Shown piece after piece: positions 1 to 44,964 of a stretch of 44,964 bases of DNA (its first letter is position 1; the number at the start of each line of letters is the position of its first letter). Both the position numbers and the translations under genes were made by a program. Source of the stretch: Candidatus Zixiibacteriota bacterium (GTDB lineage: Bacteria; RBG-13-66-14; B26-G2; WVWN01); NCBI GenBank assembly GCA_030613505.1, contig JAUWLW010000025.1, positions 1 through 44,964 of the forward strand, read 5' to 3'. Under the pieces are notes generated by a model. It did no database searches and was not told the origin of the DNA. It worked only from the letters and a program-made list of their open reading frames with translations.

Positions 1-12
1 CGCGTTTTTCGC

Positions 13-41
13 TTGACAAGGGGGGGTTTTTGTTATAGTTA
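13..41 (+). promoter_or_regulatory. Candidate sigma70 promoter for the first gene
   Basis: A perfect -35 hexamer TTGACA (13-18) is followed by an AT-rich segment. The -10 is ambiguous: TATAGT (34-39) gives a short 15-bp spacer, and TAGTTA (36-41) gives 17 bp. The leader of about 150 nt to the first start codon has a GAGGAGG at 82-88 that is not followed by a usable start codon, and no convincing small ORF was found there. Confidence 0.4.
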
Positions 42-198
42 ATAAGCGTCGGGTAGGGATTTTCAAGATTGGGTAATCACTGAGGAGGTTACCACGTTTA
101 ACGCAAAAGTGGCTCGGGCAGGCGCCCTCGTCCTAATCCGACGGGTACGGCTGTTTTTTATTTCGGGGCGCCCGCGTAGTTAAATGAGGTGAAAAGTT

Positions 199-1275
199 AT
201 GAGACTACCAGGTGCAGTAATTACAGCCGTAGCGTTTGGGACCGCGGCCTTTGCGGTCGGCACGTGGGAGGAGTATAAGCCGGAGAGTTTCGAAAGCGTC
301 TCAAGCATAGGCGACGTAGCATTTAACGCTACCGGAACCGGGTTCGCGGCGTCGAGTATTCTGTCCGGGAGTAAGCGCAACTACGTCTGGAAATACGGCC
401 GCGGCAAATGGAAAAAGGCGCCGGATCCGTACGAAAGAATCTCACGTCTTACCATAGGCGGCGACGGCTCGTGTTACGGGTTACCCGACGGCGGCAGAAC
501 GATTTTCCGGCTTTCTCCGGGCGCGCAATATTGGCAGGGTATAGGCGATCCCTTTGCGGTCGGCATGGACCGTTTCAGGGCCGTTGTCGGCGTCGGCCCG
601 CGCGAATATTGGGCCGCCGGACGAGAAAAGACGAACGGCCACGGCCTGGTTATTTATTACGTGAACGACCAACCGTGGCAAATCTTCGACCTCGGCCTCT
701 TAAACCCCTACCACGACGTTAGTATTTGGCTGACTGTTCCCCGGAGCGCCAATCCCAGCGGCGAGGCTTACGCCGTATCCACGTATTACCAGGGCATACA
801 ACCAGAGTGGGAGTACCGGCTATACATCCTGAAGCCGTCGGGCGAAATAAGCTACTACAAAATCCCGATATCGAAGGGTTACACCTGCGGCGGTCTGGTC
901 GCCCGCGCTCCCGGCGAGGTCCGCGTATCCTTTAATCGCGCCGGCGACTCGGTCATCTTCGCCTTCGCGAACGGTAAGTTTACGGAGGTGGCGCGGTACG
1001 CTGACCGGTGCGACGTTAAGGCGTACCCCACGCCGAGCGAGGGGTGGGGCGTCTCGCTGCGAGAGAAGGTGTACCACTGGACCCCCGCCGGCCCGAGCGA
1101 GGAATACGTACTTAGCGGCCGCGTCCGCGACCTCGACTTCATAAATCCGGGTTCGGGCTGGGCCGTCGGTAAAAAGCAGGTCGAGGGCGAATGGGTCGGT
1201 ATGATGTGGCGGTACACAAGCGAGGTGTCCATTACGCCGACCTCCCTCGGCCGTGTCAAGGCGCTGTTCAGGTAA
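199..1275 (+). CDS. Secreted beta-propeller-like protein of unknown function
   Basis: A 358-residue protein with a short N-terminal export signal (MRLPGAVITAVAFGTAAFA, probable cleavage after A-F-A). The rest is rich in Trp, Tyr, Gly and Asp and is built of repeated short strands. Segments such as 'VGVGPREYWAAGREK' and 'LDFINPGSGWAVGKK' resemble the blades of YCF48/BNR-type propellers, in which a 'GWAVG' turn recurs. No catalytic motif is visible. The start is supported by GAGGTGA seven bases upstream of ATG. It is a single-gene unit: a promoter lies at the window edge and a strong terminator follows directly. The propeller fold is inferred from repeat texture; the substrate or partner is unknown. 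Confidence 0.6.
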   Translation: MRLPGAVITAVAFGTAAFAVGTWEEYKPESFESVSSIGDVAFNATGTGFAASSILSGSKRNYVWKYGRGKWKKAPDPYERISRLTIGGDGSCYGLPDGGRTIFRLSPGAQYWQGIGDPFAVGMDRFRAVVGVGPREYWAAGREKTNGHGLVIYYVNDQPWQIFDLGLLNPYHDVSIWLTVPRSANPSGEAYAVSTYYQGIQPEWEYRLYILKPSGEISYYKIPISKGYTCGGLVARAPGEVRVSFNRAGDSVIFAFANGKFTEVARYADRCDVKAYPTPSEGWGVSLREKVYHWTPAGPSEEYVLSGRVRDLDFINPGSGWAVGKKQVEGEWVGMMWRYTSEVSITPTSLGRVKALFR

Positions 1276-1291
1276 CGGCGTATCTGCCAAG

Positions 1292-1319
1292 AAACGCCCG
1301 GCTCGCGCTGGGCGTTTTT
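1292..1319 (+). terminator. Intrinsic terminator
   Basis: The 8-bp stem AAACGCCC (1292-1299) / GGGCGTTT (1310-1317) has a 10-nt loop, and its 3' arm runs into five Ts (1315-1319). It lies 16 bases after the stop codon of the secreted propeller-like gene. Confidence 0.85.
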
Positions 1320-1393
1320 ATTAAATAGCGCCGTGGCGTTTTACGGTGCGCGATTTTGCTATTCACGCCGCCGCGGTTTTTCGTGGGGAAAAT

Positions 1394-2284
1394 ATGTTTG
1401 GGTTGCGGCGCCGGGTTATGGTAAATTTCCCCGTGCACTTGCGGGACGTAATCGGGCGGCGGGTTCCGCCGGGGCCCTGGGCCGAGGGCGATAACATCCC
1501 CTGGAGCGACCCGGCTTTCAGCGCGCGGATGCTGGCCGAGCACCTGAGCCAGGAGCACGACGCCGCCAGCCGCCGACTCGAGACGATCGACGAACAGGTC
1601 GAATGGGTCCACAACGAATTATTGGCGGGAAAGGCCACGAAGGTCCTGGACCTCTGCTGCGGCCCGGGCCTGTACGCGAGCCGACTCGCCCGCCTCGGCC
1701 ACGAGTGCGTGGGGATCGACTACTCGCCGGCGTCGATAGACTACGCCAAGGCCGAAGGCCGCAAAGAGGGCCTGGCCGTCACGTACCTCCGTCGGGACGT
1801 CCGCGCCGGGGATTACGGCGACGGCTTCGGCCTGGCTCTGCTCATCTACGGCGAGTTCAGCACGCTGCGGCCGGCGGACGGCCGAGCCGTCCTCGAAGGC
1901 GTCCACCGGGCGCTGGCGCCCGGCGGCATATTCCTCCTGGAGGTTCACCCCCGGGAGATGATTAAGCGCATCGGCACCGGGCCCGCCACCTGGCGCACGG
2001 AAGAGGCCGGCCTGTTCTCGGACCGGCCGTGTGTTCGCCTGGACGAACACTTCTGGGACGAGGCGGGCGGGACCACTACCACCCGGTATTACATAATAGA
2101 CCCGGCGACCGGCGACGTTACGCGCCACGCCCAGACGTTTCAGGGATATACGGACGAGGAGTTCCGGGCGCTGTTGCGGGACGCCGGGTTCGACGACGTC
2201 ACGTCGCGGCCGGACTTCCCCGGGCCGCCGGAGCTGGTGGGCGAACTCGTCGTTTACGCGGCCCGGAAGGCCGGGCCGGAGTAA
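1394..2284 (+). CDS. Class I SAM-dependent methyltransferase
   Basis: A stand-alone SAM methyltransferase of about 296 residues. Motif I is the glycine-rich 'VLDLCCGPGLYASRLA', followed by the acidic end of strand 2 in 'CVGIDYSPASIDYAK' and the post-motif segments 'GGIFLLEVHP' and 'FRALLRDAGFDDV', typical of small-molecule methyltransferases with a Methyltransf_25/11-like core. The C-terminal part (ARG-THR-rich strands around 'TRYYIIDPATGDVTRHAQTFQGYTDEE') resembles the ubiquinone/menaquinone-MT-like fold that binds an organic acceptor, but no acceptor can be assigned. An upstream ATG at 1346 lacks a ribosome site and sits close to the terminator; ATG 1394 follows GTGGGGA, so the shorter form is preferred. 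ATG 1418 is a further option. Confidence 0.8.
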   Translation: MFGLRRRVMVNFPVHLRDVIGRRVPPGPWAEGDNIPWSDPAFSARMLAEHLSQEHDAASRRLETIDEQVEWVHNELLAGKATKVLDLCCGPGLYASRLARLGHECVGIDYSPASIDYAKAEGRKEGLAVTYLRRDVRAGDYGDGFGLALLIYGEFSTLRPADGRAVLEGVHRALAPGGIFLLEVHPREMIKRIGTGPATWRTEEAGLFSDRPCVRLDEHFWDEAGGTTTTRYYIIDPATGDVTRHAQTFQGYTDEEFRALLRDAGFDDVTSRPDFPGPPELVGELVVYAARKAGPE

Positions 2285-2352
2285 CCGGGCCGGGCCCTTA
2301 TATTCTAACCGGATTTAATATCGGGTCATAACTCAAACCGGAGACGCGGGAT

Positions 2353-3309
2353 ATGAAAAAGGAACTGGAAAATTTAAGGTGGAAGCCGCGGTGGGTCTCG
2401 CACCTGGGCTGCGTCAAGGGTTGTCTGGATTACCTCGGAATGGGCGTCTCCGACGCTTGGCTCTTCGGCGCGACGGGCCACGCCTTCATAATCAACGTCC
2501 ACGACGTCGTCTGCCCCAGCGGCCCCACGGCCTGGAATACCGAGATGCTGCTCAAGCTGGGGAAGAACGTCGGTTACGAGAGCCACGGCCTGAGCGCCAC
2601 CCGGAAAGACGCCGACTTCGAGCAGAAGCGCAAGCTTATCTGGGAGAACGCGAAGCTCGCGCTCGACAACGGCCTCCCGACGTACGGCTGGGAGCTCGAC
2701 GTCCCGGAGTACTACGTCGTCTTCGGCTACGACGACGTCGGCTACTACTACTCCGGGCCGCTGTGCGACGACGGCGCCGGCCCCAAGCCGTGGCGGGACC
2801 TCGGCAAGGGTGACATCGGCGTGCTCGAGATGTATTCGCTCGTAGAGGGCGAGGCCGCCGACGACCGCAAGGCCGTGGGGGAGGCGCTGGCGTTCGCGCT
2901 CGCGTTCGCACAGAGCCCCGCCGAGTGGGTTTACGCCAAGTACAAAGCGGGCCTGGACGGTTTCGATAACTGGATCAAGGCGGTGGAGGGAAATATCGCC
3001 CACGGCCACGGCATGGCCTACAACGCCGTCGTCTGGCACGAGTGCCGCCGCTTCGCCGTCGAATTCCTGAAAGAGGCGAAGGAACGCCTGGGCGGGCCGG
3101 CGGCTCCGTTCGACGAGGCGATAGGTAACTACGAGGCCGTGGCGGAGAACTTGAAGAAGGTCGTGGAGCTGTTCCCGTTCCACGGCCTGAAGTCGGAGCA
3201 TATTCAGGACGAGGGCCGGCGGGCCGAGGCGGCCGAGGCGCTCCGCGCGGCGCGGCAGGCGGAGGAAGCGGGCCTGGCGGCGTTGGCTAAAATACGCGAC
3301 GAGTTGTAA
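2353..3309 (+). CDS. Cysteine-peptidase-fold (BtrH/C39-like) protein
   Basis: A 318-residue cytoplasmic protein without signal or membrane segments. The N-terminus 'VSHLGCVKGCLDYLGM' places two Cys at the start of a helix, and 'GATGHAFIINVH' follows about 20 residues later. This Cys-helix then His-strand arrangement recalls papain-like folds of the BtrH N-terminal (acyl transfer) and C39-type families. A central 'DVPEYYVVFGYDDVGYYY' strand pair, where a peptide or substrate would lie, supports this. The C-terminal third (from about residue 165) is helical, with 'GLDGFDNWIKAVEG' and a conserved-looking 'NAVVWHECRRFAVEFLKEA'. The start follows GGAG. Whether it is a peptidase, an acyltransferase or inactive cannot be told. 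Family assignment is moderate confidence; function is unknown. Confidence 0.5.
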   Translation: MKKELENLRWKPRWVSHLGCVKGCLDYLGMGVSDAWLFGATGHAFIINVHDVVCPSGPTAWNTEMLLKLGKNVGYESHGLSATRKDADFEQKRKLIWENAKLALDNGLPTYGWELDVPEYYVVFGYDDVGYYYSGPLCDDGAGPKPWRDLGKGDIGVLEMYSLVEGEAADDRKAVGEALAFALAFAQSPAEWVYAKYKAGLDGFDNWIKAVEGNIAHGHGMAYNAVVWHECRRFAVEFLKEAKERLGGPAAPFDEAIGNYEAVAENLKKVVELFPFHGLKSEHIQDEGRRAEAAEALRAARQAEEAGLAALAKIRDEL

Positions 3310-3329
3310 CGCTCAACAATGGAGGACCG

Positions 3330-3674
3330 GTGTTAGTTAAAGATTATAGAGACGTCGGCCAGGACGACGTCGACGCCGAGGGGGCGGCCGGCGTAAAAAT
3401 CCGCTGGCTTATCGCCAAAGACGACGGCGCGCCCAACTTCGCCATGCGCGAGTTCGAGCTCGAGCCGGGAGGCCACACGCCGTTCCACGCCCACGACTGG
3501 GAGCACGAGGTATTCATCCTGGCCGGCCGGGGCGTCGTCGCCGGCGAAGGGGACGAATTTCCGCTCGAGGCGGGCACGGTCGTCCTCGTGCCGCCCAACG
3601 AAAAGCACAACTTCAAGAATACCGGCTCGGATGTTTTACGGTTCCTCTGCGTCGTGCCGCACGGCGCCGCCTAG
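3330..3674 (+). CDS. Small single-domain cupin protein
   Basis: A 114-residue cupin. Motif 1 is seen in 'GGHTPFHAHDWEHEVFILAGRG' (His, His, Glu metal ligands, then the closing Gly). Motif 2 is seen in 'AGTVVLVPPNEKHNFKN', which carries the fourth ligand His. This length and motif spacing fit a metal-binding conserved-barrel cupin. The initiation codon is GTG, four bases after GGAGG. Many such proteins bind small ligands or act as isomerases or dioxygenases, but nothing in the pocket residues allows a choice. It precedes a YdeI fragment and a flavin-reductase-like gene. Confidence 0.8.
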   Translation: MLVKDYRDVGQDDVDAEGAAGVKIRWLIAKDDGAPNFAMREFELEPGGHTPFHAHDWEHEVFILAGRGVVAGEGDEFPLEAGTVVLVPPNEKHNFKNTGSDVLRFLCVVPHGAA

Positions 3675-3715
3675 CGGCGTCTTTAATTTACGAGCGGCGC
3701 AAGGAGTTGGCGAGC

Positions 3716-3841
3716 ATGGACGTCGGCGAGACGCTGTACGTCACGACTCGCGAGGAGTGGCGGCGATGGTTGGCCGAACGTCACCGCGGCGAGGCCGTAT
3801 TACCGCCGGAAGTCTTGGACGTGCGGGAGGAGGAGGGTTAA
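3716..3841 (+). pseudogene. Truncated YdeI/OmpD-associated family N-terminus
   Basis: A 41-codon ORF with AAGGAG ten bases upstream of ATG. Its first part, 'ETLYVTTREEWRRWLAERH', matches the characteristic opening of YdeI/OmpD-associated (bacteriocin-protection-like) proteins, which normally run to about 190 residues. After His23 the similarity stops: the last 18 residues (RGEAVLPPEVLDVREEEG) read like a splice to an acidic tail. The 78 bases before the next gene do not restore the family in any frame. I read it as the remnant of an internal deletion. It could still be translated as a micro-protein. Confidence 0.5.
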
Positions 3842-3919
3842 TTCCGTCGACGCCTCGGAAGGGATTGGACGAAGGCCGCCGGGCCGTTCGGCTGGGCGAA
3901 AAACGGGAGGCAAGATAAG

Positions 3920-4441
3920 ATGAAGGTCGACGTCGAGTATCTGGAGTTTATGTGGCCGATGAGGCATTTCCTGATAACGTGCGGCGATATCCGGAAAGGA
4001 TCGAACATCATCGCCGTCAGCTTCTGCATGCCGGTATCCAAACGGCCGCCGCTGCTTGCCTGCGCCATAGGACGCGCGACCTATTCCTATGAGCTGATAA
4101 CCGGCACGAAGGAGTTCGTCGTAAACGTCCCGGCCGCGGCCTTGAAAGCCGGGATATACTACTGCGGTTTCCATTCGGGTCGCGACGTGGATAAATTTAA
4201 GGAGACGGGCCTGACGCCGAAGCCGGCGCGCGCGGTGAGGGTCGCCGTTATCGACGAGTGTGTAGCTCATATGGAATGCAAAGTCGAACAGGAGATAGAG
4301 GCCGGGGATAAGAGCCTGATCGTAGGCGAGGTAGTGGAGGCGTACGCGGACGAAGCTATTGTGAAAGGGGAACGGGAGGTCGATTACGCGAAAGGCGATT
4401 TCCCGCGGAAAGTATATGGCACGAGATTCGGACCCGCTTAG
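3920..4441 (+). CDS. Flavin reductase-like (FMN-binding split barrel) protein
   Basis: A 173-residue protein of the flavin-reductase-like family. Its order of elements fits: an N-terminal 'RHFLITCGD..GSNIIAVSFCMPVSKRPPLLACAIGRATYSYELI' (the strand-turn-strand that cradles FMN phosphate), then 'TKEFVVNVP', 'YCGFHSGRDVDKFKETGL', and a late 'VAHMECKVEQEIEAGDKSLIVGEVVEAYAD' strand pair. These proteins bind FMN and often pass electrons between NAD(P)H or ferredoxin and an acceptor. This one is of the small stand-alone class common in anaerobes. It ends with 'YAKGDFPRKVYGTRFGPA'. The partner is unknown. The ATG is preceded by GGGAGGCAAG. Confidence 0.8.
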   Translation: MKVDVEYLEFMWPMRHFLITCGDIRKGSNIIAVSFCMPVSKRPPLLACAIGRATYSYELITGTKEFVVNVPAAALKAGIYYCGFHSGRDVDKFKETGLTPKPARAVRVAVIDECVAHMECKVEQEIEAGDKSLIVGEVVEAYADEAIVKGEREVDYAKGDFPRKVYGTRFGPA

Positions 4442-4623
4442 CCGATTCAGGTTAAGGTCGTCTCGGCGTTTAGTTTGGGTTAACGTATCCGACGCCGCGT
4501 AAACGGGCGGGGCGTCGCGGGCCGCGCCCGACGGCGTTCGAGGGGGAGTGGGTTCGTTTTTAAGTCGCCCTCGCTCGAATGGGTCCGCTTATAGGTTTAG
4601 CGGATAATTAGGGTAAAAAACCC

Positions 4624-4652
4624 TTGACATGCTTGTGCGTAATTTGTATATT
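4624..4652 (+). promoter_or_regulatory. Sigma70-type promoter of the lipoprotein gene
   Basis: TTGACA (4624-4629), a 17-bp spacer and TATATT (4647-4652) form a near-consensus promoter in a strongly AT-rich patch. The expected start point near 4659 leaves a leader of about 130 nt. The 349-nt gap around it (4442-4790) otherwise holds two GC-rich hairpins, CGACGCC/GGCGTCG (4490-4517) and CGGGC/GCCCG (4518-4530), without T-tracts. They may help end transcription of the upstream flavin-reductase-like gene. Confidence 0.8.
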
Positions 4653-4741
4653 TTAAGGGGAATGTAAATAAGCTGCTAAATATGATGGATGGCGTAATTT
4701 CGAATACAAACTAAAAAGTTATTATATAAAGTCGTCAACGT

Positions 4742-4768
4742 AAGGAAATATCCTTCGTAGTCGGAGGA
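4742..4768 (+). other. Leader with two mutually exclusive hairpins
   Basis: AAGGA (4742-4746) can pair with TCCTT (4751-4755). Alternatively TCCTTCG (4751-4757) can pair with CGGAGGA (4762-4768) around a 4-nt loop. The shared TCCTT arm means only one can form at a time. It sits in the transcribed leader just before the GGGGTGAGG ribosome site (4779-4787). Whether the switch is real is untested. Confidence 0.3.
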
Positions 4769-4790
4769 TACCACAAAAGGGGTGAGGAAG

Positions 4791-5522
4791 ATGAAAAAGT
4801 TAATACTGGGGACCTTGGCGTTTGCGTTGGCCGTATTGATTTTGAACGGTTGTCCTAAGTGGGATCAGCCACATAGTTGGAAGCTTAGCGGCGCTACCTC
4901 TCAGTACGTACTGGATCCGCAGGGACGAGAATACGCTGCCGAAAACGCCGACGATTTCGAATGCCGTAGCAAAAAGAAGATAACACGCGTCCAATGGTGG
5001 GGCGTCCACTGCTTCGAGGGGAAACCAACCGACAAGACCGAGCCCGTGTATTTTTACCATGATTTTAGTAATCCGGTATACTACGACTACTGCCGGTGCC
5101 CGTTCATCATCAGGTTCTATAGTGATAATGGGAAACGCGCCCCTGATAGCCTCCCTCAGGGTAAGCCGATAGGAGAGTATTACGTTACTCCCAGTGTCGA
5201 AAGGTTAGAAGGGCCTGCCCCGAAGTTCGGGTTTAAGTACGACGCTGATTTAGACCCGCCTTTCGTACAAAGAGAGGGAGCCAAATACTGGATTTCCATC
5301 ATGCTTTATTGTAAAGGCTACAAGCTCGGCCCCCTCGATAAGGAGCACCATCCACAGTGGTTCTGGCAGTTCTCCTCTAAGGACGTCTGGAGTGACTATC
5401 CGGCCCAGAGGTCGAAACGCTGGTACGGCGATGAGCAATGGCACTCACTCTACCTTAGCCCTCCGCCGGGAACCAAACCGAAAACGATAAACACCGACAT
5501 GGCATTTAAGCTCTGGGAGTAG
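4791..5522 (+). CDS. Lipoprotein with a Cys-rich extracytoplasmic domain, low GC
   Basis: A 243-residue protein. MKKLILGTLAFALAVLILNGC is a lipoprotein signal with lipobox L-N-G-C and lipidated Cys21. The mature part starts 'PKWDQPHSW' and contains 'YAAENADDFECRSKKKITRVQWWGVHCFEG', close in style to the 'ADDF.C...I..V.WWG' domain (DUF7901-like) seen in surface proteins of Planctomycetes and related bacteria. Further Cys residues ('YDYCRCPF', 'LYCKGYK') suggest disulfides. A GTG three codons upstream is in frame, but the ATG fits the GGGGTGAGG site and a normal lipoprotein n-region. Codon use is visibly less GC-rich than in the neighbours. It has its own promoter and terminator, so it may be an acquired or separately regulated cassette. 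Function unknown. Confidence 0.75.
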   Translation: MKKLILGTLAFALAVLILNGCPKWDQPHSWKLSGATSQYVLDPQGREYAAENADDFECRSKKKITRVQWWGVHCFEGKPTDKTEPVYFYHDFSNPVYYDYCRCPFIIRFYSDNGKRAPDSLPQGKPIGEYYVTPSVERLEGPAPKFGFKYDADLDPPFVQREGAKYWISIMLYCKGYKLGPLDKEHHPQWFWQFSSKDVWSDYPAQRSKRWYGDEQWHSLYLSPPPGTKPKTINTDMAFKLWE

Positions 5523-5600
5523 GAATATACCGATATCCAGAATACGTACCCAGGTAAAAGTGTCTTAAACCAATAGTCCGATTAGCGGGAGACGAAAGAT

Positions 5601-5633
5601 CGCACCTTGTGATATAAAGGTGCGGTTTTTTTT
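5601..5633 (+). terminator. Strong intrinsic terminator
   Basis: The stem CGCACCTT (5601-5608) / AAGGTGCG (5617-5624) closes an 8-nt loop and is followed by G and eight consecutive Ts. It ends the lipoprotein transcript about 80 nt after the stop codon. Confidence 0.92.
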
Positions 5634-5695
5634 CAGTTAATATCAAAGGAGCGCCCCGAATAAAAAAGTTACCTCGCGATAATCCACCAATCCTA

Positions 5696-5724
5696 TTGAG
5701 ATATGCCGACATTTTTAATATAGT
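5696..5724 (+). promoter_or_regulatory. Candidate promoter for the membrane protein gene
   Basis: TTGAGA (5696-5701), a 17-bp spacer and TATAGT (5719-5724) sit between the lipoprotein terminator and the next gene. The predicted start near 5731 lies upstream of both possible TTG start codons. The rest of the 5523-5856 gap holds only the terminator; no gene was recognised. Confidence 0.5.
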
Positions 5725-5856
5725 CTTTCGTTGTTCAAGAACGCCGGTTTCGATTGCTTCGGCTCGTAGTTGCGCGGCGAAGGTTTATGTGGTATTAAGC
5801 TAAGAAGTTTCGCGGCCGCCGCCGGCGACGTAGTAGAACGGAAAGGGGTTTGCGCT

Positions 5857-6375
5857 TTGGCCAAACGCAGGTTTAAGTTCCTCTGGGTGTTCGCCTCCTG
5901 CATTCCGATCATTGTATGGTCGTTTTCGGAACAATGGGCGCCGCACGTCTTCGGCGCGGAGCGGTACGCCCGCCTTACCGGAAGCGGCGTCGCGACGGCC
6001 GTCTCCGTCGGCCTGATGATGATACCCGTAGCGGCCTCCATCGCGTTCTTCATAAAGCCGATGCTCTCTTTCTTCGGCGGCAGCCCGGCGGAGCGGCGCA
6101 TCCGCGCCACCGGCCGGCCCGCGAAGGGAAAGGTCCTGAGCCTGGCCGAAAACAGCGGCGGCGTCGTCGTCACCGTGAACAACCAGCCGTACCTCAACCT
6201 CACGTTGGAGGTGGACGACGGCTCGCGCGCGCCGTACGTCGTCAGCTTCGATACCGTCATCCCGCAGGCCGCGGCACCCCGGTTTCAACCCGGCGCCCTA
6301 ATACGGCTGAAGGTGGACCCGAACGACCCGCAACAAGTCGTCATCGATTGGAGCGGCTCGAGGATGGCAACGTAG
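5857..6375 (+). CDS. Two-helix membrane protein with DUF3592-like beta domain
   Basis: About 172 residues. Two hydrophobic helices come first ('FLWVFASCIPIIVWSF' and 'VATAVSVGLMMIPVAASIAFFI'). A soluble beta domain follows, with 'RPAKGKVLSLAENSGGVVVTVNNQPYLNLTLEVDD', 'VVSFDTVIPQAAAPRFQPGALIRLKVDPNDPQQVVID'. This pattern (conversion of a 'G.A.G.V' strand, then 'L...PG..V.V..DP.dP..v.l') is shared with DUF3592/short-RING-like membrane proteins of unknown role. The preferred TTG start follows AAAGGGG by eight bases and gives a positive n-region (AKRRFK). A longer reading from TTG 5770 adds 29 residues without a good ribosome site. No catalytic residues are evident. Confidence 0.65.
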   Translation: MAKRRFKFLWVFASCIPIIVWSFSEQWAPHVFGAERYARLTGSGVATAVSVGLMMIPVAASIAFFIKPMLSFFGGSPAERRIRATGRPAKGKVLSLAENSGGVVVTVNNQPYLNLTLEVDDGSRAPYVVSFDTVIPQAAAPRFQPGALIRLKVDPNDPQQVVIDWSGSRMAT

Positions 6376-6417
6376 GTTCGGCGGGTATAGGGTTTACAAA
6401 GAGGCGGGACGCCCATT

Positions 6418-6501
6418 ATGTCGGCAAGAAGCAAGATCTCACTATGGTTGTTAGCCGGGGCCTTGGCCGCGGCCGCTCCCGGAACCGGCGCGGAGGCGTA
6501 A
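6418..6501 (+). CDS. 27-residue ORF consisting only of a signal peptide
   Basis: The ORF encodes a complete Sec signal peptide and nothing else: a charged start (MSARSK), a hydrophobic core (ISLWLLAGALAAAA) and an A-E-A cleavage-type ending directly before TAA. A ribosome site GAGGCGGGA lies about ten bases upstream of ATG. The 80 bases after the stop contain no continuation in another frame long enough to be a mature protein. It may be the stump of a secreted-protein gene whose body was deleted, or a small membrane or exported peptide. Confidence 0.4.
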   Translation: MSARSKISLWLLAGALAAAAPGTGAEA

Positions 6502-6583
6502 AGTCGTTGTCGCCGAGGCTGGCCGAATAGCAAACATTTTTTTAAATAGCCGGCGACGTTAAAAAGAATGTGGGTACCGCATT

Positions 6584-7588
6584 ATGCCTAAGGATAACTC
6601 GAGAGCGGACCTCGACGCGGACGACATTCAACAGCTCGCTCGCGCCTTCTTCCGCAGCCGCATCTTGTTGACCGCGTACGAGCTGGGGGTTTTCACCGAG
6701 CTCGGCGACGAGCGTAAGACCTCGGCCGAGGTAGCCTCCGCGCTGGAAACGGACCCCCGCGCTACGGACCGCCTGATGAACGCGCTCGCCGTGCTCGCCT
6801 TGCTTAACAAAGAGGAAGGCCGATTTGCGAATACGGAGGCCGCTTCCCGCTTCCTCGTCGCCGGGAGGCCCGAATACATGGCCGGCCTTATGCACACGGT
6901 CAACCTGTGGGATTCGTGGAGCACGCTTACCGACGCCGTCCGCGCCGGCACCACCGCTTTCGAGCGGCCGGGAGGGGAAGCGGGCGAGCGCCGCACCGAG
7001 GCTTTTATAGCCGCCATGCACGCCGGCGCCTCCCTCCGGGCCGAGCGCCTCGTCGCCATGCTCGACCTCGACGGCGTCGCGCGGGTGCTGGACGTGGGCG
7101 GCGGCTCCGGCGCGTACGCCATGGCCTTCGCCCGGGCGCGCGACGGCGTAACGGCCACCGTCGTCGACCTTCCGCCCGTAACGCCCCTTACGCGACGTTA
7201 CGTCGAGGCCGAGGGGTTGTCCGGCAAAATAGACGTCGTCGAGGGGGACGCCAACGAGGACGAGCTGCCGCGCGGTTACGACCTCGTCTTCATGTCGCAA
7301 CTACTACATAGTAACTCGCCTCGCGAGAACGAGGCGCTAATCGCGAACGGCGCGGCGTCGCTGAACGCGGGAGGCCGCCTCGTCATCCAGGACTTCGTCG
7401 TCGACGAGGGCCGCGCCGGGCCGCCGCAGCCGGTCATCTTCGCGCTCAACATGCTTGTCAACACCGAGGCGGGCGATACGTACGCCGAGGCCGAGATAGG
7501 CGGGTGGATGGAGGCCGCGGGCCTCGCCGACGTCGAGCGAATCGACACCGACTTCGAGACGACTCTGATTATCGGTACGACGCCGTAA
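6584..7588 (+). CDS. O-methyltransferase with winged-helix dimerisation domain
   Basis: A 334-residue two-domain enzyme of the acetylserotonin O-methyltransferase type. Residues 10-100 form the winged-helix dimerisation domain ('FFRSRILLTAYELGVFTELGDERKTSAEVASAL', 'DRLMNALAVLALL', 'FANTEAASRFLV'). The SAM domain has motif I 'VARVLDVGGGSGAYAMAFARA', an acidic 'VVDLPPVTPLTRRYV', 'IDVVEGDANEDELPRGYDLVFMSQLLHS' and 'GGRLVIQDFVVDEGR'. The 'SQLLHS' segment replaces the usual '..VLHDW' catalytic-His region, so the His is retained. The family methylates hydroxyls or other groups on small aromatic or polyketide-like molecules, and in bacteriochlorophyll and anaerobic pathways also carbons. No biosynthetic cluster surrounds it, so the acceptor is unknown. 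Confidence 0.85.
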   Translation: MPKDNSRADLDADDIQQLARAFFRSRILLTAYELGVFTELGDERKTSAEVASALETDPRATDRLMNALAVLALLNKEEGRFANTEAASRFLVAGRPEYMAGLMHTVNLWDSWSTLTDAVRAGTTAFERPGGEAGERRTEAFIAAMHAGASLRAERLVAMLDLDGVARVLDVGGGSGAYAMAFARARDGVTATVVDLPPVTPLTRRYVEAEGLSGKIDVVEGDANEDELPRGYDLVFMSQLLHSNSPRENEALIANGAASLNAGGRLVIQDFVVDEGRAGPPQPVIFALNMLVNTEAGDTYAEAEIGGWMEAAGLADVERIDTDFETTLIIGTTP

Positions 7589-7598
7589 CCGACGCCGC

Positions 7599-8405
7599 AT
7601 GTTAATTAGAGAGATACAAGCGAAGTCGGTATTGACGAAGAGCAACATCCCGGGCGCGGATTTCTGTATCAACCCGTACGTCGGTTGCACCCACGCGTGC
7701 AAGTATTGCTACGCGCGCTTCATGACGAAGTATACCGGCCACGACGAGCCGTGGGGCGAGTTCGTCGACGTAAAGGTGAACGCCGCGGAGGCGCTCCGGC
7801 GGCAGCTGGAGCGGCGGCGCAAGAAAGGCGGCTCGGTTTTAATCGGCACCGTCACCGACGCGTACCAGCCGCTGGAGCGCGAGTTGGGCCTGACGCGCGC
7901 CGTGCTCGAGGCGCTTTCGGGCGAAGGCTTCGACGTGAGCATCCTGACGAAGTCGGACCTCGTCGTGCGGGACGTCGAGACGTTGCGGGAGCTCGGCAAC
8001 TGCGCCGTGGAGATGACGATAACGTCGTTGGACGACGACGTTCGCGCGGCCTTCGAGCCCGGCGCGCCCTCGCCCGCCCGGCGTCTCGCGGCGCTTCGGG
8101 TCCTGCACGACAATGGCGTTCGAACGTCCGTATCGGTCGGGCCGGTGCTGCCGGGTTTCACGGACCTGCGGGAAGTTTTCGAGGCCGTGAAAAACCTCGT
8201 GGGCGGCATCCGAGGGGAGTCGCTCAACGTCCGCGCCGTCGACTGGCCCAGGTTCGAGGCGGCGCTTAGGCGGGATTTCCCGGAGCGCGCCGCGGCGTTT
8301 AGGAAGGCCGTGGCCTCGGCCGCCTACTGGGACGAAGTGGCGGCGACGTTCGAGGACTTGTGCGCCGCATACGACGTTCCGTCGCAAGGTTTTTGCCTAC
8401 ACTGA
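7599..8405 (+). CDS. SplB-like radical SAM protein (COG1533 type)
   Basis: A 268-residue radical SAM enzyme. The cluster motif is 'GCTHACKYCYARF' (Cys30, Cys34, Cys37), preceded by the family opening 'SVLTKSNIPGADFCINPYVGC'. Other hallmarks of this SplB-related group are 'VLIGTVTDAYQPLERELGLTRAVLEAL', 'VSILTKSDLVVRDVETL' and 'VEMTITSLDDDVRAAFEPGAPSPARRLAAL'. The protein ends 'SQGFCLH'. Spore photoproduct lyase proper is longer and rearranges thymine dimers; this shorter group is widespread in non-sporulators and its substrate is unsettled. The gene follows the methyltransferase by ten bases, so the two may be co-transcribed. Confidence 0.85.
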   Translation: MLIREIQAKSVLTKSNIPGADFCINPYVGCTHACKYCYARFMTKYTGHDEPWGEFVDVKVNAAEALRRQLERRRKKGGSVLIGTVTDAYQPLERELGLTRAVLEALSGEGFDVSILTKSDLVVRDVETLRELGNCAVEMTITSLDDDVRAAFEPGAPSPARRLAALRVLHDNGVRTSVSVGPVLPGFTDLREVFEAVKNLVGGIRGESLNVRAVDWPRFEAALRRDFPERAAAFRKAVASAAYWDEVAATFEDLCAAYDVPSQGFCLH

Positions 8406-8424
8406 GTTCGCGGAGGAGGTCCGC

Positions 8425-8844
8425 GTGCCGGTAAACCCGTTGCGGAAGAAGTTCGTAAAATGGCTGCTCGTCACCGCGGGGTTCCTCTTCGTCGCCCTCG
8501 GCGCCGTGGGGGTGTTCCTGCCGCTCTTGCCGACGACGCCGTTCCTTTTGCTCGCCGCGGCCTGCTTCGCGCGAAGCTCGGAGCGCTTCTATCGTTGGCT
8601 GTTGGGCAACCGATGGTTCGGCGCTTACGTGCGGGATTACCGGGAGGGGAGGGGCGTTCCCGTTAGAGTGAAAATATTTACGCTCGCGCTCATGTGGGGC
8701 GCTATACTACTATCGGTTGCGTTCGCCGTTTCCAACCTCTTCGTGCGGATAATCCTGGTGGTAATCGCGGCCGGCGTCACCCTCCACATCGTCTCTATTC
8801 GACGTAAGCGCCGGGGGGGCGGGGACGCCGCTGAGACGAAATGA
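8425..8844 (+). CDS. DUF454 (YbaN-type) inner-membrane protein
   Basis: A 139-residue membrane protein matching the YbaN/DUF454 family: 'LLVTAGFLFVALGAVGVFLPLLPTTPFLLLAAACFARSSERFYRWLLGNRWFGAYVRDYREGRGVP' includes the family's 'G..LP.LPTTPF.LLA..CFA..S' signature and 'W...YRE'. The C-terminal half has two more helices before a basic tail. GTG start after GGAGGAGG. The family's role is unknown. The stop codon overlaps the next start (ATGA), so translation of the two membrane proteins is probably coupled. Confidence 0.88.
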   Translation: MPVNPLRKKFVKWLLVTAGFLFVALGAVGVFLPLLPTTPFLLLAAACFARSSERFYRWLLGNRWFGAYVRDYREGRGVPVRVKIFTLALMWGAILLSVAFAVSNLFVRIILVVIAAGVTLHIVSIRRKRRGGGDAAETK

Positions 8845-9245
8845 GGTTTGCGGCTTCCCTCCTTCACGGCTTAGCTTTGGCGGCGATAAACGTCGGCGCG
8901 GTCCTCGTCGGCTTCGCGCTTTATAAAATTTCGGGCGTGGCGTATCAACTCGCCGTTCAGGTGCCGGCCGCCGCCTTTCTGTCGGTCGGCGGGTTCGCGC
9001 TGTGGTACGTTGCGGCGCGCCGCCTCGGCGGCGAGAGGTTCTTGCTCCGGGGCCTGGCGGGGTACGTGTGGACGTACGTCTTGGCGTTGGCCTGGCTCCC
9101 GGCCGTCTTCGTGCCGCTGCACTACGTCACGCAGGGATATTTGACCTCGTTCGCCAATATCTACTACACGTGGTTGTTCCAGGCGCCGACGAACGTCGCG
9201 GCGTTGGCCGCGGCCTCGCTCTTCGGCCGCTGCAGTACGACGTGA
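8841..9245 (+). CDS. Small integral membrane protein, unrecognised
   Basis: A 134-residue hydrophobic protein with about four membrane helices (roughly 5-27, 33-58, 70-90 and 110-130). It shares an ATGA overlap with the DUF454 gene. A central 'GERFLLRGLAGYVWTYVLALAWLPAVFVPLHYVTQGYLTSF' segment is the most distinctive part. I do not recognise the family. The coupled arrangement suggests it works with, or is controlled together with, the DUF454 protein. The stop codon is two bases from the next gene. Confidence 0.6.
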   Translation: MRFAASLLHGLALAAINVGAVLVGFALYKISGVAYQLAVQVPAAAFLSVGGFALWYVAARRLGGERFLLRGLAGYVWTYVLALAWLPAVFVPLHYVTQGYLTSFANIYYTWLFQAPTNVAALAAASLFGRCSTT

Positions 9246-9246
9246 T

Positions 9247-10086
9247 ATGAATATCACATGGGACACGCGTTACCCCGACCCGGCCGCCCTCCGGCGCGAA
9301 GTCGAGTGTATGGTGGCCGCGTACGTCGACGCGTTGTTGCGGAAGGTCCCGGAATCGGGGCTCGCCGGCATGTATTTCAAAGGGTCCGCCCAGAAGGAGT
9401 GGACCTCCCCCCTCGACTACGTCCCGGAGCTCAGCGACATCGACGTTCACGTCCTTTTCGACGACGACGAGGGTGCGGCCAAGTACCTCGGCACGCCGGA
9501 GCAGGCGCTCGAGCTCCAAGCCGCGGCCGAGGCCGCTTATTTCGCGAAGGTGCCCCGGCCCCTGCACGTACCGCGGCCGCAGCTGCTCGTCCTCAATTCG
9601 TTTTTGAACGAACCCGATTTCGTACAAACGCCGGCCGAGGCGATAACGGTGCTACACGGCCGAGACTACCCGGAAGGGGCGCCGCTCGAGGCCGACAGAG
9701 TCCGCGCCCTCGACGCCAAACGATTGTCGGGCCAGGCGGAGTACTTAACGCGGTTTCCGATGCACGCCGTCGACAAGCCGGCGAAGTACCTTCGGGAGGC
9801 GTTACGCGGAATCGTGTGGCGCATCTCGCCGACCGGGCCGCGGGTGTTGCACGTTCTGGGGGCCCCGTTCGCGGAGGTGTGGACCGCTAACCGGACGAGG
9901 GTCGTCGCGCTTCTGGAAGACCTCGGCGAAAGCGAGTTTGCGGATCGTTACACTCAGTTCTATTTATCCGGCTGGGAGTACTTCTTATCCGGGTACGGCG
10001 ACCACGACGTCGGCCGGCGCGCGCTCCTCGCGGGAATAGACGTAATCCGGAGAGGAATCGGTATCGCCGATTCGTGGAGCCCCTGA
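9247..10086 (+). CDS. Nucleotidyltransferase-fold protein, putative
   Basis: A 279-residue protein with the polymerase-beta-like signature: Gly46-Ser47 in 'GMYFKGSAQKEW' followed by 'ELSDIDVHVLFDDD' with Asp64 and Asp66, the expected metal-binding pair. The C-terminal half is mostly helical ('RVVALLEDLGESEFADRYTQFYLSGWEYFLSGYGDHD'), as in aminoglycoside- or tRNA-type nucleotidyltransferases with a helical partner domain. It could be a small-molecule or protein nucleotidyltransferase, or the toxin-like enzyme of a two-gene system, but no antitoxin-type neighbour is present. No clear Shine-Dalgarno sequence precedes the start, so it probably relies on coupling with the upstream gene. Confidence 0.55.
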   Translation: MNITWDTRYPDPAALRREVECMVAAYVDALLRKVPESGLAGMYFKGSAQKEWTSPLDYVPELSDIDVHVLFDDDEGAAKYLGTPEQALELQAAAEAAYFAKVPRPLHVPRPQLLVLNSFLNEPDFVQTPAEAITVLHGRDYPEGAPLEADRVRALDAKRLSGQAEYLTRFPMHAVDKPAKYLREALRGIVWRISPTGPRVLHVLGAPFAEVWTANRTRVVALLEDLGESEFADRYTQFYLSGWEYFLSGYGDHDVGRRALLAGIDVIRRGIGIADSWSP

Positions 10087-10159
10087 CCGTCGCGTTGGCC
10101 GGCGGCGAGCGTTAATCCTCCCGGCCGGTATGAAAGCTCAACGCCGCAGGAGCGACGTT

Positions 10160-10996
10160 ATGACCGAAGAAAAAGGCGATAAGCCATTGACTAAGTTAAT
10201 ACTCCTCGGCACCGGCACGCCCAACGCGGAGCCGAGCCGTTCCGGGCCGGCGGCGGCGGTGGTCGTGGGCGAGCAGCCGTACGTCGTCGACTTCGGCCCG
10301 GGCGTCGTGCGGCGGGCCGTCGCCGCGGGCCTCGACCCCAAGAGGCTCACGCGGGCTTTCCTTACCCACCTCCACTCGGACCATACGGCGGGGTACCCGG
10401 ATTTAATATTAACGCCCTGGACCTTGGAGCGCGAAGAGCCGCTGGAAGTGTACGGCCCTCCGGGCCTGCGGGCCATGACGGAGCGCGTCCTGGCGGCGTA
10501 CGAGGCGGATATTAAAGAGCGCCTCGGCGGCCTCGAGCCGGCCAACGAAACCGGTTGGCGGGTGGAGGCGCACGACGTCGACCCGGGCGTCGTCTACGAA
10601 GACGAGAACGTCGCGGTCGAGGCGTTCGACGTCGACCACGGCTCCTGGCGCGCGTACGGGTACAAGTTCCAAGCGGCCGACCGCGTGGTCGTCATATCCA
10701 GCGACACGGCGCCTACGGAGATTATGGTCGAGAAGAGCCGCGGGTGTGATATCCTCGTGCACGAAGTTTACTCGGCGGCCGGGTTTGAAACGCTCCCGCC
10801 GACGTGGCAGAAGTACCACGCCGCGGTCCACACCTCCTCCCGCGAGCTGGCCGCGGTCGCCTCCCGCGCCGAGCCGAAATTATTGGTCCTGTACCATCAA
10901 CTCCTGTGGGGAGTTTCGTACGACGAGCTGGTGGCCGAGGTTAAAGAGTCGTACGGCGGCGAGGTAGTCTCGGGCCGCGACCTCGACGTCTTCTAA
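10160..10996 (+). CDS. Metallo-beta-lactamase fold hydrolase (RNase Z-like group)
   Basis: A 278-residue MBL-fold enzyme. The metal motif is 'FLTHLHSDHTAGYPDL' (His70, His72, Asp74, His75). Later ligands are expected in 'EAFDVDHGSWRAYGYKF', 'VISSDTAP' and 'LVLYHQLLWG'. The opening 'KLILLGTGTPNAEPSRSGPAAAVVV' is typical of the RNase Z/AtsA-like branch. No exosite arm of tRNase Z was identified, so a general phosphodiesterase or arylsulfatase-like activity is as likely as tRNA processing. An ATG ten codons upstream is in frame, but the chosen ATG has AGGAG seven bases away. Confidence 0.8.
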   Translation: MTEEKGDKPLTKLILLGTGTPNAEPSRSGPAAAVVVGEQPYVVDFGPGVVRRAVAAGLDPKRLTRAFLTHLHSDHTAGYPDLILTPWTLEREEPLEVYGPPGLRAMTERVLAAYEADIKERLGGLEPANETGWRVEAHDVDPGVVYEDENVAVEAFDVDHGSWRAYGYKFQAADRVVVISSDTAPTEIMVEKSRGCDILVHEVYSAAGFETLPPTWQKYHAAVHTSSRELAAVASRAEPKLLVLYHQLLWGVSYDELVAEVKESYGGEVVSGRDLDVF

Positions 10997-11001
10997 TAGA
11001 T

Positions 11002-11703
11002 ATGGAGCGGAAACCTTTGAAATACGACGCCGTGATATTCGACCTCTTCGGGACGCTGGTCGACATATTCTCACTTGAGGAGTACGAGCGGTTGGTCGTC
11101 GAGATGTCCGCCGCGATGGGGATTTCGCCGGGTGATTTTTCGAGTCTGTGGGACGAGAAGGCCGACGAGCGGGCGCTGGGCCGGGTCCCGGTGGCGGAGC
11201 AGCTGAGGGCGCTTTGCCGCGAGCTCGGCGTGGACGTTACGCCGGCGCAGCTCGAGAGGGCCGTCGCGATGCGCGTAGACTTCGTGCGGGGGGTCCTCGT
11301 TCCCCGCGGCGACGCCGCGGCGACGCTCGCGGCGCTGCGGGAGCGTGGCTTCAAGGTCGGCGTCATCAGCGATTGCTCGGAGGAGGTCGTCGCGGCCTGG
11401 CCGGAGACGCCGCTCGCGCCGTTGGTGGACGAGGCGGTGTTGTCGGCCGCGGTGGGTATGAAGAAGCCGGACCCCCGCGTCTACGAGCTGGCGTGCCGGC
11501 GTTTGGGCGTCGAGCCGGCGGCGTGCCTGTTCGTAGGCGACGGCGGCAGCCGCGAGTTGAGCGGTGCCACGGCGGTCGGTATGGAGGCCGTTTTGATCCG
11601 GACGCCGGAGGACCGGGGCGCCGACGCCTTCCGCCGCGACGCCGAGGAATGGGCCGGTACCAGGGTGGCGGCGCTGCAAGAGGTCCTGGAACTGGTTGAA
11701 TAA
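11002..11703 (+). CDS. HAD-superfamily hydrolase
   Basis: A 233-residue HAD phosphatase-like enzyme. Motif I is 'VIFDLFGTLVD' with nucleophile Asp14; position +2 is Phe rather than Asp, as in the dehalogenase/REG-2-like subgroup 'DLFGTL'. Motif II is 'GVISDCS', motif III the Lys in 'VGMKKPDPRVYELA', motif IV 'CLFVGDGGSREL'. A helical cap lies between motifs I and II. The substrate is unknown; this subgroup includes haloacid dehalogenase-like and phosphoglycolate-type phosphatases. It begins five bases after the MBL gene, so the two are probably one transcript. Confidence 0.85.
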   Translation: MERKPLKYDAVIFDLFGTLVDIFSLEEYERLVVEMSAAMGISPGDFSSLWDEKADERALGRVPVAEQLRALCRELGVDVTPAQLERAVAMRVDFVRGVLVPRGDAAATLAALRERGFKVGVISDCSEEVVAAWPETPLAPLVDEAVLSAAVGMKKPDPRVYELACRRLGVEPAACLFVGDGGSRELSGATAVGMEAVLIRTPEDRGADAFRRDAEEWAGTRVAALQEVLELVE

Positions 11704-11724
11704 CTTCACGCCGGGAGATTCATT

Positions 11725-12789
11725 ATGAGATTGACCGAAGACGTACTGCACGAGCTCGCACGCCTGGCCCGGACGGACCGGACGGTCCTGTCGGCGTATC
11801 TGGCGCTCGCCGACGGGTGGGACGCGGCGGCGGCCTTCGTCGCCAAAGAGGCGGCGCGGCTGGCGCCGTTCCTGGACGCCGGGGAGCGGGATTATTTCGA
11901 AGGCTCGCTGTCGTTTTTATCCGATTACGTTAACGAGAGTAAGGCCAGGGGATACGCCGGCCCGGGGCTGGCCTTCTTCGCCGACCTGGGCGCCGACTTC
12001 GTGCGGGGCGTCGAGCTGGTTATGCCTCCGGCGCCGCTGCTCGCCGTCGACGACGAGGCGGTCATCGCGCCGCTGGCGCTGCAACTCGACGAATACCAGG
12101 CGGTGGGCGTTATTACGGTGGATGCGGCCGGCGCGAAGATTTATATCGCGGCGGGCCGCGTCGCGGAGGAGGAGGACTCGCTGCGCGAGAATATACACCA
12201 CCTCTCCAAAGTGGGCGGCTGGTCGCAGATGCGGTACCAGCGGCGCCGCGACAAGGAGGTCAAACGTTTCGCCGGCGAAGTGGCGAAGCGCGCGGAGCAG
12301 GTTTTCGCGGAGGGCGACGTGGGTCGCGTTTTGCTCGCAGGCCGCGACCGGATGGTGGCCGCGGTGGAGGAAGAGCTGTCGCCGGCGTGGCGGGGGAAAG
12401 TAATAGGTACGGTCCGCTGGGACCTGGACGCGAGCGACGACGAGCTGCTGGCGAAGATCAGGCCCGTACTCGAGGAGGCGGAGCGGGACGAGGAGGCGAA
12501 GTTGCTCGAGCGCTACGCGGGCGAGCTCCGGCGGGGCGGCCTGGCGGTCGCGGGCGCCAAGGCCGCGGAGCGCGCGCTGCAAATGGGCGCGGTAGACACA
12601 TTGGTTATCGGCAAAGGTTTTTACGAAACGGCGGCCGGCGCGCCCGAGGTCGTCGAGAAGCTGGCTAGCCTCGCCGAGACGACCGGGGCTAACGTGAGCT
12701 TCGTCCCGGCGGAGGGCGGCGCCCTGGCCCAAGGCGGCCACGTCGGCGCGCTGCTGCGGTTTAAAATTAGTCCCGGTGACGGCACTTAG
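11725..12789 (+). CDS. Bacterial eRF1-like protein (baeRF/Vms1-ANKZF1 family)
   Basis: A 354-residue protein with eRF1 domain-2/3 architecture. The central loop 'SKVGGWSQMRYQRRRDKEVKRFAGEV' corresponds to the GGQ loop of eRF1 in its variant 'GGWSQ.RYQRR' form used by the Vms1/ANKZF1 and bacterial baeRF groups. The Gln would hydrolyse the peptidyl-tRNA ester. The N-terminal 100 residues are helical. The segment 'RVLLAGRDRMVAAVEEELSPAWRGKVIGTVRWDLDAS' and the end 'ALQMGAVDTLVIGKGFY...LAETTGANVSFVPAEGGALAQGGHVGALLRF' match the L7Ae-like domain 3. Known relatives cleave peptidyl-tRNA on stalled 60S subunits; a ribosome-rescue or tRNA-release role here is inference. RBS GGGAG precedes ATG. Confidence 0.8.
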   Translation: MRLTEDVLHELARLARTDRTVLSAYLALADGWDAAAAFVAKEAARLAPFLDAGERDYFEGSLSFLSDYVNESKARGYAGPGLAFFADLGADFVRGVELVMPPAPLLAVDDEAVIAPLALQLDEYQAVGVITVDAAGAKIYIAAGRVAEEEDSLRENIHHLSKVGGWSQMRYQRRRDKEVKRFAGEVAKRAEQVFAEGDVGRVLLAGRDRMVAAVEEELSPAWRGKVIGTVRWDLDASDDELLAKIRPVLEEAERDEEAKLLERYAGELRRGGLAVAGAKAAERALQMGAVDTLVIGKGFYETAAGAPEVVEKLASLAETTGANVSFVPAEGGALAQGGHVGALLRFKISPGDGT

Positions 12790-12807
12790 GCCGTTTCGAG
12801 GTGCGAG

Positions 12808-13251
12808 ATGGCCGAGATTAGGACCTACGAGGAAAGTGACGAGGCCGCCGTCGCGGCGCTGTGGCGCGAGGTCTTTCCGGACGCGCCGCCGTGGAACGAG
12901 CCCGAGGCCGACATTCGCCGCAAGCTCGCCGTCCAGCGCGACCTCTTCTTCGTCGCGGTCGACGGCGGCGACGTCGTCGGCACGGCCTTGGCGGGGTACG
13001 ACGGCCACCGCGGCTGGGTTTACTACGTCGCCGTCAAGCCGGACCGCCGGCGCCGGGGCATCGGCGCCGCGCTCATGAAGCGGGTCGAGGAGCGATTGGC
13101 GGCCATGGGCTGCCCCAAACTCAACCTTCAGGTACGCGCCCCCAACAGGGAAACCGTCGCCTTTTACGAGAACCTGGGCTACGCGGTGGAGGAGCGCGTG
13201 AGCATGGGGAAGCGGTTGGAAGGGGCCGCGCCGGACTCGAAAAAGTTGTAA
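12808..13251 (+). CDS. GNAT acetyltransferase (YpeA/RimI-like)
   Basis: A 147-residue single-domain GNAT N-acetyltransferase. 'FFVAVDGGDVVGTALAGYDGHRGWVYYVAVKPDRRRRGIGAALMKRVEERL' holds motif A with the acetyl-CoA pyrophosphate loop 'RRRRGIGAAL'. 'KLNLQVRAPNRETVAFYENLGYAVEERVSMGKRL' is motif B, with the 'N..V..FYE..GY' ending seen in YpeA. Acceptor unknown; protein N-termini or small amines are common for the family. RBS GAGGTG lies just upstream. Confidence 0.88.
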   Translation: MAEIRTYEESDEAAVAALWREVFPDAPPWNEPEADIRRKLAVQRDLFFVAVDGGDVVGTALAGYDGHRGWVYYVAVKPDRRRRGIGAALMKRVEERLAAMGCPKLNLQVRAPNRETVAFYENLGYAVEERVSMGKRLEGAAPDSKKL

Positions 13252-13270
13252 CGGCGAAAGGGATACGGCT

Positions 13271-14167
13271 ATGCTCAAGGGATTACATTTCCTTCTGACG
13301 TACGCGTGCAACTTCGAGTGCGACCACTGCTTCCTGTACTGCGGCCCGCACGCGGAGGGGACGTTTACGCTCGAGCAACTTCGCGCGGCCCTCGACGAGG
13401 CCCAAAAACTCGGCAAGATCGGGTTTATCTATTACGAGGGCGGCGAGCCGTTCCTCTACTACCCGTTGATGGTAGAGGGGATCAAAATGGCGCGGGCGCG
13501 CGGCTTCAAGGCCGGGATCGTGACCAACTGCTACTGGGCGACGGCCGCGGAAGATGCCGCGCTTTGGCTGGGCCCTCTCCGGGAGGCCGGGACGGACGAC
13601 CTCTCCGTGAGCGACGACGCCTATCACCACGGCGACGAGGAAGAGACGCCGGCCAAGGTTGCCTCCCGCGCCGCGGCCGAGCTCGGCGTATCGTCGGGCG
13701 CGATCTGCATCGACGAGCCGACGGTCGAGTTCGGCGTCGAAAAGGGCGAGCCGGTGATAAAAGGAGGAGCGGTGATGCGGGGGCGCGCCGTCGAGAAGCT
13801 GGTGGAGGGGTTACCGACAAGGCCGTGGGAGGAGTTCGCCGAGTGCACCCGCGAGGAACTTAGAAATCCCGGCCGCGTCCACCTCGACGCCTTCGGCCAC
13901 GTGCACTTATGCCAGGGCCTGAGTATGGGCAACATGTGGGAGACGCCGCTGTCGCGATTGGTGGAAGGATACGACGCGGACGCCCATCCGATATGCGGGG
14001 CGCTACTGCGCGGCGGCCCGGCGGAGCTCGTCCGCGCGTACGACCTCGACCTCCGCGGCGAGTACGTCGACGAGTGCCACCTCTGCTTCCTCGCACGTAA
14101 GGCCCTAATCGACAGATTCCCCGAGTACCTCGCGCCGCGGCAGGTATACGGCCTGGATAACGAGTAA
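13271..14167 (+). CDS. Radical SAM protein with Cys-rich C-terminus (SPASM-like)
   Basis: A 298-residue radical SAM enzyme with cluster motif 'ACNFECDHCFLYCG' (Cys13, Cys17, Cys20, plus Cys24). 'IYYEGGEPFLYYPL' is the SAM-binding GGEP segment. 'DDLSVSDDAYHHGDEEE' is distinctive. The C-terminal third carries Cys in 'HVHLCQG', 'HPICGALL' and 'YVDECHLCFLARKAL', a spacing that suggests a SPASM or twitch auxiliary Fe-S site. Proteins of this plan modify peptides or mature other enzymes. No obvious peptide substrate gene is adjacent; the flanking genes are a GNAT and an SRPBCC protein. Start after AAAGGGA. Confidence 0.8.
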   Translation: MLKGLHFLLTYACNFECDHCFLYCGPHAEGTFTLEQLRAALDEAQKLGKIGFIYYEGGEPFLYYPLMVEGIKMARARGFKAGIVTNCYWATAAEDAALWLGPLREAGTDDLSVSDDAYHHGDEEETPAKVASRAAAELGVSSGAICIDEPTVEFGVEKGEPVIKGGAVMRGRAVEKLVEGLPTRPWEEFAECTREELRNPGRVHLDAFGHVHLCQGLSMGNMWETPLSRLVEGYDADAHPICGALLRGGPAELVRAYDLDLRGEYVDECHLCFLARKALIDRFPEYLAPRQVYGLDNE

Positions 14168-14201
14168 TTATTACGAACGACGTCGAGGAAGGGGAGAGGC
14201 G

Positions 14202-14660
14202 ATGGATAAGATAATCTACCAGGCCGTGAGGTTGCCGTGCGACGTCGCGCGGGCCTTCGAGATGTTCACGGTAAACGGTGAGCTGGAGAAGTGGCTCGCG
14301 GTCAAGGCCGACGTAGAGCCGCGCGTGGGCGGCAAGTACGAGCTCTTATGGAACCCGGCGGAGCCCGAATTCGACAGCACCATCGGCTGCCGGATAACGG
14401 CGCTCGAGCCGGGCAAGCTGCTGGCCTTCGAGTGGAAGGGGCCCAAGCAATATTCCGATTTCATGAACGAGTGCGAGCCGCTGACGCACGTGACGGTGGC
14501 GTTCGTCCCGGCCGAGGAGGAGGGGGAGCCGCGCACCGAGGTCCACCTCGTCCACACCGGGTGGCGCGGCACCGACGAGTGGGAGGAGGCGCGGCAGTGG
14601 TTCGTGCGTAATTGGGAGGGCGCCTTCGCCGAGCTGGAGAAGTTATTCTCGGGAGGGTAA
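14202..14660 (+). CDS. SRPBCC/AHSA1-type protein
   Basis: A 152-residue START-like fold protein of the AHSA1 (activator of Hsp90 ATPase homologue) type. 'YQAVRLPCDVARAFEMFTVNGELEKWLAVKADVEPRVGGKYELLW', 'GCRITALEPGKLLAFEWKGP' and 'VTVAFVPAEEEGEPRTEVHLVHTGWRGTDEWEEARQWFVRNWEGAFAELEKLF' reproduce the family order of helix, curved sheet and long C-terminal helix. These domains bind hydrophobic ligands or act as co-chaperones. Ligand unknown. Strong GGGGAG ribosome site. It is the last + strand gene before the convergent acyl-CoA operon. Confidence 0.85.
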   Translation: MDKIIYQAVRLPCDVARAFEMFTVNGELEKWLAVKADVEPRVGGKYELLWNPAEPEFDSTIGCRITALEPGKLLAFEWKGPKQYSDFMNECEPLTHVTVAFVPAEEEGEPRTEVHLVHTGWRGTDEWEEARQWFVRNWEGAFAELEKLFSGG

Positions 14661-14689
14661 GTTTAGCCGGCGCGTCTACCCTCGTGAAG

Positions 14690-14720
14690 AAACCCCGGCC
14701 TCTCGGCCGGGGTTTAGTTT
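14690..14720. terminator. Bidirectional intrinsic terminator between convergent units
   Basis: An 11-bp perfect stem AAACCCCGGCC (14690-14700) / GGCCGGGGTTT (14705-14715) with loop TCTC is followed by AGTTTT on the + strand. The arms bring T-rich ends to both strands, so it can serve the SRPBCC gene (+) and the acyl-CoA operon (-). Confidence 0.85.
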
Positions 14721-14729
14721 TGGGCCGTT

Positions 14730-14757
14730 GTAGGGGCGACTGGCCAGTCGCCCCTAC
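14730..14757. repeat. Perfect 28-bp palindrome, REP-like
   Basis: GTAGGGGCGACTGG is followed without a spacer by its exact reverse complement. The 'TAGGGGCGAC..GTCGCCCCTA' style is known as a dispersed intergenic repeat in many uncultured-bacterial genomes. It lies in the convergent intergenic gap between the terminator and the operon end. I found no second copy in this window. Confidence 0.8.
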
Positions 14758-14781
14758 GTCGTTTGCCCTAACGTATAGTCG

Positions 14782-15633
14782 TTACTCGTAATCGTAGAAA
14801 CCTTTCTTCGTCTTGCGGCCCAGGTATCCGGCCAGGACCATCTTCTTCAGCAGCGGGCAAGGCCGGTACTTGGAGTCCGCGAAGCCGTCGTAGAGAACCT
14901 CCATTATGTCGAGGCAGACGTCAAGGCCGATGAGGTCCGCCAGCTCCAGCGGCCCCATGGGGTGGTTCATTCCGAGTTTCATGACGGTGTCGATCGCTTC
15001 TTTGGTCGCGACGCCCTCGTCCAGCGCGAAGCACGCCTCGTTGATCATCGGTAGCAGGACCCGGTTGGAGATGAAGCCCGGATAGTCGTTGACCTCTACC
15101 GGCGTCTTGCCGACGGCCGTGGCCGCCTCCTCCGCCACCTTGTACGTCTCGTCCGACGTCGCGATGGCGCGGATGACCTCCACCAGCTTCATCACCGGCA
15201 CCGGATTCATGAAGTGCATGCCGATCACTTTATCGGGCCGCTTCGTCACGCCCGCTATCTCGGTTATCGGTATCGAGCTCGTGTTGGACGCCAGGACGGC
15301 CTCCGGTTTGCACTTCTCGTCCAGCTCTTTGAAAATCTTCTTCTTGAGGTCGCGGTCCTCGAAAACCGCTTCCACCACCAGGTCCGCGTCCTTCGCGTCG
15401 CCCAGGTCCGTCGACTTCGTGATGCGCCCCAGCGCCGCGTCGGCGTCCTCCTGCGAAATCTTCTCCTTCTTGACCAGGCGCCCCAGATTCTTGGTGATGA
15501 CGCCGAGCGCCTTTTCGAGTAAGTCCTTCGATTGGTCGATTAGCGTCACGTCGAAGCCGGCCTGCGCGAAGATGTGCGCGATGCCGTTGCCCATAGTTCC
15601 GCCGCCTACGACGGCGACTTTCTTTATAGCCAT
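14782..15633 (-). CDS. hbd: 3-hydroxybutyryl-CoA dehydrogenase
   Basis: A 283-residue NAD(P)-dependent 3-hydroxyacyl-CoA dehydrogenase of normal length for Hbd/PaaH. The Rossmann loop is '[21 protein letters not shown]'. Catalytic residues are Ser119 in 'NTSSIPIT', His140 in 'GMHFMNPVP' and Glu152 in 'KLVEVI'. The C-terminal dimerisation part has '[26 protein letters not shown]' and ends '[12 protein letters not shown]'. It interconverts 3-hydroxybutyryl-CoA and acetoacetyl-CoA. It is the last gene of the operon, preceded by GGGGAGG, and with the crotonase and thiolase upstream completes the C4 to C2 steps. Confidence 0.96.
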
Positions 15634-15660
15634 GTTGCCTCCCCTGCGTATGGGTTATGA

Positions 15661-16839
15661 TTAAACCGTTATGCTCATCGCGACCGCGCCGCCGCCGCCC
15701 AGGCAAGCGGTGGCCAGGCCGCGCTTCAAACCGCGGTCCTTGAGCGCGTATACCAGCGTCGCCAGGATGCGCGCGCCCGAGGCGCCGATGGGATGCCCCA
15801 GCGCCACCGCGCCGCCGTTCACGTTCACGCGGTCCCAGTCCCAGCCGAGCTCCTTGCCGTCCGCCAGGACCTGCGCGCTGAAGGCCTCGTTGATCTCGAT
15901 GAGTTCGTAGTCGCCGATGGACTCGCCCGTCTTGGCCATTAACCGCTTGACGGCGTCCACCGGAGCGTAGAACAGCATCTTGGGTTCGACGTGGGCCGAG
16001 GCGTAACCGACGATGGTGGCGTCCGGCGTGACGCCCAGCTCCTTGGCCTTGGCGGCGGTCATGACCACCGTCGCCGCGGCGCCGTCGTTGAGGCCCGGCG
16101 CGTTGCCCGGCGTAATGGTACCGTCTTTGCCGAATGCCGGTTTGAGCCTGGCGAGCTTCTCGGCGCTGGTCTCCCGCGGCCCTTCGTCGGTGTCGAAGAC
16201 GATGGGGTCGCCCTTGCGCTGAGGCACTTCAAACGGAACGATCTCGGCCTTGAACTTGCCTTCCTTTATCGCGGCCAACGCCTTGGCCTGGCTGTTCGCG
16301 GCCCACTCGTCCTGTTCCTCGCGGCTGATGCCCGAGTTCTGCGCGGTGAAGTCGCCCAAGAGGCCCATGTGCTTATCCTCGAAGGCGCACCACAGGCCGT
16401 CTTGGATTACGCCGTCGACGAGTTCCATGTTGCCCATCTTCTGGCCCTTGCGGCCTTTGTAGAAGTAGAACGGGACGTTGGACATCGACTCCATGCCGCC
16501 GGCGACAACGACCTCCTCGTCGCCGGCTTTGATGGCCTGCGCCGCCATCGAGATCGCCTTGGCGCCCGAGCCGCACACCTTGTTTATGGTGGTGGCGTTG
16601 ACGGTGGGGGGAAGGCCGGCGGCGATCGCCGCCTGCCGTGCCGGCGCCTGGCCCATGCCGGCCGAGACGACGTTGCCCATTATTACCTCGTCCACCTGTT
16701 CCGGCTTTATCCCGGCGCGCTCGACCGCGCCCTTAATCGCGACGCCGCCCAGCTGCCACGCCTGCACCGGCGCGAGGGTCCCGAGGAATCTGCCGACCGC
16801 GGTACGGCAAATACCCGCGATTACGATATCTTCCGCCAT
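15661..16839 (-). CDS. Acetyl-CoA C-acetyltransferase (thiolase)
   Basis: A 392-residue thiolase of the biosynthetic/degradative acetoacetyl-CoA type. The nucleophile is Cys89 in '[10 protein letters not shown]'. The second set is His349 in '[10 protein letters not shown]' and Cys379 in '[10 protein letters not shown]'. The loop '[12 protein letters not shown]' is also present. It cleaves acetoacetyl-CoA to two acetyl-CoA, or condenses them. AAAGGAGG precedes ATG. Chain-length preference cannot be read with certainty, but its position next to hbd and crotonase fits C4 substrates. Confidence 0.95.
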
Positions 16840-16876
16840 TACAACCTCCTTTACGATTTAGAACGGTCGCGCCCGG

Positions 16877-17641
16877 CTACCACTTGGGCGCGCGCTTTTC
16901 CAAGAATGCTTTCATGCCTTCGTTGCCCTGGCCGCCCTCGAAGCACTTGCCGAAGAGCTCCGCCTCCAGCTTGCAGCCTTCTTCGACGGTGAGGGTTAAC
17001 CCTTCGTGCACGGCCTTCTTCACCATCGCGAGCGACGTCGGGCCCTTCTTGGCGACGGCCTCGGCGAGCTCCTTCACCTTCGGCATAAGCTCCTCCGGCT
17101 CGAAGACGCCGTTGACTAAGCCGAGCTCGAGCGCCCGGGCGCCGTCGATTTGCTCGCCCGTCGTCAAGAGGTACGTCGCTTTGCCCGGGCCGACGAGCTT
17201 CGGCAGCCGCTGCGTCCCGCCGAAGCCGGGCGTCACGCCCAGGCTGACCTCCGGTTGGCCCATCTTGGCCTTGGTGGAGGCGAACCGCATATCGCACGCC
17301 AGCGCGAGCTCCATGCCGCCGCCCCACGCGCAGCCGTTGACCGCGGCGACGGTTATGAAGTGGGCGCGCGCGCGCGCGCCGAAGACGCGCTGGCCGTTCT
17401 CGGCGAACGCCTTGGCCTGCGCGGCGTTCATATCCGCCATAGCGGCGATGTCCGCGCCGGCGACGAACGCCTTCCCCTCGCCGGTCACGACGACGACCAG
17501 GACCTCTTTGTCGCCGTCCAGCTCCGTGATAATTTTCTCAAGCTCGGCTAAAACTTCGCTGTTGAGGGCGTTCAGCGCGTCCGGCCGGTTAATAGTAACC
17601 GTCGCTACCGCGCCCTCTTTGGTGACTGTGACCAGTGCCAT
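16877..17641 (-). CDS. Enoyl-CoA hydratase (crotonase)
   Basis: A 254-residue crotonase. The oxyanion-hole segments are 'AFVAGADIAAM' and 'WGGGMELALACDMRFAS'. The two catalytic glutamates are Glu111 and Glu131 ('GQPEVSLGVTPGFGGTQRL'), spaced 20 apart as in rat crotonase. It should hydrate crotonyl-CoA to 3-hydroxybutyryl-CoA. One oddity: the segment before 'AAVNG', usually '..LEKPVI', reads 'ARARAHFIT' and is encoded by a 16-bp alternating GC tract (17364-17379). Length is unchanged, so it is not a frameshift. Start after GGGAG. Confidence 0.93.
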   Translation of the reverse strand: MALVTVTKEGAVATVTINRPDALNALNSEVLAELEKIITELDGDKEVLVVVVTGEGKAFVAGADIAAMADMNAAQAKAFAENGQRVFGARARAHFITVAAVNGCAWGGGMELALACDMRFASTKAKMGQPEVSLGVTPGFGGTQRLPKLVGPGKATYLLTTGEQIDGARALELGLVNGVFEPEELMPKVKELAEAVAKKGPTSLAMVKKAVHEGLTLTVEEGCKLEAELFGKCFEGGQGNEGMKAFLEKRAPKW

Positions 17642-17681
17642 AACGTCTCCCTTTACGTTTAGGGTTAAAGGACCGGCTTGG

Positions 17682-18089
17682 TTAACCTTCCTGTATCAAT
17701 TCTATAAGCACGCCGAACGTACTCGACGGCTTCATGAAGATGACGCGCGAGCCGTGCGCGCCCTCGTACGGCGCGTCCGTAACGAATTCGTAGCCGTCGG
17801 CGCGGAGGGAGGCCGCCGCCTCGTCCACGTCGGCGACCTTGAAGCAGATATGGTGGATACCCGGGCCGCGTTTTTCGATAAATTTGGATATCGGGTCCTC
17901 GCCCAGGCCCTCGAGCAGCTCGATCTTTACGCCGCCGGCGTCCAAGAAGGCGAGTTTGAGGCCGCGTTCCGCCAGAACCTCCTCGCCGCCGAAAGTCAGG
18001 CCGAGCGCCTCCTCGTAAAACCGCCTCGCCTCGACTATGCTTTCAACGGCGACGCCGACGTGCTCGAGCTTCGCGCTTTTTACCGTCAC
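17682..18089 (-). CDS. mce: Methylmalonyl-CoA epimerase
   Basis: A 135-residue vicinal-oxygen-chelate protein, the usual length for methylmalonyl-CoA epimerase. Metal ligands are expected at His10 ('KLEHVGVAV'), in '[15 protein letters not shown]' and at the Glu of '[11 protein letters not shown]'. It interconverts (S)- and (R)-methylmalonyl-CoA between carboxylase and mutase. The start is GTG in a GTGA overlap with the mutase stop codon, which gives exact family length; the open frame upstream of it is only the mutase read in another frame. Operon position directly after the mutase confirms the assignment. Confidence 0.95.
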
Positions 18090-19699
18090 GGCCGTCCTTT
18101 CGTCTTGTCGTACTCGCCCCACACCTCGCGCAGCGCGTCGGATATTTCGCCCACCGTCGCCGCTACCTCGACGCAGGCGATAGTAGGTTCCATTAGCGGC
18201 GCGCCGCCCCCGGCCGCGGCCTCGCGCAGCGCCGCGAGCGCCTCCTCGAGCTTCGGGCCGTCCCTTTTCTCCCGGTAAGCGGCCAGCTCCCCAAGCCGGG
18301 CGCGCTCCAGCGCCGGCTCGAGGCGAAGCGTCTCGAACGGCGGCGCGCCCTCGGTTACGTATTCGTTCACGCCGACGACGACGCGCTTTTTCTCCTCGAC
18401 GTCCTTTTGGTATCGGTACGCGCTCGCGGCGATCTCGTCGGCGAAGTAGCCACTCTCCACCCCCGTCAACGCGCCGCCGAGCGCGTCGATTTCTTTGAGA
18501 TACTCTTCGACGCGCGCCTCGAGCTCGCGCGTCAGCGCCTCGACGAAGTACGAGCCGCCCAAGGGGTCGGCGGTATCGGCGACGCCGCTCTCGTGGGCGA
18601 TTATCTGTTGCGTGCGGAGGGCGATGAGCGCCGATTCCTCGGAGGGGAGCGCCAGTGCTTCGTCGCGGGAGTTGGTGTGCAGCGACTGCGTTCCGCCCAA
18701 TACCGCCGCCAGCGCCTGCAGCGCGACGCGTACGACGTTGTTCGCCGGCTCGCGGGCGGTGAGGGTGCAGCCCGCCGTCTGCGTGTGGAAGCGCAGCATC
18801 ATCGAGCGCTGGTTTTTGGCGCCGAAGCGGTCCGCCATCAGCCGGCACCAGACCCGCCGCGCGGCGCGGAACTTCGCCACCTCCTCCAGCAGGTCGTTGT
18901 GCGCGCCGAAGAAGAAGCTCAGCCGCGGCGCGAAGTCGTCTACTTCCAAGCCCGCCGCCAAAGCCGCTTCGACGTACGCGACGGCGTCCGCGAAGGTGAA
19001 GGCGACCTCCTGGGCCGCGGTGGCGCCGGCCTCGCGTATATGATACCCCGAGATGGAGATGCTGTTCCACGACGGCATGTTCGCCGCGCAGTAGCGGATG
19101 AGGTCGGTCGCAAGGCGAAGCGACGGCGCCGGCGGGTAGATGTAGTTGCCGCGCGCGAAGAATTCCTTGAGGATGTCGTTCTGGACGGTCCCGCGGAGCT
19201 CCGCCGGGTCCGCGCCCTGCCGCCGCGCCAGCGCGACGTACATGGCCAGCAGCGTGGGCGCGGTGGCGTTTATGGTCATCGACGTCGAGACGTCGGCCAG
19301 CGGTATGCCGTCGAAGAGGGCGGCCAGGTCGTCGAGCGTGGATATCGCGACGCCGGTCCGGCCCACCTCGCCGCGGGCCAGCGTCGCGTCCGAGTCGTAG
19401 CCGCACTGCGTCGGGAGGTCGAAGGCGACGGAGAGGCCGGTCTGGCCCTGCGACAGGAGGTAGCGGTAGCGTTTGTTGGTGTCCGCGGCGGTGGCGTAGC
19501 CGGCATACTGGCGCATGGTCCACAGCCGGCCGCGGTACATGTCGGCGTAAACGCCGCGCGTGAAGGGCGGTGCGCCGGGGTCGCCCAGCTCGAGGCCGTA
19601 GTCGACCGGCGCGTCTTCCGGCTTGTATACTGCCTTGACCTCTATGCCGGAAGTCGTCGTCACGTGGCGTTCGGCGCTCTCTCTATTTTTCCGCGTCAT
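18086..19699 (-). CDS. mcmA: Methylmalonyl-CoA mutase, large (catalytic) subunit
   Basis: A 537-residue TIM-barrel subunit of a split B12-dependent mutase; it lacks the C-terminal B12 domain, which is supplied by the separate small subunit in the operon. '[28 protein letters not shown]', '[17 protein letters not shown]', '[13 protein letters not shown]' and '[23 protein letters not shown]' are family hallmarks. The residues that fix substrate choice in the Propionibacterium enzyme, Tyr89 and Arg207, correspond here to Tyr65 and Arg183, 118 residues apart in both. This is the methylmalonyl-CoA signature. It should convert (R)-methylmalonyl-CoA to succinyl-CoA. Its ATG overlaps the carrier-protein stop (ATGA). 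Confidence 0.93.
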
Positions 19700-20211
19700 T
19701 CGATGACGACCAGGACGTCGCCCAGGGAGACGCCTCGCCCTTTTTCGATTTTAACTTCTTTCACGACGCCGCCGCGCGGTGCGCGCATCAGGTTCTCCAT
19801 CTTCATGGCCTCGACGACGCAGAGGCCCTGACCTTCGGCAACCTCGTCGCCGGGCGCGACCAGGACGTCCAGCACCATCGCCGGCATGGGCGCTTTCACC
19901 TCGGCCGCGGCCTGTTCGCCCTCGCCGGCCCCCCCCTTAAGTTCGCGGATGCGCCGCCGCCGCTCGTCCTCCACCGACACCGCGAGGGTGTGGCCGGCTA
20001 CGAAGACGACGTAACCGCCGCGCTCGTCGCGCCGCACCCACAGCTCGGCGGAGTTTCCGTCGAGTATCAGCGAGTAGATAGCGTCGCGCGCGACTTCGTA
20101 GTAGTCGATGTCGCACGGCTCGCCGTCGACGGTTACGGCCGGCGACGGCCCTTCGCCCTCCACCGTGAGTTCGTACGTGCGGCTGCCTATGGTGGTCCAG
20201 TAGCGCATCAT
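19696..20211 (-). CDS. Biotin carboxyl carrier subunit of acyl-CoA carboxylase
   Basis: A 171-residue protein. The C-terminal biotinyl domain (about 100-171) carries '[10 protein letters not shown]' with biotin attachment at Lys137, 34 residues from the end, preceded by the usual '[24 protein letters not shown]'. The first 95 residues form a beta-rich segment ('[56 protein letters not shown]') like the region joining carboxylase and carrier in single-chain propionyl- and acetyl-CoA carboxylases. Start chosen at the ATG overlapping the biotin-carboxylase stop (ATGA); a second ATG follows immediately. It is the mobile arm between the carboxylase and the carboxyltransferase of this operon. Confidence 0.93.
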
Positions 20212-21707
20212 TCGCCTACGCTCTCGCGGCGGGCGGCCAATCGCCAGGCGTCGGTCGCCGGGCCGGCGCCGTCCGTGCCGGCGGGCGCCTCGGCCCCGCG
20301 GAGGTGGCTGAGAATGGTGCACAGCACCGCCGCCGCCTTCTCCTGCCTTTCGGCGTGGGAGGCTTCGGGCCGGAAATATTTTTCCACGAAAGAGGTGTCG
20401 AACTCGCCTTTTCGGAAAACCTCCGACGCCATAACCCAGCGGTGGAAGGGAATGGTGGTCGCGACGCCGTCGAGGACGAACTCGTTGAGCGCGCGGCTCA
20501 TCCGCTCGACGGCCAGCGGCCGGTCCTCGGCCCATACCACCAGCTTGGCGATGAGCGGGTCGTAGTATATGGGCACCTCGTACCCTTGGGCGATGCCGCC
20601 GTCGAAGCGGACGCCCGGGCCGGAGGGCAGCCGCAGCCGCGAGATCGTCCCCGTCGCCGGGTAGAAGTTGTTGTCCGGGTCTTCGGCCGAGATGCGGCAC
20701 TCGATCGCCGCGCCCCGGGGTTTTACGTCGTCCTGCGCGAAGGCCAACGGCTCGCCGGCGGCTATGCGGAGCTGTTCCTTGACGAGGTCGACGCCCGTTA
20801 CGAGTTCCGTCACCGGGTGCTCAACCTGAAGGCGGGCGTTCACCTCCAGGAAGTAGAAGTTGCGGTCGGCGTCGAGCAGGAACTCTATGGTGCCGGCGTT
20901 GGTGTAGTTTGCCGCGCGGGCCGCTTTTAGGGCGGCCTGGGCCATCCGCGCCCGCAACTCGTCGTCGAGGGCGGGCGAGGGCGACTCCTCGACCAGCTTC
21001 TGGTGGCGGCGCTGGATGGAGCACTCCCGCTCGTGGAGGTGGACGACGTTGCCGTGGGCGTCAGCGAGGATTTGGAACTCGACGTGGCGCGGCCCCGCGA
21101 TGCATTTTTCGACGTATACGGCGTCGTCGCCGAAGGCCGAGCGCGCTTCGCTCCGGGCGTGTTTGAGGAGTTCGGCGAAGTCGTCGGCGCGGGCGCACAC
21201 GCGCATGCCCTTGCCGCCGCCGCCGGCCGCGGCCTTTATCATCACCGGCCAGCCGATCTCGGCCGCCGCCCGGGCGATGGCGTCGTCTTCCCGCAGCTCG
21301 GGCGGCGAGCCCGGTATCACCGGAATGCCGGCCGCGGCCATCGTCGCCCGGGCGCCCTGCTTGTCGCCCGCGGCCCGCAGCGTCGCCGGCGCCGGCCCGA
21401 CGAAGACCAGGGCCGCGTCTTCGCACGCCGCGGCGAAGTCGGCGTTCTCCGCCAGGAAGCCGTACCCCGGGTGCACCGCCTCCGCGCCGGCTCGCCGCGC
21501 GACGTCGACTATTTTATCTATCCGGAGGTAAGACTCGCTCGCCGGCGCGGCGCCGACGTTGTAGACTTCGTTGGCGTAGCGGACGTGGGGCGCCGGCCGG
21601 TCGGCGTCGGAGTAGACGCCCACGCTCCGGATGCCGAGCTCCCGGCACGCCCGCATCACGCGGACGGCGATCTCGCCCCGGTTGGCTATCAATACCTTTT
21701 TAAACAT
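20208..21707 (-). CDS. Biotin carboxylase subunit of acyl-CoA (propionyl-CoA) carboxylase
   Basis: A 499-residue ATP-grasp biotin carboxylase. It opens 'KKVLIANRGEIAVRVMRACRELGIRSVGVYSDADR', contains the ATP loop 'KAAAGGGGKGMRVC', 'HVEFQILADAHGNVVHLHERECSIQRRHQKLVEESPSP' and 'FLEVNARLQVEHPVTELVTG'. It runs about 50 residues past the usual 450, ending in a helical tail likely to contact the carrier or carboxyltransferase. It carboxylates biotin with bicarbonate and ATP. The neighbouring carboxyltransferase, epimerase and mutase point to propionyl-CoA as final acceptor. It overlaps the preceding methyltransferase by 8 bases. Confidence 0.95.
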   Translation of the reverse strand: MFKKVLIANRGEIAVRVMRACRELGIRSVGVYSDADRPAPHVRYANEVYNVGAAPASESYLRIDKIVDVARRAGAEAVHPGYGFLAENADFAAACEDAALVFVGPAPATLRAAGDKQGARATMAAAGIPVIPGSPPELREDDAIARAAAEIGWPVMIKAAAGGGGKGMRVCARADDFAELLKHARSEARSAFGDDAVYVEKCIAGPRHVEFQILADAHGNVVHLHERECSIQRRHQKLVEESPSPALDDELRARMAQAALKAARAANYTNAGTIEFLLDADRNFYFLEVNARLQVEHPVTELVTGVDLVKEQLRIAAGEPLAFAQDDVKPRGAAIECRISAEDPDNNFYPATGTISRLRLPSGPGVRFDGGIAQGYEVPIYYDPLIAKLVVWAEDRPLAVERMSRALNEFVLDGVATTIPFHRWVMASEVFRKGEFDTSFVEKYFRPEASHAERQEKAAAVLCTILSHLRGAEAPAGTDGAGPATDAWRLAARRESVGE

Positions 21708-22269
21708 GCGAGGTCTTGGGTTTCGTGAGGCGCAGGTAGAACCAGTCGCCGTGGTCGTCCTCCACCTCTACCTCCAGGGCCGCGGCCGCGGCGAATTCCC
21801 GGACCGTCTCGAGGTTTTGCTCGCGGCCTTCGCCCCGTACGCGGTATCCCGTCCGCGCGACCTCCCCGCCGGGCAGCGTCACCGTGACGGCGACGCCGAA
21901 GACGTCGTCGCCCGGGGGGACCGGCGCGCCCCAGATGTGGAGGCGGCCGCCGGCCTTTAGGACGCGCGCCGCCTCGGCCACGAGCGCGCGCTTGGCCTCG
22001 GCGCCCTTCACGTACATCAGGCCGAAGAAGACGGTGACGTGCTCGAAGGTGTTTTCGACGAACTGCGTGCGCGTCGCGTCGCCCACGAGGAAGATGGTGC
22101 GCGGCGGGCACTTGGGCCGGGCTGCGTTGATTTCCGATATCTGCGAATCCACGCCGATGACGCGGCCCGGGTACGCCCGGGCGATTATGCCCTCGCCGCC
22201 CGCGCACAGGTCGAGGATGACGGGCATGGGCTCGAGCGGCCCGAGGCTGATTTCGACGCCGTCGCTCAT
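21700..22269 (-). CDS. SAM methyltransferase embedded in the carboxylase operon
   Basis: A 189-residue class I methyltransferase. It opens with motif I unusually close to the N-terminus: 'PVILDLCAGGEGIIARAYPGRVIGVDSQISEINAARPKCP'. It continues 'FLVGDATRTQFVENTFEHVTVFFGLMYVKG' and 'RVLKAGGRLHIWGAPVPPGDDVFGVAVTVTLPGGEVARTGYRV'. The small size and lack of an extra domain give no clue to the acceptor. It is locked between carboxyltransferase and biotin carboxylase by start-stop overlaps on both sides, so its product is made in step with the carboxylase. It might modify a carboxylase subunit or a CoA-pathway intermediate; this is inference only. Confidence 0.78.
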   Translation of the reverse strand: MSDGVEISLGPLEPMPVILDLCAGGEGIIARAYPGRVIGVDSQISEINAARPKCPPRTIFLVGDATRTQFVENTFEHVTVFFGLMYVKGAEAKRALVAEAARVLKAGGRLHIWGAPVPPGDDVFGVAVTVTLPGGEVARTGYRVRGEGREQNLETVREFAAAAALEVEVEDDHGDWFYLRLTKPKTSHV

Positions 22270-22340
22270 TCGTCGGTCACCTTGTCCTCAGCGGCCGTGG
22301 CGAACAAAGCGACCGCGCCGAATATAAGAAAGTCGTTCAT
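22266..22340 (-). CDS. Micro-ORF: 24-residue single-helix membrane peptide
   Basis: The peptide MNDFLIFGAVALFATAAEDK..TDE consists of a short hydrophobic helix (about 4-17) and an acidic tail. It fills the gap between the carboxyltransferase stop and the methyltransferase start, and its TGA overlaps the methyltransferase ATG (ATGA), like most gene junctions in this operon. An in-frame ATG four codons upstream (22352) would add MVES. Sodium-pump decarboxylases carry a small membrane gamma or delta subunit at a similar place, but this peptide is much shorter and has no linker, so homology is uncertain. Confidence 0.45.
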   Translation of the reverse strand: MNDFLIFGAVALFATAAEDKVTDE

Positions 22341-22354
22341 ACTCTCTACCATAT

Positions 22355-23905
22355 TTACAACGGTATATTCCCGTGTTTCTTGGGCGGGTTCTTGTCGCGT
22401 TTGTTGCGGAGCATCTCGAGCGCCTGAATGATGCGAGGCCGCGTCTCGCGCGGCATTATGACCTCGTCGACGTAACCCAGCTCGGCGGCGATGTAGGGGT
22501 TGGCGAATTTCTCGCGGAACTCGGCGACGAGTTTTTCACGCAGCGCCTCCGCGTCCTTGGCCTCGGCCAGCTCGCGCCGGTGCAAAATGTTCACCGCGCC
22601 CTCGGGGCCCATCACCGCGATTTGCGCCGTGGGCCAGGCGTAGACCGTGTCGCCGCGCATGTGCTTGGTGGAGGTGACGGCGTAGGCGCCGCCGTACGAC
22701 TTGCGGACGATGACGTGGACCTTGGGGGCCGTGGCCTCGCCGTACGCGTACAACAGCATCGCGCCGTGTTTGATGACGCCCCCGTACTCCTGCGCCGTCC
22801 CGGGGAGGAAGCCCGGCACGTCGGAGAAGGTGAGGATGGGGATGTTGAAGGCGTCGGAGAAGCGGATGAAGCGCGCCGACTTGCAGGCCGAGTTGATGTC
22901 CAGGCAGCCGGCCAGCACCAGCGGTTGGTGGGCGTTGATGCCGACGGTCCGCCCCGCCATGCGCGCGAAGCCGCATATCATGTTGGGCGCGAAATCTTTG
23001 TGAATCTCGAAGAAGTCGCCGTTGTCGACGACGTGTCGGATGACGTCCTTCATGTCGTAGGGTTTGTTGGGCGAGTCGGGGAGGAGCGCGTCGAGCTCGG
23101 CGTCGGCTCGAGCCGGGTCGTCGCCGGTCTCGACGTACGGCGGCTCGTCGAGGTTGTTCTGCGGCAGGAAGGATAGGAGGCGGCGTATCTCTTGCAGGCA
23201 CTCCACCTCGTTGGCGGCGACGACATGGCAGCAGCCGGACTTGGTGGCGTGGACCCGGGCGCCGCCCAGCTCCTCGAACGTTACCTCCTCGTTCATCACG
23301 GTCTTGATGACGTCCGGGCCGGTGAGGAACATATAGGACGTGCCCTCCACCATGAAGGTGAAGTCCATCACCGCGGGCGAGTAAACGGCGCCGCCGGCGC
23401 AGGGGCCCATTATGGCGGCTATCTGCGGCACGACGCCGGAGGCGAGGGTATTGCGCAAAAAGAAGTCGGAGTAGCCGGCCAGCGAGTCGACGCCGTCCTG
23501 GATGCGCGCGCCGCCGGAGTCGTTGAGGCCCACGATGGGCGCGCCCACGCGCAGGGCGTGGTCGCACACTTTGCAGATCTTCTCGCCGTGGGCTTTGGTG
23601 AGGGTGCCGCCGAAGGAGGTGAAGTCCTGGGCGAAGACGAAGGGGAGGCGGCCGTCGACGCGGCCGTAGCCGGTGACGACGGCGTCGCCCGGGACGCGGC
23701 GCTTCTCCATGTCGAAGTCGTGGCAGCGGTGGACGACGGTGGCATCGAGCTCGCGGAAGGTGCCCTCGTCGAGGAGGATGTCGAGGCGCTCGCGGGCGGT
23801 GAGCTTGCCGGCGTCGTGTTGTTTGGCGACGCGCTCCGGGCCGCCGCCCTCCAGCGCCCGGGCGCGCACCTTCGCCAACCTCTCGTAGAGTTCTTCGTTG
23901 GCCAT
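22355..23905 (-). CDS. pccB: Propionyl-CoA-type carboxyltransferase (beta) subunit
   Basis: A 516-residue carboxyltransferase with paired crotonase-fold halves, the usual length for PccB/MmdA. The N-half has '[22 protein letters not shown]', '[24 protein letters not shown]' and '[20 protein letters not shown]'; '[16 protein letters not shown]' is the acyl-CoA oxyanion site. The C-half has '[80 protein letters not shown]', the biotin site. It ends '[15 protein letters not shown]', typical of propionyl-/methylmalonyl-CoA carboxyltransferases. It transfers CO2 from biotin to propionyl-CoA. Decarboxylase (MmdA) use cannot be ruled out from this subunit, but the ATP-grasp partner favours carboxylation. 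Confidence 0.94.
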
Positions 23906-23920
23906 GGAAGTTACCGCGGG

Positions 23921-24325
23921 TTAATTATCCGAGGCCGCGGCCTCGCGGATGTACTTAACGATCTCATCGGTGGTGGTGCCGGGCGTGAACAGACGGCCTA
24001 TGCCGACCTTTTGCAGTTCGGCGATGTCGTCCTCGGGCAGGATGCCGCCGCCCGTGATGACGACGTGCTCGGCGCCCTTCTCGCGCAAAAGCTCCCGGAC
24101 GCGAGGGAACATCGTCATGTGCGCGCCGGAGAGTATGGACAGGCCGACGACGTCGACGTCCTCCTGCAGCGCCGCCTCCACGATGGCCTCCGGCGTCTGG
24201 TGCAGGCCGGTGTAGATGACCTCCATGCCGGCGTCGCGCAGCGCCCGCGCCACCACCTTGGCGCCGCGGTCGTGGCCGTCGAGGCCCGGCTTCGCCACCA
24301 GTACGCGTATTCTTTTTCGTCCCAT
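23921..24325 (-). CDS. B12-binding small subunit of acyl-CoA mutase
   Basis: A 134-residue stand-alone cobalamin-binding domain. '[33 protein letters not shown]' contains the D-x-H-x-x-G motif with His18 as lower axial ligand. '[21 protein letters not shown]' and '[30 protein letters not shown]' complete the Rossmann-like pocket. It is the only such domain in the window, although two mutase large subunits are encoded. It directly follows the isobutyryl-type large subunit, so the simplest reading is that it serves both. RBS GAGGTAG. Confidence 0.95.
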
Positions 24326-24363
24326 AAGCTACCTCGCTGCGTACCAAGCCGGTTCGAGCCGGC

Positions 24364-26031
24364 CTAGAACATCGGCGTTTCCTTGTACTCGCCGAACTCC
24401 TCGCGCAAGATGTCCAGCGTCTCGCCCAGCGTGGCGTACGCCCGCGCGCAGGCCAGGAAGTGGGGCATGAGGTTGGTCCCGTCGCGCGCGGCCTGCCGCA
24501 GGCCGTCGAGCGCCTTCTTCCACTCCGCCTCCGAGCGTTCCGCGCGCACCTTCGCCAGCCGCTTCTTCTGGTGTTCCTCCACCGCCGGGTCGCCCTTCAA
24601 AAGGTCCATCTCTATTTTTTCGTCCGCCAGCTCGAATTCGTTCACGCCGACGACGATCCGCGTCCCCGCCTCGATCTTCTTCTGGTAGGCGTACGCCGCG
24701 TCGGCGATTTCTTTCTGGAAGAAACCCTTCTCGATGGCTTTAAGGACGCCGCCTAACGCTTCGATTTTCTCGAAGTACTCCTCGGCCTCCTGCTCGAGTT
24801 TGTTCGTCATATACTCGACGTAGTACGAGCCGGCGAGGGGGTCGATGGTATTGGCGACGCCCGATTCGTAGGCGATTATCTGCTGCGTGCGGAGGGCGAT
24901 GAGGACCGCCTTTTCGGAGGGCAGCGCCATCGTCTCGTCCATGGAGTTGGTATGGAGCGACTGCGTGCCGCCCAGCACGCCGGCCAGCGCCTCGAGCGCG
25001 GTGCGGACGATGTTGTTCTCCGGCTGTTGCGCCGTAAGGCTGCATCCCGCCGTCTGGGTGTGGAAGCGCATGAGCCAGCTGCGCGGGTTCTTGGCCTTAT
25101 ACTTATCCTTCATCCGCTTGGCCCAGATGCGCCGGGCGGCGCGGTACTTCGCTATCTCCTCGAAAAAGTCGAGGTGGGCGTTGAAGAAATGGGAGAGGCG
25201 CGGCGCGAACGTGTCCACGTCCAGGCCGGCGGCGACGCCGGCCTCGACGTACGCGAAGCCGTCGGCCAGCGTGAAGGCGAGTTCCTGGGCCGCGGTGGAG
25301 CCGGCCTCGCGGATGTGATACCCCGAAATGGAGATAGTGTTCCACTTCGGGACCTCGTCGGCGCAGTAGGCCATGATGTCGGTGATGATGCGCATCGACG
25401 GCTCGGGCGGGTAGATCCACGTCTTCTGGGCGATGTATTCTTTCAGGATGTCGTTCTGGATGGTGCCGCGCAGCAGCTTGGAGTCGACGCCCTGCTTCTC
25501 GCCCACGGCGACGTAGTACGCCAGGAGAAGCGCCGCGGGGGCATTGATGGTCATCGACGTTGACACCTCGGCCAGCGGGATGCCGTCGAAGAGGACCTCC
25601 ATGTCGGCCAGCGACGAGATAGCGACGCCGCACTTGCCCGCCTCGCCGTGCGCGTACGGGTGGTCCGAGTCGCGGCCCATGATGGTGGGCAGGTCGAAGG
25701 CTACCGAGAGGCCGGTCTGGCCGTGGCTCAGCAGGTATTTGTAGCGTTGATTCGTGTCCTCCGCGGAGCCGAAGCCGGAGAATTGACGCATGGTCCACAG
25801 CCGGCCGCGGTACATGTTGGTTTGGACGCCGCGGGTATAGGGGTACTCCCCCGGGACGCCGAGGTCCTCGCCGTAGTCGAGGCCGTCGACGTCGGCCGGG
25901 GTGTAGAGCGGCGCCACCGGCAGGCCGCTCACGGTCTCGAAGAGGGCGTTCCGTTCTTCGCAATCGGCGGCTTCTTTATCCCATTCCGCCTTAGCCCGGG
26001 CGACTTTTTCCAATTCCTTTTTATCGAACAT
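24364..26031 (-). CDS. B12-dependent mutase large subunit, isobutyryl-CoA-mutase type
   Basis: A 555-residue TIM-barrel subunit, paralogous to the methylmalonyl-CoA mutase subunit of the same operon and likewise without a B12 domain. It has '[28 protein letters not shown]', '[25 protein letters not shown]', '[25 protein letters not shown]' and '[14 protein letters not shown]'. Where methylmalonyl-CoA mutase has Tyr and Arg (Tyr89/Arg207 in Propionibacterium), this protein has Phe84 and Gln202, again 118 apart. Phe/Gln is the signature described for isobutyryl-CoA mutase (Phe80/Gln198 in Streptomyces IcmA). It should interconvert isobutyryl-CoA and n-butyryl-CoA. 2-Hydroxyisobutyryl-CoA mutase (Ile/Gln) is less likely. 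Automatic annotation would probably call it methylmalonyl-CoA mutase. Confidence 0.88.
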
Positions 26032-26065
26032 ATTACTCGGTCCTTTTAACGGCCTTTAGGTCTTT

Positions 26066-27217
26066 TTACCGCAGCAGATGGCCCGCGATGACGAGGCGTT
26101 GCACCTCGGAGGTGCCCTCGTAAATTTCGGTGATGCGCTGGTCGCGGTAGAGGTGTTCGACGGCCGAGAAGTCGCCGACGTAGCCGTAGCCGGCGTGGAT
26201 TTGCATGCAGCGGTCGACGCAGAAATTCGCCGCCTCGGAGCCGTAGAGCTTGGCTTGCGCGGCCTCCAGGCCCATAGGCTCGCCCGCGGCCTCCTTGCGC
26301 GCGGCCTTGTACGTCAGAAGCCGCGCCGCCTCGAGCCGGACCGACATATCGGCGATCATCCACTGGATGGCCTGCAGCTTGGCGATGGGCGCGCCGAATT
26401 GCTCGCGCTCTTTGGCGTAGGCCGAGGCGAGGTCGAAGGCGCGCTGGCAGATGCCGACGGATTGGGCGGCGACGCCGATGCGGGCGCCGTCGAGCGTGTT
26501 CATCGTGACGCGGAAACCCTTACCGTGCTCACCCAGGAGGTTCTCTTTAGGTATCTTTACGTCCTTGAAGTACAGGCGGGCCGTAGTCGAGGCGCGTATC
26601 CCCATCTTGTATTTTAAAATTTCGGTCGTGTACCCCGGGTCGTCGGGGTTGTCGAAGATGAGGGCCGAGACCTTGAACTTGTCCGGGTTCTCGGCGGTGT
26701 TGGCTTTGCAAATGACGACGACGACGTCGGCCACGTTGCCGGAGGTGATGAAGATCTTCTCGCCGTTGAGGACGTAGTGGTCGCCGTCGAGGACCGCGGT
26801 GGCTTGTTGCGCCGCGGCGTCGGAGCCCGCGCTCGGCTCGGTCAGCGCGAAGGCGCCGTGGGTCTCCCCGGCGTTCATCGGCGGCAGGTACTTCTTCTTC
26901 TGCTCTTCGGTGCCGAACTTCTGGATGGGGTACGAGGCCAGCACCTGCACCGCCATAACGATGCCAAAAGCCGCGTCGGCGTACGATATCTCCTCGATGA
27001 GCGTCGCGTATAGCAACTTGTTCTGGCCGCCGCCGCCGTATGCCGGGTCCGCCGGGTAGCCGAGGTAGCCGGCTTTGCCCATAGCCTTGAAAACGTCTTC
27101 CGGGAACTCGGGCGGCCTGCGGTCGAGCTGCTCGCTCACCGGGTCGATGTGCTTTTTGGCGAAGGCACGAGCCTTTTCGCGTACTTTTTCCTGCGCGGGG
27201 TCCCAGTTCCAGGCCAT
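26066..27217 (-). CDS. Acyl-CoA dehydrogenase (short-chain type)
   Basis: A 383-residue FAD acyl-CoA dehydrogenase. 'GAFALTEPSAGSDAAAQQATAVLDGDHYVLNGEKIFITSGNVADVVVVICKA' binds FAD and substrate. 'GICQRAFDLASAYAKEREQFGAPIAKLQAIQWMIADM' and 'HAGYGYVGDFSAVEHLYRDQRITEIYEGTSEVQRLVIAGHLLR' follow. The catalytic base is Glu367 in 'IYEGTSE', the position used by short- and medium-chain enzymes. In this operon the likely substrate is butyryl-CoA, formed by the adjacent mutase, giving crotonyl-CoA. An isobutyryl- or 2-methyl-branched-chain substrate is an alternative. No electron-transfer flavoprotein genes are present in the window. RBS AGGAGA. Confidence 0.93.
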   Translation of the reverse strand: MAWNWDPAQEKVREKARAFAKKHIDPVSEQLDRRPPEFPEDVFKAMGKAGYLGYPADPAYGGGGQNKLLYATLIEEISYADAAFGIVMAVQVLASYPIQKFGTEEQKKKYLPPMNAGETHGAFALTEPSAGSDAAAQQATAVLDGDHYVLNGEKIFITSGNVADVVVVICKANTAENPDKFKVSALIFDNPDDPGYTTEILKYKMGIRASTTARLYFKDVKIPKENLLGEHGKGFRVTMNTLDGARIGVAAQSVGICQRAFDLASAYAKEREQFGAPIAKLQAIQWMIADMSVRLEAARLLTYKAARKEAAGEPMGLEAAQAKLYGSEAANFCVDRCMQIHAGYGYVGDFSAVEHLYRDQRITEIYEGTSEVQRLVIAGHLLR

Positions 27218-27235
27218 CTTCTCTTCTCCTCGGCG

Positions 27236-28204
27236 TTATATTTCGCGAGAGACTTCTTTAAAGAGCCGGGCCGAAGCTTCGTAGGGCGTAAGTAGCCCTT
27301 GCTGTACCTCGGCCGTTAATAATTCCAATAAATTTTCGTAGGCCGGCGCGGCGGCGCAAACGCACTTGAATTCGTACTCGAGCAGCTCCTCGAGCTGGCG
27401 TCGCACCCGCGCGCGGCGGCGCGTCGTCAACCCGTTCGACTTCTCGAGGTGCGAGCGGTGGACCGCCACCGCCTCCAGTATTTCGTCCACGCCGCGCCCC
27501 TCGGTCGCGACCGACATGACCACCGGTGGCCGCCACCCGTCTTCGGGCTTGAGCTCGAGCGTGACGCGGAGCTCGCGCGCCATCTGCTCGGCGCCCTCGC
27601 GGTCGGCCTTGTTGACCACCAGCACGTCGGCGATCTCCATCAGGCCGGCCTTCATCGCCTGGACCGCGTCCCCGGACTCCGGGACGACGACTACCACCGT
27701 CGTATCGGCGGAGTTGGCGACGTCGAGCTCGCTCTGGCCCACGCCCACCGTCTCGATGAGCACGAGGTCGAGGCCGAAGGCGTCCATCGTCAGCGCGACT
27801 TCGCCCGTAGCCTTGGCCAGGCCGCCCGGGCCGCCGCGCGTCGCCATGCTGCGGATGAAGATGCGCTCGTTGCCGGCCAGCTCATTCATCCGGATGCGGT
27901 CGCCCAACAGCGCGCCGCCGGTGAAGGGGCTGGTCGGGTCCACCGCGACCACGCCCACGTCCCGCCCCGCGGCGGCGTAGCGCTCCGCCAGGTGCGACAC
28001 CAACGTCGACTTGCCGGCCCCCGGCGGCCCGGTGATGCCTACCAGGTACGCTTTGCCCGCGCGGCCGTATATCTCGCGCAGGAAGTCGCGGTAGCCGTCG
28101 GCCTCGTCCTCCACCGCGGATATGGCCCGCGCCAGCGCGAGGCGGTCGCCGGCCAGGAAGCGCTCCAGGAAGTCGGTCGCCGTTACTACGCCGGCGCCCT
28201 TCAA
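27236..28204 (-). CDS. meaB: MeaB/ArgK-type G-protein chaperone of the B12 mutase
   Basis: A 322-residue SIMIBI-class GTPase. P-loop 'GITGPPGAGKSTLVSHLA', then 'VAVDPTSPFTGGALLGDRIRMNEL', 'IFIRSMATRGGPGGLA', 'ETVGVGQSELDVANSADTTVVVVVPESGDAVQAMKAGLMEIADVLVVNKADREG'. MeaB gates loading of adenosylcobalamin onto methylmalonyl-CoA mutase and protects it from inactivation. With two mutases here it may serve both. Its ATG overlaps the adenosyltransferase stop (ATGA), coupling cofactor synthesis to cofactor delivery. Confidence 0.95.
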   Translation of the reverse strand: MKGAGVVTATDFLERFLAGDRLALARAISAVEDEADGYRDFLREIYGRAGKAYLVGITGPPGAGKSTLVSHLAERYAAAGRDVGVVAVDPTSPFTGGALLGDRIRMNELAGNERIFIRSMATRGGPGGLAKATGEVALTMDAFGLDLVLIETVGVGQSELDVANSADTTVVVVVPESGDAVQAMKAGLMEIADVLVVNKADREGAEQMARELRVTLELKPEDGWRPPVVMSVATEGRGVDEILEAVAVHRSHLEKSNGLTTRRRARVRRQLEELLEYEFKCVCAAAPAYENLLELLTAEVQQGLLTPYEASARLFKEVSREI

Positions 28205-28728
28205 AACTCGATCCCTTTCCGCGCCGGGACGCCGATGCGGTAATGGTGCTTTATCTCCCGCACCTCGCTCACCAGGTCCGCGGCGTCGGCGAATTCGGCG
28301 GGCGCGCCGCGGCCCGTCAGGACGAGTTCCATCTCGGGAGGTTTGTGCGATATGAGGTCCAGGATTTCTCTTACGGCGACGAGGCCGTAGTCGGCGGCGA
28401 CGTTCACTTCGTCCAAGATGACGAGGTCGTACGCGTTCTCGGCGACGACCTGCCGCGCCCGCTCCAGCGCCTCGCGCGCCAAAGCGACGTCCTCCGCCGC
28501 CGGCTCGTCGTGGTCGACGAAGGTCTCGCGGCCGTACTGTTCGATGTCGAAACCCTCGAGTTTTCGCGCGGCCTCCAGCTCGCCGTAATTTATCCGACCC
28601 TTCATGAACTGGATAACGAGTACCCGCGCGCCGTGGCCCCAGGCGCGCAGCGCGAGGCCGAGGGCGGCGGTGGTCTTGCCCTTGCCGTCGCCGGCGTAAA
28701 CTTGAACCGTACCTTGTGCGCCTAGCAT
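28201..28728 (-). CDS. cobO: Cob(I)alamin adenosyltransferase (CobA/CobO/BtuR type)
   Basis: A 175-residue ATP:corrinoid adenosyltransferase. 'VQVYAGDGKGKTTAALGLALRAWGHGARVLVIQFMKG' has the P-loop, 'YDLVILDEVNVAADYGLV' the Walker B-like motif, and 'LVLTGRGAPAEFADAADLVSEVREIKHHY' the typical 'LTGR.A...L.E.ADLVTE' ending. It makes adenosylcobalamin for the mutases. The open frame extends 42 codons upstream, but that part overlaps the promoter; ATG 28728 gives normal family length. No convincing Shine-Dalgarno site precedes it. It is the first gene of the acyl-CoA operon. Confidence 0.93.
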   Translation of the reverse strand: MLGAQGTVQVYAGDGKGKTTAALGLALRAWGHGARVLVIQFMKGRINYGELEAARKLEGFDIEQYGRETFVDHDEPAAEDVALAREALERARQVVAENAYDLVILDEVNVAADYGLVAVREILDLISHKPPEMELVLTGRGAPAEFADAADLVSEVREIKHHYRIGVPARKGIEF

Positions 28729-28825
28729 CGTATTGCGGGTAAGCGGCGAGTAAACCCTCTCGCCTAAGCGCCCACCCGTCGGGTTGGCGCCCTTTGAGCT
28801 AAACTGGTAAGAGAAGAAGGACTTT

Positions 28826-28854
28826 TTTATAACATCCGCCCCGTGACGTGTCAA
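28826..28854 (-). promoter_or_regulatory. Promoter of the acyl-CoA/B12 operon
   Basis: Reading the - strand, TTGACA (28849-28854) is followed by a 17-bp spacer and TATAAA (28826-28831). The leader of about 90 nt to the first start codon holds a GC-rich hairpin (28768-28790, arms GCGCC/GGCGC and ACCC/GGGT). It is too short for a cobalamin riboswitch, and no B12-box-like sequence was seen. The 322-nt divergent gap (28729-29050) contains this promoter and that of ftsH, with no gene. Confidence 0.82.
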
Positions 28855-28953
28855 TAAATCTTTTAAAATAAGGCCTTGCGGCGCCGACGACGGCGACGGC
28901 GCGCGTTTCGCCGCCCTCTCGCCGGTGGGCGACGGCGCGCGCTAAGCCGCAAA

Positions 28954-28982
28954 TTGCCTTGTTTTAAAAGGGCGATTATGAT
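28954..28982 (+). promoter_or_regulatory. Candidate promoter of the ftsH operon
   Basis: TTGCCT (28954-28959), a 17-bp spacer and TATGAT (28977-28982) lie about 70 nt upstream of ftsH. Start point expected near 28989. It is divergent from the acyl-CoA operon promoter, about 100 bp away. Confidence 0.6.
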
Positions 28983-29050
28983 AATCTTAATCGGGATAAA
29001 TTACGAAAATATCGGGCGGATGACGTTCATTCCGCCGTTCGGAGGTTTCG

Positions 29051-30988
29051 ATGAAGCGTACTTTACGGGGATTGCTCCCGTGGTTGATTATAATATTGGC
29101 CGTCGCCTCGGTTTACCAGTTTTTCGTGATGAAATCCGAGCGCGTCGCCAGAATACCTTATTGGAAATTTACCGACCTGCTCGACAAAGGCGTTGTGGCG
29201 ACGGTGACGCTTAAGGAGAACAAGGTTACCGGCGAGCTGAGCCGCGAGGCCCGCACCGAGGGCGACGCTCAGCCCTTCACCAAGTTCAAGACCCAGGCGC
29301 CGGTAGTGGATTCCGAATTCGTCAAAGAGCTCGAGGCCGCCGGCGTCAGAGTCGATACCCAGGAGGCGAGGTCGGCCTGGTTTACGATTCTCGTCTCGGT
29401 AGGCCCGTATATCTTGTTGTTCGCGTTTTTCATCTGGCTCTTCCGCCGGATGCAGAGCCCCAACAATAAAGCGATGTCCTTCGGCAAGAGCCGCGCCCGC
29501 CTATTCGACGAGGGCAAGCAGAAAGTGACGTTCGAGGACGTCGCCGGCGCCGAGGAGGCCAAAGAGGAGCTCGAGGAGATAATCGAGTTCCTGAAGGACC
29601 CCAACAAGTTCCAGCGGCTGGGCGGCAAGATCCCCAAGGGCGTCCTGCTGGTGGGGCCGCCGGGCTCGGGCAAGACGCTGATGGCCCGCGCCGTGGCCGG
29701 CGAAGCCGGCGTGCCGTTCCTGAACATCTCCGGGTCCGACTTCGTCGAGATGTTCGTGGGCGTGGGCGCCGCGCGGGTACGAGACCTCTTCGACGAGGGC
29801 AAGAAGCGTGCGCCCTGCATCGTCTTCATCGACGAGTTGGACGCCGTGGGGCGGCTGCGCGGCGCCGGCCTCGGCGGCGGCCACGACGAACGCGAGCAAA
29901 CCCTCAACCAGCTTCTGGTCGAGATGGACGGCTTCGAGAGCAACGAGGGCGTCATCCTGCTGGCCGCGACCAACCGCCCCGACGTCCTCGACCCGGCGCT
30001 CCTTCGCCCCGGCCGCTTCGACCGCACCGTCGTCGTCGACCGCCCGGACATCAAAGGACGTCTGGGCATCCTGGAAGTCCATACCCGCGAGATCCCGCTC
30101 GCCGACGCCGTCGACCTTGAGGCCATCGCGCGCGGGACGCCGTACTTCTCGGGCGCCGACCTGGCGAACCTCGTCAACGAGGCGGCGCTGCTGGCCGCCC
30201 GCAAGGACCGAAAGGCGGTAGCGCAGGCGGACCTGGAGGAGGCGCGCGACAAGGTCATGATGGGGCCAGAGCGCAAGAGCCGCGTCATCAGCGAGAAGGA
30301 CAAGAAGATCGCCGCCTACCACGAGGCAGGCCACGTGCTGGTGGCCAAGCTCACGCCCGGCTCGGACCCGGTCCACAAGGTCACCATCATCCCGCGCGGG
30401 ATGGCGCTGGGCCTGACGCAGTCGCTGCCCGAAGAAGAGAAGCACATGTATTCCAAGGAATACTGCGGCATATTGTTGGACCATATGTTGGGCGGCCGGG
30501 CCGCGGAGATGCTGGCGTTCAACGAGGAGACGTCCGGGGCCGGCAACGACATCGAGCGCGCCACCGAGCTCGCGCGCCGGATGGTGTGCGATTGGGGAAT
30601 GAGCGAGGCGCTGGGCCCGGTGGCCTTCGGCAAGAAGGAGGAGGCCATCTTCCTCGGCCGCGAGATAACACAGCACCGCGACTACTCCGAGCAAACGGCC
30701 CAGGCCATAGACGGCGAGATAAGGCGTTTGGTGGACGCGGCGTACGGCCGGGCGCACAAATTGTTGAAGAAGAGCAAGAAGCAACTGGAGCTCATCGCGG
30801 GCGAGCTCCTCGAGCGCGAGACGCTCACCGGCGGGGAGATAGATGCTTTGTTGGCCGGCAAGAAGTTGCCGCCGTTCGAGAAGCAGCCGGCCGCGAAAAA
30901 GAAGAAGCGGCCGGGCGAGGGCCGCGCGAAGAAGGCCGTCAAGAGGGCGAGGGAGATGCCCGACGCCGAGCCGGCCCTCGAGACGTAA
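29051..30988 (+). CDS. ftsH: ATP-dependent membrane zinc protease FtsH
   Basis: A 645-residue FtsH of standard length. Two membrane helices ('[19 protein letters not shown]' and '[19 protein letters not shown]') flank a periplasmic domain. The AAA module has Walker A 'GPPGSGKT' (about 203-210), Walker B '[12 protein letters not shown]' and SRH '[20 protein letters not shown]'. The protease has His424-Glu-Ala-Gly-His428 in '[14 protein letters not shown]' and the third ligand in '[25 protein letters not shown]'. The C-terminus is unusually basic ([13 protein letters not shown]). It degrades membrane and regulatory proteins at the inner membrane. GGAGG precedes ATG. Its stop overlaps folP (TAATG). 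Confidence 0.97.
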
Positions 30989-32190
30989 TGACCGACGACA
31001 CCGACGACCCGGTTTCGGTACGGACCGTAAGTTTCGATACGCCGGCGCCGGCGCGGGAGCTGATGGCCGCTATCGGCGTGCACCCGCAAGGCGTCGACAT
31101 AATGGCGGCCAAGTTCACCGGCCGCGCGCTCTACGTCAAGAACCTCAAAAACGTTGCCGCCAACATATTGAAGCAAGAGGCGTTGTCCGCGGGGGCCGAG
31201 GCCGCGGTGAACAAGCACGTCGTCACCTGCCGCGTCGCCCGCAGCGACGCCCTTTTGTTCGGTACCGCGGCGGCGCTCGGGGCCGTGGGCGAAAAGCTCG
31301 CGGGTCAGGACTTCGGCCTGGACGGGTTGGGAAAGGCCATGTGCCGCGTCGTGGCGGCGTGGGACGCCGTCTCGTCGCTCGAGCTCAAAGGAAAGACCTA
31401 CCGCCTCGAGCGGCCGCTCGTGATCGGGATTTTGAACGTCACGCCGGACTCGTTTTCGGACGGCGGCCGTTTCCTCGAGCCGGCCGCGGCCGTAAACCGC
31501 GCGCGGGAGTTGCTTGGGCACGGCGCGGACGTAGTCGACGTAGGCGGCGAGTCGACGCGCCCGGGCGCGGCGTACGTCTCGGCCGAGGAGGAGCTGAGCC
31601 GGGTGCTGCCGGTGGTGGAGGCCATAGCGCCGGATTATCCGGTATCGGTAGATACGCGGAAGGCCGCCGTGGCGAGGAAGTGCGCCCAAGCCGGGGCGGC
31701 GATGGTAAACGACGTCTCCGCGGGGCGCGACGACCCGGCGGTGGCGGCGGTGTGCGCCGAGTTCGGCCTGCCGTACGTCGTCATGCACATGAAGGGCACG
31801 CCCGCGGACATGCAGCAGGACCCGCGCTACGACGACGTCGTCGGCGAGGTTCGCGATTTTCTGGCCCAGCGCGCCGCGTGGGCCGAGGCGCAAGGCGTGG
31901 CGCAAGTCGTGGTCGACCCCGGCATCGGCTTCGGCAAGACGCTCGAGCATAACCTGACGTTACTCAACAACGTCCCGGCGTTGGCCGATTTGGGTTATCC
32001 CGTGATGATAGGGCACTCGCGCAAGTCGTTCGTCGGCAAGCTAACGGGCGAGGAGGTGGACGGCCGGCTGGCCGGTTCGTTGGCGGCGGCGTTGGGCGCG
32101 GCGCGCCGCGGCGCGCACATACTCAGGGTGCACGACGTCGCGGCGACGGCGCAGGCGCTGGCCGTCGCGTCGGCGGTGACCGCTTCGTAA
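30988..32190 (+). CDS. folP: Dihydropteroate synthase with N-terminal extension
   Basis: A 400-residue protein. The C-terminal 275 residues are a complete dihydropteroate synthase: 'LVIGILNVTPDSFSDGGRF', 'GADVVDVGGESTRPGA', 'PVSVDTRKAAVARKCAQAGAAMVNDVSAG', 'YVVMHMKGTPADMQ', 'VVVDPGIGFGKTLEHNLTLL', 'PVMIGHSRKSFVGKLTG'. It joins 4-aminobenzoate to the pterin pyrophosphate in folate synthesis. The first 125 residues ('GVDIMAAKFTGRALYVKNLKNVAANILKQEALSAGAEAAVNKHVVTC') form an extra domain found on DHPS of thermophiles and several deep lineages; its role is unknown. ATG shares one base with the ftsH stop. Confidence 0.95.
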   Translation: MTDDTDDPVSVRTVSFDTPAPARELMAAIGVHPQGVDIMAAKFTGRALYVKNLKNVAANILKQEALSAGAEAAVNKHVVTCRVARSDALLFGTAAALGAVGEKLAGQDFGLDGLGKAMCRVVAAWDAVSSLELKGKTYRLERPLVIGILNVTPDSFSDGGRFLEPAAAVNRARELLGHGADVVDVGGESTRPGAAYVSAEEELSRVLPVVEAIAPDYPVSVDTRKAAVARKCAQAGAAMVNDVSAGRDDPAVAAVCAEFGLPYVVMHMKGTPADMQQDPRYDDVVGEVRDFLAQRAAWAEAQGVAQVVVDPGIGFGKTLEHNLTLLNNVPALADLGYPVMIGHSRKSFVGKLTGEEVDGRLAGSLAAALGAARRGAHILRVHDVAATAQALAVASAVTAS

Positions 32191-32191
32191 T

Positions 32192-32941
32192 ATGTTCGGT
32201 TTGTCTTTCAGAGTTCAGGACGCGGTCGACATCCTGGTGATGGCGTTCGTCATCTACCGGTTGATGTTGCTCGTGAAGGGTACGCCGGCGGCGCCTATGG
32301 CTGCGGGCGTGGTCATCGTAGGCCTCGCCGCCGGCGCCGCCTCGCTCTTGGGCCTGCACTCACTCAACTGGTTCTTCGAGCATCTTCGCGGCGTATGGTT
32401 CATAGCGGCCATAATCGTCTTTCAACCCGAGCTCCGAAAAGCGCTCGGCCTGCTCGGTAAAAACCGGTTGGTGCGCGCGGTCTTGGGCCGAAAAGAGACG
32501 ACGGTCGACGTCGTCGTGAACACGGCCTTCGAGTTCGCGGCGCGGCGCGTAGGCGCGCTTCTCGTCTTCGAGCGGACCGTTCCGCTGGGCAATTACGTCG
32601 AGCGGGGCGTCCGCCTCAACGGCGAGATTTCGCGCGAGCTCTTGGGGGCGATATTCGAAGCCCACTCGCCGCTGCACGACGGCGCGGCCATAATCGAGGG
32701 CGACCGGGTCACCGCCGCGGCCGTGATGTTGCCGCTTACCGAGAACCCCGAGGTCGCCAAAAGCCGCGGCGCCCGTCACCGCGCCGCCCTCGGCATAACG
32801 GAGATTACGGATGCCGTCGTCGTCGTCATATCGGAGGAGACGGGCCGGGTGGCCATCGCGGCCGACGGCCAACTGAAACCGGCAACGGGCGTGGAAGATC
32901 TGAAAGCGTCGTTGCAGGATTACTTGAAAGGTAGGTTGTAG
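32192..32941 (+). CDS. cdaA: Diadenylate cyclase CdaA (c-di-AMP synthase)
   Basis: A 249-residue membrane-bound diadenylate cyclase. Three helices come first ('VDILVMAFVIYRLMLLVKG', 'AAGVVIVGLAAGAASLLGL', 'FEHLRGVWFIAAIIVFQPELRKAL'). The DAC domain follows, with catalytic Asp163-Gly-Ala in 'SPLHDGAAIIEGDRV' and Arg195-His-Arg in 'GARHRAALGITE', the two motifs that define active enzymes. It makes cyclic di-AMP from two ATP. It starts one base after folP, an order (ftsH-folP-cdaA) also known from deltaproteobacteria. A YbbR/CdaR-type partner lies next. Confidence 0.97.
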   Translation: MFGLSFRVQDAVDILVMAFVIYRLMLLVKGTPAAPMAAGVVIVGLAAGAASLLGLHSLNWFFEHLRGVWFIAAIIVFQPELRKALGLLGKNRLVRAVLGRKETTVDVVVNTAFEFAARRVGALLVFERTVPLGNYVERGVRLNGEISRELLGAIFEAHSPLHDGAAIIEGDRVTAAAVMLPLTENPEVAKSRGARHRAALGITEITDAVVVVISEETGRVAIAADGQLKPATGVEDLKASLQDYLKGRL

Positions 32942-32949
32942 GCCGGGGT

Positions 32950-33885
32950 ATGGCTCGCCGTGTCGAGATGGAGTTGCGCGGACGCCTGCGGCGCCTCTTC
33001 GGCAACTTGGGTTTTAAAGTCCTGGCCCTGTTGCTCGCCGTCTTGGTCTGGTTTTTCATCGCCAGCGGCCGCGAGGGCTACCGCGAAGTCGAGGCGCCGG
33101 TCGAGCTGGAAGGCGTTCCGGAAGGGATCACGGTTAACGGCCCCGAGCCCGAGAAGGTCTTGCTCCGCGTAGCCGGGAAAGGGCTGGACTTGTTCGGCCT
33201 CCGCGCCGCCGATTTCAAAGTAGTATTGAACCTGGCCGACAAGGACGCCGGCGTTTATCCCGTGGGCCTTACTACCGCGGACGTTATCTACGCCGGCGAC
33301 AAGGACGTGACGGTCGAGGAGATACTGAGCGAGAGGACCGTGATCGTAGAGCTCGAGCGCCGCGTTACGAAGAGCGTTCCGATAAAAGTTGATTTTTCGG
33401 GTTCGCCTCGAGCCGGATTCTATTTGGGGGTGCCGGAGGTCCGACCGGCCAAGGCCACCCTCTACGGCTCGGTTACGGTACTGGATAAGGTGCGGGCGGT
33501 ATCGGTGATAGTGGACGCGGCGGGGCGCGACGCGCCGTTCGGGGCCGAGGTGCCCATCAGAGCCCCCGCCGGCATCACGCTGGTGGGCGCCGACGAGGCG
33601 GCGGTAACGGTGTCGGTGGGCCCGGGCGAACGTCGGTCTTTCGGCGGCGTGCCGGTGACGGCGCGGGGCGTTGACCGGAGCGCGTACGAGCTGAGGCCGG
33701 CCGAGGTTTCGATTACGTTGGAGGGCGAGGCCGGGCGGCTGGCGGCGCTGGGGTCGCTTTCGGCCGAGATTTATCCCCGAGGTCCGGGCAAGTATCCGGT
33801 GCGGGTAGACGTACCCGACCACGTGACCCTGATAGCGGTGTCGCCCGGCGAGGTCGAGGCGGTGCTGGTTGCCGCGGCGAGGTGA
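32950..33885 (+). CDS. cdaR: YbbR-domain protein (CdaR-type regulator of CdaA)
   Basis: A 311-residue protein. One N-terminal membrane helix in 'NLGFKVLALLLAVLVWFFIASG' is the family signature opening, followed by about three YbbR repeats ('EAPVELEGVPEGITVNGPEPEKVLLRVAG', 'SVPIKVDFSGSPRAGFYLGVPEVRPAKATLYGSV', 'GVPVTARGVDRSAYELRPAEVSITLEG'). In Firmicutes CdaR modulates the cyclase through this extracytoplasmic module. Neighbourhood supports the same partner here. No glmM is found downstream, unlike the Firmicutes cdaA-cdaR-glmM cluster. Confidence 0.9.
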   Translation: MARRVEMELRGRLRRLFGNLGFKVLALLLAVLVWFFIASGREGYREVEAPVELEGVPEGITVNGPEPEKVLLRVAGKGLDLFGLRAADFKVVLNLADKDAGVYPVGLTTADVIYAGDKDVTVEEILSERTVIVELERRVTKSVPIKVDFSGSPRAGFYLGVPEVRPAKATLYGSVTVLDKVRAVSVIVDAAGRDAPFGAEVPIRAPAGITLVGADEAAVTVSVGPGERRSFGGVPVTARGVDRSAYELRPAEVSITLEGEAGRLAALGSLSAEIYPRGPGKYPVRVDVPDHVTLIAVSPGEVEAVLVAAAR

Positions 33886-33886
33886 T

Positions 33887-34954
33887 ATGAAGGTTACGAA
33901 CCGCAAGAGGGGCGGAACGTCCGGCTCGTTCACGGCGCGGCTCTATATCGCGGACAACGACCAGGCGGCGGCGTTCTACGGCCCGGGCGACCGGAACCTG
34001 AAACAGGCCGAGGAGATGTTCGGCGTGCGGATAATCGCGCGGGGCAACGAATTGGTTATCCGGGGCGAGGAAGCGGCGGTGGACCGCGTCGCCGACCTCT
34101 TCGAGCAAGTGCTCGAGTCCTGCGAGGGGGCGCCCGGAGCCGTGGGCTCGCAGATCGGTTACGCCCTCGAGGCGCTGCGAAGCGACCCCGAGACGGAGCT
34201 GGCCGAGTTGCTGTCGGAGGCCATACCGGTGCCGTCGCGGCGGCGCTTCATCAGGCCGCGGACGGCGGGCCAGCGTGCGTACGCCGCCAGCATCCGCGAC
34301 CATACCATAATCTTCGCCATCGGCCCGGCGGGCACGGGAAAGACCTATATCGCGATGGCCATGGCGGTAGATATGCTGATGCGCGAAGAAGTGCGGCGCG
34401 TGGTCTTGGTCCGGCCGGCGGTGGAGGCGGGCGAGAAGTTGGGATACCTCCCCGGCGACTTCACCGAAAAAGTCGCGCCGTACTTGCGGCCGCTTTACGA
34501 CGCGCTCCACGACATGATGGATTTCGACCGGGCGACGCGGCTCATCGAGCGGGGCGTGGTCGAAGTGGCGCCCTTGGCCTATATGCGGGGCCGGACGCTC
34601 AACGAGTCTTTCGTCATCCTGGACGAGGCGCAAAATACCACCTATGAGCAGATGAAGATGTTCCTCACCCGCCTCGGCTTCGGTTCCAAAGCGGTGGTGA
34701 CGGGCGACATCACGCAGATAGACCTGGAAGAGAACGTCCGTTCGGGGTTAGTCGAGGTCCAGGACGTACTGAAGGGTTTGGAGAGCATCGACTTCGTCTA
34801 CCTTACGGGGCGCGACGTCGTGCGCCATCCCATAATCCAACGCGTCGTGGACGCATACGACGGGTACGAAGCGAAGCATCGCGTCGACCGGCGCGCCTCC
34901 GCCGCCCGCGCCGGTAAGCGCCGGCCCGGCGGCCGGCCCGCGGCCGAAAAATAG
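33887..34954 (+). CDS. phoH: PhoH-family ATPase (YbeZ type)
   Basis: A 355-residue PhoH-like protein. An N-terminal KH/R3H-like segment ('ARLYIADNDQAAAFYGPGDRNLKQAEEMFGVRIIARGNELVIRGEEAAVDRVADLFEQVLE') precedes the P-loop ATPase with Walker A 'GPAGTGKT' (146-153) and Walker B 'FVILDEAQNTT' (Asp246, Glu247). 'RSGLVEVQDVLKGLESIDFVYLTGRDVVRHPIIQRVV' ends the domain. YbeZ-type PhoH proteins work with YbeY in rRNA and RNA metabolism, and ybeY is two genes downstream. Start at ATG just past the upstream stop; earlier starts overlap cdaR. Confidence 0.94.
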   Translation: MKVTNRKRGGTSGSFTARLYIADNDQAAAFYGPGDRNLKQAEEMFGVRIIARGNELVIRGEEAAVDRVADLFEQVLESCEGAPGAVGSQIGYALEALRSDPETELAELLSEAIPVPSRRRFIRPRTAGQRAYAASIRDHTIIFAIGPAGTGKTYIAMAMAVDMLMREEVRRVVLVRPAVEAGEKLGYLPGDFTEKVAPYLRPLYDALHDMMDFDRATRLIERGVVEVAPLAYMRGRTLNESFVILDEAQNTTYEQMKMFLTRLGFGSKAVVTGDITQIDLEENVRSGLVEVQDVLKGLESIDFVYLTGRDVVRHPIIQRVVDAYDGYEAKHRVDRRASAARAGKRRPGGRPAAEK

Positions 34955-34963
34955 AGGATTGTC

Positions 34964-37249
34964 GTGGCGTTCGGGAAAAGATTTCTGGTAAAGTTGCGGC
35001 GGCTTTTCGCGGGGCGGCCCCCGGGCGTAGGCCGGAAGGGGGCCGAGAAGCCGTGGAGCCGGCTCAACACCAAGCGTGCCGCGATAGGCCTGGCCGCATT
35101 CGTCGTGCTCTCGCTTCTGGTGACGCCGAGCCAATTCTTCCGCCGTCCCCAGCTCACGGAGGGGGAGATAGCGAAGGCCGACGTCACGGCCCCCTATAAA
35201 TTCGCGGTGGACAAAGACCGCGCGACGTTGCGGCGCGAACAGGACGAAGCCGCGGCGCGGGTGTTGCCCTTTTTCCGCCAGAACCCGGATATCGCCGGCA
35301 TAGCCGACGACGAACTTTCCGAATTTTTCGTCATATTGCGGCAGCTGGGGGATACGTACGCGGCCAAGGCCGGCCACGAACGGGAGGCGTTCGTGGACGA
35401 GCTGAGCATAGCCCTCGGCCGCGATACGCTCGTTTTCCTGTTGGAAGCCGAACCCGAAACGTTGGGCGCCGTTCGGGGCCGCGCCTCGGAGCTGCTGGCG
35501 TCGCTGTACGCCGACGGCATCCTGGATACCGCGGAGATCGAACGCCGGGGGTTGGGGAAGGCGGCGACGTTGCTCGAACGCGAGGGCGAGGGCGAGGCGG
35601 TGGTGAGTGCGGACGAACTCCTAAGTCCGGCGACGGCCGCGTCGCGTGCCCGCGCCCTCGCCACTAAGGATACGTCGCTATCGCCGGCCGAGGCCCGGGC
35701 CGTATCCGGAGTCGTAGCCTTGAACGTGCGTCCCAACCTGCTGTACGATAAGGTCGAGACCGAACGCCGGCGCCGCGAGGCGCGGGCCGCGGTAGAACCC
35801 GTCGAGCGGTGGGTGGAGGAGAACGAGATAATAGTAGGGCGCAATAACGTCGTAACGCGCGCTCAGATTCGCGCGGTAGCGGCCCTCTATTCCGGCAGGA
35901 CTATCCGGAACCTCGCCGTGTCTTTGGGCGGCCGGTCTTTGCTCGTCGCGCTCGTGCTCGTCGTTTTGGGTATATTCTTCTTCCGCTACAGGCCGTCGCT
36001 GTGTAGCCAGCCCCGTTACTGGTGGATGTTGGCGGTAGTCCTGGTGGCGTCGTGTTTCGTTTCGCGGGCGCTGGCTTTGCTCCTGGTCAATTATTCGCCG
36101 TTATCGCTGTATATTTTCGCGGCTTGCCTGGGCGCGATGCTCATAACGCTTCTGGTGGACGTGGGTTTCGGCTTCGTCACCGCGACGACGCTGGCGGTGC
36201 TTTCCGGCGTGATGGCCGGCGTGGCGTTCCGGCCTATGATTATAGCGTTGTCCGCCGCCACGATAGGCGTGTTTCTGGTGGCGCGGATCCGCCGGCGGAC
36301 CGACTTCTATCGCGTATTCGTAGGCATCGCCCTCGCGGCCGCGGCGGCTGCGGTAGGCATAGGGCTCATCGATATGTCGCCCTGGCGGGCGGTGGGCGAG
36401 GAGATTTGGTGGGGCGCGATACTGGCCGCGGCGAGCGTCGCCATCTTGGCCATACTGTTGCCGCTGTTCGAGATGACGTTCGACGTCGTGACGGACCTCA
36501 GGTTGCTGGAGCTTGCCGACCTGAACCAGCCGCTGCTCCGTAAATTATTGTTGGAGGCGCCGGGGACGTACCACCACAGCATCGTGGTGGGCAGCCTGGC
36601 GGAGGTGGCGGCGGCCGCGGTGGGGGCGAACCCGCTTTTAGCGCGCGTCGCCTCCTACTACCACGACATCGGGAAGTTGCGCGCGCCGGCGTATTTCGCC
36701 GAGAATACCGGTTCCGAGAGCGTCCGTCACGAACACCTTTCGCCCCAGATGAGCAGCCTCGTCGTCGCTTCCCACACCAAGCAGGGTGCCAAGGTGGCGG
36801 AAGAGGCCGGCTTGCCGCCCCCCATCATAGAAGCCGTAATCGAGCACCACGGCACGGGCCTAATATCCTTCTTCTACCAGGAGGCCATTAAGTTGGACGA
36901 GCACCGGGTCCTGGCCGAGGACGACTTCCGCTACCCGGGGCCCAAACCTCACGCCAAAGTCTCCGCCATAATCATGTTGGCCGACGCGGTGGAGTCCGCC
37001 TCGCGCTCCCTCGACGAACCGACCCCCACCAGCATTCGGTCGATGGTCGAGAAGATCGTGAGCGCGCGCCTCGCCGACGGCCAGCTGGATGAATGTGAAC
37101 TCACGCTCGCGGAAATACAGCTCGTTAAAGAGAGTTTGATAAAAGCTCTGAACAGCATATTCCATATCCGGCCCACGTATCCCGAAGATGGCGAACAATA
37201 CGTCGTCCCGTATCTGTCTACGCATTCTGCCGAAACTAAGTCGAACTAG
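34964..37249 (+). CDS. pgpH: 7TM-HD phosphohydrolase, PgpH type (c-di-AMP phosphodiesterase)
   Basis: A 761-residue membrane protein. One helix near residues 38-55 ('AAIGLAAFVVLSLLVTPSQFF' region) is followed by a long extracytoplasmic 7TMR-HDED domain (about 65-310), about seven helices (320-500) and a cytosolic HD domain with 'YHHSIVVGSLAEVAA', His567-Asp568 in 'SYYHDIGKLRAPAYFAEN', 'HLSPQMSSLVVASHTKQGAKVAEEAGLP' and 'IEHHGTGLISFFY'. PgpH enzymes hydrolyse c-di-AMP to pApA. Together with CdaA and CdaR this gives synthesis and turnover in one operon. GTG start. Confidence 0.93.
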   Translation: MAFGKRFLVKLRRLFAGRPPGVGRKGAEKPWSRLNTKRAAIGLAAFVVLSLLVTPSQFFRRPQLTEGEIAKADVTAPYKFAVDKDRATLRREQDEAAARVLPFFRQNPDIAGIADDELSEFFVILRQLGDTYAAKAGHEREAFVDELSIALGRDTLVFLLEAEPETLGAVRGRASELLASLYADGILDTAEIERRGLGKAATLLEREGEGEAVVSADELLSPATAASRARALATKDTSLSPAEARAVSGVVALNVRPNLLYDKVETERRRREARAAVEPVERWVEENEIIVGRNNVVTRAQIRAVAALYSGRTIRNLAVSLGGRSLLVALVLVVLGIFFFRYRPSLCSQPRYWWMLAVVLVASCFVSRALALLLVNYSPLSLYIFAACLGAMLITLLVDVGFGFVTATTLAVLSGVMAGVAFRPMIIALSAATIGVFLVARIRRRTDFYRVFVGIALAAAAAAVGIGLIDMSPWRAVGEEIWWGAILAAASVAILAILLPLFEMTFDVVTDLRLLELADLNQPLLRKLLLEAPGTYHHSIVVGSLAEVAAAAVGANPLLARVASYYHDIGKLRAPAYFAENTGSESVRHEHLSPQMSSLVVASHTKQGAKVAEEAGLPPPIIEAVIEHHGTGLISFFYQEAIKLDEHRVLAEDDFRYPGPKPHAKVSAIIMLADAVESASRSLDEPTPTSIRSMVEKIVSARLADGQLDECELTLAEIQLVKESLIKALNSIFHIRPTYPEDGEQYVVPYLSTHSAETKSN

Positions 37250-37640
37250 CCGGCGTCGGCTGGAGGCGTTGATCGCCCGCTACCGCGAACGGTACGACGT
37301 CCCGCCCCAGGCGGTCGTCGAGGTGACGGTAGCGGACGACGCGCTGTTGGCGGAATTGAACCGGGAGTACCGCCGGCGGGAAGGGCCGACGGACGTTCTG
37401 GCGTTTCCCATAGGCCGCGACCCGGTGGAGCCGGAACAGATATGGCTGTGGGGCGAGGTGTACGTTTCGGTCGACCGGGCGCGCGAGCAGGCCGAGCGCC
37501 GGCGTGTGGCGGTGGACGAGGAGCTCGCCGCCCTCGTGGCCCACGGCCTGCTCCACTTGGCCGGATACGACGACGATAGCGACGAGGCCCGCGCCGAGAT
37601 GGAACGGGCCGCAAGCGACCTTACGGCCGAGGCCGGCTAG
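37188..37640 (+). CDS. ybeY: Endoribonuclease YbeY with altered metal site
   Basis: A 150-residue YbeY/UPF0054 protein. 'ELNREYRRREGPTDVLAFPIG' is the family 'LN..YR..d.pTDVLSFP' motif. The metal site 'LVAHGLLHLAGYDDDSDEARAEME' keeps His119 and His123, but the third ligand, His in the canonical 'H...H....DH', is Asp129. The N-terminus overlaps the pgpH end by 62 bases; this start keeps the first beta strand expected for the fold (SRICLRI). YbeY acts in 16S rRNA 3' maturation and ribosome quality control, often with the PhoH protein. The altered ligand might change the metal or activity. Confidence 0.88.
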   Translation: MANNTSSRICLRILPKLSRTSRRRLEALIARYRERYDVPPQAVVEVTVADDALLAELNREYRRREGPTDVLAFPIGRDPVEPEQIWLWGEVYVSVDRAREQAERRRVAVDEELAALVAHGLLHLAGYDDDSDEARAEMERAASDLTAEAG

Positions 37641-37649
37641 GAATCGGAC

Positions 37650-38393
37650 GTGACCACGGCTAAAAATAAGCGACTGTCGAAGAGGGGTTTCTTTCTAACG
37701 GAAGGAGGCCTCGCCCGTTCGTTCAACAGCGCGTTGGAGGGCATCGTCTACGCTCTCCGCACCCAGCGCAACGTCAAGATCCATTTCGTCGTCACGGCTC
37801 TGGTTCTGTTCGCCAGCGTATGGCTGTCTATCACCAAGACCGAGCTTATATTATTGCTGATAACTATAACGCTGGTCCTCGTCACGGAGATGATAAACTC
37901 CTCGCTCGAGGTGGTGCTGGACCTGGCGGTGGAGAGGTACCATCCGCTGGCGCGCGTCGCCAAAGACGTCGCCGCGGGCGCGGTCCTGTTCGCGACGTTG
38001 AACGCGGTCGTGGTTGGTTATCTCATATTCTTCGAGGCCCTCAAGGGGCCCGTCGTAACGACGATAGTGAGCGTGCGGCGGTCGCCCGAGCACGTGGCGC
38101 TGGTCGCGTTGGGCCTTACGGTACTGCTGGTTTTAATATTGAAGGCGTTTACGGGCAAAGGGACTTTTCTGCGCGGCGGCCTACCCAGCGGCCACGCCGC
38201 CGCCGCCTTCGGCCTGTGGACCGCGGCGTCGCTTTTGAGCCGCAATCCGTTGATCGCCGTTATAACTTTAATTCTGGCGCTGACGATAGGCGTCTCCCGC
38301 GTTCGCTTGGGGATACATTCCTTGCTCGAAGTTGCGGCGGGCGCTTTTTTAGGCATCGGCGTTACGGCCCTCTGCTTTTGGGTGTTCACTTAG
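37650..38393 (+). CDS. Fusion of DgkA-type lipid kinase and PAP2 phosphatase
   Basis: A 247-residue membrane protein joining two enzymes. Residues 20-130 are a DgkA-type diacylglycerol/undecaprenol kinase: 'SFNSALEGIVYALRTQRNVKIHF', 'LVTEMINSSLEVVLDL' and 'ARVAKDVAAGAVLFATLNAVVVGYLIFF'. Residues 145-247 are a PAP2 phosphatase: motif 1 around 'KAFTGKGTFLRGGL', motif 2 'PSGHAAAAFGLW', motif 3 'SRVRLGIHSLLEV'. One half would phosphorylate a lipid alcohol with ATP and the other remove phosphate, as in the undecaprenyl-phosphate cycle of cell-wall synthesis. GTG start. In most bacteria the two are separate genes. Confidence 0.88.
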   Translation: MTTAKNKRLSKRGFFLTEGGLARSFNSALEGIVYALRTQRNVKIHFVVTALVLFASVWLSITKTELILLLITITLVLVTEMINSSLEVVLDLAVERYHPLARVAKDVAAGAVLFATLNAVVVGYLIFFEALKGPVVTTIVSVRRSPEHVALVALGLTVLLVLILKAFTGKGTFLRGGLPSGHAAAAFGLWTAASLLSRNPLIAVITLILALTIGVSRVRLGIHSLLEVAAGAFLGIGVTALCFWVFT

Positions 38394-38423
38394 GGCCGTG
38401 ACGTAAAAGCGAGGTGGACGTAG

Positions 38424-39641
38424 TTGGACGAACCTCCATCACTTACTACGGTCATAGCGTTGGTCGCGGCGTACGGCGTTTTCATCGTCGCCCGTTGGGC
38501 CGTGGTGGCGAACGCGGCCCGCGACGGCAACCCCCCCGGCGAAGGGGCGAGCGGGCCCGTGCTCCCGTTGGCCGTACTGAACGCGCTCTTTTTCGTCGAG
38601 GTTTTCTTGTTAATCGCCGCTTCGTACTCGGCCGCGACGTTTTTAGCGTTCGAAGTGCCGGCGCTGCCGTTGGCCGCGGCGTGGCTCATTTGCGCCGCGG
38701 TGCTCTTCGTGGTGCGCGCGGCGGCGCGCGCGGTCCTGCCGGGTACCACGGCGAGGTTGCTCGGTCGCTTCATAAGGCCGGTGGCGAAGTTTATTTACCT
38801 CGTACTGTTCCCGCTGATTTGGGCCGCCAGGGGGGTCGCGCTCGTGCTCGCCAAGGTAACGCGCGCGGGCATTGACCCGGCGGCCGTCTCGCCCGGGGCC
38901 GAGATGGAGGCCTTGCGCGGCGTGGGCGGCGCGCGCCTGGCCGAGGAAGAGCGGGATATGATAAACGGCATCTTCAGCATCCGCGAGACCGTGGCGCGGG
39001 AGGTTATGGCGCCGCGGGTCGAAATGGTGACCGTGGACATTCGCGACCCCATCGACGAGATCAAGCGCGTCGTCATGGACAAGGGTTTTTCGCGAATTCC
39101 GGTGGTGGACGAGTCCCCCGACGCCGTGGTGGGCATTCTCCACGCCAAGGACATCTTCAAGCTCGAGGACACGGGCGAAAAGCTGAGGTCCGTTCTGCGC
39201 GAGCCCTTTTACGTTCCCGAATCCAAGAGGGTCAACGAGCTCTTGCGGGAGTTCCGCTCGGCCAAGGCGCAGTTCGCGATCGTGGTCGACGAGTACGGCG
39301 GCACCGCGGGCTTGATTACGCTCGAGGACGTCCTGGAAGAGATCGTAGGCGAGATACACGACGAGTACGACGCCGAAGTAAAGTTGCTGGAGAAGATAGG
39401 CGACAACGTGTGGCTCGTAGCGGGCCGCGCCGACATCGGCGAGTTGAACGAACAGCTCGGCGTCGCCATCCCCGAGGAGGATTTCGAGACCGTGGGCGGT
39501 TTTATCTCGTCGCTGTCCGGGAAAGTCCCCGAGACGGGCGAGCGGCTGTCGTACGAGAACCTGGGTTTTTACGTTACCGCGGCCGACGCGCGAAGGGTAA
39601 AACAAGTTCGCCTTACCGTCGCGCCCGAGGACAAGGATTAG
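38424..39641 (+). CDS. CorC/HlyC-type protein: membrane domain, CBS pair, transporter-associated domain
   Basis: A 405-residue protein. Helices come first ('TTVIALVAAYGVFIVARWAVV', 'PLAVLNALFFVEVFLLIAASYSA', 'AWLICAAVLFVVRAAARAV', 'FIYLVLFPLIWAARGVALVL'), then 'AEEERDMINGIFSIRETVAREVMAPRVEMVTVD', a CBS pair ('GFSRIPVVDESPDAVVGILHAKDIF', 'AQFAIVVDEYGGTAGLITLEDVLEEIVGEIHDEYD') and a C-terminal CorC_HlyC domain ('VWLVAGRADIGELNEQLGVAIPEEDFETVGGFISSLSGKVPETGERLSYENLGFYVTAADARRVKQVRL'). The family is linked to Mg2+/Co2+ efflux. The membrane part is a divergent DUF21/CNNM domain. TTG start, six bases after GAGGTGG. Confidence 0.9.
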   Translation: MDEPPSLTTVIALVAAYGVFIVARWAVVANAARDGNPPGEGASGPVLPLAVLNALFFVEVFLLIAASYSAATFLAFEVPALPLAAAWLICAAVLFVVRAAARAVLPGTTARLLGRFIRPVAKFIYLVLFPLIWAARGVALVLAKVTRAGIDPAAVSPGAEMEALRGVGGARLAEEERDMINGIFSIRETVAREVMAPRVEMVTVDIRDPIDEIKRVVMDKGFSRIPVVDESPDAVVGILHAKDIFKLEDTGEKLRSVLREPFYVPESKRVNELLREFRSAKAQFAIVVDEYGGTAGLITLEDVLEEIVGEIHDEYDAEVKLLEKIGDNVWLVAGRADIGELNEQLGVAIPEEDFETVGGFISSLSGKVPETGERLSYENLGFYVTAADARRVKQVRLTVAPEDKD

Positions 39642-39701
39642 ACTTGACTCGGCGGCGGCGGTGGGTTATTACTCTACAAACCTTTCCCGGGAGCCCCGAA
39701 T

Positions 39702-40544
39702 ATGTCGAAAAAGGCTTTGAACGGTAAATTAGGTCGCGGGGCGCGGCGCGCGCTCGCCGTCATGGCGGCGGCCGCGGCCGCGATGGCCGCGAGTACGTCC
39801 GCCCAGGAGGATTTCGTCCCCGAGGGCGAAACCTGGGTTATGGAGGACCCCACCGCCTGGACGCGGCTGCGAGGCGAATACGCCGCCAGCATCGGCGTGG
39901 AGCCGTTCGTGGTGCGCGGCGAAATAGGTATATTGGATTATTTGACCGCCGGCATATCGTACGGCGGCGCCGGCGTCTTCGGCAGCGGGACGGCGACGAT
40001 GAACCCCCGGCCCGGGTTCCAGGCGAAATTCCGCATCACCAACGGCGGCCCCATTATGCCCGCGGTAGCCGCCGGCTACGACGACCAGGGACACGGCAAG
40101 TACTACGACTTCGACCCCTATATCGAGCGCACCAGCGGCGAAAAGGTCAACTTCGACCGCTACCAGTTCAAGGCCAAGGGTTTCTACCTCGCGCTCTCGC
40201 AAGAGATCGAACTCCTGGGCGCCTTGGGCTTGCACGCCGGCGTGTCCTATAACGTCGTCGAGGACGTAGACGACGACGGCGCGGACGTCTACGCCGCGGT
40301 GGAGAAATCGTTAGGCCCCCACCTCATGTTGCTCGCCTCGTACGATATGGGCCTGAACGACAACGCGCCGAAATCGCTCGGAATGGGCCGCGGGTACCTG
40401 GATGCCGGCGTGCGGTGGCGCGTAACCGAAAACTTCAACTTCGAGTTCTGGGCCGCTAACCTTCTGGAGAATCAAACCGAAAAGCTGGGCGAAGAGGGCG
40501 CGTACGCGCGTAAGTTATACTTAACTTATATAGGTTCGTTCTGA
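39702..40544 (+). CDS. Outer-membrane beta-barrel protein
   Basis: A 280-residue protein. The N-terminus is a long export signal (basic to about residue 15, core 'ALAVMAAAAAAMAAS', cleavage near S-A-Q). The rest alternates strands and turns: 'EPFVVRGEIGILDYLTAGISYGGAGVFG', 'ALGLHAGVSYNVVED', 'LGPHLMLLASYDMGLND', 'GYLDAGVRWRVTENFNFEFWAANLLE', ending 'YLTYIGSF' with the C-terminal Phe used as a signal by the BAM machine. It resembles barrels of the YjbH/FadL-like size class, but the family is not recognised. It suggests an outer membrane. RBS GGGAG. Confidence 0.75.
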   Translation: MSKKALNGKLGRGARRALAVMAAAAAAMAASTSAQEDFVPEGETWVMEDPTAWTRLRGEYAASIGVEPFVVRGEIGILDYLTAGISYGGAGVFGSGTATMNPRPGFQAKFRITNGGPIMPAVAAGYDDQGHGKYYDFDPYIERTSGEKVNFDRYQFKAKGFYLALSQEIELLGALGLHAGVSYNVVEDVDDDGADVYAAVEKSLGPHLMLLASYDMGLNDNAPKSLGMGRGYLDAGVRWRVTENFNFEFWAANLLENQTEKLGEEGAYARKLYLTYIGSF

Positions 40545-40561
40545 AGCCCTCCGGGACCGTT

Positions 40562-41551
40562 ATGGCCGTCGAGGCGAAGAAAGCCGTTCTGGAATTCGAG
40601 AAGCCGCTCGCGGCGCTGGAGGAACAGATCGAAGCGCTGCGGCCCGGGGCGGAGGGGGGAGACGCCGCCGCCGCGGCGGAACTGGCCGCCCGCGAGGAGG
40701 AGCTCGAGAAGCGCCGCGCCGAAGTATACGCCAACCTGACGGCGTGGGACCGCGTCCTGCTGGCCCGCCACCCGGACCGCCCCTACACCATGGATTACGT
40801 CCGGCGGCTCGTCGAGCGGCCGCTCGAGTTCCACGGCGACCGTCTCTTCCGCGACGACCAGGCCATCTTGTGCGGCGTGGGATGGTTCCGGGGCCGCAAG
40901 GTCGTCTGGATGGGCCACGAGAAGGGCCGCAAGACCGCCGACAAGATCGAGCACAATTTCGGCTCGCCCCACCCGGAGGGCTATCGCAAAGCGCTGCGGG
41001 TCATGAAGTTGGCCGAGAAGTTCCGCCTCCCCATATTATCCTTTCTGGATACCGCCGGCGCCTACCCGGGCATCGGCGCCGAGGAGCGCGGCCAGGCGGT
41101 GGCCATAGCCAGCAACGTCCTCGAGATGTTCAACCTTCACGTCCCGTTCGTCGTGGCGGTCATCGGCGAGGGCGGTTCGGGGGGAGCCTTCGGCATCGGC
41201 GTCGGCAACCGCGTCCTAATACAGGAGTACGCGTACTACTCGGTCATATCGCCGGAGGGGTGCGCCGCCATCCTGTGGCGGGACCGGGCGTACGCGCCCC
41301 AGGCCGCGGCGGCGCTCAAGATAACCCCGCAGGATTTGCTTAGCCTCGGCGTCGTCGACGAGATAGTCGAGGAGCCGCCGTACGGCGCCCAACGCGATTA
41401 CGACCGCGCCGCGGAGCTTCTGGGCGACGCCCTCGAGCGCCGCCTGGCCGAATTGGAAAAGATGTCCGGCGACGAGCTCCGCGAGGACCGCCGCAAGAAA
41501 TTCCTCGCCATGGGGTTCTTTGTGGAAGGCAAAGTGCGTGGGGGTGAATAA
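40562..41551 (+). CDS. accA: Acetyl-CoA carboxylase carboxyltransferase subunit alpha
   Basis: A 329-residue AccA. The N-terminal coiled segment ('LEFEKPLAALEEQIEAL') precedes the carboxyltransferase domain: 'RVLLARHPDRPYTMDYVRRLVERPLEFHGDRLFRDDQAILCGVGWFRGRKVVWMGHEKGRKT', 'NFGSPHPEGYRKALRVMKLAEKFRLPILSFLDTAGAYPGIGAEERGQAVAIASNVLEM' and 'VIGEGGSGGAFGIGVGNRVLIQEYAYYSVISPEGCAAILWRD'. It works with AccD, AccB and AccC to make malonyl-CoA for fatty-acid synthesis. AccD is not in the window, so the complete heteromeric enzyme is encoded elsewhere. It is distinct from the propionyl-type carboxylase of the - strand operon. Confidence 0.96.
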   Translation: MAVEAKKAVLEFEKPLAALEEQIEALRPGAEGGDAAAAAELAAREEELEKRRAEVYANLTAWDRVLLARHPDRPYTMDYVRRLVERPLEFHGDRLFRDDQAILCGVGWFRGRKVVWMGHEKGRKTADKIEHNFGSPHPEGYRKALRVMKLAEKFRLPILSFLDTAGAYPGIGAEERGQAVAIASNVLEMFNLHVPFVVAVIGEGGSGGAFGIGVGNRVLIQEYAYYSVISPEGCAAILWRDRAYAPQAAAALKITPQDLLSLGVVDEIVEEPPYGAQRDYDRAAELLGDALERRLAELEKMSGDELREDRRKKFLAMGFFVEGKVRGGE

Positions 41552-41972
41552 CGGGAGCGCCGGCCGTGCGCGCGTAGCGACGCCCCTCCGCGTCCGCTAC
41601 GCCGAGACCGACGCCATGGGCGTCGTCTACTACGGCAACTACCTGACGTACTTCGAGGACGGCCGCGTCGCCTACCTGCAGCGGAAGGGGATTCCGTATT
41701 CCGAGATGGAGGCCGCGGGCGTCTTTATGCCGGTAGCGGAGGCCTATTGCAAGTACCGCGCGCCGGCCCGCTTCGAGGACGAGCTGACGGTCGAGACCTC
41801 CATCGCCGCCGCCGGCCGGGCGAATGTCCGCTTCGACTACGTCGTGCGGCGGGGCGACGAGGTCTTGGCCGATGGATACACCGTGCACGTCGCGTGCGGC
41901 CGCGACGGCCGGCCGGTCCGCATACCGGCGGCGTGGGCCGAGAAGCTCGGCTTCCCGGGAGGCGGAGTTTAA
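41544..41972 (+). CDS. YbgC/4HBT-family acyl-CoA thioesterase
   Basis: A 142-residue hot-dog-fold thioesterase. 'LRVRYAETDAMGVVYYGNYLTYFEDGRVAYLQRKGI' is the 4HBT signature with the catalytic Asp in 'ETDAMGVVYYGNY'. 'YCKYRAPARFEDELTVETSIAAAGRANVRFDYVVRRGDEVLADGYTVHVACGRDGRPVRIP' continues the fold. YbgC proteins hydrolyse short acyl-CoA and are tied to envelope (Tol-Pal) function. The preferred GTG start lies 8 bases inside accA after GGGG; an upstream GTG would overlap more. It overlaps accA and probably shares its transcript. Confidence 0.88.
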   Translation: MNNGSAGRARVATPLRVRYAETDAMGVVYYGNYLTYFEDGRVAYLQRKGIPYSEMEAAGVFMPVAEAYCKYRAPARFEDELTVETSIAAAGRANVRFDYVVRRGDEVLADGYTVHVACGRDGRPVRIPAAWAEKLGFPGGGV

Positions 41973-41985
41973 AAGGATTATGCCG

Positions 41986-42924
41986 ATGGGTTTTGCGTAC
42001 AAGTACCTCTTCGCGGCGATAACGTCGTTTTTATGTGCGACCGGCGTAGCGGGGGCGGCCGCCGGCGGCGGCTACGCCGGCGCGTGGCTGGGCCTCGGGG
42101 CCGGCGCCCGGGCCGCGGCCATGGCCAACGCCTTCGCCGCCGTGGCCGACGACTCGTCGGCGCTGTTCTTCAACCCGGCGGGCCTGGACCAGGTCCCGGG
42201 CGGCCGCGCCGAGTTCACGTTCCATTACCCGTTCGCCGACGGCGGCGACGTCGCGTACGCCGTCGGCGCGGTTTCGTACAACATGTCGGGTCGCGGCTTC
42301 GCGCTGGGGACCATCGCCGCCGGCGTGAACTACTTCAAAGCCTCCGGCATCCCGGAGGCCGGCGGCCTGGGGTTGACCGGCCGGACCTTCTCGGATTACG
42401 AGTCCGCCATTAAGCTCGGTTGGGGCAAGGGCTTTGGGGGCGAGGTCGTCGCGGGCGAAGAGCCGCGGTACTACCTCGGCATCGCGTTTAAACTAATTAC
42501 GACGAAAATTTACGAGTACCAGGACGGCGGCTTCGGCGTGGACGCGGGTTTTTTGTTCAAGCCGCTGCCGGCGACGCGCGTCGGCATAGCCCTCGATAAC
42601 CTGGTCGCGCCTAATATCGAGTTGAAGACGATTCGCGACGTATATCCTGCTGCGGCGCGGGTTGGCGCGGCGGTCGACCTGCCGGCGAATATCGTCGCCA
42701 CGGCCGAGGGCCGCGTCCGCAAGGACGGCGACGTCGGCGTAGCCGCGGGCGGCGAGGCGACCATCGCCAAGGTCTTGGCGCTGCGCGCGGGGTATCGGTA
42801 CCCGGAGAATATGCCGGCCGCGGGCATGGGCGTCGTCGCCGGCAATTACCGGTTCGACTTTTGCTGGCGTCCTCACCGCGAGCTGGGCGACTCGTACGTC
42901 GCGACGGCGGGTATCGGTTGGTAG
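41986..42924 (+). CDS. PorV/UPF0164-type outer-membrane beta-barrel
   Basis: A 312-residue protein with an export signal (MGFAYKYLFAAITSFLCATGVAGA). The mature start 'GAWLGLGAGARAAAMANAFAAVADDSSALFFNPAGLDQVP' is the UPF0164/PorV hallmark, with the 'G.GaRa.gMG.Af.A.adD..a..wNPAGL' pattern. Further strands include 'GRAEFTFHYPFADGGDVAYAVGAVSYNMSGRGFALGTIAAGVNYF' and the terminal 'DSYVATAGIGW'. These barrels occur in FCB and related bacteria; PorV itself is a shuttle of the type IX secretion system, but no other such gene is present here. The second of two nearby ATGs has the better spacing (eight bases) from AAAAGGA. Confidence 0.82.
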   Translation: MGFAYKYLFAAITSFLCATGVAGAAAGGGYAGAWLGLGAGARAAAMANAFAAVADDSSALFFNPAGLDQVPGGRAEFTFHYPFADGGDVAYAVGAVSYNMSGRGFALGTIAAGVNYFKASGIPEAGGLGLTGRTFSDYESAIKLGWGKGFGGEVVAGEEPRYYLGIAFKLITTKIYEYQDGGFGVDAGFLFKPLPATRVGIALDNLVAPNIELKTIRDVYPAAARVGAAVDLPANIVATAEGRVRKDGDVGVAAGGEATIAKVLALRAGYRYPENMPAAGMGVVAGNYRFDFCWRPHRELGDSYVATAGIGW

Positions 42925-43004
42925 GCGGGGCCGCTTCGGCCTTGGGCCGGCGAGAAAAGCCGCTTGACGAATGTTAACAGGACGTAGCTGCCCAGGATAT
43001 TACA

Positions 43005-43031
43005 AACCGGCTTAACGCCGGTTCATTTTTT
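43005..43031 (+). terminator. Intrinsic terminator ending the ftsH operon
   Basis: AACCGGC (43005-43011) / GCCGGTT (43017-43023) around loop TTAAC, then CA and six Ts (43026-43031). It closes the 14-kb + strand run that begins at ftsH, about 80 nt after the PorV-like gene. Confidence 0.9.
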
Positions 43032-43075
43032 CATTGAAAATGAAGGGTTTTTAGCCGTTTCCGGAAATTATTCCC

Positions 43076-43104
43076 TTGAAAGAGAGATTAATTTCTCGTA
43101 TAAT
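43076..43104 (+). promoter_or_regulatory. Near-consensus sigma70 promoter for the 6S-like RNA and rny
   Basis: TTGAAA (43076-43081), a 17-bp spacer and a perfect TATAAT (43099-43104). It is the strongest promoter in the window. Start expected near 43111. It drives a structured RNA, possibly followed by rny. Confidence 0.9.
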
Positions 43105-43110
43105 GTAATT

Positions 43111-43256
43111 GAAACGGTCAATAGGCCTTAATATAAATACCATGCGAGACGGGAAAACCGCCCGAGGGGGAGCGGTGCCTATGCGCGAACGCGGCTCGAG
43201 CGATATCAATTCAGGGTAGAGACGCACCTCACAGGCCTGATTGATGACATACCGGA
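43111..43256 (+). ncRNA. ssrS: Candidate 6S RNA upstream of rny
   Basis: A structured transcript of about 150 nt begins directly after the consensus promoter. The ends pair: TCAAT (43118-43122) with ATTGA (43240-43244), and AGGCCT (43123-43128) with AGGCCT (43233-43238), one bulged G; outside these CGG (43115-43117) pairs CCG (43252-43254). An apical stem (43159-43166 with 43195-43202, one mismatch) lies inside. Between them both strands leave an open bubble of about 30 nt each (43129-43158 and 43203-43232). This closing stem, symmetric central bubble and apical hairpin is the 6S RNA plan. 6S RNA is commonly found just upstream of rny in deltaproteobacteria. Exact 3' end unknown; no poly-T terminator follows. 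The 458-nt gap from 42925 to 43382 holds otherwise only the terminator and promoter. Confidence 0.55.
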
Positions 43257-43382
43257 AATTTACAAATAAAATACACGCGCCCGGCGGACGCCGATGCTAT
43301 GGCAGTCTTGGGGTGCGTACCTCGGCCGATTTCCGGGTCCGATGCTCGGGCCGTCTTCCCGTCGTCGTGCGGGGAGGTAACC

Positions 43383-44960
43383 ATGTTTTCACCTCTACAA
43401 ACGCTCCTGGTGCTTTTGGGGGCGATCGTCGTGGCCGGGGCGGTATTCTTCTGGTTGGGATATATCGTCCGACGGCGCATCGCCGAATCTAAAATTAAGA
43501 CCGCGGAGAGAATCGCCGCAAAGATAACGGAGGAAGCAGAGCGAGAATCCGAGAATACGAAGACCTCAGCGTTACTTAAGGCCAAAGACGAGATCTTCAA
43601 GCTAAAGGAGGACGCGGAGAGAGAGACCGAAAGGCGTCAGCGAGACCTAAAGAACCTCGAAAATCGGCTCAGGCAGAAAGAGGAGTCCCTCGAGCGCCGG
43701 GCCGATAATTTTGATAAGAAGGAGCAACAGCTCGGCAACCGCGAGAAAGGTCTCGAGCGGCGCGAGGGGACGCTGAAGAACAAAGAGGACGCGCTGGCCC
43801 GGAAGGCCGACGAGCAGAACCGCATGCTCGAGCGCATTTCCGGGATGTCGGCGGCCGAGGCCAAAGAGATTTTGATTAAGAACCTCGTCGCCGACGCCTC
43901 GCGCGACGCCGCCCGCACCATCAAGGAAATCAAGGACCGGGCCGTGGCGGAAGGTGACCGCCTGGCCCGGGATATTATTAGCCTCGCCATCCAACGCTGC
44001 GCCTCCAACCACGTCGCCGAGAGCACCGTCTCGGTGGTCGAGCTTCCCAACGACGAGATGAAGGGGCGGATAATAGGCCGCGAGGGCCGCAACATCCGCG
44101 CCATCGAGGCCGCCACCGGCGTCGACCTCATCGTCGACGACACGCCGGAGGCGGTCATCGTGTCGTCTTTCGACCCGGTGCGCCGCGAGGTCGCCAAGCG
44201 CGCGCTGGAGCGCCTTATCGTCGACGGCCGCATCCACCCGGGGCGCGTCGAGGAAATAGTCGACAAGATCCGCGACGACCTCGAGCAGGAGCTGGTCGAG
44301 GTGGGCGAGGAGACCTGCCTCGAGCTCAACGTCAACGAATTGGACCCGGAGCTCGTCCGGACGCTGGGGCGTCTCAAGTACCGCACGTCGTACGGCCAGA
44401 ACGTCCTCCGCCACTCCAAAGAGGTGGCCTACCTCGCCGGCATCATGGCCAACGAGCTGGGCCTGCCCGCCGACCGCGCCCGCCGCGCCGGCCTGCTGCA
44501 CGACGTCGGCAAGGCCGTGGACCACGAGGTGGAGGGGACCCACCCCCAGATAGGCGCGGACCTATTGCGCAGGTTCGGCGAGTCGCCGGAGATTGTTAAC
44601 GCCTGCGAGGCGCACCACGGCCGGACCGAGCCCACCAGCGTGGAGGCGGTGCTGGTCGCCGCCGCGGACGCCATCAGCGCCGCGCGGCCCGGCGCCCGCC
44701 GCGAGTCGCTCGAATCCTACATCAAGCGCATCACCAGGTTGGAGGAGATCGCCGACTCGTTCTCCGGCGTCTCCAAGGCGTACGCCATCCAGGCCGGCCG
44801 CGAGGTCCGCATCATCGTCGAGCAGGAGCGCGTCTCGGACGCCGAGGCCGAGGAGCTCTCGCGCCGCATCGCCGAGACCATCGAGAAGGAGCTGGAGTAC
44901 CCCGGCAAGATAAAGGTGGTCGTCATCCGCGAGACCCGCGCCGTCGACTACGCCAAATAA
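43383..44960 (+). CDS. rny: Ribonuclease Y
   Basis: A 525-residue RNase Y, standard length and complete. One N-terminal helix ('[23 protein letters not shown]') is followed by a long charged coiled coil (about 30-190) and '[28 protein letters not shown]'. The KH domain carries '[61 protein letters not shown]' ([10 protein letters not shown] at about 230). The HD domain has '[24 protein letters not shown]' and His373-Asp374 in '[25 protein letters not shown]'. It is the membrane-anchored endonuclease that starts mRNA decay. An in-frame ATG at 43299 is rejected: ATG 43383 has GGGGAGGT at the right distance and the normal N-terminus. The gene ends four bases before the window edge. Confidence 0.97.
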
Positions 44961-44964
44961 CGCT

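Follow-up and report, generated by a model that had tools for sequence, protein, structure and literature searches.

A predicted methylmalonyl-CoA mutase and a predicted isobutyryl-CoA mutase probably share one cobalamin subunit in a Candidatus Zixiibacteriota gene cluster

Results

Two split AdoCbl-dependent acyl-CoA mutases encoded in one gene cluster of a Candidatus Zixiibacteriota bacterium probably share a single cobalamin subunit, with one large subunit predicted to be a methylmalonyl-CoA mutase (MCM) and the other an isobutyryl-CoA mutase (ICM). The window, meaning the whole stretch of DNA that was analyzed, covers positions 1-44,964 (44,964 nucleotides) of contig JAUWLW010000025.1 in assembly GCA_030613505.1, which is 93% complete and consists of 100 contigs. 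The two large subunits are 59% identical to each other and are the only two in the whole genome, based on PF01642 matches. We refer to them by their specificity residues as the Tyr/Arg and Phe/Gln subunits (Table 1).

Table 1. Genes of the mutase cluster, in window coordinates
Feature	Position	Strand	Evidence
3-hydroxybutyryl-CoA dehydrogenase	14782..15633	-	PRK05808, above cut-off
Acetyl-CoA acetyltransferase (thiolase)	15661..16839	-	PF00108/PF02803
Enoyl-CoA hydratase (crotonase)	16877..17641	-	PF00378
Methylmalonyl-CoA epimerase	17682..18086	-	TIGR03081, 130.1 bits (above cut-off, 114.95)
Large (substrate) subunit Y65/R183, methylmalonyl-CoA mutase type	18086..19699	-	TIGR00641, 745.7 bits; 1req Y89/R207 columns
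Biotin carrier protein	19696..20211	-	PF00364, AMKM motif
Biotin carboxylase subunit	20208..21707	-	TIGR00514 and PRK08591, above cut-off
Small SAM methyltransferase within operon	21700..22269	-	PF08241
Propionyl/methylmalonyl-CoA carboxyltransferase subunit	22355..23905	-	TIGR01117, 798.5 bits (below decarboxylase cut-off, 998.8)
Small B12-binding subunit	23921..24325	-	TIGR00640, 172.8 bits (cut-off 57.45)
Large (substrate) subunit F84/Q202, IcmA-type predicted	24364..26031	-	TIGR00641, 792 bits; IcmF F/Q columns
Short-chain acyl-CoA dehydrogenase	26066..27217	-	PF00441/PF02770/PF02771; best NCBIfam AcrC, under cut-off
MeaB G-protein chaperone	27236..28204	-	TIGR00750, above cut-off
ATP:corrinoid adenosyltransferase (CobA/CobO)	28201..28854	-	TIGR00708, above cut-off; PF02572

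Transcription from the minus strand places the Phe/Gln gene earlier and the Tyr/Arg gene later, and the "first" and "second" large subunits of the first-pass annotation follow window coordinates instead. The acyl-CoA dehydrogenase gene is the upstream neighbor of the Phe/Gln gene and the small subunit gene lies 38 bp downstream of it, while the start of the Tyr/Arg gene overlaps the end of the biotin carrier gene by 4 bp and its stop overlaps the start of the epimerase gene. MeaB is present in a single copy in the assembly (one PF03308 match in the whole genome). The SAM methyltransferase is also retained in the relative G001.

The first-pass annotation had described two paralogous large subunits carrying Tyr65/Arg183 and Phe84/Gln202, and its coordinates and residues were all correct on re-derivation. 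Residue spacing is 118 in both proteins. This had been equated with the spacing of Tyr89 and Arg207 in the Propionibacterium enzyme and the alignment called unambiguous, a claim borne out by phmmer, which aligns both pairs with Y89/R207 of 1req with no gaps between the positions; alignment identity is about 50-60% and both specificity columns are unambiguous. The Y89F mutant chain 5req has phenylalanine in the column of Y89. In IcmF (4xc6) the two columns hold F618 and Q762 as numbered with the tag, equivalent to Phe598/Gln742 assuming a 20-residue tag. The DNA pattern for each residue pair occurs once in the window and in none of 100 shuffles. The papers defining the residue rule are reportedly those of Jost (2015), Yaneva (2012), Weichler (2015) and Cracan (2010). 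We took the rule second-hand, as relayed in PMC7238569, and it holds on the 4xc6 sequence, which was checked directly.

The Tyr/Arg subunit, which sits beside epimerase and carboxylase genes and falls on the side of the tree with MutB (1req) and MMUT (2xij), is best read as a predicted methylmalonyl-CoA mutase. The Phe/Gln protein is 555 amino acids long and comprises the mutase domain only, with no B12 domain of its own. Its best named model is TIGR00641, "methylmalonyl-CoA mutase N-terminal domain", and the earlier expectation that this gene would be misannotated as a methylmalonyl-CoA mutase is therefore likely to be right. Against solved structures it matches HcmA (4r3u) best, at 575.9 bits, followed by MCMs, and it falls under the cut-offs of IcmF and PRK09426, scoring 360 bits with the IcmF model against a cut-off of 1500. 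It is not an IcmF, because B12 domain, G-protein and mutase are separate genes here. The determinants of 2-hydroxyisobutyryl-CoA mutase (HCM) are Ile90/Asp117; the Phe/Gln protein has F84 and A111, and that identity was likewise rejected. Like IcmA-type enzymes, it joins the Phe/Gln pair to a barrel with a separate small subunit, and its gene adjoins the part of the cluster with the adenosyltransferase, MeaB, acyl-CoA dehydrogenase and small subunit genes. Its best reading is a putative IcmA-type isobutyryl-CoA mutase, a call that takes IcmF and the specificity residues as its reference.

The small subunit carries the base-off DxHxxG motif (DGHDRG) together with SxL (SILSG) and GG (GGG) motifs, and has 2yxb and 4r3u_C as structural relatives. 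It is the only protein in the assembly above the TIGR00640 cut-off; the sole other match, below the cut-off, is methionine synthase. None of the 12 other B12-binding-domain proteins in the genome matches the mutase small-subunit family, and the six that were examined are radical-SAM proteins. Thus, the claim that only one B12-binding small subunit is present survives a genome-wide search of the 93% complete assembly, and no second one was found in the same-phylum relatives. The relatives G001-G005 and G007 each have one Phe/Gln gene, one Tyr/Arg gene and one small subunit; G005 and G007 are 100% complete, and the same-phylum relatives with both large types include two single-contig assemblies, again with one small subunit each. 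In this phylum the small subunit adjoins the Phe/Gln gene and not the Tyr/Arg gene. The single small subunit persists also in genomes with unlinked genes: in G002 the Tyr/Arg and Phe/Gln genes are 1.16 Mb apart on one contig, and in G007 the mutase parts are spread over three contigs. An in-frame TGA in G004 is simply the stop codon of the open reading frame, at the end of the match. All three mutase subunits are under purifying selection, with dN/dS values of 0.09-0.14.

Tree and gene neighbors agree with the residue pair. The tree contains 94 sequences (48 Tyr/Arg, 40 Phe/Gln, four Ile/Gln of the HCM type and two IcmF), and the minimum of three changes of residue pair suffices to explain it, with or without masking of the two determinant columns. 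The Phe/Gln protein falls on the Phe/Gln side together with IcmF, and no grouping with the Tyr/Arg enzymes was seen, which, with the residue columns, supports the earlier assignment of one large subunit to the MCM type and the other to the ICM type. Support for the Tyr/Arg side is 97 with all columns and 30 with the two determinant columns masked. A recent duplication of the two large subunits within the phylum was rejected (p-AU 0.026). An epimerase gene lies within 3 kb of 26 of 43 Tyr/Arg loci versus 0 of the 41 Phe/Gln loci with full flanks (Fisher 1.4e-10), and leaving out the window's phylum gives 20/37 versus 0/35 (6e-8). The single exception seen is L148, a Phe/Gln gene near an epimerase with a Tyr/Arg gene in the same cluster. 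Adenosyltransferase and acyl-CoA dehydrogenase neighbors favor Phe/Gln loci.

A cobalamin subunit shared by two mutases had been expected to be unusual, and this did not hold. Among 52 surveyed genomes with a Phe/Gln subunit and an unfused Tyr/Arg subunit, one stand-alone small subunit is the commonest state (41/52), so the one-for-two arrangement is ordinary rather than exceptional in genomes with such a pair. A single small subunit is found in most of the named genomes, including Bathyarchaeota, Cloacimonadota, Acidobacteria, Gemmatimonadales and Anaerolinea. Dedicated small subunits also occur, since 11 of the 52 genomes carry more than one. We found no description of the widespread one-for-two arrangement in the papers accessible to our search.

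Discussion

Could the Phe/Gln enzyme act on some other acyl-CoA with only one carboxyl group, the thioester one (2-hydroxyisobutyryl/3-hydroxybutyryl-CoA or isovaleryl/pivalyl-CoA, for example), and not be an isobutyryl-CoA mutase proper? The replacement of Arg by Gln rules out only a carboxylate partner, HcmA is the best-scoring solved relative, and 3-hydroxybutyryl-CoA is made by the cluster. However, the HCM residues Ile90/Asp117 are F84/A111 here, HCM and one Ile/Gln relative form a clade of their own with support of 100, and the aromatic Phe/Gln pair is that of IcmF, leaving this possibility an unlikely one. A cluster encoding two methylmalonyl-CoA mutases, one of them the Phe/Gln protein as a variant form, would fit the generic models, which give both large subunits that name, but is scarcely credible given that the carboxylate partner is gone with the loss of Arg207 and that epimerase genes are missing around Phe/Gln loci. 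Phe/Gln genes moreover co-occur with a Tyr/Arg gene in 55 of 59 genomes, which suggests separate jobs for the two.

Sharing itself could be doubted if a dedicated second small subunit lay in the 7% of the genome that the assembly lacks. The fragmented assembly leaves room for one, several surveyed genomes do have more than one, and in a Syntrophaceae locus (L158) each large subunit adjoins its own; yet the relatives with both types, the complete and single-contig assemblies among them, have exactly one, and we regard a hidden subunit as very improbable. We give equally little credence to the Tyr/Arg protein being an inactive or moonlighting paralog, with the small subunit used by the Phe/Gln protein only. 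The small subunit is indeed the direct downstream neighbor of the Phe/Gln gene, and the MutA/MutB heterodimer, in which one chain is inactive (PMC10481361), offers a precedent. Against this, the Tyr/Arg protein keeps the catalytic His (H220) and both determinants, has a dN/dS of about 0.12-0.14 and is encoded next to the epimerase, and there are other loci in which a Tyr/Arg gene is immediately followed by the small subunit gene.

If one cobalamin subunit is shared, it would carry the cofactor and pair with either substrate barrel. Together with the carboxylase genes (20208-23905 and 19696-20211) and the epimerase, the Tyr/Arg mutase would link propionyl-CoA and succinyl-CoA; the Phe/Gln mutase would link isobutyryl-CoA and butyryl-CoA, which acyl-CoA dehydrogenase, crotonase, hydroxybutyryl-CoA dehydrogenase and thiolase may connect to acetyl-CoA. 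The cluster's adenosyltransferase and the genome's one MeaB would load and repair the cofactor. The sequences show directly the residue pairs, the protein families, the single copies of small subunit and MeaB in the assembly, the operon order with its overlaps, and conservation; from these we infer the substrates, the direction of flux and that the small subunit physically pairs with each large subunit.

The most interesting part is the widespread one-for-two arrangement. It raises the question of whether a single B12 module and a single G-protein chaperone can suffice for two different carbon-skeleton mutases, and whether these compete for the B12 module. An exchangeable cobalamin subunit with one MeaB for at least two substrate subunits may be a general and probably old mutase design that many phyla of bacteria and archaea have retained, while fused and dedicated forms would have specialized later; we put this forward tentatively, rating its chances at a little under even. 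The residue-pair rule separates isobutyryl- from methylmalonyl-CoA mutases that TIGR00641 and PF01642 name alike, and predicts isobutyrate/butyrate isomerization in many uncultured lineages.

Among known systems, IcmA/IcmB of Streptomyces and of syntrophic isobutyrate degraders such as Syntrophothermus lipocalidus is similar in its split subunits, expected Phe/Gln pair, adenosyltransferase and MeaB. S. lipocalidus isomerizes isobutyrate, and its ICM cluster combines N- and C-domain proteins with an adenosyltransferase and MeaB (PMC5017805). In contrast, the small subunit here is the genome's only one and the cluster also encodes a Tyr/Arg large subunit. IcmF shares the residues in the columns of F84/Q202, but combines B12 domain, G-protein and mutase in one chain of ~1100 residues. 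HcmA/HcmB (4r3u) has the same split architecture and Gln for Arg, but pairs Ile/Gln with Asp117 where the Phe/Gln protein has Ala111, and belongs to another clade. The split MCM on the Ilyobacter polytropus plasmid also has its Tyr/Arg subunit in a methylmalonyl-CoA cluster with epimerase; there, however, the small subunit and MeaB directly follow the Tyr/Arg gene, whereas here they lie in the Phe/Gln part. The Streptomyces plasmid matches that were examined are of the Tyr/Arg type.

Gene organization

The two mutase large subunit genes lie within a colinear cluster of 14 genes that runs from 28854 down to 14782, all on the minus strand. Because start and stop codons overlap at three junctions (biotin carboxylase/biotin carrier, carrier/Tyr65-Arg183 large subunit and large subunit/epimerase), the stretch from biotin carboxylase to epimerase, at minimum, is very likely a single operon. 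The methyltransferase gene that separates the carboxyltransferase and biotin carboxylase genes is retained in a same-genus relative (G001).

Features of the mutase cluster and of adjacent genes in the window
Feature	Position	Strand
Adenosyltransferase	28201-28854	-
MeaB	27236-28204	-
Acyl-CoA dehydrogenase	26066-27217	-
Mutase large subunit, Phe84/Gln202 (F/Q)	24364-26031	-
Small B12 subunit	23921-24325	-
Carboxyltransferase	22355-23905	-
Small SAM-dependent methyltransferase	21700-22269	-
Biotin carboxylase	20208-21707	-
Biotin carrier	19696-20211	-
Mutase large subunit, Tyr65/Arg183 (Y/R)	18086-19699	-
Methylmalonyl-CoA epimerase	17682-18086	-
Crotonase	16877-17641	-
Thiolase	15661-16839	-
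Hydroxybutyryl-CoA dehydrogenase	14782-15633	-
AHSA1 protein, adjoining the radical-SAM gene	14202-14660	
Short radical-SAM protein, 298 aa	13271-14167	
Possible acetyltransferase ORF (by eye), adjoining the radical-SAM gene	12808-13251	
Bacterial protein of the archaeo-eukaryotic release factor superfamily, matching baeRF family 10 as well as eRF1 domain 3	11725-12789	

Predicted substrate type of the two large subunits

Alignment to Propionibacterium MutB (1req), its Y89F mutant chain (5req), human MMUT (2xij) and the 2-hydroxyisobutyryl-CoA mutase (HCM) HcmA (4r3u) anchored the specificity columns and bore out the two residue pairs read in the first-pass annotation, in proteins that are 59% identical to each other. 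In the fused isobutyryl-CoA mutase IcmF (4xc6), aligned through a bacterial IcmF, these columns hold F618 and Q762 in tagged-chain numbering, or Phe598/Gln742 provided that the tag is 20 residues. The same two sites, after Jost et al. 2015, served to assign a Tyr92/Arg210 protein as methylmalonyl-CoA mutase (PMC7238569).

Neighboring genes, evidence that is independent of sequence, agree with the residue pair. An epimerase adjoins 26 of 43 Y/R loci versus 0 of 41 F/Q loci (Fisher 1.4e-10), whereas F/Q genes more often adjoin an adenosyltransferase (10/41 versus 1/43) or an acyl-CoA dehydrogenase (14/41 versus 2/43). The sole F/Q gene seen near an epimerase (L148, Anaerolinea), excluded from the count for its short flank, sits in a cluster that also holds a Y/R gene. 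These differing neighbors support methylmalonyl-CoA as the Y/R substrate and point to another substrate, of butyryl type, for the F/Q protein, and the first-pass reading of the two enzymes is likely right. The alternative that the F/Q protein is an HCM is disfavored, since Phe and Ala replace Ile90 and Asp117, which we take to be the HCM determinants.

In a tree of 94 mutase large subunits, the residue-pair labels require only the minimum number of changes. A branch with support 97 has all Y/R proteins, MutB and MMUT among them, on the same side; HCMs form a separate clade (support 100) and IcmF bears F/Q. Masking the two determinant columns left the same split but lowered its support to 30, so the tree is consistent with the Y/R versus F/Q division, short of proving it. 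Duplication of the large subunit inside the window's own phylum was rejected (p-AU 0.026). In this tree, the organism's closest named F/Q relatives belong to other phyla. The misnaming anticipated for such genes does occur: a Methylibium petroleiphilum PM1 large subunit (L170:3905-5593), nearly identical to the solved HcmA in the tree, is annotated just as "methylmalonyl-CoA mutase family protein".

One small subunit and two mutase large subunits

The genome (93% complete assembly) encodes two large-subunit family (PF01642) proteins, one MeaB and, in line with the lone gene noted in the operon by the first-pass annotation, a single small subunit above the TIGR00640 cut-off; the only other, weak match is methionine synthase. 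All other B12-binding-domain proteins of the genome lack a match to the mutase small-subunit family, and the six others examined are radical-SAM enzymes. Cluster order is retained in the same-genus G001 and G003, the same-order G004 and the same-class G005, each with one small subunit. Even where the F/Q part lies 1.16 Mb from the Y/R part (G002, a single contig), or the cluster is spread over three contigs (G007, 100% complete), there is still one small subunit. Both large subunits and the small subunit are under purifying selection (dN/dS 0.09-0.14 versus G001 and G003).

The first-pass annotation had considered such sharing unusual. A scan with DNA patterns for the two residue pairs across 242 genomes, in which most families are represented by one or two, shows that the one-for-two arrangement is not rare. 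F/Q was found in 59 genomes, Y/R in 126 and both in 55, the last a lower bound because F/Q proteins with RMF in place of RQF escape the patterns. After removal of G020 and G098 (methylmalonyl-CoA mutase fused to its own B12 domain) and G011 (small-subunit fragment only), 41 of the remaining 52, covering 35 of 44 families, have exactly one stand-alone small subunit, and 11 have at least two. Among named genomes, the one-for-two state also occurs in Cloacimonadota, Bathyarchaeota, Actinomycetota, Neomarinimicrobiota, Acidobacteriota, Chloroflexota, Gemmatimonadota, Ignavibacteria and others; at a Syntrophaceae locus (L158), by contrast, each large subunit adjoins its own small subunit. No published description of small-subunit sharing was found in the open-licence literature searched. 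Acidobacteria G084 has, besides F/Q and Y/R, a third with Ile/Gln that groups with HCM (L218:63-1742). G045 (2.5 Mb, many contigs) has 19 large-subunit matches, and several of its stand-alone small subunits score above the cut-off. This extreme family expansion may be due to contamination or to use of other substrates, alkylsuccinates for example.

Proposed pathway

Taken as a whole, the statement that a methylmalonyl-CoA-type and an isobutyryl-CoA-type mutase are both served by one small subunit is, in our judgment, quite probable. AdoCbl made by the cluster's adenosyltransferase would reach the small subunit through a delivery step gated by MeaB; gated delivery is known for MMAA/MeaB and IcmF (PMC10356863, PMC10481361). 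The loaded subunit could then dock on either the Y/R or the F/Q substrate barrel. The Y/R subunit, with epimerase and carboxylase, would link propionyl-CoA and succinyl-CoA, the F/Q subunit would link isobutyryl-CoA and butyryl-CoA, and acyl-CoA dehydrogenase, crotonase, hydroxybutyryl-CoA dehydrogenase and thiolase would link butyryl-CoA and acetyl-CoA. Carbon from valine, isobutyrate, propionate and butyrate could all run through one cluster. Among described systems, the closest parallel is the gene set of Syntrophothermus lipocalidus, a syntroph that degrades isobutyrate (PMC5017805).
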